Origin: Methanoculleus taiwanensis
GTDB lineage: Archaea; Halobacteriota; Methanomicrobia; Methanomicrobiales; Methanoculleaceae
Direction: 5' to 3'
NCBI RefSeq assembly: GCF_004102725.1
Contig: NZ_LHQS01000001.1
Location: forward strand, 849,327 to 913,326
DNA: 64,000 nt
This document shows, in pieces, positions 1-64,000 of this stretch. The notes beneath the pieces are model-generated. The model did not search any database. It was not told where the DNA came from and saw nothing but the letters and a program-made list of their open reading frames with translations. Each line of letters begins with the position of its first letter. The stretch's first letter is position 1. Made by a program: the position numbers and the translations under genes.

Positions 1-1
1 G

Positions 2-76
2 CAGTATGTTACCGCGAACGGGCCCGCAGCCGCTGCGGAATTTGCCGACGTGATCTTATCGAAGCTGGCATGCTAA
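2..76 (+). CDS. C-terminal end of an unidentified gene, cut by the window edge
   Basis: An open frame runs from the window edge to a TAA at 74-76 and gives 24 residues ending in FADVILSKLAC. Its stop overlaps the ATG of the following glycosyltransferase (ATGCTAA), the usual sign of translational coupling, so this is probably the last part of a real upstream gene in the same operon. The fragment faintly resembles the end of HAD-type phosphatases, but it is too short to name. Confidence 0.5.
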   Translation, partial: QYVTANGPAAAAEFADVILSKLAC

Positions 77-777
77 GCGACTCGGCGCAGGTGCATCCGT
101 GGGATTGTACGCTGGTGATCCCTGCTTACAACGAGGAGGCGCGAATACAAAACCTCCTCTCCGACGTCTCGTCTTTTGCGGGAGAACTGATATTCGTCTG
201 CGACGGGACGGACTCGACCGCCGATATCATCCGTGCGTTTGCAGGCGAGCGGCCGCAGCTTCGTATCCGCTGCCTTGTCTTCGATCACCGCCTCGGAAAA
301 GGCGGGGGGGTGCTTGCCGGGATGAAGGCTTCCGGGGGGAGATACGTCGGGTACATGGATGCCGACGGGTCGACGGCGATCGATCAGATGGTCTGCCTCT
401 TCGACCGCCTCGGGAAGGCGGATGGTGCGATCGGCTCCCGGTGGGTTCCGGGCGCAGTCCTCGTGGTGAAACAGAGCCTCACGCGGCGGGTGCAGAGCCG
501 CCTCTTCAACCTGATCGTGAAGGTGCTCTTCGGGCTCGAGTATCGCGATACCCAGTGCGGCGCGAAGGTCTTCCGGCGAGAGGCGCTCGAGGCTGTTTTC
601 CCCGATCTCCGGGCGACGGGATTTGAGTTCGATGTCGAACTGCTCTGGCGGCTGCGGCAGAAGGGTTTCTCTGTCGACGAGATCTCGATTGTCTGGGAGA
701 ATAAGGACGCATCGAAGGTCGGTGGATCCGATGTCTTCGGGATGCTCACCGGAATGCTGCGTCTCCGGCTCGGGTGA
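70..777 (+). CDS. Family 2 glycosyltransferase (dolichyl-phosphate sugar synthase-like)
   Basis: A 235-residue GT-A fold glycosyltransferase. It opens with the GT2 nucleotide-sugar motif LVIPAYNEEARI (about residues 16-27) and has a metal-binding DADGS motif near residue 98, followed by RDTQCGAKVFRREAL, typical of enzymes that load a sugar onto a polyprenyl phosphate for N-glycosylation or surface glycolipids. There is no membrane segment, so it should work at the inner membrane face as a peripheral enzyme. The ATG overlaps the upstream stop. The sugar and lipid acceptor cannot be told from sequence. Confidence 0.85.
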   Translation: MLSDSAQVHPWDCTLVIPAYNEEARIQNLLSDVSSFAGELIFVCDGTDSTADIIRAFAGERPQLRIRCLVFDHRLGKGGGVLAGMKASGGRYVGYMDADGSTAIDQMVCLFDRLGKADGAIGSRWVPGAVLVVKQSLTRRVQSRLFNLIVKVLFGLEYRDTQCGAKVFRREALEAVFPDLRATGFEFDVELLWRLRQKGFSVDEISIVWENKDASKVGGSDVFGMLTGMLRLRLG

Positions 778-903
778 TCCCGGGACGATCACGTAAACCG
801 TATGCTGCTATATAAAAATCGGGCATGATCTCTCGCCGTTTCTCAAAATACTCTTGCTTTTTGAGTATATCTCTCTGCCGTTCCGGAGCCGGAGGAGGGG
901 ATT

Positions 904-1050
904 TCACCCCTGTAGGTACTTCTCCGGGTTTTTCTCGAAGAGCTTCTTACACCCGGGAGCGCAGAAGTAGTACTTCTTCCCCTGGTATTCGGACGTGAAC
1001 GTTGCGGACGCTTCGTCGACGTCCATCTTGCATACCGGATCGACTGCCAT
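904..1050 (-). CDS. YHS-domain mini-protein beside the copper ATPase
   Basis: A 48-residue protein, MAVDPVCKMDVDEAS..., with the YHS pattern: DPVCKM at the start, a GKKYYFC segment and CKKLFEKNPEKY. YHS modules bind metals and occur either fused to or next to heavy-metal P-type ATPases. The ATG at 1050 is preceded by GGAGG about 8 nt upstream and lies only 7 bp after the copper ATPase stop, so the two genes form an operon. The two Cys residues in the FCAPGC segment and that in PVCKM are the likely metal ligands. Function (copper delivery or sensing for the pump) is inferred. Confidence 0.9.
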   Translation of the reverse strand: MAVDPVCKMDVDEASATFTSEYQGKKYYFCAPGCKKLFEKNPEKYLQG

Positions 1051-1057
1051 GATTCAT

Positions 1058-3511
1058 TCATCCTCCGCGTGGCAGGACTCCTCTCTTCGCCGGTGGTATA
1101 TATGCTTTGAGCAGCAGCGAGAGCGAGACCACGGTGACGGAGCTCAAGGCCATCGCAAGTGCCGCGAGCTCGGGCTGGAACATGATCCCGAAGAGCGGGT
1201 AGAGGACGCCTGCGGCGACCGGGATTAAGAGGGCATTATAGGCGAACGCCCAGAAGATATTCTGCTTGATCCGGCCCATCACCTTCCGCGAGAGCTGGAC
1301 TGCGGCCACGGCGTCCGTAAGATCGTCCTTGATCAGCACGATATCCCCGCTCTCGATGGCGACATCCGTGCCGCTTCCGATGGCGATGCCGACGTCCGCC
1401 CGGGCGAGCGCGGGCGCATCGTTGATCCCGTCCCCGACGAAGGCCACGCTCTCTCCCTTCTCCTGGAGTCTCTGCACCTCGCGTGCTTTATCCTCCGGCA
1501 GCACGTCGGCGAGCACCGTATCGATCCCGATCTGCCGGGCGATGGCGTTCGCCGTCCGGGCGTTGTCGCCGGTGATCATCATCACGGAGAGCCCCATCCT
1601 CTTCAGGTCGGCGACGGCGGCCTCGCTCGTCGGCTTGAGGGTATCGGCGATCCCGATGATGCCCGCGAGTTTCCCGTCTCCGGCGACGAGGACGGCGGTC
1701 TTCCCCTCGTCCTGCAGGCGGCCGATCGCATCAGCGCTCGACGGTGCGAGGGAGACGTTCCGCTCCTCCAGAAATGCGGGGTTCCCGATGAGCACGAGCG
1801 TCCCGTCCACGGCAGCACTGACGCCCCGGCCGCCGAAGGTGGCAAAGTTCGTCGCCTCGCCGAGGGGGATACCGATGGCATCAGCCTTTCTGACGATAGC
1901 CTCGGCGAGCGGGTGCTGCGAGTTCCTCTCGACGCTCGCGGCAAGGCCGATGAGCCTCTCTTCGTCCATACCGGCCGCTACAACATCGGTGACGTCGGGT
2001 TTTCCCCGGGTGAGCGTCCCGGTCTTGTCAAAGACGATCGTCGTCAGGTGCTCGGAGACTTCGAGCGCCTCACCGTTCCTGATCAGCACGCCGATCTCCG
2101 CTCCCCGTCCGATCCCGACGGTGACGGCCGTCGGGGTTGCAAGGCCGAGCGCACAGGGGCAGGCGACGACGAGGATCGAGATGAGCACGGTGAGCGAGAA
2201 GAGGAGCGTCGCGTCGAGGGCGACATACCAGGCGGCGAACGCGGCGATAGCGATCGTGAGGACGACCGGGATGAAGTAACTCACCGCCGTGTCGGCGATC
2301 CGCTGGACCGGCGGCTTTGATCCCTGGGCATCCTTCACCAGCCTGATGATCTGCGAGAGCGCCGTATAGCGGCCGATTCGTGTCGCCTGCACTCTGAGAA
2401 CTCCGCTCGTGTTCAGCGTTCCGCCGACGGCCTCGTCTCCGGGCTGTTTGTAGACGGGGATCGACTCGCCCGTGATCATCGACTCGTCGACTGCGCTCTC
2501 GCCACCCACGACCGCTCCGTCGACCGGCACCTTCTCGCCGGGCCTGACCAGCAGGACGTCGCCGACCTCTACGTCGTCTATCGCCACCTCCTCCTCGCGT
2601 CCGTCCCGGATCACCGTTGCGGTTTTCGGCTGCAGGCCGACCAGTTTTTTAATTGCATCCGAGGTTCTGCCTTTCGCCCGCGCTTCCAGGTAGCGGCCGA
2701 GGGTGAGGAACGAGGCGAGCATCACCGCAGTGTCGTAGAAGTTGAACGCCGGCGTCAGGACGAGACCGAAGGTGCCGAGGATGCTTGCGCCGTACGCGAC
2801 GCCGATACCCATCGAGTACATCACATCCATATTCAGCGTCCGGTGAGAGAGCGCCCCGAGGGCTGCGTGGAAGATTGGGTAACTGACGTAGACGAAGACC
2901 GGAGCGGTGATGACGAGCATGATGAGGTTTATCGAGACCGGGAGATCGACCAGCGCCGGAAGCCCGAGGAGCATCACGAAGAAAAGGGGAATGCTCACGG
3001 CAAAACCGATGGAGAACCGGAGCAGTTTGTCGTGGAGATCCTTCTCCCGCGCACGCTCTTCCGCATCTTCAGCAACCTCCCCCTCGATGCCGAGGTACTG
3101 GTAGCCTGCATCCTCGATCGCCGCCTTCATATCGGCGACGGAGACGGTGGCGGGGGTATAGGTGATATGGGCGTTCTCCGTTGCGAGGTTCACCCGAACA
3201 TCGAGGACACCGTCGAGATCGCGTAAGGAGGCTTCGATCACCTGCACACAGCTCGCACAGACCATGCCGCCGATCTTCAGCGTGATCCTGCTCGTGATGA
3301 CCCCGTATCCGGCCTCGCCCACCGTCCGTTCGATCTCGGTGAGGTTCGTCTTCTCTGGATTATATTCGACGGTTGCGGTCTCCTCCGCAAAGTTTACCCG
3401 GGCATCGTAGACATCATCGCGATCCCGGAGCGCTTTCTCGACGTTAAGAGCGCAGGATGCACAATGCATTCCGGATATCTTGAGATCCGCTCGCTTTCGC
3501 TCCTCCGGCAT
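1058..3511 (-). CDS. copA: Copper-translocating P1B-type ATPase
   Basis: An 817-residue heavy-metal pump. Two N-terminal HMA domains carry GMHCASC (residues 14-20) and GMVCASC (about 80-86); the membrane domain carries the CPC copper motif (about residue 450); the catalytic core has the phosphorylation site DKTGT (about 495) and GDGIND (about 694). It uses ATP to export Cu(I). An in-frame start 45 nt further upstream exists, but the ATG at 3511 follows GGAGGATACAT, a good ribosome binding site, and gives a normal N-terminus. It is co-transcribed with the YHS gene downstream. Confidence 0.95.
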
Positions 3512-3688
3512 ATGTATCCTCCTTGTCCTCCGTTCCCATAAAGGTGCACCCCCCACGCCGCCGCTGTACGTTCTGCCGCGGGTTCCTCTCTTCTATGGGG
3601 GGTGGGGGCGATACTATTCTGCCATTTTTATAGAAAATATTATTATATTGTTCGCCTGCAATGGGAGACCGTTGCGGAGGCGATACTG

Positions 3689-4984
3689 ATGCAGAGGCGA
3701 GATGTGGTTACGGAGGAAGCGCAGGAGAGGAGGCGGTATAACGTCGATCTGCTGCGATCGGAGGGTAATGTGGACGGCTTGATCGAGGCGCTGGAGAGTC
3801 CCGATGCGCTGACCCGCCAGCGTGCCGCCCTGGCGCTCGGCACCATAGGAGACCCGGCGGCGGTCGACCCCCTCATCGGGGCACTCGGCGATCCGGTGGT
3901 GGGTGTGCGGGAGGCTGCCGCCGATTCACTCGCGATGCTGGGGAGTCCGGCGGTCGACCCGCTGATACGGGTGCTCGAAGAACCCGGGTGGAGCGAGAGG
4001 TATGAGCGCCGCGGCGAAGTCCGGGAGGGTATGGCGCAGCACGATATCTTCGGCGGCCCTGCGGACGTAGAGCCTGAAGATAGGGAATCGCTCCGCCGTG
4101 AAAACCTTCCCCAGCATGATATGTATGCTGGGCCCGGGGATATCGGACCGAAGAAGGGCCTCCGGAAGGGGGACATGACCCAGCAGGATCTCCTCGGCGG
4201 GCCTGCGGATGTAGAGCGGAAGGCGAAGGCGGAGTTCCGTGAAGAGCCGCTCCCGCAGCACCAGATGTTCGGCGGACCTGCCGATGTCGGCAGCAGGAAG
4301 GGTCTCCGGCACGGTGATCTGGCGCAGCACGATATTCTCGGCGGCCCTGAGGATGTGCGGGGGCATGAGGCGCTTCATGCGCGGGAGACTATCCCGGGCG
4401 TCGGGCCTGCCAGCACCTGGGGGGTTCAGATCCGGCGGGTCTATGCGGCGGCAATCCTCGGGGAGATCGGAGATGAACGGGCGGTAGAACCCCTCGTTCG
4501 CGCTCTTCGGGATGAGAACGACGATGTGCGGTGCCAGGCGTCCGGAGCGCTCTCGAAGATGACGGGGAGCCTTGCGGTTCCGCCGCTCTCGGATCTGCTC
4601 CGTGACCCCGACCCCGATACCCGGATCGTCGCCGCCGGCGTCCTCGGGGATATCAGGGATCCCGCTGCCGTCGATCCGCTCATAAGGGCGCTTCATGACG
4701 AGAACGACGACGTCAGAGGTGCGGCGGGTGGAGCCCTCGTGCAGATCGGCTCTCCGGCCGTGGAACCCTTAATCAACGCCATGGGGGACGAGAACAAATG
4801 GGTGCGCCTGTACGCGGCAGGAGCGCTCGGGTTCATCGGGGATACCCGTGGACACGATGCTCTCCGGCAGCTGACACAGGATGCTGACCCTGATGTCAGG
4901 AGCGTTGCGGAGGATGCCATTAGCAGGATGCAGGCGCGGTCGGGCACCATGCAGGCACCGCCGCCACCACCCACATCCCGCTGA
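3689..4984 (+). CDS. HEAT/PBS-lyase-repeat protein with a novel internal repeat block
   Basis: A 431-residue protein. Residues 1-110 and 250-415 are HEAT-like (PBS lyase) repeats of the form DPAAVDPLIGALGD, which build a helical solenoid for protein-protein contacts. Between them (residues 115-234) sits a different block of five 23-25-residue units with the core QHDxxGGPADV. The end is a proline tail. The ATG at 3689 has GGAGG 8 nt upstream and is preferred over the ATG at 3602; an A/T-rich TATA element lies at about 3627-3640. The gene stands alone facing hisD. The partner is unknown. Confidence 0.85.
   Translation: MQRRDVVTEEAQERRRYNVDLLRSEGNVDGLIEALESPDALTRQRAALALGTIGDPAAVDPLIGALGDPVVGVREAAADSLAMLGSPAVDPLIRVLEEPGWSERYERRGEVREGMAQHDIFGGPADVEPEDRESLRRENLPQHDMYAGPGDIGPKKGLRKGDMTQQDLLGGPADVERKAKAEFREEPLPQHQMFGGPADVGSRKGLRHGDLAQHDILGGPEDVRGHEALHARETIPGVGPASTWGVQIRRVYAAAILGEIGDERAVEPLVRALRDENDDVRCQASGALSKMTGSLAVPPLSDLLRDPDPDTRIVAAGVLGDIRDPAAVDPLIRALHDENDDVRGAAGGALVQIGSPAVEPLINAMGDENKWVRLYAAGALGFIGDTRGHDALRQLTQDADPDVRSVAEDAISRMQARSGTMQAPPPPPTSR
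4031..4390 (+). repeat. Five-unit in-frame tandem repeat inside the HEAT protein
   Basis: Five units encode residues 115-234. Unit lengths are 25, 23, 25, 23 and 24 residues, and each starts with a core like MAQHDIFGGPADV. Units 2 and 4 share the tail GxxKGLRxGD, while units 1 and 3 share a charged tail, so there is a higher-order period of 48 residues. DNA identity between units is only partial, which suggests an old duplication kept by selection. Confidence 0.85.
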
Positions 4985-4996
4985 TTCCGGCAATAA

Positions 4997-5008
4997 TTCT
5001 TCTTTTTT
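4997..5008 (+). terminator. T-rich terminator after the HEAT gene
   Basis: A pyrimidine run TTCTTCTTTTTT starts 12 nt after the stop codon on the + strand, which fits the T-tract termination signal of archaeal RNA polymerase. There is no hairpin. Confidence 0.45.
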
Positions 5009-5011
5009 CCA

Positions 5012-6259
5012 TTACTGGCGACGGATCCGGACTGATTCTGCGTGAGCGGCGAGCCCCTCGGCGTCGGCGATCGTCTCGACGAGATCCCCTATCGCCTCGA
5101 GCCCTTCACGCGAGATGACCTGCACCGACGAGGTCGTGCAGAAGTGGCGGACGTCGAGTCCCGAGTACTGACGGGCGTATCCGGCAGTCGGAAGAACGTG
5201 GTTTGTCCCCGAGGCGTAGTCGCCGCAGGCGACCGCTGCGTAGGGGCCGACGAAGATGGAACCTGCGTGCCGCACACGGGAGAGGACGGCGAGCGGGTCT
5301 GCCACCTGGATGGAGAGGTGTTCGGGCGCGATGCCGCTTGCAGCCTCGATCGCCTCGTCGAGGTCGCTGACGACGACGAACCCGGAGTTTTCGAGCGCTC
5401 TGGCAATGATCTCTTTACGCTCCGCTGCTCCCGCCATCCGCTCGACGGCGTGCCCGACGGCCTTGGCAACGCCGGCGTCGGTGGTGATGAGGACGCAGGC
5501 CGCCCGGGGGTCGTGCTCCGCCTGTGCCAGGATGTCGGCGGCGATGAACTCGGGGTTCGCCGTGCCGTCGGCGACGATCGCGATCTCGCTTGGACCTGCC
5601 GGGAAGTCGATCTCGGCCTCTTCGCGGAGGAGCATCTTCGCTGCGGTCACGTAGACGTTTCCGGGCCCGACGATCTTCTCGACCTTCGGGATGGTCTCGG
5701 TGCCGAGCGCCATCGCCGCGATCGCCTGTGCCCCGCCGACGCGGTAGATCTCCTCGACTCCGGCGATATCGAGCGCCACCAGGGTAATGGGGTTCGTCGG
5801 CGGTGGCGTGCAGCAGCAGATCTCGGATACGCCCGCAACCCGGGCGGGGACGGTGCACATCAGGGCGGTCGAGGGGTATGCGGCTCTCCCTCCCGGAACG
5901 TAGGCGCCGATCCGCCGGAGCGGCGAGACCTTCTGGCCGAGGATGATCCCGGGTTCGACCTCCCGGAGCCAGAGATCCTCCGGGCGCTGCATCTCGTGAA
6001 ACTCCGTTATCCGTGCTTCCGCCTCGATCAGGCTCTCGACGAGCTGCGTGTCGACCTGTTCGTAGGCCTCCTCACGCTCTTCGTCGGTGACCGCGATCTC
6101 GGCAAGGTCGATGCCGTCGAACTTCTTCGTAAGGTCGTAGAGTGCCGCGTCTCCCTCCGCCCGTACTCTCCCGATGATCTCGGAGGCCGATCCCTTCGCC
6201 GCGTCGAGGCTCGAGCGCCGCCCGGCAATCCACGTATCGATATCCAGCGCCTTCCACAT
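5012..6259 (-). CDS. hisD: Histidinol dehydrogenase
   Basis: A 415-residue enzyme for the last two steps of histidine synthesis (L-histidinol to histidine, two NAD+, zinc-dependent). The HisD signatures GPGNVYVTAAKMLL, FPAGPSEIAIVAD and QAEHDPRA are present, with normal family length. I start at the ATG at 6259 (MWKALDIDTW): no ribosome binding site precedes it, but a TATA-like element on the minus strand at about 6282-6293 lies the right distance away for a leaderless mRNA. A longer form from 6319 is open. No other his gene is nearby. Confidence 0.95.
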   Translation of the reverse strand: MWKALDIDTWIAGRRSSLDAAKGSASEIIGRVRAEGDAALYDLTKKFDGIDLAEIAVTDEEREEAYEQVDTQLVESLIEAEARITEFHEMQRPEDLWLREVEPGIILGQKVSPLRRIGAYVPGGRAAYPSTALMCTVPARVAGVSEICCCTPPPTNPITLVALDIAGVEEIYRVGGAQAIAAMALGTETIPKVEKIVGPGNVYVTAAKMLLREEAEIDFPAGPSEIAIVADGTANPEFIAADILAQAEHDPRAACVLITTDAGVAKAVGHAVERMAGAAERKEIIARALENSGFVVVSDLDEAIEAASGIAPEHLSIQVADPLAVLSRVRHAGSIFVGPYAAVACGDYASGTNHVLPTAGYARQYSGLDVRHFCTTSSVQVISREGLEAIGDLVETIADAEGLAAHAESVRIRRQ

Positions 6260-6419
6260 GGGAGAGATGGTTGTCAGGCCCTGATTATTACGGTTTCGAT
6301 AGAGCGGCGTGCCGGGCACGACGGAACGGGAACGGCGGGATGGGGTGTGGAGCCGGGGCAGTTATCCGTTGTGCGAACTGTAGAAGAGACTCCTGGAGAA
6401 TAGCGTGGAATACCGGTTT

Positions 6420-6435
6420 GTTAACCCGGTTATAT
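6420..6435 (+). promoter_or_regulatory. Putative Mo/W operator, site 1 (upstream of tup operon)
   Basis: GTTAACCCGGTTATAT, a match to GTTAAY-N4-TTA-N2-T, ends 70 nt before tupA. It sits just upstream of A/T-rich promoter sequence (about 6444-6482). The same element precedes the other Mo/W units in this window. Confidence 0.55.
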
Positions 6436-6505
6436 CTACTCCATATTTATTTAACTTGTTTTATAATAATATTAATATACTATTGGTGGGGTAGTGGCAG
6501 ACCCT

Positions 6506-7456
6506 ATGACTCCGAAATCATGGATGCCCCGTGTGGGTATCGTGGCATTGCTGGTGCTGATCTGTTGCACGGCGTGGGCCTGCGCCCAGCCGGTCGGCAC
6601 CGAACAGACATCCGAACCGGCGAATCCGGATGTCCTGCGAATTGCAACGACGACGAGCCTCTACGACACCGGGCTGCTCGACGAGCTCGAAGCTATGTAC
6701 GAGAACATGAGCGGCGTCGACGTGCAGATCACCTCGACCGGCACCGGGCAGGCACTCGAACTTGGAGAGCGCTGCGATGTGGACGTCGTCCTCGTGCATG
6801 CACCATCGCTTGAACAGCAGTTCATCGATGAGGGCTACGGCGTCAACCAGCGCTGTTTTGCCTACAATAACTTCATCATCGTCGGGCCGCCGGACGATCC
6901 GGCAGGCATCATGAACATGACTCCCACCGAAGCGTTCCAGGCGATCTACCAGGCCGGCACGGGTGGGACCGAGGGCGTGCAGTTCGTGTCCCGTGGTGAT
7001 GAATCCGGAACAAACACCCGGGAGATACAGATCTGGGAAGCCGCCGGATACAACTACACCGATGATATCCGGGACTCCGGCAATTGGTACCTTGAATCCG
7101 GAAGCGGGATGGGCGAGACGCTGACGCTCACCAACGAGAGAGGTGCCTACACACTCTCCGACATCGGAACGTTCCTCTCATTCCAGCAGGACCTCGATCT
7201 TGAGCAGCTCGTTACCGAAGGAGACGATCTCCTGAACCGCTACAGCGTCATGCAGGTGAACCCGGATACCTGCCCGAGCGTGAACTACCCCGAGGCGGTG
7301 AACTTCACGAACTGGCTCATCTCGAACGACACCAAACAGTTCATCGGTGAGTATGGCATGGAGGAGTTCGGTCAGCCGCTCTTCACGCCTCTGTATCCGC
7401 CGGAGTGCACAGAGCCGCCCTTCAACTGCACCTGTGCCGAGAATGTGACTGTATAA
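6506..7456 (+). CDS. tupA: Tungstate ABC transporter binding protein, TupA type, copy 1
   Basis: A 316-residue secreted oxyanion-binding protein. After a hydrophobic signal ending at a Cys (AWAC) comes the TupA hallmark RIATTTSLYDTGLL, then TSTGTGQALELGERCDVDVVLVHAP, which in the family forms the tungstate pocket. It shares most of its length with the next gene, so the pair is a tandem duplication. A GTG 12 nt upstream of the chosen ATG could also start it; a G-rich stretch at 6485-6491 serves neither start perfectly. Likely regulated through the element at 6420. Choice of tungstate over molybdate comes from the family. Confidence 0.9.
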   Translation: MTPKSWMPRVGIVALLVLICCTAWACAQPVGTEQTSEPANPDVLRIATTTSLYDTGLLDELEAMYENMSGVDVQITSTGTGQALELGERCDVDVVLVHAPSLEQQFIDEGYGVNQRCFAYNNFIIVGPPDDPAGIMNMTPTEAFQAIYQAGTGGTEGVQFVSRGDESGTNTREIQIWEAAGYNYTDDIRDSGNWYLESGSGMGETLTLTNERGAYTLSDIGTFLSFQQDLDLEQLVTEGDDLLNRYSVMQVNPDTCPSVNYPEAVNFTNWLISNDTKQFIGEYGMEEFGQPLFTPLYPPECTEPPFNCTCAENVTV

Positions 7457-7512
7457 ACGCTGTCCCCCTGTCAATGAATGCGGACCGATCCCGCCACCCG
7501 TGCCGCAAGGTG

Positions 7513-7535
7513 CGGGCGGCGGGTGTCGCCGCCCG
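7513..7535 (+). terminator. GC-rich hairpin after tupA copy 1
   Basis: A perfect 9-bp inverted repeat, CGGGCGGCG and CGCCGCCCG, with a 5-nt loop, lies 57 nt after the tupA stop. There is no T-run behind it, so it may be a processing or mRNA-stabilising structure rather than a terminator. Confidence 0.5.
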
Positions 7536-7719
7536 TGGCCGTGACTCCATCTCCTTTGTCCGGAACGTAGCCGGTGCACGCTGTTTACGGCCTTCGCATC
7601 CCCTGGGAAGGTGGAATCTATGATCTCCGCAGGTACTGTCGTGAGCAGATCAGTAAGCTTCCTGCCGGCATAAAGGGGCAAGGAGATTATCTTAACCCTG
7701 ACTAAAACTCTGCGGAAAG

Positions 7720-7729
7720 TTATATATAC
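7720..7729 (+). promoter_or_regulatory. TATA box of tupA copy 2
   Basis: TATATATA at 7721-7728 is centred about 31 nt before the ATG at 7756, so transcription should begin a few nucleotides before the start codon. This implies a separate, almost leaderless promoter for the second tupA. Confidence 0.55.
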
Positions 7730-7755
7730 TGGGTCAATCTTCCCTGACAACTGCT

Positions 7756-8742
7756 ATGAGGCCGAAACTGACGCTACTTATGGCCGGTATTGCCGTACTT
7801 GCTGTCATCGCTGCCATGTCTGCAGGATGCACCGGGACGGCGCCGGGAAACGAAACGCCGAACGCGACGACGAATGCGACACCTACCGGGACGGCAGGGG
7901 CCGCCGGCGGTGACATGACCCTCCGTATTGCCACGACGACGAGCCTTGAGAACACCGGGCTTCTCGCCGCACTTGAAGAGCAGTATGAGAACCTGACCGG
8001 TGTCGACCTGCAGATCACCGCACAGGGCACCGGGCAGGCGCTCGAACTCGGAGAGCGCTGTGATGTGGACGTCGTCCTCGTGCATGCCCCGCCGCTCGAA
8101 GAGGAGTTCATCGACGGAGGCTACGGTATCGATCACCGCTGTTTCGCCTATAATTTCTTCATCATTGTCGGGCCCGAGGATGATCCCGCCGGAATCCGGG
8201 GGGCACAGCCTGAAGAGGCCTTCCAGACGCTGTATCAACTCGGGACGAACAACACCGAAGGTGTAGCGTTCGTATCCCGTGGTGACAACTCCGGGACACA
8301 CTCCCAGGAGAAGGCGATCTGGGAGGCTGCTGGATACAACTACACCGAGGATATCCAGAACTCCGGCACTTGGTACATCGAGGCCGGCAGGAGCATGGGC
8401 GAGACGCTGACGCTTGCCAACGAGGAGCAGGGTTACGTCCTGACCGACGAGGGGACGTATCTTTCGTTCCGGCAGAACCTCGATCTGGTGCCGATCGTCG
8501 AGCAGGGCGATGAGCTGCTGAACCGCTACAGTGTCATGGCAGTGAACCCGGATACCTGCCCGAGCGTGAACTATGCTGAGGCGGTGAACTTCATCAACTG
8601 GCTCACATCCGACGAGACGAAGCAGTTCATCGGTGAGTTCGGTGTCGAAGAGTTCGGTCAACCGCTCTTCACGCCGCTGTATGCACCGCAGTGCACGGAG
8701 CCGCCCTTCAACTGCACCTGTGCCGAAAACGTAACTGCGTAA
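7756..8742 (+). CDS. tupA: Tungstate ABC transporter binding protein, TupA type, copy 2
   Basis: A 328-residue lipoprotein: signal peptide with lipobox SAGC (Cys at about residue 24), then a Thr/Asn-rich linker probably glycosylated, then the TupA domain starting RIATTTSLENTGLL. It closely resembles copy 1, including the ends FGQPLFTPLY and EPPFNCTCAENVT. The linker and lipobox are better formed than in copy 1. It lies directly before the permease gene tupB and is the more likely main partner of TupBC. Confidence 0.93.
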   Translation: MRPKLTLLMAGIAVLAVIAAMSAGCTGTAPGNETPNATTNATPTGTAGAAGGDMTLRIATTTSLENTGLLAALEEQYENLTGVDLQITAQGTGQALELGERCDVDVVLVHAPPLEEEFIDGGYGIDHRCFAYNFFIIVGPEDDPAGIRGAQPEEAFQTLYQLGTNNTEGVAFVSRGDNSGTHSQEKAIWEAAGYNYTEDIQNSGTWYIEAGRSMGETLTLANEEQGYVLTDEGTYLSFRQNLDLVPIVEQGDELLNRYSVMAVNPDTCPSVNYAEAVNFINWLTSDETKQFIGEFGVEEFGQPLFTPLYAPQCTEPPFNCTCAENVTA

Positions 8743-8811
8743 CAGCAGAAGGGGAGACCTCGGGGGCATAATGGCTGAGAGAGAAAATGCTTGCCGTACC
8801 GGTGAACCCTC

Positions 8812-9516
8812 ATGGTAGATGGGATCACCGAGAGCACTATCGTGCAGGGATTCATCCAGGCGATCGAACTCATCGTATCGGGCAACCCCGAAGTGGTGGA
8901 GATCACGGTGCGGTCGCTCTATATCTCCCTCTCTGCAACCTTTTTCGCCGCCATAGTAGCGCTGCCGCTCGGGGCGCTCATCTACTTCAAGGAGTTCCGG
9001 GGCAAGCAGGCACTCGTCAACATTCTGCAGACACTCTTTGCGATGCCCACGGTTATTATCGGACTTTTCGTCTTTCTGATGCTCTCACGCTCGGGGCCGT
9101 TCGGATTTCTCAATCTTCTCTTCACTCCGGGAGGTATGATCGTTGCACAGACGATCCTGATCATCCCGCTCATCATGGGGCTTACCGTCTCGGCGCTCTC
9201 CAGCATCGACCGGGAGATGCGCTATACCATCATCTCGCTCGGCGCAAGCTCGCTCCAGTCGGTTCTGACGGTTCTCAAGGAGGCGCGGTTTGCCATCATC
9301 TCGGTCGTCCTCCTCGGGTTCGGGCGCGCTATCGCTGAGGTGGGGACGGTGATGATCGTCGGCGGCAACATCCGGGGGTTCACCCGCGTCCTGACGACGG
9401 CGATCGCCCTGAACACCTCGATGGGGAACTTCCCTTTCTCGATTGCGCTCGGGATCATCCTGCTTGTCGTAGCGCTCGGGGTGAACATCGTGCTGAGCGT
9501 GGTGCAGCGGAGGTGA
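8812..9516 (+). CDS. tupB: Tungstate ABC transporter permease, TupB type
   Basis: A 234-residue membrane permease with about five to six hydrophobic segments and the cytoplasmic EAA-type loop (SLGASSLQSVLTVLKEARF through GFGRAIAEVGTVMIVGGN) that docks the ATPase. The start ATG has GGTGA about 6 nt upstream. Its stop is followed at once by the ribosome binding site of the ATPase gene. The family moves tungstate across the membrane as a dimer. Confidence 0.93.
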   Translation: MVDGITESTIVQGFIQAIELIVSGNPEVVEITVRSLYISLSATFFAAIVALPLGALIYFKEFRGKQALVNILQTLFAMPTVIIGLFVFLMLSRSGPFGFLNLLFTPGGMIVAQTILIIPLIMGLTVSALSSIDREMRYTIISLGASSLQSVLTVLKEARFAIISVVLLGFGRAIAEVGTVMIVGGNIRGFTRVLTTAIALNTSMGNFPFSIALGIILLVVALGVNIVLSVVQRR

Positions 9517-9521
9517 CGCCT

Positions 9522-10640
9522 GTGATAATCGAAGCACGTGATATTACAAAATCCTACGGCGACCAGCGCGTCTTAAACAACGTCAATCTCACCGTCAATG
9601 AGGGCGAGGTGCTCGGCATCATCGGCCCGAGCGGTTCCGGGAAGAGCACGTTTCTGCGTATCCTCGACCTGATAGAGGCACCGAACTCGGGGGAATTGCT
9701 GCTCTTCGGTGAAGACGTCCTTGCGAGGCGGAACCGGTGGATCGAACTCCGGCGCCGGATGGGGATGCTCTTCCAGAAACCGATCGTCTTCAACGCCAGT
9801 GTCTACGACAACGTCGCCATGGGCATGCGCTACCGCAGCGAGAGCAAGGCAGAGATCGACCGGAGGGTGAAGGAGACGCTGGAAGCTGTCGGCCTTTCCC
9901 GGTACATCAAAAGTTCCGCCCGTGACCTCTCCGGCGGCGAGCAGCAGCGGGTGGCCTTATCACGGGTGATCGTCACCGAACCGGAGATCCTCTTCCTCGA
10001 CGAACCGACGGCAAACCTCGACCCGACCTCCACGGCCACCATCGAGGAGATGGTGCTCCGGCTGAACCGGGAGGTCGGAACCACAGTCGTCATAAACACC
10101 CATGATATGCTCCAGGGTCAGCGGCTCTCGCAGCGGGTCGGGGTGATGATCGCGGGCAGGATCATGCAGGTTGGAAGGCCGAAAGAGATCTTCAACAATC
10201 CAGAGAACCTCCAGATCGCGCGTTTCGTGGGCGTCGACAACATCCTCTCCGGCAGGATTGTCCCGGGCGGTCAGGGCGATCTTACGGTGGTCGAGGTGCA
10301 GGGCAACCGGCTTGAGGTTGCCGAGCAGCCACCGGTCGGGAAGGGTGCCGGGGTGCGGGTCGTCTTCCGGGGAGAGGATGTCACGATAGGGGTCGGGAAA
10401 CCAGCCACGACAAGTGCCAGAAACGTCTTTTCCGGCGCCATTACGGGTATCGAATCGACCGCGCCGTTCGTCGGCGTGACGGTTGACTGCGGATTTTCGG
10501 TCACAGCGCTCGTGACCGCCCGATCTGCGGATTCTATGGACCTCGAGGCAGGAAAGGAGGTCTGGGTCTCCTTCAAGGCCAGTGCCATGCACCTCATCGC
10601 GGAGGAGCCGGGTACCGGTGATGAGGGAAAAGTATCATGA
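9522..10640 (+). CDS. tupC: Tungstate ABC transporter ATPase, TupC type, with C-terminal TOBE-like domain
   Basis: A 372-residue ABC ATPase: Walker A GPSGSGKST (about residues 35-43), signature LSGGEQQR, Walker B ILFLDEPTANLD. Residues about 290-355 (ARNVFSGAITGIES...) form a TOBE/MOP-like oxyanion-binding domain that can sense molybdate or tungstate and inhibit transport. I choose the GTG at 9522 because GGAGGTGA ends 5 nt before it; the GTG at 9513 has no such signal. It is translationally coupled to tupB. Confidence 0.93.
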   Translation: MIIEARDITKSYGDQRVLNNVNLTVNEGEVLGIIGPSGSGKSTFLRILDLIEAPNSGELLLFGEDVLARRNRWIELRRRMGMLFQKPIVFNASVYDNVAMGMRYRSESKAEIDRRVKETLEAVGLSRYIKSSARDLSGGEQQRVALSRVIVTEPEILFLDEPTANLDPTSTATIEEMVLRLNREVGTTVVINTHDMLQGQRLSQRVGVMIAGRIMQVGRPKEIFNNPENLQIARFVGVDNILSGRIVPGGQGDLTVVEVQGNRLEVAEQPPVGKGAGVRVVFRGEDVTIGVGKPATTSARNVFSGAITGIESTAPFVGVTVDCGFSVTALVTARSADSMDLEAGKEVWVSFKASAMHLIAEEPGTGDEGKVS

Positions 10641-10674
10641 CGATACATGTAGATCTATCACCTGGAGCATGGTT

Positions 10675-11481
10675 ATGAGTCCAAGACGAGAGATGGAGTC
10701 GAAGCTGAAAGGAGAATCGCTGGTGAGGCACGGGTTGATGCGGCGGTATGAGGGGCGGCCGCAGCTCCGGATAGCTCCCGAGCTCAACGTCGTCAAGATC
10801 GGCGGGCATGGCATCATCGACTACGGCGCAGATGTGGTACGGCCGCTTGCCGACGAGATCGGGGAGCTCTCGAAGACATACAAGATGCTCATCGTCACGG
10901 GCGGCGGCGTGCGGGTGCGGCATATCCTCGATCTCGGTCTTGACCTCGGGATGCCGACGGGTGTCCTTGCGGAGCTGACCAGCAAGATCAGCGAGCAGAA
11001 CGCGATCATGATGGCGGTGCTGCTCTCGCAGTACGGCGGCATGCGGATTCACACCGCCGATCTTTTGGATATTCCGATGCTGCTACGGATGGGGATGCTG
11101 CCGGTGACCCACGGGACGCCGCCCTACGGGCTCTACGAGTACCCCCCCGATATCGGGATGATCCCGCCGCACCGCACCGATACCGGAGCGCTCCTCGCGG
11201 CAGAGGTGGTCGGGGCGAAACGCTGCATCCTCGTCAAGAACGTCGACGGCCTCTACACGGAGAATCCCTTTGTCAACTCCGATGCGGAGCTTATCAGGGA
11301 TATCCCGGCGCGGGAACTTCTCGATATGCAGATGGAGGATCTCGTCCTCGAGGAGAAGGTCGTCGAGCTGCTGCTCCATACCAGGAACGTGAAGCAAGTG
11401 CAGATCATCAACGGGCACAAGCCCGGCCTGCTGACGGCAGCGCTCCATGGGGAGAATGTCGGGACGATCATCCGGGCGTAA
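10675..11481 (+). CDS. Molybdenum/tungsten storage protein homologue (amino-acid-kinase fold)
   Basis: A 268-residue protein of the uridylate-kinase-like fold. It matches the Azotobacter MoSto subunits in order: VVKIGGHGIIDYGAD, VTGGGVRVRH, IPPHRTDTGALLAAE, VKNVDGLYTENP, QIINGHKPG and HGENVGTIIRA. MoSto packs polyoxomolybdate or tungstate clusters in an ATP-driven alpha3beta3 cage; here only one gene is present, so a homo-oligomer is expected. ATG at 10675 has GGAG 7 nt upstream. It follows tupC by 34 bp, which supports a Mo/W role rather than UMP kinase. The storage function is inferred. Confidence 0.85.
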   Translation: MSPRREMESKLKGESLVRHGLMRRYEGRPQLRIAPELNVVKIGGHGIIDYGADVVRPLADEIGELSKTYKMLIVTGGGVRVRHILDLGLDLGMPTGVLAELTSKISEQNAIMMAVLLSQYGGMRIHTADLLDIPMLLRMGMLPVTHGTPPYGLYEYPPDIGMIPPHRTDTGALLAAEVVGAKRCILVKNVDGLYTENPFVNSDAELIRDIPARELLDMQMEDLVLEEKVVELLLHTRNVKQVQIINGHKPGLLTAALHGENVGTIIRA

Positions 11482-11572
11482 CGCTCCGGAGAGTGGCGGT
11501 AGGTTGGACTCTCCCCCCCCTCTTGTAGGTAATCTTTACTCGTTACTACCTGCCTAAAAGTATATTTCGGTA

Positions 11573-11588
11573 AAATAACCTCATTAAC
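11573..11588 (-). promoter_or_regulatory. Putative Mo/W operator, site 2 (upstream of wtp operon)
   Basis: On the minus strand this reads GTTAATGAGGTTATTT, matching GTTAAY-N4-TTA-N2-T. It lies about 20 bp upstream of the wtpA TATA box (about 11608-11617). A 12-bp stretch here, CATTAACTCAGG (11582-11593), also occurs exactly at 15598-15609 next to site 3. Confidence 0.55.
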
Positions 11589-11637
11589 TCAGGGCGAATA
11601 TAGAAGCTATATATTAATGCCCGTTCATGATTTTCTC

Positions 11638-12717
11638 ATGAAAAATATGCGCATATGTGCAATTCTTCTCCTATGCTTCTGCGCTGCTGTCATGATCTGC
11701 GGTTGCACCGGGACATCATCCGAACAGACCTCCCCCGAACAGGGAGCAACCACCGCTACAGCGACTCCTGCAGAGAAGATCCAGGTCAAGGTCTTCCATG
11801 CCGGGAGCCTCACCGGGCCGTTTGAGAAACTGAAAGCAGCATTCGAAGCGGAGTTCCCGAACACCGAAGTGCTCCTCGAACCTGCAGGAAGCGTCGACAC
11901 CATCAAGAAGGTGACGGAGAACGGCAAGCCCGCCGATGTCGTTGCATCCGCCGATTACGCACTCATCCCGAAGATGATGGTGCCCGATCACGCCGACTGG
12001 TATCTCACCTTCGCCAAGAACACGATGGTGCTCACCTACACGAACGACAGCAAGTATGCGGATGAGATCACCGCAGAGAACTGGTATGACGTCCTTGACC
12101 GCGAGGGTGTCAGGTGGGCGTTCTCCGACCCGAACTCCGATCCCTGCGGCTACCGCACGCCGATGGTGATCCAGCTCGCCGAGGCTCACTACAACAACGA
12201 CCAGATCTTTGAGACTCTCCTTGGTGAGCACAGCGATATCACCGTCACCGAAGAGAACGGCACCTACACCATCCACGCTACCGAACCGAACCCCGACAGT
12301 ACGACCCTGACCATCCGGCCGAAGAGCGTCGAGCTCGTGCAGATGGTGCAGTCCGGCGGCCTCGACTACGCCTGGGAGTACCGGAGCGTTGCGGTGCAGA
12401 ACGACCTCGAGTTCATCGAGCTTCCGGCAGCAATCGATCTCTCTGACATCGAGTATGCCGACACGTATGCAACCGTTCAGATCGAGTGCAAGAAAGGCGA
12501 CGGGACGACCATCTATGTGGGCGCTCCCATCGTCTACGGTGTGACCGTCCCCGAGATCGCCGAGCACCCCGAGATGGGTGTTGCGTTTGTCAAGATGCTG
12601 ATTGGCCCCACCGGACAGGCGATCCTGACCGAAGACGGACAGCCCCCGATCGTTCCGGCCGGCGGCTATGGCAGCATACCTGCGGAGCTCACCTCCCTGG
12701 TTGCCATGAAGGCCTAA
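11638..12717 (+). CDS. wtpA: Tungstate/molybdate-binding lipoprotein, WtpA type
   Basis: A 359-residue lipoprotein: signal peptide with lipobox ICGC, a Thr/Ser/Ala linker, then the WtpA domain (VKVFHAGSLTGPFEKLKAAFE, PADVVASADYALIPKMM, SDPNSDPCGYRTPMVIQLAE, GLDYAWEYRSVAVQ). WtpA proteins bind tungstate very tightly with six oxygen ligands. The TATA box centred near 11612 is 26 nt before the ATG at 11638, which points to a leaderless mRNA and favours this ATG over the one at 11617. Followed by wtpB and wtpC. Confidence 0.93.
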   Translation: MKNMRICAILLLCFCAAVMICGCTGTSSEQTSPEQGATTATATPAEKIQVKVFHAGSLTGPFEKLKAAFEAEFPNTEVLLEPAGSVDTIKKVTENGKPADVVASADYALIPKMMVPDHADWYLTFAKNTMVLTYTNDSKYADEITAENWYDVLDREGVRWAFSDPNSDPCGYRTPMVIQLAEAHYNNDQIFETLLGEHSDITVTEENGTYTIHATEPNPDSTTLTIRPKSVELVQMVQSGGLDYAWEYRSVAVQNDLEFIELPAAIDLSDIEYADTYATVQIECKKGDGTTIYVGAPIVYGVTVPEIAEHPEMGVAFVKMLIGPTGQAILTEDGQPPIVPAGGYGSIPAELTSLVAMKA

Positions 12718-12756
12718 AATCCCCCCTTTTTATCACCACAGAGGACGTTTTTACTG

Positions 12757-13626
12757 ATGAAGATGGCAACACTCCTGAAAGACCTCTTTTCACCCGGCGA
12801 GAGCCTGTCTGCCGTATGGCCCCAACGCAGGATCGACTGGTGCATCCTCGGGTTCTGTCTCCTCGGGTCGGTTATCGTCGGCATCACGGTGCTTGCGCTT
12901 GCAAATATCTCGATCACTGAACTTGCCGACCCGGGGCACCTCTTTGAGGTGGCGACGAGTTCTGCGGTGGTCGGTTCGCTCCTCCTGACCTTCGGTGCCG
13001 GTTTCAATGCCGTGCTGCTGCTCATCCTCTTCGGCACGCCGCTCGCCTACGTGCTCGCGCGGTCGCAGCCTTCGCGCACAAAAGAGATGGTGGAGAGCAT
13101 TGTCGATATCCCGCTCATCCTTCCCCACACCGTCGCAGGTCTCCTCGTCTACCTCCTCTTCATGCGAAGAGGATGGCTTGGAGCACCGCTCTCGGAGGTC
13201 GGGATCGCCTTTGAGGACGCCTACCCCGGGACGGTCGTTGCGATGCTCTTTGTGGCATCCCCGTTCTACATCAACACGATGCGGGAGGGATTTTTGAAAG
13301 TGCCGGTGCACCTCGAGAACGTTGCCCGGACACTCGGGGCGACGAGATTCCAGACCTTCTCTCAGGTGACACTGCCCTTAAGTTTCCGGCATATGTACAA
13401 CGGTGCGCTCCTTGCCTGGGGGCGGGCTATCGGCGAGTTTGCGGGTGTCATCATGATCGCCTACTATCCCTTCATCGTCTCGACGCTGATCTACTACGCA
13501 TTCACGACGGACGGCATCAGGACGAGCAGGAGCATCGCGTTCACCGTCATCATCGTCAGCTTTGTTGTTTTCCTGCTGCTGCGGCGCCTGACGCGCTACG
13601 TGGGGAGGTACGATGATCGAGTTTGA
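12757..13626 (+). CDS. wtpB: Tungstate/molybdate ABC permease, WtpB type
   Basis: A 289-residue permease with about six membrane segments and the EAA loop (NVARTLGATRFQTFSQVTLPL then LAWGRAIGEFAGVIMI). An N-terminal 30-residue cytoplasmic stretch precedes the first membrane helix. It lies 39 nt after wtpA with a T-run between them, and overlaps the start of wtpC by 14 bp, so it is coupled to the ATPase. It forms the membrane channel of the Wtp importer. Confidence 0.92.
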   Translation: MKMATLLKDLFSPGESLSAVWPQRRIDWCILGFCLLGSVIVGITVLALANISITELADPGHLFEVATSSAVVGSLLLTFGAGFNAVLLLILFGTPLAYVLARSQPSRTKEMVESIVDIPLILPHTVAGLLVYLLFMRRGWLGAPLSEVGIAFEDAYPGTVVAMLFVASPFYINTMREGFLKVPVHLENVARTLGATRFQTFSQVTLPLSFRHMYNGALLAWGRAIGEFAGVIMIAYYPFIVSTLIYYAFTTDGIRTSRSIAFTVIIVSFVVFLLLRRLTRYVGRYDDRV

Positions 13627-14692
13627 CCGAGTATCGCTGACGCTCGGGCAGTTCGCTCTGAAAGATATCAGCCTGACGATCAACGAGGGGGATTACTACT
13701 TCATCGTCGGGCCTTCCGGGGCAGGAAAGACAGTGATGCTCGAGGCGATCGCCGGGCTCCACCTGCCGGGGCAGGGGCGCGTGCTCCTCCGGGGTGAGGA
13801 TATCACCGCTACGCCGCCGGAAAAGCGGCGCATCGGGCTTGTATATCAGGATTACTCGCTCTTCCCGCACATGACCGTCACCGGCAACATCGCTTTCGGA
13901 CTGCGTCTTCAGGGGTATTCGAAGGAGGAGATCTCCCGTGAGGTGGACGACCTTCTGCAGCGGTTCGGCATCGAACATCTGGCGGATCGCTACCCGCTGA
14001 CACTCTCCGGCGGCGAGCAGCAGCGGGTAGCGCTTGCCCGCTCCATTGCGGTGAAGCCTGATATTCTGCTGCTCGACGAACCGCTCTCGGCGCTCGATCC
14101 GGTCACGCGGGAGAAGTTCATGCAGGACCTTGCGGCTCTTCACCGCGAGCAGCACCTGACGATCGTCCAGGTGAGCCATGAGCGGAGCGAAGCGCGGCGC
14201 CTCGGCACCCGGATGGCGGTCATCATCGACGGCAGGCTCGCCGCCGAGGATCGGGTCAGCGCGGTGCTGAACACTCCCGATCGCCCGGACGTCGCCAGGT
14301 TCGTCGGAATAGAGAACGTCCTCGAGGGCAGTGTGGTTGAGAGCACCGGCGGCCTTGCCGTTATCGATGTATCGGGCATCCGGTTTGAAGCGGTGACGGA
14401 TGCCCGACCCGGGACCTGCGTCTGCCTCTGCGTCAGAGGTCAGGACATCGGCATCGCGCTTTCAGGCAGCCACGCATCAAGCGCCCGGAATGTCTTCTCC
14501 GGAACGGTGACCGGACTTGTCGGCAACGGGCCGCTCGTCGATGTCAGGGTTGATTGCGGTGTGGCAGTGACTGCTCTCCTGACCGAGAAGTCGGTCGACG
14601 ACCTCGGATTAAAACCCGGATCTGCGGTTGTTGTGCTCATCAAGGCAAGCGCTATCCATGTGATCGCCAGAGACTCCGACCTGAAGGTCTGA
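13613..14692 (+). CDS. wtpC: Tungstate/molybdate ABC ATPase, WtpC type
   Basis: A 359-residue ATPase: Walker A GPSGAGKT (residues 33-40), signature LSGGEQQR, Walker [13 protein letters not shown], and a C-terminal TOBE/MOP-like oxyanion sensor ([15 protein letters not shown]...). The ATG follows GGGAGG by 5 nt and overlaps wtpB. It ends directly against the convergent gene at 14693 with no spacer, so the two transcripts must overlap. Confidence 0.93.
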
Positions 14693-15133
14693 TCATTCAG
14701 AGACGGTGCTGTCTTCGCCTTCGATATCCGGGCTGTGCAGCTCTACGGGCGAAAGCCTGCCGCGCATGGTCTGATCCGGGCTTATCTCCATTCTCTTGAG
14801 GAGTTCGGTGAACATCCCCTCACCCAGGATCTCCTCCGCTGCATCGGTGTATCCCTCTTCAATCATCCGGAGTATGCGGGAGGTGCCTTTCGGCGTGGTG
14901 GAGATCCCGATCCGTTCCATTCTGCGGATAAGTCCGTCCTGCTCCATCCCATCGAAGGTCGGGAGGACATAGTAGTGCGGAACCTGGAGGAATTCGGCGA
15001 GCTTCCGGGTCGTGGGGAGGCGCATCGAGACGCCGCCCGGTGCTATACTGATGGTCACGCGGCGATCCACGAAGAGGAGGATTTGTACTGCTGCATCGAA
15101 GAGCTCGTTCTGGTCGGGCATGGTCTTGCTCAC
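14693..15133 (-). CDS. Small winged-helix-like protein, possible regulator
   Basis: A 146-residue protein with no family I can name. Its middle (TTRKLAEFLQVPHYYVLPTFDGMEQDGLIRRMERIGISTTPKG in segments) looks like a winged helix: a helix-turn-helix followed by a beta wing. That suggests DNA binding, and its place between the wtp operon and a second Mo/W-type promoter region makes it a candidate regulator. Start may be GTG 15133 or ATG 15121; neither has a ribosome binding site. It probably shares a transcript with the gene at 15168. Function is a guess from structure and place. Confidence 0.65.
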   Translation of the reverse strand: MSKTMPDQNELFDAAVQILLFVDRRVTISIAPGGVSMRLPTTRKLAEFLQVPHYYVLPTFDGMEQDGLIRRMERIGISTTPKGTSRILRMIEEGYTDAAEEILGEGMFTELLKRMEISPDQTMRGRLSPVELHSPDIEGEDSTVSE

Positions 15134-15167
15134 AAAAAGGTGTAGATTTTTGTACGGTGGGAGGGGG

Positions 15168-15404
15168 TTACACTGCTGCTGCCGCTCTCATCTCGCCCCG
15201 CTCTTCCTCGGGCATCTCTTCGAGGTAGACGACCTCCGCGCCGACATCTTTTGCGATCTGCTCGAGTTCGGTCTTCCTGAAGTGCACGCTCTCAATTTTG
15301 AAATGCATTTCATCGCCTTTTTCGCCGGTGACGGCAACGACGCGGAACCGCGGCTGCTTTACACCGGTTCCAACCTTCTGGCGCTCACGTACGTAGATCT
15401 TCAT
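15168..15404 (-). CDS. Conserved-looking small basic/acidic protein, function unknown
   Basis: A 78-residue protein, MKIYVRERQKVGTGVKQPRF..., with a beta-rich first half and an acidic end (YLEEMPEEERGE). The start has AGAGGTGA about 8 nt upstream. A TATA-like element on the minus strand at 15456-15464 is placed to drive it, with a short leader. The winged-helix gene follows by 34 nt, so the two likely form an operon. I do not recognise the family. Confidence 0.75.
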   Translation of the reverse strand: MKIYVRERQKVGTGVKQPRFRVVAVTGEKGDEMHFKIESVHFRKTELEQIAKDVGAEVVYLEEMPEEERGEMRAAAAV

Positions 15405-15426
15405 GGTCTTTTCACCTCTGAAACAG

Positions 15427-15464
15427 TTGGTATACCACCTGGTATAAGTTCTGGCTATTTAATA
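15427..15464 (-). promoter_or_regulatory. Promoter with palindrome/direct repeat for the 15404 gene
   Basis: Reading on the minus strand, TATTAAATA (15456-15464) is a TATA box about 27 nt before the expected transcription start. The start region holds the perfect palindrome GGTATACC (15429-15436) and a second TGGTATA copy at 15440-15446, a layout expected for repressor binding at the start site. Confidence 0.4.
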
Positions 15465-15584
15465 CTTTCCCAGGATCCTGCCTGTGCCCGCTGATCTCAA
15501 CTCCTTATATCTGTGGCTGTAATGCAGAAATACGGTGAATTTGCAGTAATTTCAAGCACCGGGGGATTGCCTGCGCTTCATTTA

Positions 15585-15600
15585 GTTAATCGGGTTACAT
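15585..15600 (+). promoter_or_regulatory. Putative Mo/W operator, site 3 (upstream of the TiaS-like gene)
   Basis: GTTAATCGGGTTACAT matches GTTAAY-N4-TTA-N2-T and ends 75 nt before the ATG at 15676. It is part of a wider inverted repeat, AGTTAAT (15584-15590) and ATTAACT (15599-15605), with an 8-nt spacer. Confidence 0.5.
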
Positions 15601-15675
15601 TAACTCAGGAAGGCTTCTTCACGTAAAAGAGCTGATGATAGAGGAAGACAGAGGGTATCCTCCGGAGCAGAGACC

Positions 15676-16374
15676 ATGACCGTATACCTCGGCATCGACG
15701 ACACCGACACCCCCGAATCCCGTGGAACCGGGCGGCTTGCCCGTATGATTGCGACAGAACTCTCCGGGATCTGCCGGATCTCCGGCGTGACCCGGCATCA
15801 GCTCTACGTCCACGACGACATTCCGTATACGTCGCACAATAGCTGCGCCGTCCTCCATATCGAGGAGGTAGAGAACGGATCCGTCCGGGAGATCTTCACC
15901 GCTGCCCGCGAGCTGATCCTCGCAGACTTTATTGAAGGGAGCGACCCCGGTATCTGCATCGCTCCGGAGAACCAGGTACCCGACCATCTGCTCTCGTTTG
16001 GGCTGCGGGCAAAGAGCAGCGTGGTGACACAGGACGAGGCGCGCCACCTCGCCCGGCAGGCAGGCATTACGCTTGAAGGGCTCGGCGGCACGAACGGCGG
16101 CATCATCGGAGCTCTCGCCGGGGTCGGTCTCGCCGCCTCCCGGAACGATGGGAGGTTCGTTGTCCGCGGATGCACGCGAGACCTCAAAGGCTGCCAGACC
16201 GTTGCGACGCTCCTTGGCGGCGGCGTCGACAGCGTCATGACCGCCGATGGGATACACGTCACCGAGGGTGTCGTCGAGATCCGCAAGTTCCCAAAACCGG
16301 CCCTCCGGCAGGGGCGGGCGGTGCTCTTCGTCGAGGATGCCGGCGGCGTCTACCGCGATCTTGTGGTCGGGTAG
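15676..16374 (+). CDS. Short TiaS-like protein (GIDDTDT nucleotide-binding domain)
   Basis: A 232-residue protein beginning TVYLGIDDTDTPESRGTG, the signature of the kinase-like domain in TiaS, which puts agmatine on tRNA-Ile2. It also has GLGGTNGGIIGALAGVGL. True TiaS is about 420 residues with C-terminal OB-fold and zinc-ribbon domains, and these are absent here, so it is probably a paralogue of different function. ATG at 15676 has GGAG about 9 nt upstream. The Mo/W-type element at 15585 suggests it belongs with the neighbouring uptake genes. Substrate unknown. Confidence 0.75.
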   Translation: MTVYLGIDDTDTPESRGTGRLARMIATELSGICRISGVTRHQLYVHDDIPYTSHNSCAVLHIEEVENGSVREIFTAARELILADFIEGSDPGICIAPENQVPDHLLSFGLRAKSSVVTQDEARHLARQAGITLEGLGGTNGGIIGALAGVGLAASRNDGRFVVRGCTRDLKGCQTVATLLGGGVDSVMTADGIHVTEGVVEIRKFPKPALRQGRAVLFVEDAGGVYRDLVVG

Positions 16375-16413
16375 CCGACTCACCTCTTCACCCTGAATCC
16401 AGAACAGTTCTGC

Positions 16414-16423
16414 CTTCTTTTTT
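16414..16423 (+). terminator. T-rich terminator after the TiaS-like gene
   Basis: CTTCTTTTTT lies about 40 nt after the stop codon on the + strand, between two convergent genes. It fits an archaeal T-tract terminator. Confidence 0.4.
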
Positions 16424-16459
16424 GATTGTAAATGAGGTTTCGGGAGTCGGATTCCGGCC

Positions 16460-17446
16460 TCATCCGAGCGGCTGCGGCCACCCGTCCCTGCCTTTCTCGA
16501 AGGCCTCCAGCATGAAGGCAACGAACGAGGCGGCCTTCTCCGGATGCTCCGCCGTCGCCGGGACGGTCAGGGCATAGACGATGGGCGCTCCCGTTCTGAG
16601 GCTCCCGATGGAGCCGAACCGCTGAAATCCGAGCTGCACCGTCACGTTCCGGTAGGTATCCGTATAGGCGGCGCTCGAGAGATCGATCTCCGGCGGGAGG
16701 TTGATCGAGGAAAGGCCGTGGGCGTCGGCCACGCTCCGGTACTCGAAGGCGTAATCGATACCGCCAGCGTCGAGGAGCGAGAGGAGGTAGATGGATCCGT
16801 CCCGGATCTGCACCTTCCCGTCCGATGGCCGCAGCACCTCGGGGAGCGTGATCGCGACAGTTCCGCCCGACCGGTTCACGGCCGGCCGGGGATCGAGGTG
16901 ATCGCCGATGATTGCGTCAAAGAGCGCCCTGTTCCCGTAATGTTCTTCGGCGAGTGCCGTCACCATCAGCGCCCGGTAGCCGCACGCGTCGAGCATCGGA
17001 TTGGAAAATCCCACCCTGACATCCGGCCGGGCGAGAATGGTATACCAGTTCTCGCGTGTGATCTCATCGGCATACAGGCTCTTTTCGGTGTAGGCGATCA
17101 CCATCTCATTCGTTGCGAACGGCGTGCAGGTATCGGTATAATTACCGCTCCCGTCTTCCATCGGGCGGAACATCATATCCGGTATCAGCGATGCATCCGC
17201 CACCGCCACGACGTCGACAGCCCGGTGCAGATCGGTGACCTGCCTGACCGCCTGGATGCTCCCGTGTCCCTCGACCCGAACGTCGACGCCGGGATGCAGG
17301 TCTTCGTAAGCCGCCTCGATCTCCTCCAGGGGGCCGAGCAGGCTGCCTGCCGGTACGACGCGGAGTTCCGTGACCCTCTCCTCTCCCATGCAGCCTGCCG
17401 TCAGAACCAGCAGGACGGCACAGAGCATGAGCAGCACTGTCTTCAT
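16460..17446 (-). CDS. Orphan WtpA-like oxyanion-binding lipoprotein
   Basis: A 328-residue lipoprotein (lipobox LTAGC) with the WtpA pattern: RVVPAGSLLGPLEEIEAAYE, VDVVAVADASLIPDMM, FSNPMLDACGYRALMVTALAEEHYGN, GGIDYAFEYRSVADAHGL. It is clearly related to the wtpA gene at 11638 but diverged. No permease or ATPase gene is next to it; it is the last gene of the secreted-protein operon, 3 bp after the preceding stop. It may feed WtpBC or act as an oxyanion carrier for the surface proteins. Oxyanion choice is inferred. Confidence 0.88.
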   Translation of the reverse strand: MKTVLLMLCAVLLVLTAGCMGEERVTELRVVPAGSLLGPLEEIEAAYEDLHPGVDVRVEGHGSIQAVRQVTDLHRAVDVVAVADASLIPDMMFRPMEDGSGNYTDTCTPFATNEMVIAYTEKSLYADEITRENWYTILARPDVRVGFSNPMLDACGYRALMVTALAEEHYGNRALFDAIIGDHLDPRPAVNRSGGTVAITLPEVLRPSDGKVQIRDGSIYLLSLLDAGGIDYAFEYRSVADAHGLSSINLPPEIDLSSAAYTDTYRNVTVQLGFQRFGSIGSLRTGAPIVYALTVPATAEHPEKAASFVAFMLEAFEKGRDGWPQPLG

Positions 17447-17449
17447 CCG

Positions 17450-18004
17450 CTACCGCCGGTGCACCTCGACCCGGTCGACCCACTTCACCCATGAACTCCC
17501 CTCGGTGATGACGTCGGGGCTCTCGGTGATGATGACGATCCGTAAGGGTCCGCCCTCCTCGTAGGTGAGCGGTCTGCCATCCTGCTCGTAGGCCAGAATA
17601 ACCCTGAGAGGCGGCGCCGGGATCTCGCGGAGGTTCTCATCGAAGGTAAAGAACCCTTTTCCTCGCACCTGATCGGTATCAAAGACCCAGAGATACCCGT
17701 CTTCGGCGGAGACATAGACGAGGTCATTCTCGTCCACCCCGCCCGCCATCAGAGCGAGATCGGCGACGAGCACCCCCCGGTACCGGTTCGGCCCGAAGGT
17801 GATCCCGACGGTGGAGACTGCATACCCGTATCCCTCTTCGGCGGGCAGTGCCCGGAGCTCGGCGAGCGTGAGCACCTCTTCGGTATCGCCGGCAACCGTG
17901 AGGTTCCAGGCTATCTGCTCCCCGGTTCCGCTTTCGCTTGCTCCCATGCACCCGCAGATGCAGACGGCGGCGGCGAGCAGGAGGATAGATACAATGCGCA
18001 GCAC
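17450..18004 (-). CDS. Lipoprotein with a sulfite-oxidase-fold domain lacking the Mo-ligating Cys
   Basis: A 184-residue lipoprotein (lipobox CICGC). The mature part resembles the oxidoreductase molybdopterin-binding domain: LAELRALPAEEGYGY, RYRGVLVADLALMAGG, VYVSAEDGYLWVFD, PLTYEEGGPLRIVI and WVKWVDRVEV. All Cys residues lie in the signal region, so it cannot hold molybdenum through the usual Cys ligand; it may bind a pterin or protein partner instead. GTG start at 18004 follows GGAGGTGA by 6 nt and sits 6 bp after the previous gene. Confidence 0.8.
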   Translation of the reverse strand: MLRIVSILLLAAAVCICGCMGASESGTGEQIAWNLTVAGDTEEVLTLAELRALPAEEGYGYAVSTVGITFGPNRYRGVLVADLALMAGGVDENDLVYVSAEDGYLWVFDTDQVRGKGFFTFDENLREIPAPPLRVILAYEQDGRPLTYEEGGPLRIVIITESPDVITEGSSWVKWVDRVEVHRR

Positions 18005-18010
18005 CTGCCG

Positions 18011-18844
18011 TCACCTCCTGCCGAGGAAGAGACCCGCTGCGCCGATCGCCAGGAGTGCCGGCAGCAGCGAGAGGGGTGTCTCGACGTTCCCGGCAGTGGT
18101 CGCATCGGCAGAGGCTGTGGTGCCCTGGAGCGACTTGACGAGCGCACTTCGCTCACCCTGGTAGCCGCCCTCGTAGACCCTGACCTCGTCCACCCACTTC
18201 ACCGACAGGCCGCTCGTGGAGGGGAGCAGGTCATAGAAGTGCTGCGCGGCCTCCGGCAGCGTCTCGTACATATCCTGGTTGCCGTAGACGTGCAGGCCTT
18301 CCGCATTCGTCGAGTTGTCGGCGAAGAACGTAAGCCGCATGCCGTTGTAGAACTCCGGGACGTAGCCGGTGCCCTGGCGCTCGCCCGCTCCCGTCTCGTC
18401 GCCGTTGTACCAGGTGATCCCGATCGGCCCCTGCCGGGGATCGGGCTCATAGACGTTTTCGTAGACGAACTCGACGTGGTAGCCGTCGGCGGCCTTCACC
18501 ATCACTTCGTCGCCGGGCTCTGCGCCGCCGACCAGTTCGGCGAGATCGCGGATGTCGGTGCCCTTCACGGCACCCCGATCCTTAAAATTCGCCGTCTCGT
18601 TCGGATCCCACTTATCCCCTTCGAAGATGGGCCCCTGGTGGTAGTAGTGGGTCACGCCGTCCCCGAGCACCGGGAGGTTCTTCTCCATCCAGCGGTAGTC
18701 CACTGTCGTTTCGTTCAGGATCGTCGTTCCGTCGCCCGCAATCTTCACCACGTGAAGTTCGGTAGTGGGCGCTGCCGCCGCCGCACCCGCCGCTGCCAGC
18801 AGGAGCAGGGCGACCGCGAGCAGTCGTGTCGGTAGTGATGCCAT
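18011..18844 (-). CDS. Secreted membrane-anchored protein with divergent sulfite-oxidase-fold domain
   Basis: A 277-residue protein: signal peptide (1-25), a domain of about 210 residues, a Thr/Ala linker and a C-terminal membrane anchor ending FLGRR. The domain (VDYRWMEKNLPVLGDGVTHYYHQG in part, GAVKGTDIRDLAELVGG, VKAADGYHVEF, GLSVKWVDEVRVYEGG) recurs in the genes at 18884 and 22654. The last strand, VKWVDEVRVY, matches the sulfite-oxidase-fold lipoprotein next door. It has no Cys. It should face the outside. Function unknown. Confidence 0.8.
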   Translation of the reverse strand: MASLPTRLLAVALLLLAAAGAAAAAPTTELHVVKIAGDGTTILNETTVDYRWMEKNLPVLGDGVTHYYHQGPIFEGDKWDPNETANFKDRGAVKGTDIRDLAELVGGAEPGDEVMVKAADGYHVEFVYENVYEPDPRQGPIGITWYNGDETGAGERQGTGYVPEFYNGMRLTFFADNSTNAEGLHVYGNQDMYETLPEAAQHFYDLLPSTSGLSVKWVDEVRVYEGGYQGERSALVKSLQGTTASADATTAGNVETPLSLLPALLAIGAAGLFLGRR

Positions 18845-18883
18845 AATTGTGTCAGTCTCCAGTATCTGTTCGTCTTTACTTTG

Positions 18884-21202
18884 TTACGCCTCTTCGAGCG
18901 CCACAGTGCACCCGGCCGTCGCCCCCGGCGTCACGACGACATTTTCGATAGTCCTGCTCTCCGTCTCGCCGACGACCTTCACCGCGTACGTGCCAATCCG
19001 CATCCCCGGAAAGGTGTGCGGGGTCGTCTCCCCGGTATAGCGGCCGTAGAGGTAGATCTTCGCCCCCGGTGGGGTACTGTTCACGCTGAGCGAGCCGCAA
19101 GGGTATTCGGTCAGGCTCGATCGGATCGTCCCTGCCGCTCCTGCCGGGGCACCCTGCGGGATCGTGATCCCGCCTTCTGCCGGGAGGTATCCGGGCAGCG
19201 AGAGGGTGATTGTGTGCCTCCCTGAAGATAGGTCGCGGGCGACGGCGGGCGTCCGGAGGCCGGTGGGGTATCCGTCGACAAAGATTAGCGCTCCCGGCGG
19301 GTTGGAGACGACCGTGACGGCGTACGTCTCCTCCGCCCCGGGCATTGCGGCGAACCGCCCCCCGTCCGAGATGGTGTCGGGCAGCGTGATCGAGCGGTAG
19401 GTCGTATTCTCGCGGATGGTGATCCAGGCTCCACCGCCGTCGATATCGACCGTCGCCGGCAGGGTATACGCCGGGTACGCTCCGTTGACGGTGAACGCCG
19501 CCCCGGCAAGGTCGGAGCTTTCGACGGTGATCGTCCGGAGGTGCCGGTTCTGGATACCGTCGATACGGACGGGGGTGACGGCGTCGGGATAGACCCACAC
19601 CCGGTGCGTCCCGTAGTCGACGCCGGTATCTGCGGCATCGATGCTGCTCGCGGATTCGTACTCGAGGGCGATGGTGTGGAGCCCTTCGCGGAGCCCGTAT
19701 ACCACGAATGGGGTGTTCCGATCGATCCGCGTGTTGTCGACGGTGATCGCCGCACCCTGCGGGAAGGAGTCGATGAAGAGTCCGCCGGAGCGGTTCGCAC
19801 GAACCGGTTCGGGCGTCACGGCCGGTGCTGCTGCCGGGGTCTCCGGCAGTCTGCTCTTCACGGCAGGTTCCGGCAGGTCTTCGGGCGTCCCGGCCGGAGG
19901 TTCGGTTTCATCCGTCCCTCCGGTGATGAGTGAAGCGATGAATCGGAAGAGCGCGAAGAGCGGATCGAAAAGCCCTGGCGAGGCCGGGGCCGGCGTCGCG
20001 GTCGGTGTGGGAGAGGTCGTCGCCGTGGCCGCAGGCGCCGTCGCGGTAGCCGGGACGGTTACGGTGAGCGATGTCGTCGGCAGGGGTTTTGACCCGTTCT
20101 GCGACATGAGGACCAGATCGACGGGGGTCGTCTCATCCGCCTCGATGGTAACTGTCGTGGTGCCGTTCTCATACCCGTCCCTGACGAGGGTGATGGTGTG
20201 CTCCCCGACCGAAACCCCCTTGAGGGTCGTATCGGTCACGTTCCCGGTCTCGTTCCCGTCGAGGATGATCCCCGCTCCCGTGGGCAGGGAGGAGACGGCG
20301 ATGCTCCCCTGTAGCGGGAGAAGGGCGAAGGTAATCTGCCCGGTCTCAAGCGCTTTTACCGTGACCCACTGTTCCGGATCTGCAGCGTAGCCATCCTTCT
20401 CCACCCAGATGGAGTGCGATCCGACCGCAAGGTCGCGGATCGTGCAGGGGGTAAGAAGGCCGGTGTTCTCGTCGTCGAGATAGACGAGCGCCCCCGCAGG
20501 GTTTGACTCGACCTCAAGCGCTCCGGTCGCCTCCTCCTCGCTGAAGATCGCGACCTCACTGACATACTGTGCGGACAAGCCCGTCGTTGTCGGCACATTG
20601 GGTTGGAAGAAGTACCAGTACTCAGAATCGAAACATTCCTGCATATCGGCGACGCCGAAGGCGTGGAGACCGTCGGGGTTGACGGAGGTGTCCGCAAAGA
20701 AGACGAGCCGCATCCCCTCCCGGTAGTCGGGAACGTACCCCTCGTCGGCACGGTACCAGGTAATGACCATCGGTCCCTGCCTCGATTCGGGTTCGTAGAC
20801 GTTCCGGTAGGGGAAGGTCTTTGAAAATCCGTCGGATGCCTTCACCCTGACGGTCTCGCCCTCCGCCATCCCGCCGACGAGGTCGCAGAGATCGGCGAGG
20901 TCGGTTCCCTTCACCGCGCCCATGTCCTTCTCTTTGACGTTGGTATCCTCTGCAGGGTTCCAGGGGTCGCCGGAGAATACCGGCCCCTGGTGGTAGTAGT
21001 GCGTCTCCCCGTCCCCGAGGACGGGCAGGTTCTCCTCCATCCACCGGTAGTCGACGGCCGTCTCGGCAAGGACGGTTGCCCCGTCGGCGGCGTAGCGCAC
21101 GACATGCACCTCCGTCGTTGCGGCGCCGGCGCTCCCCGGGATGAGGATGCAGAGGAGCAGCAGCACACTGGCCGAAAGCCGGAACAGAGCATGTATCCGC
21201 AT
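18884..21202 (-). CDS. Secreted protein: sulfite-oxidase-like domain plus five PEGA repeats
   Basis: A 772-residue exported protein. After a signal peptide (1-28), residues about 29-230 match the domain of the 18011 product. Then come PEGA repeats, surface beta domains of the form VESNPAGALVYLDDENTG: two before and three after a Thr/Pro/Ala linker that includes FALFRFIASLITGG, possibly a membrane segment. A sixth repeat is degenerate. The ATG at 21202 has GGTGATC upstream; a longer form from 21337 is open but unlikely. PEGA domains usually mediate cell-surface contacts. Confidence 0.85.
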   Translation of the reverse strand: MRIHALFRLSASVLLLLCILIPGSAGAATTEVHVVRYAADGATVLAETAVDYRWMEENLPVLGDGETHYYHQGPVFSGDPWNPAEDTNVKEKDMGAVKGTDLADLCDLVGGMAEGETVRVKASDGFSKTFPYRNVYEPESRQGPMVITWYRADEGYVPDYREGMRLVFFADTSVNPDGLHAFGVADMQECFDSEYWYFFQPNVPTTTGLSAQYVSEVAIFSEEEATGALEVESNPAGALVYLDDENTGLLTPCTIRDLAVGSHSIWVEKDGYAADPEQWVTVKALETGQITFALLPLQGSIAVSSLPTGAGIILDGNETGNVTDTTLKGVSVGEHTITLVRDGYENGTTTVTIEADETTPVDLVLMSQNGSKPLPTTSLTVTVPATATAPAATATTSPTPTATPAPASPGLFDPLFALFRFIASLITGGTDETEPPAGTPEDLPEPAVKSRLPETPAAAPAVTPEPVRANRSGGLFIDSFPQGAAITVDNTRIDRNTPFVVYGLREGLHTIALEYESASSIDAADTGVDYGTHRVWVYPDAVTPVRIDGIQNRHLRTITVESSDLAGAAFTVNGAYPAYTLPATVDIDGGGAWITIRENTTYRSITLPDTISDGGRFAAMPGAEETYAVTVVSNPPGALIFVDGYPTGLRTPAVARDLSSGRHTITLSLPGYLPAEGGITIPQGAPAGAAGTIRSSLTEYPCGSLSVNSTPPGAKIYLYGRYTGETTPHTFPGMRIGTYAVKVVGETESRTIENVVVTPGATAGCTVALEEA

Positions 21203-21255
21203 GGGGGGGATCACCGGCGTCCTGCTGAAGCATTCTGAAAAAGAGGCATGGGAGA

Positions 21256-22641
21256 TTATCTCCTGCGGAGGAGGAAGAACAGCCCGAGCGCGAGCACCGG
21301 TACCCAGGTTGGGACGGGGATCGGCAGCGGGAACCACGATCCGCCGGAAGCGGCCGTCGTCGTCGGTACCGCCGTTACGCCCGCAGCGGTCTCTTTCGGC
21401 GAGGTGGTCGGGGCGGCTGTCGGTTCACCGGCGGCGGGTGTGCTCACCGGCGTGGCGACGGTCGCTTCGGGGTTGTAGTCAAAGCTCGATTTGGCAGTTG
21501 AACCTCCGCTGCTGCTTCCCGAACCTCCCGAGCTCGGCGGTGTCGTCGGCGTGGGGCTGACCGTGGACGTCCCGATGAGGGCGAAGATCGAGAGGCCGTT
21601 TGGTGATGCGGCCTCGAAGACGTAGTTGCCGGAAGCATCGGTGCCGATGAGCGTCGTCGCAAGAGCGCTTGTGGTGCCGTCATCGGCTCTGCGCATGATC
21701 ACGACCTTCTCCGTCCCGCCGACCGCCGTTACCCAGGCAGGACTGACGGCCATTCTGATTGTCGCGGCCGTGATGACGCCGCCGTCACCGGCGTTCGCGA
21801 TGTTGCTCTTCTGGATGTTCATGACGTATGCGATATCCGTGATACCGCTTCCGGACTGCTGGGCGGTGAGGAGGAACGCACTCTGCGCCGCAGGGTCGGG
21901 CTCTCGTGCTATCGTCGTCGTAAGCCGTGCATCGGACGGCGGCAGTTCGCTCATGTTGAGTGCGATCTCTGCCGCCGCCGTCCCGACAGTGGCATCGACA
22001 TTCGCCGTCACGGGACTGCTCCGTGCGGTCACTCCGGTGACGGTTCCGGTGACGGTCGTCTCCCCGACCGCGGGCTCGCTCCCGGTCTCGATGACGATCT
22101 CTTCCCAGCCGCCGCCCACATCCTGCATCACGATTTTGTTGCCGCTGGTTGTGACGTTGGCTGTAGTTCCCTGCCGGTCGATCGTCACCTGCTGCGCACC
22201 GCCTGCCGTATTCGTCTGAATGCCGCCGGGGGCGAAGGAGCAGTCGCCCGATCCGATCGGGGTCTCTGCATCGTCGCCACCGCTCCCGGTGGCGAATGTC
22301 AGATCGAGCATGCGGGCGTCACCGGATACGTAAGTGATCTCCTGGGCAGCCTGGTCGCCGCCGATCCAGAATGTAACCGTTGGCGCGTCGGATGCGACGA
22401 GATCGAACTCCGTAGCCCGTACGATGAGGCGGTTTGCAAAGGTGCCGGGCTCGGTGAGGGCGAAACGCCCGCGTTCGTTCCAGTTGATCTTGGCGACGAT
22501 GACGGTGCCTGCCGGAGCATCGGCGCCGTCGATGGCGGCGGTTCCCGAGTACTGTGCAGGAAGGACCGGCATCGGTTCGGCTGCCGCCGCTCCTGCCAGC
22601 AGGAGCAAAAGAAATAGTGTGATGATTGGTCTCGCATCCAT
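21256..22641 (-). CDS. Surface protein with PGF-pre-PGF-like domain and C-terminal anchor
   Basis: A 461-residue protein: signal peptide (1-21), beta-rich body, then VVIMRRADDG...NYVFEAASPNGLSIFALIG, which resembles the domain that precedes PGF-type sorting signals in methanogens. It ends with a Ser/Gly/Thr linker and the tripartite tail WFPLPIPVPTWVPVLALG plus RRR, as in membrane-anchored surface proteins. The first residues after the signal may form an ARCHAEA-type cohesin-like beta domain, but this is weak. It follows the 22654 gene by 12 bp and precedes the PEGA gene by 53 bp. Confidence 0.8.
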   Translation of the reverse strand: MDARPIITLFLLLLLAGAAAAEPMPVLPAQYSGTAAIDGADAPAGTVIVAKINWNERGRFALTEPGTFANRLIVRATEFDLVASDAPTVTFWIGGDQAAQEITYVSGDARMLDLTFATGSGGDDAETPIGSGDCSFAPGGIQTNTAGGAQQVTIDRQGTTANVTTSGNKIVMQDVGGGWEEIVIETGSEPAVGETTVTGTVTGVTARSSPVTANVDATVGTAAAEIALNMSELPPSDARLTTTIAREPDPAAQSAFLLTAQQSGSGITDIAYVMNIQKSNIANAGDGGVITAATIRMAVSPAWVTAVGGTEKVVIMRRADDGTTSALATTLIGTDASGNYVFEAASPNGLSIFALIGTSTVSPTPTTPPSSGGSGSSSGGSTAKSSFDYNPEATVATPVSTPAAGEPTAAPTTSPKETAAGVTAVPTTTAASGGSWFPLPIPVPTWVPVLALGLFFLLRRR

Positions 22642-22653
22642 GGTTATCGCTGC

Positions 22654-25600
22654 CTAAGAGGCGATTGCTGCCAGTTCACCGCTTCCCCGCAGGTACACCC
22701 AGTAGCCCTTGCCCGGAAGCATCGCTCCCGTGTCGGCATGTGAGCCTGAGCCGCCGCGGATGATGGCGGTTTCATACTCCTGATTGCCGGCGTCAAAGCC
22801 GAGCACCTGTGTCCATATGTCGCCGAGGGAGAGGAGGGTGTCGCGTGCCGCTGCGGGTTCGGTGTCGGTGAACCCGATTGCGTTCCAGCCCTTATACAGG
22901 TTCCCGGTCGGCGGCGTCTGCAGGGGCTCGTCACTGAAGATGAGCGAGACGTTGCAGGCGGCTGCCGAGTAGACCCAGTACGCCGCGAGCGGTCTCAGGG
23001 TATCGGTCGTCTGGACTTCCTCCCAGTACTTTATCGCTGCATTGTACTGCCAGATACTGTGGTTTGCTGTATCGACTCCGCTGAAGATCGCAGCGGTGTT
23101 ATGGCCGGATGCAAGCCGCTTTGGGATGGAGATGAAGTTCCAACCCTGCTCTAAGGAGAGCTCCGCATCGGCGGGGACCGGGAGATCGATCAGGGCGATC
23201 TCGTCGATGCTCCCGACCTTCTGCTTGTTGCTCGTCAGTGCTGAGCCGACGAGTTTCAGCGGCCATGACGGCTTGTCGCCGTCTGCAGGGAGCGGGGCGC
23301 CGTCTATCTCGTTCGCGACGATGATGTTGTTGTTCAGTTTGATGAGACTGCTTGCGAAGGTCGCGGAGAAGTCGTCATCGGTGCCCTTCACATTGTCGGG
23401 GCCGTAGTCGATGACGACGACGTTGTAGCCGATATCGGCGAGTGTTTCGTTGAAGGGGTTGGTGCCGTAGTCGTGTTTGTTGGTATCGTCGACCCAGCCG
23501 ACGAGGAGCCATAGCGGCATCCCCGACCATTCGTTTCCGTCGGCGTCGGTGTAGGTCGCTCCGTGGCCGCCGAGAGCGCAGGCCTTCCCTGCCTCGAAGT
23601 ACGAACGGGTGATGGTGTCGGTGATAGCGCCGGAGAGGATGAGGTTCCAGTCCTCACGTGCACCGGGGTGAATCTCGACCGTGACGATATTCTTGTTCGC
23701 GATTCCGGCAGCGGACGGATACTGAATGCCGCCGCTCCAGTAGTAGTGCCAGTAATCTTCCGCGAGGCATGCCCGCATATCGTCGGCCCCGAAGATGCCG
23801 TCGGGGGCGTTGAAGAAGAGGCGGATCCCGTCGCGGTAGTCGGGGACGTACTCGTCGTCCGCCCACCATGCCAGGATAGCCTCGCCCTGCCGGTCGAGTG
23901 GTGTGTAGATGTTTGTGTAGTTGAGCTTTGCTTCGTAGTTGTCGGAAGCTATGAGGACGATCTCGCTGCCCTCGGGCGCTCCGCCGACGAGGTCGCAGAG
24001 ATCGGCGATGGACGTGCCCCGGACGACGTTATCGACTTTACCGGGGTTTTTATCCTCGGCCGGGTTCCAGAGGTCGTTCGGGTCGAAGGTCGGGCCCTGG
24101 TAGCGGAGACGGACACCGTCGGCGCCGCCGATGACGGGGAGATTCTCTTCCATCCACCGGTAGGTCTTCTCTGTCTGATTCAGAATTGTCTTGCCGTCAG
24201 CGGCGTAGCGGATGATACGCACCGAGGGCAGATCGGTCGGCTCCTGGAACGCCGTCAGGGCGATCTTCTCGATGTTGCCGACGCTCTTGCTGCCGGGCGC
24301 TCCCTCACCGACGAGGCGGAGCGGGAACGCTGTCCCGGTGATGGCGGAGCCGTTTACTTTGTTGGCGACGATGTACTGGTTCTTGTTTGCTACGATCTCC
24401 TGGCTGGTGAACTCCTTGCTGTAGGGAGAAACGCCACCCGAGGAGACGATAACCGTATAACCGGTGCTTGCGAGGTTGTCGTTGAAGGCGCCCGACCCGT
24501 GCATGACGTCGTCGTCGACCCAGCCTGCGAGGTACCAGAGCGGGACGCCCGTCCAGGTGGAGACGCCGTCGTTGTAGGTCGCGCTGTGGCAGGCGGCTCC
24601 TTCTTCAAACTCGGTTTGTGAGATGACGGCGGTGATTGCAGGTCCTTCGAGGGTGAGCGTCCACTCGCCCTCTTCAGGGCTACCCGGGAGATCGACGAGG
24701 GTGATCGAGGCGATGTTGCCGACCCTCTGTTTGCCGCTCGTCAGCGCAGAGCCCTGCAGTTTCAGGGGGTAACCGTCATCGTTCCCGAGCGGGGTGGCGT
24801 TCAGCTTGTTCGCGACGATGTAGGCGTCGCTCTCTGCGATATCGGCGCTATTCAGGGTGACGGTGTAGCCGTCTTCGGCAGTAACGTTGATGGTGTATCC
24901 TCCGGCCGCCAGCGTATCGTCGAACGTCCAGTGGTTCGAGGTCTCGATATCGTCGACGACGCCGACAAGGTACCAGAGCGGCATTCCCGTCCAGACACGG
25001 TCACTGCTGTCGGTATAGGCTGCAGCGTGGCCGCAGGCTATGCCTTCCTCGAACTCTTCCTGGGTCAGGGTGCGGGAGAACTTCCCGTTCAGGGTTATCG
25101 TCCAGCCGTCGGACGGTTCCGGGAGCCCGACGAGTTCGATCTCGACGACGTTCCCGACCTTCTGGCCTGAGGTCACATGTTCGCCGATCATCTGGAGCGG
25201 CCAGCAGGGTTTTTCCTTCTCCCCGATGACCGCCGGGAGCGGTTCGCCGTTCAGCGTGTTCGCGACGATGATCGCATTGTCACGGGCGACGCTGGCACTC
25301 TCGAAGTTGACGCTGTAGCCGTCGCCGGCCGTGACTTTGATCGAGTAACCTTCGGCGGCGAGATCGTCGTTGAACGCCCCGGCACCGTGCTTCTGGTCGT
25401 CGTCGACCCAGCCTGCGAGGTACCAGAGCGGGACGCCCGACCAGACGTTGCCGTCACCGTCGGTGTAGGTGGCAACGTGGCCGCAGTCGACCGCATCCTC
25501 GAAGTATGCCTGGTCGATGGTGTCGGTCAGGGCACCCTTCAGGGAGAGCGTCCAGCTCTCGGGCTCGGCAACCTCGATTGTGATGCCGACCATCGCGGTG

Positions 25601-26520
25601 GCGGTCTCGGGGGCGACGGGCTTTGTGCCGAAGTAGAACTCTACCTCGTCGCCTTCCTCGAGGGTATAGAGGTTCAGGCCGTCGGTGGCGGGACTGTTCC
25701 AGTCATCGAGGGCGACATCGTTGACGTAGCAGACCCACGTGGTGCCGGCTGCTTTGTCAAAGAGGTGCTCGCCGATGCCGTCGATGAGCAGGATGCCCTT
25801 GCTGTCGTAGGACTTATTATTGACGATATACAGAAATCCTTCTGCATCGGCGACGGCGTCGAGCGCTCCGAGCGGGGTGAGCGTGTTAACAGTATACTCT
25901 GCTCCCGAGGATGCAGTGCAGGTGAAGGTGCCGTCTTCAAGCGTCACCGTTCCGTCGTACAGGACATCCATCCCTTCGTTGACCGAGACGGTGATATTGA
26001 TGAGGGCGGTTGCGTTCTCCGGGGTAACGCCGTTTCCTCCGTAGTAGAAGACGACTTCGTCGCCGTCGACGAGTCCGTAGACGTCGACACCCTCGGAGGC
26101 ATCCGCAAATCCGTCGAGCGGATCGCCGTTCACCATGTAATACCAGGAATCGCCTCCCTTGACGTAGACGTAATCACTGACATTATCAAGGAGGAGAAAA
26201 CCGTTCGAGAGCTTCTTTTTGTCCCCGACGACGTAAGTGAACCCTTCGGCATCGGCGACGGCATCGAGCGCTCCGAGCGGGGTGAGGCGATCGACGGTAT
26301 ATGCACTGCCCGATGACGCGGTGCAGGTGAACGTTCCTTCGGTCAGCGTCACCGTATCGTCAAAGAGCACGTCGGCAGCAGCACTCCCGACGACACTGTT
26401 CTCCGGGGCGTACGGTTCGACCGAAAGCCCGGAATCGGCTCCCGCTACAGGCACGATGAGGATCATCAGTGCGAGCAGCACCGTTAAGCAGATCACTTTA
26501 TTTTCCCTCAAATGTATCAT
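22654..26520 (-). CDS. Large secreted multidomain protein: DUF4430-like and sulfite-oxidase-fold repeats
   Basis: A 1288-residue exported protein and first gene of the operon. Signal peptide 1-27; two DUF4430-like domains (about 35-160 and 165-290; such domains occur in cobalamin-binding proteins); three sulfite-oxidase-like repeats with a conserved Cys (about residues 346, 495, 643) before WSGVPLWYLAGWVDD; one domain like the 18011 product (about 750-930); a fourth Cys-bearing repeat (about 979); and two C-terminal GWNFISIP/GWNAIGFT units. No membrane anchor. ATG 26520 follows AAGGTGAG by 7 nt and is preferred over 26571. Substrate and cofactor are unknown. Confidence 0.85.
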   Translation of the reverse strand: MIHLRENKVICLTVLLALMILIVPVAGADSGLSVEPYAPENSVVGSAAADVLFDDTVTLTEGTFTCTASSGSAYTVDRLTPLGALDAVADAEGFTYVVGDKKKLSNGFLLLDNVSDYVYVKGGDSWYYMVNGDPLDGFADASEGVDVYGLVDGDEVVFYYGGNGVTPENATALINITVSVNEGMDVLYDGTVTLEDGTFTCTASSGAEYTVNTLTPLGALDAVADAEGFLYIVNNKSYDSKGILLIDGIGEHLFDKAAGTTWVCYVNDVALDDWNSPATDGLNLYTLEEGDEVEFYFGTKPVAPETATAMVGITIEVAEPESWTLSLKGALTDTIDQAYFEDAVDCGHVATYTDGDGNVWSGVPLWYLAGWVDDDQKHGAGAFNDDLAAEGYSIKVTAGDGYSVNFESASVARDNAIIVANTLNGEPLPAVIGEKEKPCWPLQMIGEHVTSGQKVGNVVEIELVGLPEPSDGWTITLNGKFSRTLTQEEFEEGIACGHAAAYTDSSDRVWTGMPLWYLVGVVDDIETSNHWTFDDTLAAGGYTINVTAEDGYTVTLNSADIAESDAYIVANKLNATPLGNDDGYPLKLQGSALTSGKQRVGNIASITLVDLPGSPEEGEWTLTLEGPAITAVISQTEFEEGAACHSATYNDGVSTWTGVPLWYLAGWVDDDVMHGSGAFNDNLASTGYTVIVSSGGVSPYSKEFTSQEIVANKNQYIVANKVNGSAITGTAFPLRLVGEGAPGSKSVGNIEKIALTAFQEPTDLPSVRIIRYAADGKTILNQTEKTYRWMEENLPVIGGADGVRLRYQGPTFDPNDLWNPAEDKNPGKVDNVVRGTSIADLCDLVGGAPEGSEIVLIASDNYEAKLNYTNIYTPLDRQGEAILAWWADDEYVPDYRDGIRLFFNAPDGIFGADDMRACLAEDYWHYYWSGGIQYPSAAGIANKNIVTVEIHPGAREDWNLILSGAITDTITRSYFEAGKACALGGHGATYTDADGNEWSGMPLWLLVGWVDDTNKHDYGTNPFNETLADIGYNVVVIDYGPDNVKGTDDDFSATFASSLIKLNNNIIVANEIDGAPLPADGDKPSWPLKLVGSALTSNKQKVGSIDEIALIDLPVPADAELSLEQGWNFISIPKRLASGHNTAAIFSGVDTANHSIWQYNAAIKYWEEVQTTDTLRPLAAYWVYSAAACNVSLIFSDEPLQTPPTGNLYKGWNAIGFTDTEPAAARDTLLSLGDIWTQVLGFDAGNQEYETAIIRGGSGSHADTGAMLPGKGYWVYLRGSGELAAIAS

Positions 26521-26614
26521 AAACTCACCTTTTCGCAAACAGGCTGCCGAGAAGACTCCCAGCATGTGCAAGGCATTAAAAAGGTGGAATGGCGGGAGTA
26601 TATAGTTTGCATTT

Positions 26615-26648
26615 ACTTAATCTAATTAACCAACTTAATTTGATTAAC
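26615..26648 (-). promoter_or_regulatory. Tandem putative Mo/W operators, sites 4a and 4b
   Basis: Read on the minus strand, 26648-26633 is GTTAATCAAATTAAGT and 26630-26615 is GTTAATTAGATTAAGT. Both match GTTAAY-N4-TTA-N2-T and are 18 bp apart, a little under two helical turns, so two protein dimers could bind side by side. They sit about 10 bp upstream of the TATA box of the secreted-protein operon. Confidence 0.6.
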
Positions 26649-26903
26649 CTGCCCGTGCGGCGCCAGGGGGCTTCGATATTGCTGGAAATGCGGATTCCGT
26701 TCCGATTATGCCGTATCTGGGTGGTGCCGCCCTTCGGTGTGCTGCCGTCAGTCCCGGGAGGCCGCTCCGTATCAGGCTTCCCGCGCTTAAGAGTGCCTGC
26801 GAGAGCTCCCCGGTGACCGCATCCGTGGAGTCCGACCAGATCGGGTCGGAAGAGAGAACGCTGCAGTGCCGGCAGTGGAATATGTTCTGCTAAAAATGTG
26901 GAA

Positions 26904-26945
26904 GGGGATGGGTGAACTGCAGCCGATATCGATCACCCCATCCCC
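26904..26945 (-). terminator. Strong hairpin downstream of the TrmO-family gene
   Basis: GGGGATGGGTGA (26904-26915) pairs with TCACCCCATCCCC (26933-26945), a 12-bp stem with one bulge and a 17-nt loop. It starts about 63 nt after the stop of the 27009 gene, so it could end or protect that transcript and shield the operon promoter from read-through. Confidence 0.45.
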
Positions 26946-27008
26946 GAGCCGGATGAAGAGGCCTACGATATGCTTTGGTGACTGGATCAGCTGCCGAAAC
27001 GGGTGTCC

Positions 27009-27566
27009 TCACACCCGCCGCTCGCCCACTTCCTTCATGAGCCCGTCCATCCATGCGGGAACCCGCACTTCCGTTTTCGGGAATTGAGCAGGGACGTAGG
27101 GTTTGATGTCGACGACGGGGCTGCCGTCGACGGCGTCGAGGCCGGCAACCTCCAGCACGTTCTCCCGCCTTGCATGCAGCCGGACGACGGTCATAAGCAC
27201 GGGGTTCGGACGGGCAGGGCTGCAGGTTGCATAGATCCCCACCTTCGGGATATCCGTCCTGCCCATCGGGTGCACATGGGTGAGCGACCGGCTATCCTCC
27301 GGCACTTTATGCCCCCAGTACAGCACCATGAGATGAGAATACTCCTCGATACCGTCGAGCACCCCGGTACAGTCCTCGCTGAAGACGATCTTCGTGATCG
27401 CCCCGCTCGTGCTGCGGATATGATCCATACTTGCGTCATGCCCTTCCCGCATCGAGATGCCGTCCCTGTCGGCGACGAGGAAAGGCTGCTGTACTGTGCT
27501 GTGGACGGTCCCCACGGGGCGCAGGGTTATGGCCGTACCGATTGAATCGGGTGATGGTCTGTGCAT
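27009..27566 (-). CDS. TrmO/YaeB-family protein, copy 1
   Basis: A 185-residue protein of the family that includes TrmO, the SAM-dependent methylase acting on N6-threonylcarbamoyl-adenosine 37 of tRNA-Thr. Signatures: RPVGTVHS, EEYSHLMVLYWGHK, ATCSPARPNPVLMTVVRL, GLDAVDGSPVVDIKPYVP. The ATG at 27566 has GGAGA about 8 nt upstream; the much longer open frame from 27788 does not look protein-like before this point. A second family member lies inside the mod operon (46526). Both copies border Mo/W-linked genes, so a role outside tRNA is possible. Confidence 0.85.
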   Translation of the reverse strand: MHRPSPDSIGTAITLRPVGTVHSTVQQPFLVADRDGISMREGHDASMDHIRSTSGAITKIVFSEDCTGVLDGIEEYSHLMVLYWGHKVPEDSRSLTHVHPMGRTDIPKVGIYATCSPARPNPVLMTVVRLHARRENVLEVAGLDAVDGSPVVDIKPYVPAQFPKTEVRVPAWMDGLMKEVGERRV

Positions 27567-27833
27567 GATAGTTCTCCGAAGTTCTCTCGACGGATAGTTC
27601 CGCCGTCGGGTACGTAAGCAATTCATGGTTGTATCACTACCGGATGTGGCAATGTGTCCCTGTCGCTGTTGCTCTGTGGAGCTTCCTACCAGCTTTTCCG
27701 GGTGAAAATCTGCGTTTTGCCGGATTTCAGGCCTTATGGCAGGATGATATGGGTTCATTTGCCATAACGGGAAATATTTTTGGTTCAATTGATGAATACT
27801 AATGTCTAAGCAGCCCGGAGAATCAAATCGCGT

Positions 27834-30800
27834 ATGATATCAGTCCTTTATGTTGATGATGAGCCCGCTCTTCTCGATATTGCAAAACTCTTCCTTGAAA
27901 AGAACGGTGAGCTGACCGTCGACACGGTTCCCTCTGCACACGAAGCCATCAGGCAACTGCAGCACCGGACGTACGACGCAATCGTCTCCGATTACCAGAT
28001 GCCCGGGATGGACGGAATCGCGTTCCTGCAGCATGTCCGGTTCGGATTCGATCAGATCCCGTTCATCCTCTTCACCGGCCGGGGGCGTGAAGAGGTTGTC
28101 ATCGAAGCCCTGAACAACGGCGCCGATTTTTACCTGCAGAAAGGAAGCGATCCGAAGGCACAGTTCCGTGAACTCGAGCACAAGATCAGGCACGCTGTCT
28201 ACCGGCGGCGTGCAGAGGTTCAGCTCCAGCAATCAGAGAAACGGATGGCCGATATCATCAATTTTCTGCCGGATGCAACATTCGCCATCGATCCGAAAGG
28301 GCACGTCATAGCGTGGAACAGGGCGATAGAGGAGATGACCGGCGTTGCTGCGGGAGATATCGTCGGCAGGGGGGACTTTGCATACGCTCTTCCGTTCTAT
28401 GGCGAGCGCCGGCGCACGCTGATTGATCTCGTTCTCAAATGCGATAGGGGTTATTCACAGCAGCAGTACTCCAGCATCTCCAGAAGCAGCACCGGTATCG
28501 TTGTTGAAACCGAGTATGCGCATCCCAGGGGCAGAAATGTTGTTCTCTGGGCAAAGGCGGCCCCCCTCTACGACGAACACGGCAATCTGATCGGTGCGAT
28601 CGAATCGATCCGCGATATCACCGCTTTAAAGGCTGCCCAGCAGGACCTGGAGCAGAAGAACGAAGAACTGATGGCGGCGAACGAACAGCTGACTGCTGCT
28701 GAGGAAGAGATTCGCCAGCAGATGGATGAACTCGTCACCGCAGGGCAGGCACTCCGGCAGAGTGACGAGCGTTTCAGGTCGATCTACTGGTGGACGCAGG
28801 ATGTCGTCATCTTCCACGCCCCGTGCCCGGGTGATGATGGCGACGTACCTGATTTCCTGATCGCCGACTGCAACCCGGCGTTTGAGCAGACATTCGGCAT
28901 TCCCCGGGAGAAGGCAGTTGGCATGCGGGCGTCCGGGCTCTACGCCGACAGAAATCCGTCAGATAGAGAGATCTACCGCAGCGTCGCCGAGACCCGGGAT
29001 TCTGTCCGGTTCGAGACATACTGCCCGCGTGAGGAGAGGCACTTCAGTGTTTGTGCCGTGCCCGTCGGCGAGGGCGGGTTTGCAACGATGAGCACGGATA
29101 TCACGGACAGGATTGCATTCGAAAAGGCGCTGCTTGCCAAAACCGAAGACTTGGAGGCTGCGAATCAACACCTGACGGCGATGGAGGAGGAACTTCGCCA
29201 GCAGATGGATGATCTTGCCGCTGCGCACGATGAGATCCGCAGGAGCGAGACGCGCTACCGGGCGGTCGTCGAGGAGCAGACTGAGATGATCTGCCGGTTC
29301 ACGCCGGGCTTCATCTTTTCGTTCGCCAATGAAGCGTTCTGCCGGTTTTTTGGTAAAAAGCGGGAAGACTTTCTGAAACGCAGGATCGACCCGGCGTTCA
29401 TCCATCCGGATGATATCGGGAGGATACGCATACAACTGGAGGCGCTCACCGCCGAACACCCTGATGTGACGGTAGATCAGCGGGTGATGCTCTCCGACGG
29501 CGTGGTGCGCTGGGTGAAGTGGAATATCCGTGGACTGTACTTCACATCGGGTGAGATCTTCGGCTACCAGGCGGTGGGGCGCGACATCACCGATTACCTG
29601 CAGGTGAAGCATGCGGTCGAGCAGCGGTATCGCTTTGAGAAGACCCTTGCCGCCGTATCATCGCGGTTCATCACCCATGCTTCCTTTGATGCGGCAGTCA
29701 CTGAATCCCTGCGGGATGTTGGAGTCCTGAGCGGTGCCTGCCGTGCGTATCTGTTCCTCCTGGACGGCGGCGGGAAGAGCATCAGCAATACCCACGAATG
29801 GTGCGGCGAAGGGGTAGTCTCCGAGCAGGATGCTCTCCAGAACCTCCCCTGCGATATGTTCCCGTGGTGGATGGCACGCCTTCGCAATGGCGAGATCATC
29901 GTCATCCCCGACGTTTCGTCGCTCCCGGAAGAGGCCTGTGCAGAGAGGGAGATCCTTGAGAGCCAGAGTATACAATCGGTTCTGGTTCTGCCGGTGCAGA
30001 TCCGCGGAGAACTCATCGGGTTTATCGGGCTTGACAATGTCACCTGCACCCGGGAGTGGTGCCCGGAAGATGCGGAGCTCCTCCGCATATCGTCGGAGCT
30101 CATCGGCAGCGCACTGGAGCGAAAGCGCATGGAGGATGCCCTCCGGGAGAGAGAGGCGCATTTCCAGTTCCTGGTGAATCACTCCTCCGACATCTTCCTG
30201 ATCGTCAACCCGGACGCCACGATCCGCTACGTCAGTCCCGTCGTCGCCACTATCACCGGGTATCCGGCAGAAGAATGTACGGGGTCGATCTTCGACCATG
30301 CGCATCCCGACGACGCCCCGCTCCTCCGCCGGCACTGGAACGATATGATCCGCAATCGGACTGCCTCGTTTCAGTTCGATTACCGTGCGATCCATAAGTA
30401 CGGAAACCTGCTCTACTTTGAGGGATTGGGGCAGAATTATCTGGACGATCCGTCGATTCACGGCATCATCGTGAACATCCGCGACGTTACCGGGAGGAAG
30501 CGGACGGAACGGGCGGTGCAGGAAGCGAACCGAAAACTGCATCTGCTCTCGAGCGTTACCCGGCACGATATTCTCAATCAGGTGACGGTTCAGCTCGGGT
30601 ACGCCGAGATTGCCGGGCAGAGTAGTTCCGCCAGCGAACTCTGTGAATGCATCCGGAACTTCGAGAGCTCGGCCCGCACGATCCAGCGGCAGATCGAATT
30701 TACTCGCGACTACCAGAACCTCGGGATAAAAAATCCCGTCTGGATAAGCATCTCCGACGTTCTTGCGAAGGTCAGGGAGCCGCATGTCGTCATTCACAAC

Positions 30801-31157
30801 GATCTCTGGGGCATAGAGATCTTCGGAGACCCGCTTCTTGAGAAGGTGTTTGAAAACCTGCTTGACAACACTATCCGCCACGGCACGAATGCGACCACGG
30901 TTCGTGTCTCCTATCGTATATCCCCCGACGGGTTGACGATCCTCTGGGAGGATGACGGTACCGGGATTCCCGATAGCCAGAAAGAATTGATATTCGAACG
31001 GGGATATGGAAGAAATACGGGGCTTGGTCTGTACCTGTCGCGGGAGATCCTTGCTATAACCGGTATCGCTCTCCGGGAGACGGGAACCTTTGGCGAGGGG
31101 GCGCGGTTCGAGATATCCGTGCCGAACGGGGCATATACGATCACGGCAGCTGCCTGA
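27834..31157 (+). CDS. Hybrid sensor histidine kinase: REC, four PAS, GAF, kinase core
   Basis: A 1107-residue cytoplasmic sensor. Order: receiver domain (1-125, phospho-Asp in IVSDYQMPGMDG near residue 53), PAS (about 140-260), coiled coil, PAS (about 310-420), coiled coil, PAS (about 475-590), GAF (about 605-765), PAS (about 770-890), histidine box TRHDILNQ (His near 911) and an ATPase domain with FENLLDNTIRHG and DDGTGIPDSQKELIF. No membrane segment is visible, so it senses internal signals. The receiver at the N-terminus is common in Methanomicrobiales. No separate response regulator is adjacent; ligand unknown. Confidence 0.93.
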   Translation: MISVLYVDDEPALLDIAKLFLEKNGELTVDTVPSAHEAIRQLQHRTYDAIVSDYQMPGMDGIAFLQHVRFGFDQIPFILFTGRGREEVVIEALNNGADFYLQKGSDPKAQFRELEHKIRHAVYRRRAEVQLQQSEKRMADIINFLPDATFAIDPKGHVIAWNRAIEEMTGVAAGDIVGRGDFAYALPFYGERRRTLIDLVLKCDRGYSQQQYSSISRSSTGIVVETEYAHPRGRNVVLWAKAAPLYDEHGNLIGAIESIRDITALKAAQQDLEQKNEELMAANEQLTAAEEEIRQQMDELVTAGQALRQSDERFRSIYWWTQDVVIFHAPCPGDDGDVPDFLIADCNPAFEQTFGIPREKAVGMRASGLYADRNPSDREIYRSVAETRDSVRFETYCPREERHFSVCAVPVGEGGFATMSTDITDRIAFEKALLAKTEDLEAANQHLTAMEEELRQQMDDLAAAHDEIRRSETRYRAVVEEQTEMICRFTPGFIFSFANEAFCRFFGKKREDFLKRRIDPAFIHPDDIGRIRIQLEALTAEHPDVTVDQRVMLSDGVVRWVKWNIRGLYFTSGEIFGYQAVGRDITDYLQVKHAVEQRYRFEKTLAAVSSRFITHASFDAAVTESLRDVGVLSGACRAYLFLLDGGGKSISNTHEWCGEGVVSEQDALQNLPCDMFPWWMARLRNGEIIVIPDVSSLPEEACAEREILESQSIQSVLVLPVQIRGELIGFIGLDNVTCTREWCPEDAELLRISSELIGSALERKRMEDALREREAHFQFLVNHSSDIFLIVNPDATIRYVSPVVATITGYPAEECTGSIFDHAHPDDAPLLRRHWNDMIRNRTASFQFDYRAIHKYGNLLYFEGLGQNYLDDPSIHGIIVNIRDVTGRKRTERAVQEANRKLHLLSSVTRHDILNQVTVQLGYAEIAGQSSSASELCECIRNFESSARTIQRQIEFTRDYQNLGIKNPVWISISDVLAKVREPHVVIHNDLWGIEIFGDPLLEKVFENLLDNTIRHGTNATTVRVSYRISPDGLTILWEDDGTGIPDSQKELIFERGYGRNTGLGLYLSREILAITGIALRETGTFGEGARFEISVPNGAYTITAAA

Positions 31158-31256
31158 TCAGCCCCGCCCTGGAACCGGTATGGCCGTAAGGAGACCTGAT
31201 CGCCGCTGCTCCGTGATCACCGGCATCGGCCGGACCGGTTCCTCTTCAATCCCGTA

Positions 31257-31691
31257 TCACGCCGTCGCTGCCCGTACCATGGGGCAGACGTTACACCCCT
31301 CCATCTCGCCGAAGCAGAAGGCGAACCGCTCCCTGATCGACGTCGGAAGATCTTTTTCCGGGATCGGCACCCAGCCGAAAGTTCCGTAGAACGGGATCAG
31401 GATGAGCGTTGAGTGGATGTAGATCGTCTCGTGCCCGCATCTGTCGAGCAGTGCCAGGACGGCAACCCGTGCGAGCCCTCTGCCCCGGTAGTCGTCCAGC
31501 GTAAAGACGCAGTCCATCTCGTTGCCGTCCGGGTGCCGGGTGAACCGGGCGGTCGCGGCGAGATTTCCGTCCTCGAAGACGCCGAAGATGCGTTCGGAAT
31601 CCGGGTCGGCCTTCTGGCCGCGGTACTTCTTCCATACCTCCTCGGCGAGCGGGAACTCGGCAGGCATAAGTTCACGGGCAGTCTCTGTCAT
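31257..31691 (-). CDS. GNAT-family N-acetyltransferase
   Basis: A 144-residue acetyltransferase-like protein with the acetyl-CoA-binding core DDYRGRGLARVAVLALLDRCG and the following TLILIPFYGTFGWVPI strand typical of GNAT enzymes. The C-terminal part holds Cys residues (FCFGEMEGCNVCPMV). Start taken at ATG 31691 (MTETARELMPAEF); a longer frame to 31766 exists. It lies downstream of arsM on the same strand with a 210-bp gap. Substrate unknown; its short length argues against the beta-lysine acetyltransferase AblB. Confidence 0.8.
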   Translation of the reverse strand: MTETARELMPAEFPLAEEVWKKYRGQKADPDSERIFGVFEDGNLAATARFTRHPDGNEMDCVFTLDDYRGRGLARVAVLALLDRCGHETIYIHSTLILIPFYGTFGWVPIPEKDLPTSIRERFAFCFGEMEGCNVCPMVRAATA

Positions 31692-31901
31692 CTGATCGGT
31701 ATACTGCACCGCTGCTCGTGAAGCTATCGGAGCGGTACGGCTCAGCCCCCGCCGCAACATGATCACCAGCGGTGCGAGCGCCCTCCTCCTGCGGGGAACA
31801 CCTCACCCGGATACTGGCGTCGGGATACTGCGGCCTGCATCACGCGCCCCTCTAAAAAAGACTGCGTCTTCTCCGGCTGCTGCCGGAGACGTTCCGCCGG
31901 G

Positions 31902-32756
31902 CTACCGTGTCCCGCAGCAGGCGCACCCGGTCGGTTTCCGGGCGCTGACCTTGACGCTCACGATGCTCTCGAGGAGCGCTTTCCGCCCGGCTTCGTCGAG
32001 GGAGAGGCCGTCGAGAGTCTCTGCAAGCACCGGTTCGCTGACGATATGGTCGAGCGGGAAGACCGTCTCCCCGACGACCGTAATCTCGTCGAAGCCAGCA
32101 CCGGCGATCTCCCTGAGATACTCGCCCTTCTGCAGCGCTCCGGAGACGCAGCTCGTGTAGAAGAGCTCCGACTCGTGGATGGGCGCCGGGAGGGGCATCG
32201 TCAGCACGATGTCCGAGACCATGAGCCTCCCTCCCGGGCGGAGCACCCGGAAAGCCTCCGCAAAGACCTGTCGTTTGTCGGGCGAGAGATTGATGACGCA
32301 GTTTGAGATGATCGCGTCGACCGAGCTGTCCGCCACCGGGAGGTGCTCAATCTCGCCGAGCCGGAACTCGACGTTGGCGTACCCGGCTTTCCGTGCATTC
32401 TCCCGCGCCCGCTCGAGCATCTCGGGGGTCATATCGACGCCGATCACCCGCCCTGTCTCCCCGACCCGCTCGGCCGCGAGGAAACTGTCAAAACCGCCCC
32501 CGGATCCGAGATCGAGGACGGTCTCGCCCTCCCGAAGGGACGCAAGCGCCACGGGATTCCCGCACCCGAGCCCGAGGTTCGCGCCCTCCGGAACTCCTCC
32601 GATCTCCTCCGCCGAGTAGCCAAGGCCAAGGCTCACCGACTCGACCGACCGGCCGCTACCGCAGCACCCGCTGCCGCATCCGCACCCCGATGCTTCCTGC
32701 CGGGCCACCTGCCCGTATCTGCTTCGCACCTGTCTGCGAACGTTGTCTTCCTTCAT
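31902..32756 (-). CDS. arsM: Arsenite methyltransferase
   Basis: A 284-residue SAM-dependent methyltransferase. The N-terminus has a Cys cluster (CGCGSGCCGSG), then the SAM-binding motif VLDLGSGGGFDSFLAA, the conserved ISNCVINLSPDK and the Cys of YTSCVSGALQ, which together mark ArsM enzymes that methylate As(III) on Cys residues. It ends CACCGTR. ATG 32756 has GGAGC about 9 nt upstream and follows the AbrB-type regulator gene by 22 bp. It detoxifies arsenic as methylated volatile species. Confidence 0.92.
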   Translation of the reverse strand: MKEDNVRRQVRSRYGQVARQEASGCGCGSGCCGSGRSVESVSLGLGYSAEEIGGVPEGANLGLGCGNPVALASLREGETVLDLGSGGGFDSFLAAERVGETGRVIGVDMTPEMLERARENARKAGYANVEFRLGEIEHLPVADSSVDAIISNCVINLSPDKRQVFAEAFRVLRPGGRLMVSDIVLTMPLPAPIHESELFYTSCVSGALQKGEYLREIAGAGFDEITVVGETVFPLDHIVSEPVLAETLDGLSLDEAGRKALLESIVSVKVSARKPTGCACCGTR

Positions 32757-32778
32757 CGTTAAAGCTCCGTATGGGGTC

Positions 32779-33048
32779 TTATTCCCTGCCGCCTGCGATA
32801 TCTTCCATCATGGGAGCAAGGAGGTTCGTTACCATCCTGTTGAAATGATCCGCCTTGATCAGCGTGATGCAGCAGACGTCGCCCTCGTTTTCCCAGAAGA
32901 CGACCGCAAGCCGGTCGCCGGGAGCGATCTTCGCCCTTTCTCGGATATCTTTCGGAAGCACCATCTGCCCCCGCGCGTCGACGCTCACGACTGCTTCGAT
33001 GGAGCAGGAACAGGGGGACGGCCGATCATCTCTCGGGATGTTTGCCAT
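32779..33048 (-). CDS. AbrB/SpoVT-type DNA-binding protein with N-terminal CxC motif
   Basis: An 89-residue protein. After an N-terminal PCSCS stretch comes the swapped-hairpin AbrB fold, VVSVDARGQMVLPKDIRERAKIAPGDRLAVVFWENEGD. Such proteins bind DNA as dimers. The CxC pair, plus a VCC further on, could bind As(III) or another soft metal, so it may sense the substrate of the neighbouring ArsM. The ATG has GGTGA 6 nt upstream, and the gene is first in the arsM operon. Confidence 0.85.
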   Translation of the reverse strand: MANIPRDDRPSPCSCSIEAVVSVDARGQMVLPKDIRERAKIAPGDRLAVVFWENEGDVCCITLIKADHFNRMVTNLLAPMMEDIAGGRE

Positions 33049-33082
33049 GCAGGTTCACCATATGATGGTGGTCGGGCACAGC

Positions 33083-33108
33083 GTATAAAATTTCTGAATG
33101 TTCTGAAT
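33083..33108 (-). promoter_or_regulatory. Promoter and direct repeat upstream of abrB-arsM
   Basis: On the minus strand, a TATA-like AATTTTATACG lies at about 33083-33093. Directly upstream is a tandem repeat, TTCTGAAT at 33092-33099 and again at 33101-33108 (9-bp period), a plausible binding site for the AbrB-type protein or another regulator. Confidence 0.4.
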
Positions 33109-33202
33109 AATCAGGAGATTGGGATCTGCCTGTTCAAGAAGTGTTGTCACAGAGGTTACGGCAGAGCCCGAACACTCCGGGGTGGAACCCCTGCCGCCTG
33201 TT

Positions 33203-34348
33203 TCAGGTGATCAGGGGCGGCACCTGCCGGACCTCCTCTTCCGTCCTGGTGATCCTGCTCTCCCGCACGAGATCGGCATAGTCGTCGAACCATACCGCCT
33301 CCGGGAGTCTCCGGTAGACCATAAACTTCCCGATATCCTCCCTCCTTGCCGCCTGGTGATATTTGAGATAAACATGCTCGTCGTCGAGCCCGACGACTGC
33401 GATCTTCCCGGTGCGATGCGACATGGCGAAGATCGACCGCCTGGCAAGCCCGGAGCAGCGGCTTTTGGCCTGTTCAAAGATCCGGTAGCCCTCCTCCACC
33501 GGCACGGCGAAGTGCTGGTTGCCGAGTGTCGGGCGGCACTGGAAGACGTAGTAGGGGGCGACGCCGGCAAACGAGAGGCTCCGGAAGAGCTCTGTGAGCA
33601 CCGCCGGGTCGTCGTTGATGCCTTTGAGGAGGGGTGTCTGGTTCGCGAGCATCGCACCGGCGCTCTGCAGGATATCGAGCGCCCGGAGAGCCGGATCGGT
33701 CAGCTCCCGCGGATGGGTGAACTGCGTCATGATGTAGATCCGCCCTTCCGGGGTGCTGTAGCGCCGGATCATCCCGGGGAGGGCTGGGTCGTCGATGATG
33801 CGGTAGGGATTGAACGCCGGGATCTTGGTGCCGATCCGGACGATCTTCACGTGCTCGATCTCCCGAATCTGCCTGATGATCCGCTCAAGCCGGGGCGTCG
33901 CGAGGAACAGGGGATCGCCGCCGGAGATGAGGACGCCCGAGATCTCGGGATGCTGGCGAATGTAGGCGATATCGGCCGAAATATCCCTCGCCACCTCATT
34001 GGTGTGCTGCATGAAGAGCCGTTTCCTGAAGCAGTAGCGGCAGTATCCCGCGCAGAGATCGCTCACAAGCAGGAGGGCGGTCTGGTCGTACTTGTGCTCC
34101 ATCCCGGGTGCCACCACGTAGGCGCTCTCCCCGGACGCATCGAGGCTCCCCCATTCCACGAGTTCCTCGGGATCGGGGATGGCGATCCTCCTGATAGGAT
34201 CGCCGGGGTCGCGCCAGTCGATGAGGGAGAGGTAGTAATCGTTCGAGCGGAACGCGAATTTACGCGCTACTTCGGCGAGTTGCTCCCGCTCGTCCGCAGG
34301 GATTTGCACGACCTTCCTGATATCGGTAGTGTACTTTGGTCCGGCCAT
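33203..34348 (-). CDS. KamA-family radical SAM aminomutase (lysine 2,3-aminomutase-like)
   Basis: A 381-residue radical SAM enzyme. The iron-sulfur motif [11 protein letters not shown] (CX3CX2C) is followed by [12 protein letters not shown] and [15 protein letters not shown], typical of lysine 2,3-aminomutases that use SAM and PLP to move an amino group. It is shorter than AblA, the beta-lysine enzyme of methanogen salt adaptation, and no acetyltransferase AblB is adjacent, so the exact substrate is open. A TATA element at about 34374-34384 suggests a leaderless mRNA starting at ATG 34348. Confidence 0.85.
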
Positions 34349-34587
34349 TCTGGTTCCCGAATACTATTCCAAAATATTTATACAAATCGGGAAATCGAAG
34401 GTCCGGAGTACCTCGCTTCCGGGAGGGATCGAGGTCTCTGCTCCGAACCCGTAATGCCGTGATGCGTCCCGCAGGGGAGAACGGGGCCGGTTCGTCAGGC
34501 AGAGCGATGCCTCAAAGGAACTCTGATGGGCACCGGCACACATACCTTTTCTGCCGTCACTATCTGTTCATACGTACGGAAGCTACC

Positions 34588-35397
34588 ATGAATCCAACGA
34601 CATGCGCCGATATCCTGGCGCGCGTGCGGTCGGCGCGGCCGCTCGTGCACCATATCACGAACTGTGTTACGATCAACGACTGCGCCAATATTACGATAGC
34701 CGCCGGTGCCGCCCCGGTGATGGCCGCGGCTCCCGAAGAGGCGGGCGAGATGGTCGGTGCTGCAGGCGCGCTCGTCCTGAACATCGGGACACTCTCCCGC
34801 GATCAGGTCGAATCCATGCTCATCGCCGGCGTGAGGGCGAACGAACTCGGTATCCCGGTCGTCCTCGACCCGGTCGGCGCGGGGGCGACACGGCTACGAA
34901 CCGAGAGTGTCGCGCGGCTCCTCGACCGGATCGAGATCGCCGTCCTGAAAGGGAACGCCGGCGAGATCGGCACGATAGCCGGTACCGGAGGACGTGTCCG
35001 GGGCGTGGATTCGGGCGGCGTCACCGGTGACCCGGTCGAGACCGCACGGGAATGCGCTCGCACGACCGGAGCCGTCATCGCGATGAGCGGGGCGACCGAT
35101 ATCGTCACCGACGGCAGAAGGGTCGTCCTGGTAGAAAACGGCACGCCCCTGATGGGGCAACTATCGGGTACCGGGTGCATGGCGGCATCGGTCACGGGAG
35201 CCTTCGTCGCGGTCGAGAGCGACCGCACAATCGCGGCGGCAGCGGCGCTCGCGGCATTCGGAAGAGCGGGAGAGCGTGCGGCTGCGAAGGCGAGCGGCCC
35301 CTACTCCTTCCGGACGGGGCTTATCGACGAGCTCTTCACCCTCACGGAGGACGATCTCGCCGGACACACACGGGTGAGGACGATCGATGGCCTATGA
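34588..35397 (+). CDS. thiM: Hydroxyethylthiazole kinase
   Basis: A 269-residue thiamine salvage kinase that phosphorylates 4-methyl-5-(2-hydroxyethyl)thiazole. Signatures: [52 protein letters not shown], and the catalytic [15 protein letters not shown]. Length is normal. ATG 34588 is the start that gives the standard N-terminus; the open frame from 34336 runs into the promoter region of the divergent KamA gene. It overlaps thiE by 11 bp. Confidence 0.95.
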
Positions 35398-36028
35398 CCT
35401 CTACGTGGTGACCGACGAAGCGATCGGCCGCGGCCGGACGCACGCCGAGCTTGCCCGGTCTGCGGTCGCCGGCGGGGCGGATGCCATTCAGCTCCGCGAC
35501 AAAACACTCTCGTGCCGGGACCTCCTCGCGGCCGCACACGAGATCCGGGCGGTCACCTCTGCAGGAGACGCCCTCTTCATCGTGAACGACCGCCTTGACG
35601 TGGCGCTTGCCGCAGGAGCGGACGGCGTCCACCTCGGGCAGAGCGATCTGCCGCTCGAATCTGCACGACGGATCGCACCGCCCGGTTTCATCATCGGCGT
35701 CTCCGTAGGATCCGTCGAAGAAGCGGCTTTTGCCGTGGCCGGCGGCGCCGATTACGTCGCGCTCAGCCCGGTATTCTCGACCGGATCGAAAGAGGATGCC
35801 GGCTCCGGCTACGGGCTTGCCGTCCTTGCCGCGATCCGGTCGGCAGTCTCCGTACCCGTGCTGGCGATCGGCGGTATCGGGTGCCATAATGTCGGGGAGG
35901 TGATCGCCGCCGGAGCCGACGGCGTCGCGGTCATCTCGGCGGTGGTTGGTGCATCGGACGTTACGGCGGCCGTATGTGGGCTGAAATCGCTGATCGCCGC
36001 TGCAAAAGAGGGTGGCGGCCGCCGGTGA
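35387..36028 (+). CDS. thiE: Thiamine-phosphate synthase
   Basis: A 213-residue TIM-barrel enzyme that joins the thiazole and pyrimidine phosphates into thiamine phosphate. Signatures: [95 protein letters not shown] follows GTGAGGA by 6 nt within the end of thiM, so it is translationally coupled to it. No thiC or thiD is nearby. Confidence 0.95.
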
Positions 36029-36034
36029 TCCGTC

Positions 36035-36856
36035 CTACCGGGGGAGGGCCAGCATCCGTTCGATCGCCGTCCGTGCCCGGGCGGCGACGTCTTCCGGCAC
36101 CGTCACCCGCGGCTTTAGCCGCTCGAGGGCTCGGAGCACCGCGGAGAGATTGGTCTTCTTCATATTGACGCAGATCGCCCTGTTCGAGAGAGGGTAAAAG
36201 ACCTTCCCCGGGCACTGCTTTTCGAGCTGGTGCAGGAGCCCTACCTCGGTGCCGATGACGAACTCCCGGGCTGTGCTCGTGCAGGCATGCCTGACCATCC
36301 CTGAGGTCGAGAAGACGTGATCGGCGAGATCGATCACCCCGGGGCGGCACTCGGGGTGGACGAGCACCTCGGCATCCGGGTGAGCCCGCCGGGCTGCCGC
36401 CACTTCATCGGCCGTCATCCGCTCGTGGACGATGCAGTAGCCGTCCCAGGGGAGGACTTCTTTTGCCGTGAACCGGGCGACGTAGCGGGCGAGGTTTCTG
36501 TCCGGGAGGAAGATCACCTGTTCCGCGGCGAGCGACTCGACGACGGCGACGGCGTTTGCGGAGGTGCAGCAGATATCGCTCTCCGCTTTTACTTCTGCCG
36601 AGGTGTTGACGTAGGCGACGGCGGCGGCATCCGGGAACCGCTGCCGGAGCACCCGCACCTCCCCGGCGGTGATCATCCTGGCCATGGGGCAGCAGGCGTC
36701 TGCGGCGGGCAGGACGACCGTTTTCTCCGGCGAGAGGATCGCTGCCGTCTCGGCCATGAAATCGACGCCGCAGAAGACGATGACGTCGCTATCGAGATTC
36801 GCCGCCGCTCGTGCAAGTTCGAGCGAGTCTCCGACAAGATCGGCGATATCCTGCAC
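36035..36856 (-). CDS. nadA: Quinolinate synthase, start region disrupted
   Basis: Quinolinate synthase makes quinolinate from iminoaspartate and dihydroxyacetone phosphate using a 4Fe-4S cluster. VIFCGVDFMAETAAIL, DACCPMARM, VHPECRP, STSGM and NRAICVNMKKT are present. The coordinates begin at a GTG, but homology clearly continues upstream to about 36945 (ETVLRQIAALKGERN, VLAHNYQVPEVQD), including the essential His of AHNYQ. No ATG, GTG or TTG lies in that frame before an in-frame TAG at 36983. A GTG at 36975 is out of frame by one (GA) unit. Possible frameshift, sequence error or rare start codon. Confidence 0.88.
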   Translation of the reverse strand: MQDIADLVGDSLELARAAANLDSDVIVFCGVDFMAETAAILSPEKTVVLPAADACCPMARMITAGEVRVLRQRFPDAAAVAYVNTSAEVKAESDICCTSANAVAVVESLAAEQVIFLPDRNLARYVARFTAKEVLPWDGYCIVHERMTADEVAAARRAHPDAEVLVHPECRPGVIDLADHVFSTSGMVRHACTSTAREFVIGTEVGLLHQLEKQCPGKVFYPLSNRAICVNMKKTNLSAVLRALERLKPRVTVPEDVAARARTAIERMLALPR

Positions 36857-36933
36857 CTCGGGAACCTGGTAGTTATGCGCGAGAACCGTCGCGTTCCGCT
36901 CGCCCTTCAGTGCGGCAATCTGCCGGAGTACGG

Positions 36934-36945
36934 TCTCTCTCTCTC
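36934..36945 (-). repeat. (GA)6 dinucleotide tract at the nadA N-terminus
   Basis: Six GA units on the coding strand. Removing one unit would place the GTG at 36975 in frame with the nadA body and give a continuous gene; with six units the frame is broken. It is either a slippage-prone site or a sequencing/assembly error. Confidence 0.7.
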
Positions 36946-37170
36946 GGGGAGTATCGGAAACGGGGATAGTATCACAACCTGTCTATCTTCGCGGTAGTAC
37001 CGGGAACGTCACGATGTGACCCTTCCGTGCGGTCTCTTGCCGGCGGCGCCGGCGGTGCCGAATTGCATCCCGCGAATGCTGGATGAACTGGATCTCGCGA
37101 TCCTGAAAAATGTTCCCCCGAATCCTGCAGGATATTTATGGGGTGGCGGGATCAACCCTCTGCTATATCT

Positions 37171-37365
37171 ATGCATATCATCCTCCCGGATAAAAGCGTG
37201 CGGACAGTCTCCTGCACCTCCGCGCCGATAGAGGAGATCCTCCTTTCGCTCGGGATCAACCCGACGACCGTGATCGTCGTGAAAAACGGCAGGGTCGTCC
37301 CCGAGGACGTGACGGCGGACGACGGCGACGAGATCCGGATTCTGCGGGTCTCGCATGGCGGGTGA
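37171..37365 (+). CDS. ThiS/MoaD-like sulfur-carrier protein (TtuB-like)
   Basis: A 64-residue beta-grasp protein with the key C-terminal Gly-Gly (VSHGG), which is adenylated and thiocarboxylated to carry sulfur. Its 11-bp overlap with the following tRNA-thiolase gene strongly suggests it is the sulfur donor for that enzyme, like TtuB or Urm1, rather than for thiazole or molybdopterin. ATG 37171 gives MHIILPDKSVRTVSC; an upstream ATG at 37138 is unlikely because a TATA-like element overlaps it (about 37129-37140). Confidence 0.9.
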   Translation: MHIILPDKSVRTVSCTSAPIEEILLSLGINPTTVIVVKNGRVVPEDVTADDGDEIRILRVSHGG

Positions 37366-38287
37366 TCGGGTGCCTGCCGCAGAGATGCAGTGCGCCCGCT
37401 GCGGCGAACCTGCGGTCGTCCACCTCACCGGACCCGATCGACGGCTCTGCGCCGCTCATTTCATCGAGGACGTCGAGACCCGCGTCGCCACCGCTCTTGA
37501 ATGCGGACGAATGATCACGCCGGGTGACCGGATAGCCGTCGGCCTGAGCGGGGGAAAAGACAGCACCGCTCTTCTCCTGCTGCTCCACCGCCTCGTCCCG
37601 CGAACGGATGCGACGCTCGTTGCGGTCACCGTCGACGAAGGGATCGCGGGCTACCGCGAGGAAACCCTCAGGGCCGCCGAGGTTCTGACGGCGGAGCTCG
37701 GTGTCGAGCACCGGATCGTCACGTTTCCCGATCTCTTCGGGGGCGATCTCGATAGGCTCCTCGTTGGACGAGAGGCGCAGGGCTGCACCGTCTGCGGCGT
37801 GCTGCGGAGGCGGGCGCTCGTCGAAGCGGCACGGCGCACCGGGGCGACAAAACTTGCGACCGGCCATAACCTGGACGACGAGGCGCAGTCGGTGCTCATG
37901 AACGTGCTCCGCGGAGACCTCCCCCACCTCCTCCACGATACCGCGACGGGGCTGCCCGGCCAGTTCGTCCCGAGAATAAAGCCCCTTGCCGTCCTCTCCG
38001 AGAAGGAGATCACGATATACCTGCTCCTCCGGGCGTACTATCGCGACCTGCCCGAGTGCCCGTATGCCGGCACCGCCCTCCGGTCAGAGGTGCGGACGAT
38101 GCTCGCGACGATGGAGCACCGCCACCCGGGCACGATGGGCCGTCTCATGCAGTTCCGCGAGGAGATCCGCGGTTCGGCCTCTCCGACGGAGCCTGCGGGG
38201 GAGCTTCGCCTCTGCCGTATCTGCGGCGAACTTGCGAGCGGCGAGGTCTGCCAGGTCTGCAGGCTGCTTGGACGGGAAGAGCGGTAG
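37355..38287 (+). CDS. tRNA 2-thiolation enzyme, TtuA/Ncs6 family
   Basis: A 310-residue PP-loop ATPase. Zinc-binding CARCGEPAVVHL at the start, ATP-binding GLSGGKDSTALL (about residues 63-74), CTVCGVLRRRAL and TGHNLDDEAQ in the core, and a second zinc motif CRICGEL...CQVC at the end. The family adenylates U34 or U54 of tRNA and inserts sulfur, often using an iron-sulfur cluster held by the central Cys. It overlaps the sulfur-carrier gene. Which tRNA position is modified cannot be told here. Confidence 0.92.
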   Translation: MAGDRVPAAEMQCARCGEPAVVHLTGPDRRLCAAHFIEDVETRVATALECGRMITPGDRIAVGLSGGKDSTALLLLLHRLVPRTDATLVAVTVDEGIAGYREETLRAAEVLTAELGVEHRIVTFPDLFGGDLDRLLVGREAQGCTVCGVLRRRALVEAARRTGATKLATGHNLDDEAQSVLMNVLRGDLPHLLHDTATGLPGQFVPRIKPLAVLSEKEITIYLLLRAYYRDLPECPYAGTALRSEVRTMLATMEHRHPGTMGRLMQFREEIRGSASPTEPAGELRLCRICGELASGEVCQVCRLLGREER

Positions 38288-38412
38288 AGCCTGCACGCCC
38301 GGGGTGCGGTGGGCATGACTGAAAGGTCTGCGTGCTTTGAACCGGGTGGATCGCGATCCATATCTGTCTGCAGAAAGAGAGATACCAGGAGCATTCTTCG
38401 AGGAGATACAGT

Positions 38413-39270
38413 ATGCCGGATACGGACGAGCACGTCATCGAAGCGGTAGGAAAGACCCGGGTCGTCGTCAGGAACGGGAAAGTCGTGGAGGTCGGCGAGG
38501 CGATCATCACCGACTGCCCGCTCGCAAAAAGGTTTGCATGCCCGGTACCGGAGATATCGGCGGACGCGGTCAGGGAGAATATCGAGCACCGGATAAAAGC
38601 GTTCGGGATGTGCACGCCCGAACGGGTGGTGCTGGAGACCCGTGAGTTCGTTGGCTTCGGAGCGTCCGAGTTGCTCAGTTTCGGGATAAAGGCCGGGCTG
38701 ATCGACGCCGCAGTTCTCGCCTGTGACGGTGCCGGGACGGTCGTCGTGACCGATCCTGCGATGGTGCAGGGGATCGGCGGTCGGATGTCGGGGCTCGTCC
38801 GGACGACGCCGTACCCGTCGGTCATGGACAGGATCGAAGAAGGCGGCGGATTCGTCCTCGACCGCGAGACTGCGGCGATGAACCCTGCGGCGGGGGTCGC
38901 GCTTGCAGAGGAGAAGGGCTACCGGAAGATCGCCGTCACGGTCGCGCTTCCGGAAGACGCGGCGGCGATCCGGGAGGCGCACCCCGATGCCTTCATCGTC
39001 GCGGTGCACGTCACCGGCATGACCCGTGACGGAGCAGCGACCGTCGCCGCGGCCGCCGACCTCGTGACGACCTGCGCATCGGGAACGGTCAGGGAGATCG
39101 CGGGCTCGCGGGCACTCGTCCAGGCCGGGGTCTCGGTACCGGTCTATGCGATGACGGAGCGCGGAAAAGACCTCATCCTCGAGAAGGTACGCAGGTCGGA
39201 CGAACAGGTGCTGGTAAAGCCGACCCGTCTCCCGGCCATGGGTGGCCGGCAGCCCGAACCCCTTGTCTGA
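38413..39270 (+). CDS. Methanogenesis marker protein 8 (DUF2099)
   Basis: A 285-residue protein of the DUF2099 family found only in methanogens and relatives. Recognisable parts: ITDCPLAKRFACPVPEIS, FGMCTPERVVLETREFVGFGASE, DGAGTVVVTDPAMVQGIGGRMSGLVRTTPYPSVM. Several Cys residues near the N-terminus (CPLAKRFACP, GMCTP) suggest metal or iron-sulfur binding. ATG has GAGGAGA 8 nt upstream. Its role in methanogenesis is not known. It stands alone between ttuA-like and the sulfur island. Confidence 0.9.
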   Translation: MPDTDEHVIEAVGKTRVVVRNGKVVEVGEAIITDCPLAKRFACPVPEISADAVRENIEHRIKAFGMCTPERVVLETREFVGFGASELLSFGIKAGLIDAAVLACDGAGTVVVTDPAMVQGIGGRMSGLVRTTPYPSVMDRIEEGGGFVLDRETAAMNPAAGVALAEEKGYRKIAVTVALPEDAAAIREAHPDAFIVAVHVTGMTRDGAATVAAAADLVTTCASGTVREIAGSRALVQAGVSVPVYAMTERGKDLILEKVRRSDEQVLVKPTRLPAMGGRQPEPLV

Positions 39271-39360
39271 CAGTTACTTCGGGTATTATGCCCGGTGTAC
39301 TGTAACCGCCACCCCCCGGGTGTCTCGACGATGAAGAGTGGCTTTCCCGTCCCAGGCCCT

Positions 39361-39711
39361 TCAGTCAGGCGTTCCCGGGGTTTCATCGCTCATCTCCTCA
39401 CTGCACCGGCAGAACTCACGATCTTCTTCCCGGAGCTGTATGCAGATGGCGCAGATCCGTCCGGCGAGGTCGTCGACCTTTCCTTCGCGGAGATCCCGGG
39501 CGAGCTCTCTGATCGATGCCTTCACGTCGTTCTCAAAGACGATCCGGTAGCCTCGCTTCCCGGAGAGGTACTGCGAGATCGCCGAAGGCGCCATCCCGAG
39601 AAGCCGGGCGGCCTCCTGCTGGGAGACGCCGCACCGGATCAGTTCTTCAGCGATAGCCGCCCGTATTGCGGGCAGCACATCCCAGACAATAGCCTGACAG
39701 GGCAACTTCAT
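39361..39711 (-). CDS. XRE-type regulator with C-terminal Cys cluster, candidate iron-sulfur sensor
   Basis: A 116-residue protein. Residues about 25-55 form a helix-turn-helix (CGVSQQEAARLLGMAPSAISQYLSGKRG). The C-terminal third has RICAICIQ and FCRC, four Cys able to hold an iron-sulfur cluster. It is divergent from nifS-nifU-moeB across a palindrome, so it probably controls that operon and itself according to iron-sulfur status, a role like IscR but in an unrelated fold. No ribosome binding site is clear. Sensing is inferred. Confidence 0.85.
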   Translation of the reverse strand: MKLPCQAIVWDVLPAIRAAIAEELIRCGVSQQEAARLLGMAPSAISQYLSGKRGYRIVFENDVKASIRELARDLREGKVDDLAGRICAICIQLREEDREFCRCSEEMSDETPGTPD

Positions 39712-39755
39712 GATATCACAACGCTTAAGGGATCGTGAATAGTACGGTTAATGGA

Positions 39756-39773
39756 AATTCACAATTGTGAATT
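39756..39773. promoter_or_regulatory. Perfect 18-bp palindrome in the divergent promoter of nifS
   Basis: AATTCACAATTGTGAATT is a perfect inverted repeat. It lies 45 bp upstream of the XRE regulator start and 58 bp upstream of nifS, with a nifS TATA-like element (about 39786-39795) just after it. A second half-site, TCGTGAAT, sits at about 39733-39740. It is the expected operator of the divergent regulator. Confidence 0.65.
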
Positions 39774-39831
39774 GCGGGGGCTCCGGAAATATCTTTCCCC
39801 GGCGCTCTGCCCGCAGCGGAAGTGAACGTTC

Positions 39832-41007
39832 ATGGTTACGAGGCAGGTGTATCTGGATCATGCGGCGACCACGCCGACTCACCCGGAAGTCGTCGACGCG
39901 ATGCTTCCGTTCTTCTCGGAAAAGTTCGGGAACCCCTCTTCGCTCTACAGCCGGGCGCGGGAGGCGCGTAAAGCCGTGGAAGAAGCCCGCATCAAGGTAG
40001 CGACCGCGCTCGGGGCGAGTCCCGAGGAGATCTACTTTACGTCAGGTGGGACGGAGTCCGATAACTGGGCCATAAAAGGGATCGCCGCTGCTCATCGGAA
40101 GAAGGGCAATCATATCATCACCTCGTCGATCGAGCACCACGCAGTCATCGACCCCTGCCGGCACCTCGAGAAGCAGGGTTTTTCGGTGACCTACCTTCCC
40201 GTCGACGAGTACGGCAGGGTTGACCCGGCGGCGGTCGCGGCTGCTATTACACCCGAAACGATCCTGATCTCGGTGATGACGGCGAACAACGAGATCGGCA
40301 CCATCCAGCCAATCGCCGAGATCGGGAAGATCGCCCGCGAGCACGATATTTTCTTCCATACCGATGCCGTGCAGGCGATCGGTGCGATACCGATCGACGT
40401 CGATGCGTTGTCCGTCGATCTCCTCTCGCTCTCGGCCCATAAATTCTACGGGCCAAAGGGGATCGGGGCGCTCTACATCCGGAAGGGCACCCGGGCAGAG
40501 ACGCTCATGCATGGCGGCGGCCAGGAGCGGCGCCGGCGGGCGGGCACCGAGAACGTCCCTGGAATTGTGGGGCTCGGAGAAGCGATCGAGCATGCCGTCA
40601 CCGACCTCGAGGGGCGTACCCGGCGGATCGCCGCGATGCGCGACCGCCTGATTGCGGGCATCCTCGACACGATCCCAAAATCCCGGCTAAACGGTCACCC
40701 TACACAGCGGCTCGCGAACAACGTGAATATTGCGTTCCGCTACGTTGAGGGCGAGTCGATCCTGCTGATGCTCGATTACTTCGGGATCGCTGCCTCGACG
40801 GGGAGCGCCTGCACCTCGGCGACTCTGGATCCCTCGCACGTCCTTCTTGCCTGTGGGCTGCCGGCGGAGCACGCCCACGGTTCGCTCCGACTCACCCTCG
40901 GGGAAGAGAACACGGAGGAGGATATCGACTACGTCCTCGAGGTGCTCCCCGGCATCATCGAACGGCTCCGGAGCATGTCGCCGCTGACACCGACGGATAC
41001 GAGGTAG
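39832..41007 (+). CDS. nifS: Cysteine desulfurase, NifS/IscS type
   Basis: A 391-residue PLP enzyme that takes sulfur from cysteine as a persulfide. Signatures: [27 protein letters not shown] lysine in [34 protein letters not shown], and the catalytic Cys in [22 protein letters not shown] has GGAAGTGA 6 nt upstream. The nifU gene follows by 4 bp. Together they supply sulfur for iron-sulfur clusters and possibly for the thiolation genes nearby. Confidence 0.96.
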
Positions 41008-41011
41008 GTGC

Positions 41012-41422
41012 ATGACAGGATACAGCGATAGGGTAATGGATCACTTTATGAACCCCCGGAATATGGGGGAGATCGCGGATGCGGACGGTGTCGGCGAGGT
41101 CGGGAATCCGGCCTGCGGCGATATCATGAAGATCTGCATCCGGGTGGAGGGCGGCAGGATCACGGACGCGAAGTTCAAGACCTTCGGGTGCGGGGCGGCG
41201 ATTGCCTCGAGTTCGATGGCGACGGAGATGATCGTCGGCAAGACGCTGAAAGAAGCCTGGGGGGTCACGAACCGGGCGGTCGCCGAAGCGCTCGAGGGGC
41301 TCCCGCCGCAGAAACTGCACTGCTCGGTGCTCGCGGAAGAGTGTATTCATGCGGCGATAAACGACTGCCGCACAAAGAACGGCCTTCCCGCATGGGCAGA
41401 GGGGCCGGAGGCCGGGGAGTGA
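41012..41422 (+). CDS. nifU: Iron-sulfur cluster scaffold, NifU N-terminal/IscU type
   Basis: A 136-residue scaffold with the three conserved Cys: GNPACGD, FGCGAAIASSS and LHCSVLAEE. It accepts sulfur from NifS and assembles clusters. It has only the IscU-like domain, not the full-length NifU. Its stop overlaps the GTG of the next gene by 4 bp. The ATG follows GAGGTAGGTG. Confidence 0.95.
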   Translation: MTGYSDRVMDHFMNPRNMGEIADADGVGEVGNPACGDIMKICIRVEGGRITDAKFKTFGCGAAIASSSMATEMIVGKTLKEAWGVTNRAVAEALEGLPPQKLHCSVLAEECIHAAINDCRTKNGLPAWAEGPEAGE

Positions 41423-42165
41423 CCGGCTCCTTCCGCGAGAGCGAGCTCTCGCGTTACGACCGGCAGATCCTCCTCTTCGGTGAGGAGGGGCAGGAGCGGC
41501 TGAAGGCGGCGAAGATCTTTATCGCCGGCGCCGGCGGGCTCGGCTGTCCGGTCGCCCTCTACCTTGCCGCGGCAGGGGTCGGGGAGATCCGGCTTGCCGA
41601 CTGCGACGCCGTCGACCGCACGAACCTGAACCGGCAGGTTCTCCACTGGGAGAAGGATCTCGGTCGCAGGAAGACCGACTCCGCTGCAGAGAAACTCCGT
41701 TTGCTGAACCCGGATGTCAGGGTCACGGATCTTCCGGCCACCATCAATGAAGCGAACGCCGCAGCGCTCGTCGGGGACGCCGACCTGATCATCGACGCCC
41801 TCGACAACTTCGAGACCCGCTACCTCTTGAACCGGGTCGCGCTCGCGAAGGGTATCCCGTTCATCCACGGCGCTATCCGGGGGTTCGACGGCCAGGCGAC
41901 GACCATCATCCCTGGTAAGACCGCCTGCCTCCGGTGCATCTTCCCGAGGGCTCCTCCGGCGGAAGTCTTCCCGGCTGTCGGCGTCACGGCCGGGATCATC
42001 GGGATGATCCAGGCGAACGAGGCGATCAAGTTCCTCCTCGGGATGGACGGCCTGCTTGCCGGCAGGCTCCTCATCTGGAGCGGGGCTACAACGGAGATGG
42101 AGAGTCTGCCGGTTGAGCGGCACCCGGACTGCCAGGACTGCGGCGCGGCGAGGCGGGAGCGATAG
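41419..42165 (+). CDS. E1-like adenylyltransferase, MoeB/ThiF/HesA family
   Basis: A 248-residue protein that adenylates the Gly-Gly end of a ThiS/MoaD-type carrier. Signatures: RYDRQILLFGEEGQERL, nucleotide loop GAGGLGCPVALYLAAAGVG, DRTNLNRQVLH, DALDNFETRYLLN, and the zinc pairs CLRC and CQDC. The GTG at 41419 follows GGAGG by 7 nt and overlaps the nifU stop; a far longer upstream open frame is out of register with nifU and not real. A likely partner is the sulfur carrier at 37171. Confidence 0.92.
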   Translation: MTGSFRESELSRYDRQILLFGEEGQERLKAAKIFIAGAGGLGCPVALYLAAAGVGEIRLADCDAVDRTNLNRQVLHWEKDLGRRKTDSAAEKLRLLNPDVRVTDLPATINEANAAALVGDADLIIDALDNFETRYLLNRVALAKGIPFIHGAIRGFDGQATTIIPGKTACLRCIFPRAPPAEVFPAVGVTAGIIGMIQANEAIKFLLGMDGLLAGRLLIWSGATTEMESLPVERHPDCQDCGAARRER

Positions 42166-42264
42166 AGCCGGTGTTTCTGCCGTCCGCCGCCGGCCGGATC
42201 GAGACTTCGAAGAATTTCGTCGTTAACGCTGGGTTTAACTCTCCGGCATGCCGTATAGCAGAGC

Positions 42265-43551
42265 ATGAACCGAAAGATGATCGGCATGCTGATCCTGGCA
42301 TCGTTCATCGCACTCGGCAGTATCGCTGCGGGGTGCACCGAACTGCCTGGAACGACGGCCGTAGAACCCGTATCCCCCGCCAGGCAGGCGACGGTGGCGG
42401 ATGCCGCCCGCGGCGTCGCCGCGGGAAACAACGAGTTTGCTTTCGACCTCTACCGCTCCCTCGCGAACGGGTCGGCAACGGAGAATCTCTTCTTCTCGCC
42501 CTTCAGCATCTCATCGGCCCTCGGGATCACCTACGAAGGCGCACGGGGAGAGACCGCCGACGAGATACGGTTGGTGCTGCACCTCCCGGTGAATGATACG
42601 CTCCGCAGGGAGGGATTCGCCGGGATCAATGCCGGGCTGAACAGCGGCGATGCTAACTACACCCTGCGGACGGCGAACGCACTCTGGGCGGAAGAGACCT
42701 ATCCGTTCCTCCCGGAGTACATCGAGACGGCGGAGCGTTATTACGACGCGAACACGACGAACCTCGACTTCGTGGGCGCTCCGGAGGAGTCGCGCCTGGC
42801 GATCAACCGGTGGGTCGAAGAGCAGACTGAGGATAGAATCCAGGATCTGCTGCCGGCCGGATCGATCACCCCGCTGACCCGGCTCGTGATCACGAACGCC
42901 ATCTACTTCAAAGGAACGTGGACGCTGCAGTTCGACGCGAACGAGACCGAGGACACTGATTTCCGCGTCTCGCAGAACCAGACCGTCACCGTCCCGATGA
43001 TGCAGCGGACCGACGAGGATGCCGTCTACCCGTATGCGGAGACCGATTCGCTCCAGGTGCTCGCGCTGCCGTACGCTTCCGGAGACGGGCAGAATCTCTC
43101 GATGCTCGTCCTGCTCCCGAAGGACGGGAACCTGACGGTTGCCGAGGAGAGTCTCAACCTGCAGAATCTCTCGGAGCTGCGGCAGTCGCTTGAATCACAG
43201 CGTGTCGACGTCTACTTCCCGAAGTTCACGCTCGAGACGGAGTACGGCCTCCCGGAGACGCTCGCGGCGATGGGGATGCCGACGCCCTTCACCGCAGCGG
43301 CCGATTTCTCAGGGATGGACGGATCGGAGGATCTCTTCATCAGCGACGTCGTCCATAAGGCGTTCGTCGACGTGAACGAGGAGGGCACCGAGGCAGCGGC
43401 GGCGACCGGGGTCGTCGTAAGCCTGACCTCCGTCCGGGAAGATGAGACGCCCGTCTTTAAGGCGGATCACCCGTTCGTCTTCCTCATTCAGGAGAGTGAG
43501 ACCGGAAACATTCTCTTCATGGGGCGGGTTATGCGGCCGGAGGCGGCCTGA
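42265..43551 (+). CDS. Serpin-family protease inhibitor lipoprotein
   Basis: A 428-residue secreted lipoprotein: lipobox IAAGC (Cys near residue 24), then a full serpin fold (NLFFSPFSISSALGITYEGARGET, NAIYFKGTWTLQFD, VHKAFVDVNEEGTEAAAATG, DHPFVFLIQ). The hinge EEGTEAAAATG is small-residue-rich, as in inhibitory serpins, so it should trap a serine or cysteine protease by loop insertion; the cleavage site would be near VVSLTS, about P1 Thr-Ser. Archaeal serpins are uncommon, so transfer from bacteria is possible. The target protease is unknown. Confidence 0.93.
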   Translation: MNRKMIGMLILASFIALGSIAAGCTELPGTTAVEPVSPARQATVADAARGVAAGNNEFAFDLYRSLANGSATENLFFSPFSISSALGITYEGARGETADEIRLVLHLPVNDTLRREGFAGINAGLNSGDANYTLRTANALWAEETYPFLPEYIETAERYYDANTTNLDFVGAPEESRLAINRWVEEQTEDRIQDLLPAGSITPLTRLVITNAIYFKGTWTLQFDANETEDTDFRVSQNQTVTVPMMQRTDEDAVYPYAETDSLQVLALPYASGDGQNLSMLVLLPKDGNLTVAEESLNLQNLSELRQSLESQRVDVYFPKFTLETEYGLPETLAAMGMPTPFTAAADFSGMDGSEDLFISDVVHKAFVDVNEEGTEAAAATGVVVSLTSVREDETPVFKADHPFVFLIQESETGNILFMGRVMRPEAA

Positions 43552-43584
43552 ATCCACCCCACCCTCGTCTGCGGCTCTACCGGT

Positions 43585-44112
43585 TTACTCCCGCCACCGT
43601 GGAAGCGTCGCGAGGTACTGCGCCACCATGCCCTCCGCCTTCCCGACCGGCATGCCGAGGTGTGCCGCCATCATCGGGGCATATTTCGCAACCGCCTCCT
43701 CCTTCGTGAGATTGGGCTCGGTGAACGCCCCGTCCTTGTAGCAGTGGATACAGTATCTGGTGCTCCGCGATCCGTCAGCCTCCGTTCCGGCGTCCTCGTC
43801 CCGGGCGAGGGGCATCCCGCAGCTTGCGCAGACCGGAATCTCCCGCCCTGCCCACCGCTTCAGGCAGGTGAGTTGCTCTCTGCAGAAGTTTTTCGCGTTC
43901 CCGACGGGGATCTCGAAGAGCTGCGCCAGTATCGCGCCGCCTTTCTCCGCCATGGCGTCGATGGTGATCTCGGGCTCAGTGAAGGCGCCACGCTGGTAGC
44001 AGTTGATGCAGTAGTCATTCGAGCATGTGCCGTCGGCCTCGGTGCCGAAGTCACTCTCCGTTCTCATCGGCATGCCGCAGCTCTGGCATGCTTTCATGGA
44101 TATCTCTTCCAT
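43585..44112 (-). CDS. Protein with two tandem zinc-ribbon domains
   Basis: A 175-residue protein made of two copies of a small zinc-ribbon domain: CQSCGMPM...GTEADGTCSNDYCINCYQRGAF (about residues 9-45) and CASCGMPLARDEDAGTEADGSRSTRYCIHCYKDGAF (about 95-130), each followed by a helical tail. Four Cys per copy bind zinc. ATG at 44112 follows AGGAGGAGA by 6 nt. The much longer upstream frame on this strand is only the opposite frame of the MOT1 gene. Function unknown. Confidence 0.88.
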   Translation of the reverse strand: MEEISMKACQSCGMPMRTESDFGTEADGTCSNDYCINCYQRGAFTEPEITIDAMAEKGGAILAQLFEIPVGNAKNFCREQLTCLKRWAGREIPVCASCGMPLARDEDAGTEADGSRSTRYCIHCYKDGAFTEPNLTKEEAVAKYAPMMAAHLGMPVGKAEGMVAQYLATLPRWRE

Positions 44113-44210
44113 ATCGTCTCCTCCTGATGATCGGTCACTCGTGCATCGTGAAAATGCTCTTAAATTAAGAATGGAGCAGACCCGGAATAAATATTCCTGC
44201 CGGGGCTCCG

Positions 44211-45410
44211 TCACTCCTCCGGTACCCGCCCCGTTCCCGGCCGCCACCGCTGCAGGGCGTACGCGAGAGCCATGCCGGCGATGAACGCGACCGTGAGCCC
44301 GACCGCGAGCGTGAGTACGGCGATAACCCCGGTGACGATATACGAATCGGTCTTGATGCTGTGCTTTCCGAGTTCGATCCCGACGAAGACCAGGAGCCCG
44401 CCGAAGATGCCGATCGGGATCAGGGTCAGCACCTCGGGAGGCGCGAAGAGCAATGCGAAGGCGAGGATGAAGAGGCCTGCGGCGATGTTCGCTCCACCGG
44501 TGCGGGCACCGAACCGGTACTGGGCTGCCATCCCCCCGGCACCGTGGCACATCGGAAACCCGCCGAAGGGTGTCGAGACCAGGTTCATCAGGCCGATCGT
44601 CCGGGAGAGGCGGTCGGGTTTGACCTCCTTTCCGAAGAGATCGATCGTCAGGAGCGAAGTCGCGAGGATGGCGTTCGCCAGGGTCAGGGGGATCTGCGGG
44701 AGGGCAAGCGTCCATGCACCGCTGATAAAGTCCGCGAACGTGGGAACGATCAGGTGCGGGAGGGGGATGAGGCGGAACGGTGGGAACCCGACCGTGAGGA
44801 TGCCGGCGGCAAGACCGATCGCGATCACGACCAGGGCCGAAATGTCCGGCAGCCGGGTCCGGTTTGCGAGAACGAAGAAGACGAGGATGATGGCGATCGA
44901 GAGCACGGCGAAGAGAAGATCGTCGATAATATAGCCAAGCGACGTCCTGAGCAGCAGGAGTGCAAGCCCTGCCTGGACACCGCGGATGACGCTCTGCGGG
45001 ATCCACTTTCGGATACGCTCCATCCCGCCGATGACCCCGAGGATGAAGAAGAGGACTCCGAGAGTAATTCCCGCTGCCGCGATTACATCTCCTGTTATTC
45101 CTTCGGCGATGACGATCGCCCCGATGGCCTTCATCGGTTCGATAGGAATCGGGAGCCTGTAGTAGAGGCCGGCGATGATGTACCAGGCCGCGAGGAAGAG
45201 GAAGATGTGGCTGATATTGACATCCGAGACGAGGGCGACCCCGAGGATGATCGGGAATATCGTGCCGATATCCCCGAGTCCGCCTGCGATCTCCTCAAGG
45301 GTGAACCGGATGCCTCCGGGATCGCTTCCCGTCTGAGCGTGCGATGCCACTCCCTTCCTCACGGGTAGTCTGTAGGCGGTAATGATGTTTGTTGATTTCG
45401 GTACCGGCAT
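44211..45410 (-). CDS. MOT1-type molybdate permease (SulP-related)
   Basis: A 399-residue integral membrane protein with about ten to twelve hydrophobic segments. It has the two MOT1 signatures, FTLEEIAGGLGDIGTIFPIILG near the N-terminus (in segments) and GGFPMCHGAGGMAAQYRFGARTG further on, plus PIPIEPMKAIGAI. MOT1 proteins move molybdate in plants and microbes. It sits divergent from the modA operon, with the shared operator region between. Start is uncertain: ATG 45410 (used) or 45431; the longer form from 45536 is doubtful. Confidence 0.88.
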   Translation of the reverse strand: MPVPKSTNIITAYRLPVRKGVASHAQTGSDPGGIRFTLEEIAGGLGDIGTIFPIILGVALVSDVNISHIFLFLAAWYIIAGLYYRLPIPIEPMKAIGAIVIAEGITGDVIAAAGITLGVLFFILGVIGGMERIRKWIPQSVIRGVQAGLALLLLRTSLGYIIDDLLFAVLSIAIILVFFVLANRTRLPDISALVVIAIGLAAGILTVGFPPFRLIPLPHLIVPTFADFISGAWTLALPQIPLTLANAILATSLLTIDLFGKEVKPDRLSRTIGLMNLVSTPFGGFPMCHGAGGMAAQYRFGARTGGANIAAGLFILAFALLFAPPEVLTLIPIGIFGGLLVFVGIELGKHSIKTDSYIVTGVIAVLTLAVGLTVAFIAGMALAYALQRWRPGTGRVPEE

Positions 45411-45568
45411 GAAAGCGGTGATCCGGATCATGCATGAGGTTATCGTCCGTTGCGTGTGGATCCGGGTCTTTTCTGCTTCTCCTTCAGCGTGAACCTGTTC
45501 TCCGGGTCTTGCCGGACCCCTCGTGCCGTCCTGCACCCGGAATCTGCGCCTGGCCGAATTTAAGTAAA

Positions 45569-45584
45569 GTTAATCAATTTAACT
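45569..45584 (+). promoter_or_regulatory. Putative Mo/W operator, site 5 (upstream of modA)
   Basis: GTTAATCAATTTAACT matches GTTAAY-N4-TTA-N2-T and is also nearly palindromic (AAGTTAA-TCAAT-TTAACTT). It lies 22 bp upstream of a TATA-like CAATATAAAC (about 45606-45615) and 63 nt before modA. It could also control the divergent MOT1 gene. Confidence 0.6.
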
Positions 45585-45647
45585 TAAGCGCCTTGCTGAT
45601 GTGCTCCAATATAAACAGTTATCTTCTGCGGTCGGTCAATCCTTTTT

Positions 45648-46463
45648 ATGCACAACAAACGGATTGTTTTCATGCTGCTGCTCGTCACCTGTGCATCCGT
45701 CTTCATCTGCGGATGCACCGGTCCTGCAGCAACTGCTGAGTCGAATGAAGCCACAGGCGAGTCTGCATCGCTCCTGGTCTACTGCGGTGCCGGCATGCGT
45801 GAACCGATGGATGAGATCGGTACTGTCTTTACGGAGAAGTACGGTAACGCCGTAAACTACAATTTCGCTGGTTCGAGTGCACTGCTCTCGCAGATGGAAC
45901 TGGTTAAGCAGGGCGATGTCTACATGCCGGGCGCGACCTCGTACTTCGATGCTGCCCGCGAGAAAGGCTTTGTCGAGAAGGAAGAACTCGTCGTCTACCA
46001 CGTCCCGGTGATCGTCGTGCCGAAGGGCAACCCGGCAAATATCACCTGTCTTGCCGACCTCGCACGGCCGGGAGTCAAGGTGGAGCTCGGCGACGCGGAG
46101 GCCTGTGCCATCGGCAAGCTCTGTGACAGCCTGCTTGCTAAAAACGGTATCAAGGACGAAGTCTTTGCCAACACCGTTGCACGCACGGCGACGGTGAACG
46201 AGCTCATCGTCCACACCTCGCTCGGACAGACAGATGCCGCGATCGTCTGGGAGGATCTCTACGAAAGCGAGAAGCTCGACCTTGTCAAGATCCCGAAGGA
46301 GCAGAATATCATCAAGATCGTTCCCATCGGCAGTCTGACCTTCTCCGAACAGAAGGAGCTCGCCGATCAGTTCGTCGCGTTTGTCTCCTCCGATGAGGGT
46401 AAGGCGATCTTCACTGCACACGGATTCACGACCTACCCCGACTCCTACTACGGGACGGTCTGA
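45648..46463 (+). CDS. modA: Molybdate-type ABC transporter binding lipoprotein, ModA family
   Basis: A 271-residue lipoprotein (lipobox FICGC). It has the ModA pattern: LLVYCGAGMREPMDEIGTVF, FAGSSALLSQMELVKQGDVYMPG, DLARPGVKVELGDAEACAIGKL and the end FVAFVSSDEGKAIFTAHGF. It is clearly a different branch from the TupA and WtpA proteins here. First gene of the mod operon. The TATA box gives a leader of about 10 nt. Molybdate is the usual ligand in this family; tungstate is possible. Confidence 0.9.
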   Translation: MHNKRIVFMLLLVTCASVFICGCTGPAATAESNEATGESASLLVYCGAGMREPMDEIGTVFTEKYGNAVNYNFAGSSALLSQMELVKQGDVYMPGATSYFDAAREKGFVEKEELVVYHVPVIVVPKGNPANITCLADLARPGVKVELGDAEACAIGKLCDSLLAKNGIKDEVFANTVARTATVNELIVHTSLGQTDAAIVWEDLYESEKLDLVKIPKEQNIIKIVPIGSLTFSEQKELADQFVAFVSSDEGKAIFTAHGFTTYPDSYYGTV

Positions 46464-46525
46464 TCGGGTTACTACACGAGGGGATGGTAATTACCGTGAA
46501 CAGAAACTACCAGGACGTGAAAACC

Positions 46526-47032
46526 ATGGAGATCCGATACCGACCGATAGGCATCGTTCATTCAGAGTTCACCGAGCAGGATGAGACACCGATTCAGGGG
46601 ATCTTCAACGAGTCAGTTGGACGGGTTGAGGTCTTCCCTGAGTACGCGGAGGGACTGCGGGACATCGAGTCCTTCTCGCACATAATTCTCCTCTACCATT
46701 TCGACCGGGCGGGTGAGTGCACCCTCCTCCAGAAGCCGTTCCTGGACGGCGAAAAGGAGCGCGGTATCTTTGCCATCAGGCACTTCAAGCGCCCGAACCC
46801 GATCGGCATCTCGATCGTCAGGCTGCTCGGCGTGCACGGGAACGTGCTCGAGATCAAAGGGGTGGACGTCCTCGACGGGACGCCGCTGATCGATATCAAA
46901 CCCTATGTCTACCGGTTCGATCACCGCGATGAAGTCCGGAGCGGATGGGTAGACGACCAGCACATCGACGACATCGCCGAGTGGAACAGCACGCCAAGGG
47001 CGCTACGGGACCGGGAGAGGACGAACCAGTGA
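46526..47032 (+). CDS. TrmO/YaeB-family protein, copy 2, inside the mod operon
   Basis: A 168-residue member of the TrmO family: RYRPIGIVHSEFTEQDETP, DIESFSHIILLYHFDRAG, HFKRPNPIGISIVRLLGV, GVDVLDGTPLIDIKPYVYRFD. ATG 46526 is preceded by AGGACGTGA; ATG 46484 has no ribosome binding site. Its stop overlaps the permease start by 4 bp, so it is translated with modB. A tRNA methylase between a binding protein and its permease is unexpected and suggests a moonlighting or different role in oxyanion uptake. Confidence 0.88.
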   Translation: MEIRYRPIGIVHSEFTEQDETPIQGIFNESVGRVEVFPEYAEGLRDIESFSHIILLYHFDRAGECTLLQKPFLDGEKERGIFAIRHFKRPNPIGISIVRLLGVHGNVLEIKGVDVLDGTPLIDIKPYVYRFDHRDEVRSGWVDDQHIDDIAEWNSTPRALRDRERTNQ

Positions 47033-47823
47033 GAGGTCTTTTCCGCTCGCCGCTGAAGGTAGTCACTATCGGCGCGGGCGTTGGGCTCGCCACGTTCATT
47101 GTGGTGCTCCTCGTTATGGTGATGAGCCATCCGACTCTGGACGGCCTCATCTCCTCACTCCTCTCTTCCGAGATCCGGTTCGCCATCTACCTGAGCCTGG
47201 CGACGTCGTTTGTCTCGACGATCCTCTGCATCCTGATCGGTGTTCCGGCGGCGTACGCACTTGCACGCTACGACTTCTTCGGGAAGCACGCCGTAAACAC
47301 GATCCTCGACATGCCGCTCGCGCTCCCGCCGCTCGTGGCGGGTGTCGGGCTGCTGCTCTTCTTCGGTGCGAGCCCGATAGGAAAAGCGCTGGCGATGGCG
47401 GGACTGGTCTTCGTCTTTACGCCTCTCGGGATCATCGTCGCGCAGTTCTTCGTCAACGTCCCCTTTATGCTGCGCATCATGCGGTCCACCTTCGAGGGGA
47501 TCAGCCCCCGGTACGAGTACGTGGCAAAGACGCTCGGGTGCACCGATACCCAGGCGCTCTGGCGTGTTACCCTGCCGATGGCGGCGAATGGGTTCCTTGC
47601 AGGCTCGGTGATCACCTGGGCGAAGGGTATTGGGGAGTTCGGTGCCGCGCTGATGATCGCCGGGGCAACCCGCATGGTGACCGAGACGCTGCCGATCTCC
47701 CTCTTCCTGAACATGTCGTGCGGGAAACTGAACCTCGCCATCTCGGCGGCGACCATCCTGATCGCCATCAGCGTCGTCTCGCTCTACGTCTTCGAACGCT
47801 ACGGCGGGTGGGCGCGCCTGTAG
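47029..47823 (+). CDS. modB: Molybdate-type ABC transporter permease, ModB family
   Basis: A 264-residue permease with about six membrane segments and the EAA loop (YEYVAKTLGCTDTQALWRVTLPM then ITWAKGIGEFGAALMIAG). The GTG at 47029 has GGAGAGG 8 nt upstream and overlaps the TrmO-family gene by 4 bp; the longer frame from 46945 is internal to that gene. It pairs with the ModC ATPase 10 bp downstream. Confidence 0.92.
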   Translation: MRGLFRSPLKVVTIGAGVGLATFIVVLLVMVMSHPTLDGLISSLLSSEIRFAIYLSLATSFVSTILCILIGVPAAYALARYDFFGKHAVNTILDMPLALPPLVAGVGLLLFFGASPIGKALAMAGLVFVFTPLGIIVAQFFVNVPFMLRIMRSTFEGISPRYEYVAKTLGCTDTQALWRVTLPMAANGFLAGSVITWAKGIGEFGAALMIAGATRMVTETLPISLFLNMSCGKLNLAISAATILIAISVVSLYVFERYGGWARL

Positions 47824-47833
47824 GAGTGAACGG

Positions 47834-48892
47834 ATGCTGCAGATAACGAACGTATCAAAGGATATGGGTGAATTTTTCCTCGACAGCGTCTCGCTTGAGG
47901 TTCTGGACGGGGAGTACCTGGTGATCATCGGCCCGACCGGAGCGGGAAAGACGATCCTTCTCGAGACGGTTGCCGGAATCTACGAACCGGACTCCGGAGA
48001 GATCCGCCTCGACGGACGCGAGATCACCGATGCACCGCCGAAGGATCGGAAGATCTGTATGGTCTATCAGGACTACATGCTCTTCCCGCACCTGACGGTT
48101 GAGGAGAATATCGGGTTTGGCCTGAAGTCGAAGAAGGTCCCGAAAGAGGAGATTGCTGAGGCGGTCCGGAAGTATGCGACGATGCTGAACATCGCCCACC
48201 TGCTCCACCGGTATCCGGGCACGCTCTCCGGCGGCGAGCAGCAGCGGGCTGCGATTGCGCGCGCGATGGTTATGAGCCCGCGAGCGCTTCTCCTGGACGA
48301 GCCTCTCAGTGCGCTGGATGCAAAGACCCGCGAGATCCTCCGCAGGGAGCTCAAGTCGCTGCATGCCCTCACGAAGACGACCGTCATCCACATAACGCAC
48401 AACTTCGAGGAGGTCTTCGATCTTGCCGACCGTGTCGCTATCATGAATCAGGGTCGGATCGTCCAGATCGGGATGCCCGACGAGATCTTCCGGCGGCCGA
48501 AGGACCGGTTTGTGGCAGACTTTGTGGGTGCGACGAATGTTTTCCGGGGTGTATCGTCCGTTGATGACGGCATCGCCGTTATCGCGATCGACGGGCCGCA
48601 GATACGTGCTCATTCGGCTGAGGAAGGAGAGGTCTACGTCTCCGTCCGGCCGGAGGATATTCTGATCTCAACAGAGCCCCTCGCTTCGCCGGTGCGGAAC
48701 TCATTCCCCGGAACGATCCGCGAGATCGTGCACGTCGGCGCAGTCGTCAGGCTCACGGTTGATGCAGGAGCGGAATTTATCGTTGCCCTGACACGGCAGG
48801 GATTCGAGGAGACCGGTCTTTCCGTCGGCGATCCGGTTTTCATCGCATTCAAAGCCACTGCCGCCCACGTCTTCCCCGGCGGGAACGCCTGA
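47834..48892 (+). CDS. modC: Molybdate-type ABC transporter ATPase, ModC family
   Basis: A 352-residue ATPase: Walker A GPTGAGKT (residues 33-40), Q-loop VYQDYMLFPH, signature LSGGEQQR, Walker [13 protein letters not shown], and a C-terminal TOBE/MOP-like oxyanion domain (VRNSFPGTIREIVHVG...). ATG follows GGAGTGA by 5 nt. Last gene of the mod operon. The C-terminal domain may bind molybdate and slow transport when the cell is full. Confidence 0.93.
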   Translation: MLQITNVSKDMGEFFLDSVSLEVLDGEYLVIIGPTGAGKTILLETVAGIYEPDSGEIRLDGREITDAPPKDRKICMVYQDYMLFPHLTVEENIGFGLKSKKVPKEEIAEAVRKYATMLNIAHLLHRYPGTLSGGEQQRAAIARAMVMSPRALLLDEPLSALDAKTREILRRELKSLHALTKTTVIHITHNFEEVFDLADRVAIMNQGRIVQIGMPDEIFRRPKDRFVADFVGATNVFRGVSSVDDGIAVIAIDGPQIRAHSAEEGEVYVSVRPEDILISTEPLASPVRNSFPGTIREIVHVGAVVRLTVDAGAEFIVALTRQGFEETGLSVGDPVFIAFKATAAHVFPGGNA

Positions 48893-49209
48893 GTCTCCCG
48901 GACCCCCCCTCATTCTCTTCTCGGGGCGATAGCGGTGAAGCGTCCCGGATGCCTGCGACGACGGTGCCCCCGCGCCCGGGCTCCGCCGGATGATCAGGCT
49001 CTCCGTGTGGTGCCGGGAGACGCACTGCCGGGCGGTCTGTGCATATTCCGGGTTCCCGGGATCGGTGAGAACCGTATGAAAAACCCTGGCCGCCCATTTC
49101 TTGCCGTAACGGCGTTTTATCCGGAATCTATCCGTATCCGGGGGCTTTTCTTCGGTGGAGACTGCCCGGTTCTATGGCTTTAAATCGGCAGAGTGCCAAT
49201 ATCTCCGGA
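48893..49209. other. 317-bp spacer without a gene
   Basis: I see no credible gene here. The only clear element is a TATA-like CTTTAAATC at about 49178-49186, centred 28 nt before the ATG at 49210, which suggests a leaderless mRNA for the hydrolase gene. Pyrimidine-rich sequence just after modC (about 48898-48920) may help terminate that transcript. Confidence 0.5.
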
Positions 49210-49998
49210 ATGGAGCTGACCATCCTCGCCAGCGGAAGCAAAGGAAACTCTGCCTACCTGAACGGTGAGAGCGGTGCGCTGCTCATCGACGCCGGGCTGA
49301 GTGCACGCGAACTCCTTCGCCGTCTCGGCCGTGCCGGCGGGGATGAAAAGCGAATCGAAGCAATTCTCCTCACGCACGAGCACTCGGATCACCTGCGCGG
49401 CGCAGACGTCCTCGCGAGGAAGCTCGGCGTCCCCGTCATCGCCACGGAAGGGACGCTGGCGGCGTTCTTCAATAAGTTCGGAGACCGGGGATGCGTCAAG
49501 GCGGAGCGGTGCGTTACGGGGGAGTCTTTTTCCCTCGGCGACTTTACCATAGAACCGTTTGCAATATCCCACGACGCCCGGGAACCCTGTGGTTACTGTA
49601 TCGGCGAGCAGGATCTCCGGATCGGTTGCTGCACCGATACCGGCATCGTCACCGACGGGATGATGGAGCGCCTCGCCGCCTGCGACGCGGTTCTCCTCGA
49701 GAGCAACCACTGTCCTGAGATGCTCGAGAACGGCCCCTACCCCGTTTACCTGAAACAGCGGATCCGGTCGAAGCGTGGCCACCTCTCAAACTCCGCTGCA
49801 TCACTCTGCCTCAGGACGATGGCCGGCCGGGTGGACTCCGTCCTCCTTGCTCACCTCAGTGAGGTGAACAACACCCATGAAAAAGCGCTCTCGACCGCTC
49901 TTAACGGTCTCGGTCTCTACGCCGACCGGATGCAGATCTCCGTCGCCCCGCAGCACCCGTGGGATGACAATCCCGCCGGGTGTGGCCTCCGCCTGTAA
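49210..49998 (+). CDS. Metallo-beta-lactamase-fold hydrolase (YycJ/WalJ-like)
   Basis: A 262-residue MBL-fold protein: ILASGSKGNSAYLNG, metal motif LLTHEHSDHLRG, FAISHDAREPCGY, CCTDTGIVTDGMMERL, LLESNHCPEML and LLAHLSEVNNTHEKAL. This is the YycJ branch, often described as single-strand DNA or RNA hydrolases, but the true substrate is not settled. ATG 49210 is chosen because of the TATA spacing (leaderless); the open frame reaches back to 49174. Confidence 0.88.
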   Translation: MELTILASGSKGNSAYLNGESGALLIDAGLSARELLRRLGRAGGDEKRIEAILLTHEHSDHLRGADVLARKLGVPVIATEGTLAAFFNKFGDRGCVKAERCVTGESFSLGDFTIEPFAISHDAREPCGYCIGEQDLRIGCCTDTGIVTDGMMERLAACDAVLLESNHCPEMLENGPYPVYLKQRIRSKRGHLSNSAASLCLRTMAGRVDSVLLAHLSEVNNTHEKALSTALNGLGLYADRMQISVAPQHPWDDNPAGCGLRL

Positions 49999-50008
49999 GG
50001 CGGCGTGT

Positions 50009-51379
50009 CTATTCTTTCTGCTGCGACGGATCGAGCGGTATACTGTCGAGCCCGGTGAAGATCTCGTCCTCGAACTCTGCGGGTTCTCCGGGATGCGCGA
50101 GCGACTCCTCCGCAGCTCTCCGTTCGGTGATCTCGATCTCGTGGAGCAGGCGCCGGAGCTGCTGGTTCGCCTCGTCGAGTTCCAGTGTGCGTTCCTCCAC
50201 CAGATCCTCGAGGTGCTCGCGGTACCGCCGGAGTTCCTCCTCGGCGCGTCGCCGCTCGGTGATGTCACGGAGGATCACCATCAGTTGCCTCTCGCGGAGC
50301 GGCACTATCCGCGCCTCGAAACACCGCCGCCCATCGGGGAGGCGGAGCGAGAACTCCTGCGACGTTATTGTCTCCCCTTCGAGCGCCCGTGCAATGGCTT
50401 CGAGAAAGGCCTGGCCGTCTTCCTGCGGGAGAATCTCCCGGATCTTTCTGCCAAGCAGCACCTGCGGGGAGAACGAGAGATCCGCCTTCTCTCCCGCCCT
50501 GAACTCGAGAATGGTGCTGTCGAAGTTCACCCGGAGATACAGGTCGGGGAACGCATCGATCACCGCTTCGAGCTCGCCTGTTGCCTGTTTAAGTTGCTCC
50601 TCGACGGCGCTGCGTTCGGTGATGTCGAGCATGGCAAGGAGGGTTGCCCCCCCCTCGAGGTCAGTCGACCGGATCTCAATCTCCCTGACCCTGCCGTCGC
50701 CGCAGACGACGCTGAAGACGCCGGGTCTTCTGTTCCTGATGATCTGCTCGTTCCAGGCATCGAGTACCTTTGCCCTGTACATCGGATTCGGGTGCACCCG
50801 GGTAAACCAGGTGAGCAGGTCCGGAACATCCTCGATCGAGTAGATCGTGATCGCGGTGAACGTCCGGTTTGCATAGATGCTTCTGCCGTCAGCATCGAGG
50901 AGGAGAATCGCGTAGGGAGCGCTCTCGAGGGCGCTGATGAGGGTGGTCTTATCGATTCCGGGCGACGATGCCTGCTCCACCCGCCTGATCCTCCGGTAGG
51001 TATCGATTCGCCCGCCGGATGCCGGCCCGTCCCTGACGACGACACTTGCATACTCGACCTCGCAGAAGCTGCCCGCATCGTCGGCAAAACGAAGTGTCGC
51101 CGCCGGAATGTCGCGGTCGGATCGGATCGCCTCGGCGATGGTCTCACAGCACACCGGTTCGTCCGCCAGGCGCGGGGCGAGATAACGTGCGAAAAACTCG
51201 CCGGCCTGCATCCCGATGACGCTCTCATGACGGGTACCGAACAAAGCCTCCGCTGAACGGTTCAGGTACCGGATCGTCCGGTCGCCACCGGTGTGGACGA
51301 TCGCGTACGGGAGTTCGTCGATAAGATGCGGTGTCGCGTTCAATACTGACTTGTTGCGTGTTTCCCTTGATATAGGCAT
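50009..51379 (-). CDS. Three-PAS-domain protein without a kinase domain
   Basis: A 456-residue protein with three PAS domains (about residues 12-135, 145-270 and 285-395), each ending in the usual DITER-type turn (LDITERSAV, LRDITERRRAEEE), then a coiled coil with a run of Glu/Arg and an acidic tail. There is no histidine box, ATPase, GGDEF or HTH domain. It may bind a ligand or sit as a partner to a kinase such as the one at 27834. A TATA-like TATTTAAAT lies about 21 nt upstream of the ATG. Confidence 0.85.
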   Translation of the reverse strand: MPISRETRNKSVLNATPHLIDELPYAIVHTGGDRTIRYLNRSAEALFGTRHESVIGMQAGEFFARYLAPRLADEPVCCETIAEAIRSDRDIPAATLRFADDAGSFCEVEYASVVVRDGPASGGRIDTYRRIRRVEQASSPGIDKTTLISALESAPYAILLLDADGRSIYANRTFTAITIYSIEDVPDLLTWFTRVHPNPMYRAKVLDAWNEQIIRNRRPGVFSVVCGDGRVREIEIRSTDLEGGATLLAMLDITERSAVEEQLKQATGELEAVIDAFPDLYLRVNFDSTILEFRAGEKADLSFSPQVLLGRKIREILPQEDGQAFLEAIARALEGETITSQEFSLRLPDGRRCFEARIVPLRERQLMVILRDITERRRAEEELRRYREHLEDLVEERTLELDEANQQLRRLLHEIEITERRAAEESLAHPGEPAEFEDEIFTGLDSIPLDPSQQKE

Positions 51380-51506
51380 CGCTCTGCTATTCCGTATTTA
51401 AATGGTTAAATTTGATTTACCGGGGTGTGCCGGCGGCTTCTATGCCGGTAACCATTCTTCGGCGGTTTTTGATCCGATCCGGCTCCCGATCGGTAACCCG
51501 CCGGGA

Positions 51507-52169
51507 TCACCACGTCGCCCTGGCGGTATCGAAGACCTCCGCATATGTGCTCCCCCTAACGGCGATACTCCGGTACCGTGCAAGACCTCTGGCGACCTCA
51601 TCGTAGGGTATGAGCGAAAGCTGGGTGCGGTGATGCCTGATAGCTTCCGTCTTCCGGTCGATAACGGTTGATACGTCGATTGCCCGGCGATACTCCCGGA
51701 GCGGTGTCCAGACCTCATAGAGGCGGATTTCGGTGACGGTATGCTGTCCGCTGCCCATCTCCTGGAAGTACGGTGTCGACGCCCTGCGGCAGGCATCCAG
51801 AGTCGCTGCGGCAAGAGCACGGTGATCGGGATGGGCGTCTTCCTGATGGTGCACATAAACGATCTCCGGCCGCTCCGACCGGATGATCTTCCCGAGTTCG
51901 GTCACCAGATCGTAGCCTGCATATGCAAGTTGTCCATCACTGAATGGAAGAAAAATCAGTCTTTTCGCGCCCAGAACCGCTGCGGAATGCTCGGCCTCGG
52001 TCCTGCGGAGGGGCATAAGCTGATCCTTCGGGATAGTCGCCGAGCCTGCTGCCCCGTCCGTGGCGTATACAACCGTTACGTCGTCACCGGAATCAGCGTG
52101 AAGGATCAGGCTCCCTCCGCACCCGATATCCGGATCGTCCTGGTGTGCACCAATTGCAAGAATCCTCAT
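51507..52169 (-). CDS. PIG-L/LmbE-family deacetylase
   Basis: A 220-residue zinc-dependent deacetylase-like protein. The metal motif is AHQDDPDIGCGG instead of the common AHPDDE..., but the metal-binding His and Asp remain; the second part, YVHHQEDAHPDHRAL, supplies the other His. Typical substrates are N-acetyl sugars. Neighbours (a PAS protein and a helical-repeat protein) do not tell its substrate. Confidence 0.88.
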   Translation of the reverse strand: MRILAIGAHQDDPDIGCGGSLILHADSGDDVTVVYATDGAAGSATIPKDQLMPLRRTEAEHSAAVLGAKRLIFLPFSDGQLAYAGYDLVTELGKIIRSERPEIVYVHHQEDAHPDHRALAAATLDACRRASTPYFQEMGSGQHTVTEIRLYEVWTPLREYRRAIDVSTVIDRKTEAIRHHRTQLSLIPYDEVARGLARYRSIAVRGSTYAEVFDTARATW

Positions 52170-52235
52170 ACGATCACTGATCGATGAGGAGGTTCATTGG
52201 TTTTGCGCAACAGTCTGCCGGGCTGAGGGTCCCGG

Positions 52236-53426
52236 TCAGTCCTGCCTGATGCCGAGCGTCTGCATGCAGAACTGATCGACGGCGGTAATGAGGGTGCCCC
52301 TCGCCCGCTTTGCCCGTTCCGGGTCGTCGCGGTGTGCATCACGGAAGATGTACTCGAGCGCGGTCATGAAGTGATTCCTCTTCCCGAAGGCCTTCTTCGC
52401 CTCCAGAAAGCAGAGGTGGGCTTCGTTCTGCCGGTTGCACATCAGCTCGAAGGCTATATCGAGCAGCAGGAGCAGGCGGGAGGGGAACTCTTTGAGGAGT
52501 GCCAGCTTTCGGAAACTGTAGTACGACGACGGCTGCGCCCCGAAGACAGCGAGTTTCAGCCCGAAGTATATCGGTTCGTGATCGTCCGGGTACTGCTGCA
52601 TCATCTGTTTGACGATGGCTGCGGCCGCGTTGCCGTCCCGCTGTTCTATCCGGAGGGTGAACGCCTCCGTCAGGAAATACTTGTCGTCGTGGAACCGTTC
52701 GGTGGCGAGCGCGACGAGGCGCTGCCGTCGCTGCGTATCTTCATCGAGCCTCGCCTTCCGGATCCCGAGGCGGAGAAACTCCGGCTCGCTCGGGAACCAT
52801 TCGACCGCCTGCTCCTGCATGAACCAGAAGATTTTGTCGAGCTGCGAGTCCTTCTGGTTAAAGAGGATGAGGCGGTTCTGTGGGGGGTTCGCCCGAATAA
52901 GCGTGATCATCTCCTCGCGGGCGTGTAGTTCCATATTCCCCGGGCGAAACGGGGTTAGTGGCTTTGCGGCCGGTTTCTGGTGCTGGCCGAGCCGGTAAAA
53001 GCAGTAGGCGATGGCGGTATTGATGCGGGCGTCGGCGTTCCGGTGTTTTATCAGGTAATCGAGCGCCTGGCTGAAGTTTCCGCTGTTCATCAGTTTCAGC
53101 CCGGCGATGACGTCGAGGGTTGCCCTGCCTTTCCGGCGCCGCTTGTTGCCCATTGCGTGGCGGAGCACCTTTTCGAGAAAGTCCACATCGGGCTGGTGCC
53201 GGATCGTATTGAGGAGCTTTAAGGTGACGGCATCGATGAACTCGTCGTACTCCCGGTCGGGCAGCGACGGGAACGATCGGTCGAGAGACGCAGCAACGTG
53301 GCCGAAGAATACCGGGAGATTCATCTCGATCGTGTCGATATTCCTCTCGATATACTCGGACATGGAGGCTTCCAGCTGATCGAGTCTCCGGCTCTGGACG
53401 GCATCGGGTTGCCACGGCTCCTCCAT
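52236..53426 (-). CDS. Helical-repeat (TPR-like) protein of unknown function
   Basis: A 396-residue, mostly alpha-helical protein with repeated helix pairs ([61 protein letters not shown]), like a TPR or similar solenoid. No catalytic motif, signal peptide or membrane segment. It is divergent from the DNA ligase gene with little room between (about 13 bp to the nearest open frame), so they may share a promoter region. I do not recognise the family. Confidence 0.75.
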
Positions 53427-53508
53427 ATTACGTACATGGTTGGGCGATGAAGGGATATTGTTTATTATTTACGCGGCCGCCGCGGCCGGGCGCTGTTCCA
53501 CGAAACAC

Positions 53509-53883
53509 AAGGTTATTATTTCCCCCGAAACCTTGATTGATCGAGATCTGTTTATGCGATTTATGGAGTTTTCTCGTTATTGCGAGCAGCTTGAGGGTAT
53601 ATCCGGCCGCCTTGAGATGATCGATCTCGTGAGCGGCGTTCTTCCATCGCTCACGGACGAGGAACTCCCTATATTTGTTCGTTTCATCATGGGGCGGGTC
53701 TTCGCCGACTGGAGCCCGCTGAAACTCGGTGTGGGGCCGAATCTCCTCTACGAGGCCGTAGCCAACGTTGCCGGGACAAAGAAGGAGGTTGTGCGGGAGA
53801 CTATCAATACGCTCGGCGATGCCGGCCTCGCCGTCGAGCAGCTCTTCGCCACCAAAGAGCAGAAGGTTATTATCTCCCCCGAA
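53509..53883 (+). repeat. 21-bp near-identical pair at the 5' end and inside the ligase gene
   Basis: AAGGTTATTATTTCCCCCGA begins at 53509 and a copy with one change (T to C) begins at 53863; the match is 20 of 21 bp. The copies are 354 bp apart, a multiple of three, so both read KVIISPE in the ligase frame. The first lies just before the chosen start codon. Confidence 0.7.
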
Positions 53884-55209
53884 GAGCTCGACCTCATCGA
53901 GGTCTACCGCGACCTCGAGCGGATGGCGGTCGCCGGGGGGCACCGTTCGCAGCGGGAGAAGACCCGGGTGGCGGAACGGCTCTTTGCGAACGCCCGGCCG
54001 CTCGAAGGGCGGTATCTCTCCCGTCTGATGCTGGAAGAACTCCGGATCGGGATGGGCGAGGGGAACGTCCGTGACGCTATCGCAAAAGCCTTCGCAGTCG
54101 ACGTTTCCCTCGTCGAGCACGCTCACCAGGCGATGAACGATCTTGGTGAGGTCGCTCTCCTTGCTCGGCGGGGGGCGGATGCCCTCGCAGAGGTGAAGAT
54201 CGAACTCTTCCGCCCCGTGAAGATGATGCTCGCCCAGCAGGGGACGATCACCGAGCGGATTGAGGAGTACGGGGACGTGGCGGTCGAGTACAAGTACGAC
54301 GGCAGCAGGTTCCAGTTCCACAAACAGGGTGATACGTGCCGGATCTATTCCCGGAGGCTCGAGGACGTGACAGCTTCCCTCCCCGATATCGCCCGGCTGC
54401 TTATGGCCGCAACAGACCGCGACGTGATCCTCGACGGCGAGGCGATCGCGATCAAGGACGGCCGGCCGATGCCGTTCCAGTACGTCATCAGGCGATTCCG
54501 GCGAAAGCACCGGATCGACGCGATGATGGAAGAGATCATGCTCGTTCCGCGGGTCTTTGATATTCTCTACCTCGACGGCGAGACGCTGATCGATCTCCCC
54601 CTCTCCGAGCGGCGGGAGAAGCTCGAAGAGGTGCTCTCCGAACATATCGCCCCGCAGGTCAGGACGGCCGACGCCACGGCGGCCGAAGGAATCTATGCTG
54701 CGGCGCTCGATCTCGGCCATGAGGGCGTGATGGTCAAGGTGCTCGAGTCGCGTTACCTGCCCGGGATCCGGGGGAGGCAGTGGGTGAAAGTGAAACCCGG
54801 AGTCGATACGATAGACCTCGTCGTCGTCGGCGCCGAGTGGGGTGAAGGCCGCCGGGCCGGGGTCTTCGGGTCGTTCCTCCTCGCGTGCCAGGACGAGGGA
54901 CGGTTCCTCACCGTCGGCAAGGTGGCGACGGGCCTTTCTGACGAGATGCTCGCCGAACTCTACGCGCTCCTGAAGGATCGTGTCATCGCCCAGTCGGGAA
55001 AAGAGGTGACGCTCGAGCCTGAGTTCGTCTTCGAGGTTGGTTACTCGGAGATCCAGACGAGCCCGAACTACAGCAGCGGATACGCTCTCCGGTTCCCGCG
55101 GTTCGTGCGGCTCCGGGAGGATAAAGGCGCGGGCGATATCGAAACGCTCGATGCCGTCCGGGAACGCTACCGGCAGCAGCAGAACGGGGGCGGAGCCGCC
55201 CCTTCTTAA
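53554..55209 (+). CDS. lig: ATP-dependent DNA ligase
   Basis: A 551-residue archaeal replicative ligase. N-terminal DNA-binding domain ([19 protein letters not shown]...), adenylation domain with active-site Lys in [12 protein letters not shown] (about residue 250), motifs LDGEAIAI and [11 protein letters not shown], then WVKVKPG, and an OB-fold end. It seals nicks in Okazaki fragments and repair. ATG 53554 gives the standard archaeal start; the frame is open back to 53440 and contains a near-copy of an internal segment. Its end overlaps the convergent nreA by 4 bp. Confidence 0.95.
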
Positions 55210-56351
55210 AAGTCGAAGAGTGTTTTCTGCGTCTTCAGCTCCGGAACCAGCCTGCTCTCCGGAAGCCAGCGTGCGTTCCCGAGGAGGCGGGAGGCAGCCG
55301 CGACCGCTTCGTCGAGGGTGGCATAGGTGCCCGCCGGGTTCTTCATCGCGGCCCGCGCCGCCTCCCTGACCACCCAGGTGCCGAGAGGCGCCCAGTATTC
55401 GCTCGAGATGCTGCGGAGCACGATGACCCGTGCCGAACGCCTGATGCTCTCCAGGTACTCCGTCACCGCCAGGCGGGCCGAGTAGTAGGCGCCTGCGAGA
55501 GGCGAGTAGCCCGTCTTCTTTTGCCCCTCGCCGTCGACCGCTATCGTCTCCGTCTCTCCCGACCAGAGTGACCGGCGCCCCCAGATCTCGATCATCTCGT
55601 ACTTCCAGTCCCCCGGAGCGAGGATGCAGACGATATGGTTCCCGTAGAGCGTACCGTCGAAGAGCCGGTATCCCTCGATCGACGGGTAACGGGTAACACT
55701 CTTCTTTAGCCCGGTCGAGACCATATCGTCGACCGCCGTGATCGCCCAGCGGGTGGGAACGATGCGGCGCTTCTTCCCGAGGAGTCCCGTCGTGAGGAGT
55801 TCCGTGATGCGGTAGACGTCGATCGACGACTCGTGGAGGAGGTTGCAGGCATCCACTGCGGGAAGGTCGGTGTCGGAGGTGATCTTATCCACCGCCCGCT
55901 CGACCCGGGCGTTGTCGATGATATCCATCTTCCTGATAGCCCCGGAAAGGCCTACCGGCGCAACCGTTCCGTCGAACCTGACGTCGACCGCGACCGGCTT
56001 TGTGAATCGCACCTCGACGTCGAGGGGGCTGCTCGAGAGCGCGATCTCCTGCATGTTGTCGACGACCCGCGCAACCTCCGACGTCCCGCGGATCGTCCGG
56101 GCTCGCAGGCCGACGATATCGTCTATCGAGAGGCCGCGGTCGACCCAGACCGGGGGGGTGTCGGGATCGTTGATCAAAAGCGGCCCACCGCTGACGTTCG
56201 GGTAGCCGTAACTCCCGACGAAGACCGAGGGCGCCCCGCCCATGTAGTGGTCGGAGGGTTTCACCGCGAGCTGGGCATGGAATCGGCTGATGACCGGGCA
56301 GCGTTCAAGCCCGCAAAGTCCCTTCTTTCCCTTGCACTCAGCGCACCGCAC
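55206..56351 (-). CDS. nreA: Archaeal DNA repair protein NreA with C-terminal PCNA-binding motif
   Basis: A 381-residue archaeal protein. The N-terminus has a zinc-binding CAEC...CGLERCP, the body has [22 protein letters not shown] and [10 protein letters not shown], and the last residues, QKTLFDF, form a PIP box for the PCNA sliding clamp. Nre proteins aid survival after mitomycin C damage in haloarchaea. GTG 56351 follows GGAGG by 7 nt and overlaps the preceding gene by 14 bp. The ligase gene facing it ends on the same 4 bp. Confidence 0.92.
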
Positions 56352-57429
56352 CGTTTCCTCCCCGCCTGTCGACCGTTATCCGCACCCGCCCGCCGAGATG
56401 TTCGAGTGTTCCTGCGACCCACTCCTCCCAGGATACAGGCTCCTCACCGAGTGATGCAGCGATCTCGCACCCGAGATCGTCGTCGCGTTCTCCTGCTGTC
56501 TCCACCACGACCGAGCCTGGTGCATACCCGGCCTGGATGATATCGTCGCCGTCGCCGTCGATGACGCCGAAGACGGGGATGCCATGGTGGGCGCAGATAT
56601 GCCCGCAGACGGCGGTGGTGTCGTCGCCGATACTGAGCACACCGGCGACGCCCTCCGCTATCTCGCGGTAGAGCGTATGGCCGGCGTGATCGATCACAGC
56701 GATCCGTCCCGTCTCGCGTGCCCGTCCGGCATGCCTGGGCACTGCCGACCGGACACGGCCGCTCTTGCACCAGGCGGCGGCAAGGTCGGGGACTCCTCCC
56801 CGGAGCAGTTTCTCGACGCCGTGCTGCTTGAGGTCGATCCCGGCGATCGCTTCGATGGTGCCGCTCCCGGATGCCAGCACCACCGTCTCTGCGGTCGCCG
56901 TCCCGATAACAACCCCGTTGACGAAGACGGCCTCACCCGGAATGCACCCCCGGATGGTGCGCCCCTCTCCTTTCGTCCCGGCAGATCCGGCTGCTTCCAC
57001 GATCGGAAACCCGGTCAGGTCGGCGAGGTCTCCGGCAAGCCGGCGGTCACCTTCGTTCCAGACGAAGATCGTCCGGTTTGAGCATTCGACATGGACGAGA
57101 CCGCGCCCTTCCGGCAGGCGGCCTGCGACAAGCTCGCCGAATATCCGTCCGGACGCTGGTGTCTTCCCGCGGTTGACGAGGAACGCCCGCCCCTGCTCGG
57201 CGGCGAGCACGATGCTCGGCCGTGTGTCGGTGCACCGGACGGGGCGACCCGAGGCCTCTGCCGCACACCGGCCCATCACCCCGGCGACCAGAATCCCGCG
57301 AGGCCGTACGAGATCTGCGAGCCATCCGGCGTCGCCGCTATCGAAGGCTTCCGGGCCGTGCACGACCATGACCGTGTCCGATGCCGGTGTTCCTGTGTGT
57401 TTCTGCCGGTTCATCCTGTCTATCGTCAC
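56338..57429 (-). CDS. DUF2117-family protein of methanogens
   Basis: A 363-residue protein. Conserved-looking parts are VMVVHGPEAFDSGDAGWL, GVMGRCAAEASGR, TGFPIVEAAGSAGTKGEGRTIRGCIPGEAVFVNG and VLSIGDDTTAVCGHICAHHGIPVFGVIDGDGDDI. The last segment looks like a nucleotide- or metal-binding Rossmann-type motif. GTG 57429 overlaps the stop of the AIM24 gene (GTGA), and nreA follows. The function is not known; the context hints at DNA repair or genome maintenance. Confidence 0.8.
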   Translation of the reverse strand: MTIDRMNRQKHTGTPASDTVMVVHGPEAFDSGDAGWLADLVRPRGILVAGVMGRCAAEASGRPVRCTDTRPSIVLAAEQGRAFLVNRGKTPASGRIFGELVAGRLPEGRGLVHVECSNRTIFVWNEGDRRLAGDLADLTGFPIVEAAGSAGTKGEGRTIRGCIPGEAVFVNGVVIGTATAETVVLASGSGTIEAIAGIDLKQHGVEKLLRGGVPDLAAAWCKSGRVRSAVPRHAGRARETGRIAVIDHAGHTLYREIAEGVAGVLSIGDDTTAVCGHICAHHGIPVFGVIDGDGDDIIQAGYAPGSVVVETAGERDDDLGCEIAASLGEEPVSWEEWVAGTLEHLGGRVRITVDRRGGNGAVR

Positions 57430-58115
57430 CGTCCTGACGTGTCGGGTCTCGGGAGATAGGGCACCAGCGCGGCGGCGAGTTTCGCGAGATCCATCGACTG
57501 CAGGATAACCTTCCCCGGCCCCGTCAGCGTGGTCAGGAAAAGCCCTTCACCGCCGAAGAGGACGGTCGATACACCGCCGGCCATGGCGATGCTGTAATCG
57601 ACGGTCTTCTCGAATCCCACAACGAGCCCGGTCTCCACCTTCACGACCTCGCCCGGGGCGAGGGTCATCTCGATGACGTCACCGCAGCAGTGGAGAAATG
57701 CCGACCCCGTTCCGGAGAGGCGCTGGAGGACGAATCCTTCTCCGCCGAAGAATCCCGACCGGAGCTTCTTGGTGAAGGCGATATCGAGGTCGATCCCGTG
57801 TTCCGAGCAGAGGAAGGCGTCTTTCTGGGCGAGGAACTCGCCCTCCTTCAGGGTTATCGGGAAGATCTTGCCGGGAATGTTGCCGGCGAAAGAGACGTAG
57901 CCTTCGCCGCCCTGCGGGGTGAACTCGGTCACGAAGAGGCTCTCGCCGCTGACCATGCGTTTCAGCCCCTTAAAGAGCCCGCCCTTCATGTTGGTCGTAA
58001 GCTGCATGTTCCCGCTCATATTCACCATGGCGCCTGCCTCGGCATAGATACTCTCGCCCGCCCCGAGGTGAAGCGTGACCATCTGGAGATTATCTCCCGT
58101 TATCTCGTAGCGCAT
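57426..58115 (-). CDS. AIM24/TIGR00266-family protein
   Basis: A 229-residue beta-rich protein of the AIM24 family: YEITGDNLQMVTLHLGAGESIYAEAGAMVNM, PGKIFPITLKEGEFLAQKDAFLCSE, FVLQRLSGTGSAFLHCCGDVIEMTLAPGE, GGEGLFLTTLTGPGKVILQSM. The family forms a double-layered beta fold similar to a TRAP-like ring; its role is unknown in prokaryotes. ATG has GAGGA 8 nt upstream. First gene of an operon with DUF2117 and nreA. Confidence 0.9.
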   Translation of the reverse strand: MRYEITGDNLQMVTLHLGAGESIYAEAGAMVNMSGNMQLTTNMKGGLFKGLKRMVSGESLFVTEFTPQGGEGYVSFAGNIPGKIFPITLKEGEFLAQKDAFLCSEHGIDLDIAFTKKLRSGFFGGEGFVLQRLSGTGSAFLHCCGDVIEMTLAPGEVVKVETGLVVGFEKTVDYSIAMAGGVSTVLFGGEGLFLTTLTGPGKVILQSMDLAKLAAALVPYLPRPDTSGR

Positions 58116-58302
58116 TGTATATCCTCTGGTATCTATTCGGTATAATTGGTTCTCCCCGCCGATAATTTCGACGGCCGGGCAGGAACTGCCGGTATCCCGT
58201 TATGTGAGGTGCTGATCGCCGTTTTCCCGGAATATTTCACCCATTCAAAAAAGGCAGGTTTATAATGGCCTGAATCAATAGCCGGCCATTCTCAACCTTT
58301 AA

Positions 58303-58620
58303 ATGGATGAACCGGAGTATACATCGCTCGTGAGAATGATCCTGCACGATCCCGTTCCGCGAAATGACCGGATAGTCGGTGCGTATATCACCGAGACCGT
58401 CGCCCGCGAGATACTCGAGAGGCAGGGGTATGCCTGCGCCGCCTGCGGGACGGCGGTTACGGCGGATGGGGCGCACTTCGATCACATCGTACCCGTTATT
58501 CTGGGAGGACAGCACACGGCCCGGAACATGCACGCGCTCTGTCTCCTCTGCCATCACCGGATGATGCTCCTCCAGCGGGACTGGTTCGCCCGTCGGAGTG
58601 ACGAAGAGCCAAAGGCATAA
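58303..58620 (+). CDS. HNH endonuclease-domain protein
   Basis: A 105-residue protein with a complete HNH zinc finger: CAACG, then HFDHIVPVILGGQHTARNMHALCLLCHH. The His, Asn and His plus two CxxC pairs form the metal site for DNA cleavage. There is no obvious intein or intron around it, so it is a free-standing HNH protein. A TATA-like TTTATAATGG lies at about 58259-58269, giving a short leader. Its target is unknown. Confidence 0.9.
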   Translation: MDEPEYTSLVRMILHDPVPRNDRIVGAYITETVAREILERQGYACAACGTAVTADGAHFDHIVPVILGGQHTARNMHALCLLCHHRMMLLQRDWFARRSDEEPKA

Positions 58621-58646
58621 GTATTTCGAGGCCTCACCGGTCATCG

Positions 58647-58949
58647 ATGGCATGTGACGACCTCGAAGTGCCGCAGCAGCAGTGGAACTCGACGACCATG
58701 AGCCTGCTTGACGGTGCACTATCCCTGGTGACCGACCCCTGCCGTCCCGGCGCAGCCATCTCCGGGTGCTGCCCGCCCCGGCGATCGGCGACCATGCAGT
58801 TTCTCGATTCTCTGCTTACCCCCGGAACAGTTCCGAATACCGTCGGGTCGTTCGCGGTGATGGTGCTCGTCATGCCGCGGGTGCCGGTGCCGTTCCGGCT
58901 GACCGCGACGGCGGCGGGTATGGCGTCCGGGCTGATCTTCCGGGAGTAA
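58647..58949 (+). CDS. Small hypothetical protein, possibly membrane-associated
   Basis: A 100-residue open frame with coding-like codon use (G or C in most third positions) between HNH and the convergent YgiQ gene. The second half (VGSFAVMVLVMPRVPVPFRLTATAAGMASGLIF) is hydrophobic. No clear ribosome binding site and no family is recognised. The opposite strand also has a long frame here (58634-59023), so I give only moderate confidence that this one is the real gene. Confidence 0.45.
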   Translation: MACDDLEVPQQQWNSTTMSLLDGALSLVTDPCRPGAAISGCCPPRRSATMQFLDSLLTPGTVPNTVGSFAVMVLVMPRVPVPFRLTATAAGMASGLIFRE

Positions 58950-58967
58950 CGGTTCTCAGCCGCCGCT

Positions 58968-60812
58968 CTACTGCCTTTTCTTTCTGCCTGACGATGCGGG
59001 CCCGTCCCGGTTCCGCCCGGCAAGGCAGGTCCAGCCGCTGCCGATGAGATCCTCCCGCCCGATCGACCGGAGCCCTTCGCAGACGAGACCGTAATTCTTC
59101 GGATCGCGGTACTGCAGGAGGGCGCGCTGAATCCGTTTCTCCCGTCCTTTGGGGACGTGGACGGGCTGCAGGGTGAAGGGGTCGAGCCCGGTGTGGTACA
59201 TCGCGGTGGAGAGGCTCATCGGGGTCGGGGTGAAGTCCTGCACCTGCTCGGTGTAGAGGCCGGTTTCTCGAATGTACTCGGCGAGTTCCACCATATCCTG
59301 AACGCTGCATCCCGGGTGGCCCGAGATGAAGTAGGGCACGAGGTACTGCCGCTTCTGCTTTCCCGCCTGCCTGCTTTCGAACCGTTTCCGGAAGCTTTCG
59401 AAGACCTCTTTTCGCGGTTTGTGCATCAGGTCCGTCACCTTCTCCGCGACATGTTCGGGTGCGACCTTCAGGTGACCGGAGATGTGATACTCGGAGAGTT
59501 CGTCGAGGAACGTATCGTCCTCCGCCGGGAGAAGGTCGTAGCGGATCCCCGACCCGATGAAGACCCGTTTTACCCCGGGGATCTCACGGAGCCGTCGGAG
59601 CAGGTCCCGGTACCGGGCAGCGTCCGCCGCAAGCGTCGGGCACGAGGAGTCACAGCGCCGATCTATGCACGCTCCCTGCTCCTCCCAGCGGCTGCAGGCC
59701 ATGCCGTACATATTGGCGGTAGGTCCGCCGACGTCCTGGATGACCCCCCGAAAGCCCCGCATCTTTGTTATCCGTTCGACCTCGCGGACGACGGACTCGA
59801 TACTCCGGCTCTGGATGATCCTGCCCTGATGGTGGGTGAGGGCGCAGAACGAGCAGGAACCGAAGCATCCCCGGTGGCTGGTCACCGACCACCGGACCGG
59901 TTCGAGTGCCGGCACGGGTTCGGCGTAGGAGGGATGGGCCTCCCGACTATACGGGAGCTCGTAGATACGGTCGAGCTCGGCGCTGGTGAGGGGGAGTGCC
60001 GGCGGGTTCTGGATGACCACAGTCTTCGGGTGCGGCTGTGCGACCGGTCGGCCGCGGACGGGATCCTGCTCCCGGTAGTGGGCGGCGAACGCCCGTGCAT
60101 AGGCATACCTGTCCTCTTTGACCTCGGTGTATCCCGGCAGGACGACGAACGGGTCGTGGTCGGCCTCCCTCCACGCCCGGACTTCCGTCCGGTAGGCGGT
60201 GCCGCGGATATCGGTGAGGTCGGAGATTGCTTCTCCGGCACGGAGGCGGCGTGCTATCTCCGTGACCTGCCGCTCGCCCATGCCGTAGACGAGGAGATCT
60301 GCGGGAGCGTCGGCGAGGATGGACTGCCGGACAGAGTCCGACCAGTAGTCGTAGTGGGCGAACCTGCGGAGGCTCGCCTCGATGCCGCCGACGACGATCG
60401 GGGTGTCCGGGAAGAGGGCGTGGAGCCGGTTTGTGTAGACGATCGTTGCCCGGTCGGGCCGCCGCGGTCTCCCGCCCGGTGAGTAGACGTCGCTCTTCCT
60501 CCGTTTCAGGTTCGGGGTGAAGTGGTTCACCATTGAGTCGACGTTCCCGGCCGAGACGGCGAAGAAGAGGCGGGGTCTCCCGAGCCTCGTAAAGTCGCTC
60601 TCCCCTGTCCAGTCGGGCTGCGCGATGATCCCGACCGAATAGCCGGCGTCTGTGAGCACTCTCCCGAGGAGCGCCGCTCCGAACGAGGGGTGATCGACGT
60701 AGGCATCTCCGGAGACGATGACGACATCGAACTCACCGACGCCGGGTGAGCCCCGCTCGTTCACCGACATGGGCAGGTGGCGCGGCTGAATGGTGCTGGA
60801 AGCGGTCGTCAC
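58968..60812 (-). CDS. YgiQ-family radical SAM protein
   Basis: A 614-residue B12-free radical SAM protein. An N-terminal nucleotide-binding-like domain (DVVIVSGDAYVDHPSFGAAL, VVGGIEASLRRFAHYDYWSD) is followed by the iron-sulfur motif SHRGCFGSCSFCAL (CX3CX2C) and a long TIM-barrel with SCPTLAADAARYR and LKVAPEHVAEKV. The family is widespread but its reaction is not known. The GTG at 60812 overlaps the previous stop (GTGA) and is preferred over ATG 60770, which has no ribosome binding site. Confidence 0.92.
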   Translation of the reverse strand: MTTASSTIQPRHLPMSVNERGSPGVGEFDVVIVSGDAYVDHPSFGAALLGRVLTDAGYSVGIIAQPDWTGESDFTRLGRPRLFFAVSAGNVDSMVNHFTPNLKRRKSDVYSPGGRPRRPDRATIVYTNRLHALFPDTPIVVGGIEASLRRFAHYDYWSDSVRQSILADAPADLLVYGMGERQVTEIARRLRAGEAISDLTDIRGTAYRTEVRAWREADHDPFVVLPGYTEVKEDRYAYARAFAAHYREQDPVRGRPVAQPHPKTVVIQNPPALPLTSAELDRIYELPYSREAHPSYAEPVPALEPVRWSVTSHRGCFGSCSFCALTHHQGRIIQSRSIESVVREVERITKMRGFRGVIQDVGGPTANMYGMACSRWEEQGACIDRRCDSSCPTLAADAARYRDLLRRLREIPGVKRVFIGSGIRYDLLPAEDDTFLDELSEYHISGHLKVAPEHVAEKVTDLMHKPRKEVFESFRKRFESRQAGKQKRQYLVPYFISGHPGCSVQDMVELAEYIRETGLYTEQVQDFTPTPMSLSTAMYHTGLDPFTLQPVHVPKGREKRIQRALLQYRDPKNYGLVCEGLRSIGREDLIGSGWTCLAGRNRDGPASSGRKKRQ

Positions 60813-61294
60813 GGCTGCTCTGCTCCGGGTTCTCCGGGCGGCTCCGGTTCGAGCGTCCGTTCGAAGACCGGCAGAGAAACCCCGGTCTTCTCGTCAGGAA
60901 GCCTTACGGCCTGTATGCCGATGAACTCGGTGAGGATCGCCTCTACCACGAGGTATACGCCGACGGTGTTCCGGAGGCACCCGGTCAGCGACGTTATGCC
61001 TCTCCCGGCAGCCGCATGGAGGTGGATTGAAGGCCCTTCCGTGCCCGGGTAGACGGTTCCGAACCCGAGGAGTTCCCAACCGCCGTAGATATTCTCGTGG
61101 TGGGGCACCGGCGGGATAACCGGCTCTTTCGGCCCCGTGACGAGCTGCCCTTCCCGGAGTGCGCCGAGGAGCTGGATAGTCCCGGTCTGCACGTCCACCG
61201 CCCGGACGAAGCGCCGGAGTTCGGTGAGCAGATCCTCTCCGTCGTCGAACCGGATTGTAAAAACCCTGCCGATATGGCCCTGCGAATACTGCAT
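60809..61294 (-). CDS. PPC/DUF296-domain protein
   Basis: A 161-residue protein with the PPC (plant and prokaryote conserved) domain: YSQGHIGRVFTIRFDDGEDLLTEL, GTIQLLGALREGQLV, GFGTVYPGTEGPSIHLHAAAGRG. Such domains form trimers; bacterial members are proposed metal-dependent enzymes or DNA-binding proteins. The three conserved histidines of the family may be His110, His112 and others (HLHAA region). ATG 61294 follows AAGGACG. It is coupled to the YgiQ gene by a 4-bp overlap. Confidence 0.88.
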   Translation of the reverse strand: MQYSQGHIGRVFTIRFDDGEDLLTELRRFVRAVDVQTGTIQLLGALREGQLVTGPKEPVIPPVPHHENIYGGWELLGFGTVYPGTEGPSIHLHAAAGRGITSLTGCLRNTVGVYLVVEAILTEFIGIQAVRLPDEKTGVSLPVFERTLEPEPPGEPGAEQP

Positions 61295-61434
61295 ACAAAT
61301 CGTCCTTATTGCTGTTAGATGAACGCTCCGTGGTATTAATATTCGTGGCTCGCCGGAGCTCCCGGGCAGCGTACCCGGGATCACCTTCATTACTCTCCGT
61401 GCCCATTCACCGTTTCATGTCTGCCGGAGGAGCC

Positions 61435-62613
61435 ATGCCCGGGGTGGCCAGGATCGGGGAGATCGAGTACCTGCGGGGTTTTGCTATCCTCGCAGTCGTC
61501 GCCGTCCACGTCTCCGCCTTCTTCACCGAGGTCGCCCGGTTCGATACTCTTGCGGCTGTGAACCTCGGCGTCTATATCGCCACGCACTTTGCGGTTCCGC
61601 TCTTCCTCTTCATATCCGGGTTCGTCCTCACGCTCAGGTACCAGGGCACCTACCCGCTATCCCGTTTCTACAAAAGGCGGTTCATGACGATAGGGCCGCC
61701 GTATCTCCTCTACTCCGGCGTATACATTCTTCTCCCTGCTCTCGGCGCCCTCTACCTCACCGGAACATTGCAGCTGCCCTCCGTCGACACAGCCCTGGCT
61801 GCCTTCCTGACGGGCACCGGCCACTACCATCTCTGGTTCTTTGTTCTGATCGCCCAGTTTTACCTGCTCTTCCCGCTCATCTTCCGGGGCTATGTCGCCG
61901 TCGAGCGACCCGGGGCGGTGTTATTCCTGCTTCTTACGCTGCTCTTCGTGCAGACCCTCTGGAATGTCGGCGCACACCTTATCGGGGCGTATGCAGGAAC
62001 GGTCTGGTACTCGGTGCTGATACGGATCTTCGTCTCGCACCTTTTCTGGTTCGTCCTCGGTATCGCCACCTGCCGGCATTACGATACGTTCCTCGAGATC
62101 AGGCGCCGTCTCCCCTGGCAGGCGATGCTCGGAGTCTCTGTCTCCGTCACGGTCCTTCTCACCGCGATGTGGTCGATCGGGATCGCCGAATCCGGAAGTT
62201 TCAGCACCGTCTCACCGGCATACTTCTGTGTCTACAGGATAGCAGAACCGCTCATGTATCTGCCGATCTTTCTCGTTCTCTTCACCGCCGCGCAGCGCCT
62301 GGCTCCCTCGGCATCCCGCAGTTCGACCGCTCTTCGCAGCATCGGCGAACACTCCTACGGCATTTACCTCATCCACCCGCTCGTCATCGCGATACTGCTC
62401 GGCGTTTTCGCAGAGCTGAGCCTCGGCTACTCCTCGTGGCTCTTCTACCCGGTGCTCTTCGTTGCGACGGTTGCGATAACCTACGGCTTTGTGCGGGCGC
62501 TCGGGGCTCTGCCCGGGAGCGGTCTTGCTCTCGGGGTGCGGCGAAGCGATCCGGCGGCGGCTGTGGGCGAAAAGAGGCGTGGCTCCGCAGGCGGTTCACC
62601 GGAGGAGCTCTGA
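61435..62613 (+). CDS. Membrane acyltransferase, family 3
   Basis: A 392-residue membrane protein with about ten hydrophobic segments. The start IEYLRGFAILAVVAVHVSAFF carries the catalytic His of the acyltransferase-3 (O-acyltransferase) family; HSYGIYLIHPLVIAILLG near the end is the second signature. These enzymes add acetyl or other acyl groups to sugars or lipids outside the membrane. The ATG has GGAGG 4-5 nt upstream. Target unknown. Confidence 0.92.
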   Translation: MPGVARIGEIEYLRGFAILAVVAVHVSAFFTEVARFDTLAAVNLGVYIATHFAVPLFLFISGFVLTLRYQGTYPLSRFYKRRFMTIGPPYLLYSGVYILLPALGALYLTGTLQLPSVDTALAAFLTGTGHYHLWFFVLIAQFYLLFPLIFRGYVAVERPGAVLFLLLTLLFVQTLWNVGAHLIGAYAGTVWYSVLIRIFVSHLFWFVLGIATCRHYDTFLEIRRRLPWQAMLGVSVSVTVLLTAMWSIGIAESGSFSTVSPAYFCVYRIAEPLMYLPIFLVLFTAAQRLAPSASRSSTALRSIGEHSYGIYLIHPLVIAILLGVFAELSLGYSSWLFYPVLFVATVAITYGFVRALGALPGSGLALGVRRSDPAAAVGEKRRGSAGGSPEEL

Positions 62614-62640
62614 GCCCTTCGCCCCTGTCCGGGGGGGTTT

Positions 62641-62970
62641 TTACACCGGTTGTGCCATCTGCGGTCTCACGTCCGAGACATTGGCCGAGTACACCCGGTA
62701 CGTCGTAACCTCAGGCGGAGACGAGATGTATTCCGTAAGATCGCGGGAGGCCTCCTGGAAGAGTCCCTGCATGGAGGACCTCGCCGCCTCTTCGTTCTCC
62801 CAGAGGCTGATGGCGGTCATGGAGTCCGGGTTCTCCTGCGGCATCAGGAAGAGGTGCCCCATAAAGCCGTCTGTTTTCTGTGCGTTCGCCTTAATCTGTT
62901 CGATTGCGTTAAAAGCGCTCTCACGCCGACCGCTCTTGAACTTCCATACTGACATTCGTGCAACTACCAT
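62641..62970 (-). CDS. Antibiotic biosynthesis monooxygenase (ABM)-domain protein
   Basis: A 109-residue dimeric alpha/beta-barrel protein of the ABM type: VARMSVWKFKSGRRESAFNAIEQIKANAQKTDGFMGHLFLMP and ISLWENEEAARSSMQGL. Members act as monooxygenases, heme-degrading enzymes or quinone-modifying proteins; the residues that would decide are not clear here. Convergent with the acyltransferase gene by 27 bp. Confidence 0.85.
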   Translation of the reverse strand: MVVARMSVWKFKSGRRESAFNAIEQIKANAQKTDGFMGHLFLMPQENPDSMTAISLWENEEAARSSMQGLFQEASRDLTEYISSPPEVTTYRVYSANVSDVRPQMAQPV

Positions 62971-63014
62971 GGTGATCGGAGGCCTCCATACGGGGCATCC
63001 GTATTATGCCTTGC

Positions 63015-63517
63015 GCTTCACCGAAACTGGAGGCTCAATCTATTCATCTATGATCCGTGACGGGGTGCAGCGTTGCTGGGTCTTTGAAGAGGCAGCCGCG
63101 CTCTATGGCATCCCGGAAGAGTGTGGAGGAAGTTATTGCAGCCGTTCCGGGAGCGCTCCAAACAGGAGGACATTCGAGAGGCGTTGAGAACATATCGGAA
63201 GGCGAATCCCGATAAACGGCTCGGCATCGCCCTCGGCAACTTCAAGTCGCACCACGCGACTTTCGTCAGGCAGTAGGCCGCTTGTAACTCCGTCTAGTGC
63301 ACCTTCCCCGCCATACTCGCCGGATCTCAATCCCATCGAGCAGGTCTGGCGAGCGATCAAGCGGGAGGTCTCGGCAATGTTTGTCAGGGGCTACGAGCAC
63401 ATGATCGCCACGATTGCACGGGCATTTGAGCAACTGGCGGAGAAGAAAGCCTACTGGGAGAAATTGGTGAAGATGTTCTTGAGTCCAAAGTATGCTTCAA
63501 AGATGTTGAGTCAGTAA
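63015..63517 (+). pseudogene. Broken IS630-type transposase
   Basis: Transposase remnants are spread across frames. The piece ending at 63517 reads PPYSPDLNPIEQVWRAIKRE, the conserved end with the catalytic Glu of the DDE triad. An earlier frame gives IALGNFKSHHATFV where IS630 enzymes have an Asp before NFxSHH, so the catalytic Asp has become Gly. Several stops and frameshifts separate them, and the N-terminal part is missing. It is a decayed insertion sequence. Terminal inverted repeats were not found. Confidence 0.8.
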
Positions 63518-63696
63518 CTATACTCTTGATAAACATCTTAAGGAAAGGTTTGAAATGTGGAAAGGATGTTAATTGATAATTCTTCCAATTAACAGTTTTA
63601 GAATTTGAGAATTCAGGTTGTTTCCAAAATCAATAGGAGTCGAACTCTTGTCGGAACCTTGATGATGGACTGATTTGAACATTGGGAGCAAATAAG

Positions 63697-64000
63697 ATGG
63701 AGAACGAAATCAAATTATTCTATGATTTAATGGCAGAAAGAACCGCCGATGAATGGTATGGTGAAGATATACTGAAACCAACAATACAAGATTTTCTTTC
63801 ATTGCTGCCGCCAAGTCCACAAATTCTTGACCTTGGTTGCGGCCCTGGTCATGAAAGCATGAGATTGAGCCAGGCGGGAGCAAAAGTTGTAGGTGTTGAT
63901 TTCAGTAAAAAATGCATTGATATTGCACGCCAACATTGTCCTCAATGCAAATTTGCAATAGAGGATTTTCGTTTTTTAGATGATGTATATGGAAGGTTTG
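63697..64000 (+). CDS. SAM-dependent methyltransferase, cut by the window end
   Basis: The first 101 residues (MENEIKLFYDLMAERTADEW...) include the SAM-binding motif ILDLGCGPGHESMRLSQAG and VVGVDFSKKCIDIARQ, typical of class I methyltransferases. ATG 63697 has GGGAG 8 nt upstream. The gene is clearly AT-rich compared with the rest of the window and follows a broken transposase, which suggests horizontal acquisition. The substrate cannot be told from this part. Confidence 0.9.
   Translation, partial: MENEIKLFYDLMAERTADEWYGEDILKPTIQDFLSLLPPSPQILDLGCGPGHESMRLSQAGAKVVGVDFSKKCIDIARQHCPQCKFAIEDFRFLDDVYGRF

Follow-up and report, generated by a model that had tools for sequence, protein, structure and literature searches.

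The window analysed here, a 64-kb stretch of DNA, carries on its minus strand, at positions 16460-26520, a compact six-gene operon (A-B-C-D-E-F) encoding exported proteins. The genes are separated by 12 bp (A-B), 53 bp (B-C), 39 bp (C-D), 6 bp (D-E) and 3 bp (E-F), and, on inspection by eye, A, C, D, E and F each begin with a likely signal or lipoprotein peptide, with a similar start in B. These features agree with an earlier sequence-only reading of the locus, which had described six close minus-strand genes coding for exported proteins throughout.

Gene A (22654-26520, minus strand, as are all genes of the operon) encodes a secreted protein of 1288 aa with two DUF4430-like (transcobalamin-type) domains, five sulfite-oxidase-like (SUOX-like) domains and a C-terminal GWN domain. 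Within approximate limits, repeat alignment placed four short SUOX-like repeats at 25126-25563, 24691-25125, 24217-24687 and 23161-23640; a single SUOX-like domain of the type found in D lies at 23641-24216 and the GWN domain at 22657-23160. PF00174 matches A over three stretches (56.9 bits; cut-off 24), and DUF4430 matches with 27.6 bits (cut-off 23.8), where one stretch alone passes and the first copy is assigned from the sequence repeat. Gene B (21256-22641) encodes a 461-aa surface protein with a C-terminal membrane anchor, whose position is kept in relatives. Its earlier description as a PGF-type protein holds by similarity, but its score against TIGR04213 (PGF_pre_PGF) is 21.7 bits, under the cut-off of 28. 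Gene C (18884-21202; 772 aa, secreted) combines an N-terminal D-type SUOX-like domain, matched using D as query, with PEGA domains (193.7 bits over five stretches). Gene D (18011-18844; 277 aa) consists of a cysteine-free SUOX-like domain and a C-terminal membrane anchor, gene E (17450-18004; 184 aa) encodes a lipoprotein whose one SUOX domain (PF00174, 49.4 bits; cut-off 24) is without the Mo-ligating Cys, and gene F (16460-17446; 328 aa) is a lipoprotein of the tungstate/molybdate-binding WtpA type. Four proteins with SUOX-like domains, as previously proposed, are thus found: A and E through PF00174, and C and D through the D-type domain and a profile match between D and E. In a Pfam scan of C and D, their SUOX-like domain gave no match, PF00174 included.

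The promoter element and neighbouring Mo/W transport genes

Upstream of gene A, the two predicted copies of a promoter element, GGTTAATYWRATTAAG, were recovered at 26616-26649 on the minus strand, and the motif has 8 matches in the window compared with 0.39 expected in shuffles. A strict motif pattern gave a single genome-wide match, the site at 15580, and a matrix was therefore used instead. This matrix was trained on eight A promoters from other genomes with the window excluded, and its background maximum among 15 Markov shuffles was 13.3. The best match (score 30.5; 15580-15605, minus strand) lies between a TiaS-like gene and a 78-aa gene adjoining wtpABC, followed by the operon promoter itself (29.1 at 26620), a site ahead of a modA-trmO-modB-modC operon (24.0; 45563-45588, plus strand) and a weaker site ahead of a tup-like operon (15.6; 6415-6440, minus strand). 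The promoter of wtpA itself scores under 14. No known Mo/W gene adjoins a similarly weak site at 51396 (16.2), and other AT-rich stretches of the window (e.g., 63482-63743) gave no matrix score. In 447 kb of related sequence, strong sites occur almost entirely at A promoters or Mo/W genes, and weaker ones at Dpp-type clusters of two genomes (G018 and G019) and at a related cluster in L055. Matches to A promoters in the training genomes arise by construction; those in the window, in L037 and L049, and at sites other than A promoters are independent. The claim that the element is common to Mo/W uptake genes was thereby borne out for the wtp-side cluster and modABC, and less strongly for tup.

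Three sets of transport genes accompany the operon in the window. The tup-like operon (6494-11481, plus strand) encodes two TupA-like binding proteins, a permease and an ATPase, and ends in a gene (10582-11481) whose product is homologous to molybdenum storage protein (E 5e-58 to subunit beta, PDB 2ogx). It is followed by wtpABC (11617-14692, plus strand), comprising a binding protein (TIGR03730, 399.6 bits), a permease and an ATPase. The modA-trmO-modB-modC operon (45648-48892), downstream of its plus-strand element, likewise includes a permease and an ATPase, and its modA scores 79.5 bits against TIGR01256 (cut-off 62.5). No CbiO/CbiQ-type transporter was found near the operon, the annotated window neighbours being of the tup, wtp and mod types (part of the window genes were scanned). 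Within the window, no permease or ATPase gene belongs to F itself, and the wtpABC set about 1.8 kb away is its probable transport partner.

The TiaS/methanogenesis-marker-11-like gene (15676-16374) and the 78-aa gene (15168-15404), whose shared intergenic region holds the best motif site, recur beside Mo/W genes.

Conservation in relatives and the binding protein F

Co-occurrence across methanogens, which the sequence-only reading had put forward as a check, was evident. The D family is present in 93 of 232 Methanomicrobiales genomes (26 of 40 genera), and the complete A-F operon recurs within the family and is missing from about half of the family's genomes. In public named genomes, about 43 of the 44 D loci that could be used have D-E-F intact, by a hand count in which some loci come from genomes already sampled. 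Hosts include Methanogenium, Methanolinea, Methanoregula, Methanospirillum, Argoarchaeum, Methanophagales and Methanosarcinaceae bins, alkane-oxidising archaea among them. Many copies of the operon carry an extra phosphoesterase gene of the calcineurin/purple-acid type between C and D, which is absent in the window. An open-access literature search returned no description of this operon, which is not proof that none exists.

The relatives also provide a genomic link between F and the Wtp permease. In nine loci of the named-genome set, and in L087, L095, L096 and L102, wtpB-wtpC come directly after F; their best NCBIfam families are WtpB and WtpC, yet with scores under the strict cut-offs. The description of F as an orphan therefore holds locally, where no wtpBC adjoins it, but not in several relatives. 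In two Methanolinea loci (L135:1900-3849 and L140:1863-3812), a 649-aa TupA-WtpA fusion lipoprotein, with domains checked in the L140 copy, is encoded upstream of C-D-E-F-wtpB-wtpC on the same strand. At the genome level, wtpB occurs in 12 of 12 D-bearing family genomes versus 8 of 12 without D (completeness at least 94%), a weak association with a one-sided p of about 0.05. The Mo/W-capture reading is well supported because F is elsewhere a WtpBC-type binding protein and because the promoter element is common to tup, the wtp-side cluster and modABC.

A second type of cluster was observed in G018 and G019 (L044, L045, L053), where D-type proteins occur with PKD, PEGA and NosD surface proteins. 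It adjoins genes for an SBP_bac_5 binding protein and a Dpp/Nik-type permease, and the promoter motif is present there in a weaker form. Since the D-type proteins of these genomes pair with Dpp/Nik-type transport, the association of such surface proteins extends beyond oxyanions.

The assignment of F as WtpA-like was upheld, as it passes the TIGR03730 WtpA model with 326.4 bits (cut-off 242.75) and its PDB matches, MA_0280 (E 3e-67) among them, are homologues of WtpA and ModA. F nevertheless forms its own clade apart from WtpA, with support of 1.0 in a comparison that held only four WtpA sequences. In WtpA, tungstate is held by two carboxylates, Asp160 and Glu218 (PMC10221389). The ligand Asp and both oxyanion-loop Ser residues are kept in 61 of 61 F sequences, whereas the Glu218 position, placed by residue spacing in PDB alignments, is Ser in all 61, so that the two-carboxylate arrangement of WtpA is not found in F. 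The canonical WtpA of the window likewise has Ser at this position. The Glu of an L-E-x-G motif was considered as the WtpA Glu ligand and rejected, since the distance between Asp and Glu agrees instead with the R-S-x-E motif. In addition, F has an invariant GHGSIQ loop that is absent from the WtpA sequences compared, and its ligand may therefore differ from that of WtpA. Judged from these residues, F probably binds an oxyanion-like Mo/W species, perhaps with a coordination unlike that in WtpA.

Fold and motifs of the SUOX-like domains

The structural comparison with sulfite oxidase that had been suggested earlier gave, for E and for domains of A, predicted folds related to PF00174. The predicted structure of E (pLDDT 79, pTM 0.74) matched, in Foldseek, SUOX enzymes (sulfite oxidases) and PruR pterin-binding proteins. 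The A model is weak overall (pTM 0.33); its individual domains match sulfite oxidase and PruR, and the model, which includes a D-type domain, has recurrent SUOX-like secondary structure. PruR proteins are the best size-matched structural neighbours of both E and A, with TM scores by target of 0.63-0.70 for E. Profile comparison of D with E matched their core (94% probability, E 1e-7, 36 columns), which reads KGT..DL..GG..GDE..A.DGY..F. Against the PDB, phmmer gave no useful match for D and chance matches only for A.

D contains no cysteine, and mature E retains only the lipid-anchor Cys (from the lipobox cluster at residues 15-19); both are therefore unable to ligate Mo in the manner of SUOX enzymes. 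In the repeats of A, an aligned Cys is present in 46 of 52 and a His in 52 of 52, the search pattern having favoured His; some repeats lack the Cys, and its equivalence to the Mo-ligating Cys is putative. The operon thus shares the PF00174 fold with sulfite oxidase and MsrP (YedY), but differs in that D and E lack the Mo-ligating Cys and no catalytic partner is present.

One parallel is PruR, which binds pterins, has the SUOX fold but no Mo-ligating Cys, and is partnered by the c-di-GMP enzyme DcpA (PMC13259868). E is similarly a small exported SUOX fold lacking this Cys, and its invariant D-G-Y at 102-104 is reminiscent of Asn/Asp102 and Tyr104 of PruR (PMC13259868), the positional equivalence being putative. 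Unlike PruR, however, the partner here is an ABC binding protein, and no DcpA-type GGDEF/EAL gene was found among the operon proteins scanned. Another parallel is offered by the SLBB/transcobalamin-like surface proteins surveyed by Burroughs et al. in 2007, some of which are fused to sulfite-oxidase-like domains, as in Syntrophomonas. These were proposed to scavenge B12 together with transporters of the CbiO/CbiQ type, the archaeal members having a distinct metabolite as their ligand (PMC1796856). Common to both are secreted DUF4430-type and SUOX-like domains near transporters and predicted ligand scavenging, whereas the present operon is linked to WtpA/WtpBC and to a Mo/W regulon. This Mo/W context suggests what the distinct archaeal metabolite may be.

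Proposed surface capture of Mo/W and competing readings

Taken with its promoter and the F-wtpBC operons of relatives, the A-F operon is probably a Mo/W-regulated system for the capture and relay of molybdenum/tungsten at the cell surface. Secreted A and C, together with anchored B, would form an outer receptor layer, in which the SUOX-like and DUF4430 domains would bind the incoming ligand, either free or complexed Mo/W. Anchored D and lipoprotein E would then hold the ligand at the membrane, and F, as a WtpA paralogue, would hand on Mo/W as the oxyanion to WtpBC, in this case presumably the permease encoded by the neighbouring wtpBC, acting in trans. Induction of the operon would be expected under Mo/W limitation. 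Of the two functions suggested in the sequence-only reading, Mo/W capture is sustained by the F-WtpBC linkage and promoter sharing, and an extracellular enzyme is disfavoured, given the absence of Cys in D and, lipid anchor aside, in mature E. The best reading is a variant of Wtp-type uptake, in which a surface layer is added to a Mo/W importer that depends on a binding protein. The resemblance to WtpABC lies in the above-cut-off score of F against the WtpA model and in the wtpBC genes directly after F in several lineages; the differences are the separate clade, GHGSIQ loop and Ser for Glu218 of F, and its tie to exported SUOX-fold proteins.

Formylmethanofuran dehydrogenase of methanogenesis needs Mo or W, and trace-metal supply alters methanogen communities (PMC5160323). 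The conserved exported set and F probably help the cell to gather scarce molybdenum or tungsten via the Wtp importer, and a surface Mo/W receptor, if confirmed, would explain how these archaea compete for these metals. A large group of surface proteins labelled with a molybdopterin-oxidoreductase domain would also gain a function, and the SUOX fold would have been recruited a second time for binding instead of catalysis.

Several other readings were weighed. It is rather doubtful that the SUOX-like, PEGA, PGF and DUF4430 domains are purely structural, forming a ligand-free scaffold that positions a WtpA-type binder in or under the S-layer. Domains of this kind are widespread as long repeats in the surface proteins of archaea, and Ig/cadherin-like repeat proteins are also among the Foldseek matches of the A model; however, the near-invariant pocket-like motifs of E and D, which in E are DGY, GGPLR and VKW, exceed the needs of a scaffold, with GGPLR and VKW of E aligning with the plant sulfite oxidase region GFPLR...VKWLD. 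The scavenging of environmental Mo/W-pterin cofactor or its fragments appears unlikely; here, the Cys-less SUOX-like domains would bind the pterin, the phosphoesterase co-encoded in many relatives, the window excepted, would process it, and F would give Mo/W to WtpBC. No dedicated archaeal uptake route for cofactor-bound Mo/W is known to us, and cofactor scavenging, if true, would be the first.

It is quite unlikely that F and its partners import another ligand, either a different oxyanion or a metal complex (a corrinoid bound through DUF4430, for example), and share no more than their regulation with Mo/W uptake. The fixed GHGSIQ loop and lost Glu218 of F, the Dpp/Nik-type transporter of related clusters and the phosphoesterase gene of many such operons would fit this reading, as would DUF4430, which we take to be a member of the transcobalamin-like clade of the Burroughs et al. 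survey; the TupA-WtpA fusion, the wtpBC operons and the motif common to tup and modABC, however, indicate Mo/W. Finally, an extracellular sulfite-oxidase-type Mo/W enzyme, for which the PF00174 matches and the Cys/His pair kept in the A repeats would speak, appears highly improbable and was dropped, as D, mature E (lipid anchor aside) and certain A repeats lack Cys, and neither a CxxCH heme motif among the listed cysteines of the operon proteins nor an electron-carrier gene in the operon was seen.

Among other genes of the window, a winged-helix-like protein encoded at 14693-15133, found near Mo/W genes also in the relatives L037, L046, L089 and L095, is a candidate regulator of the shared promoter element. 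TrmO-type genes lie at 46484-47032 within the modABC operon and at 27009-27788 just upstream of A.
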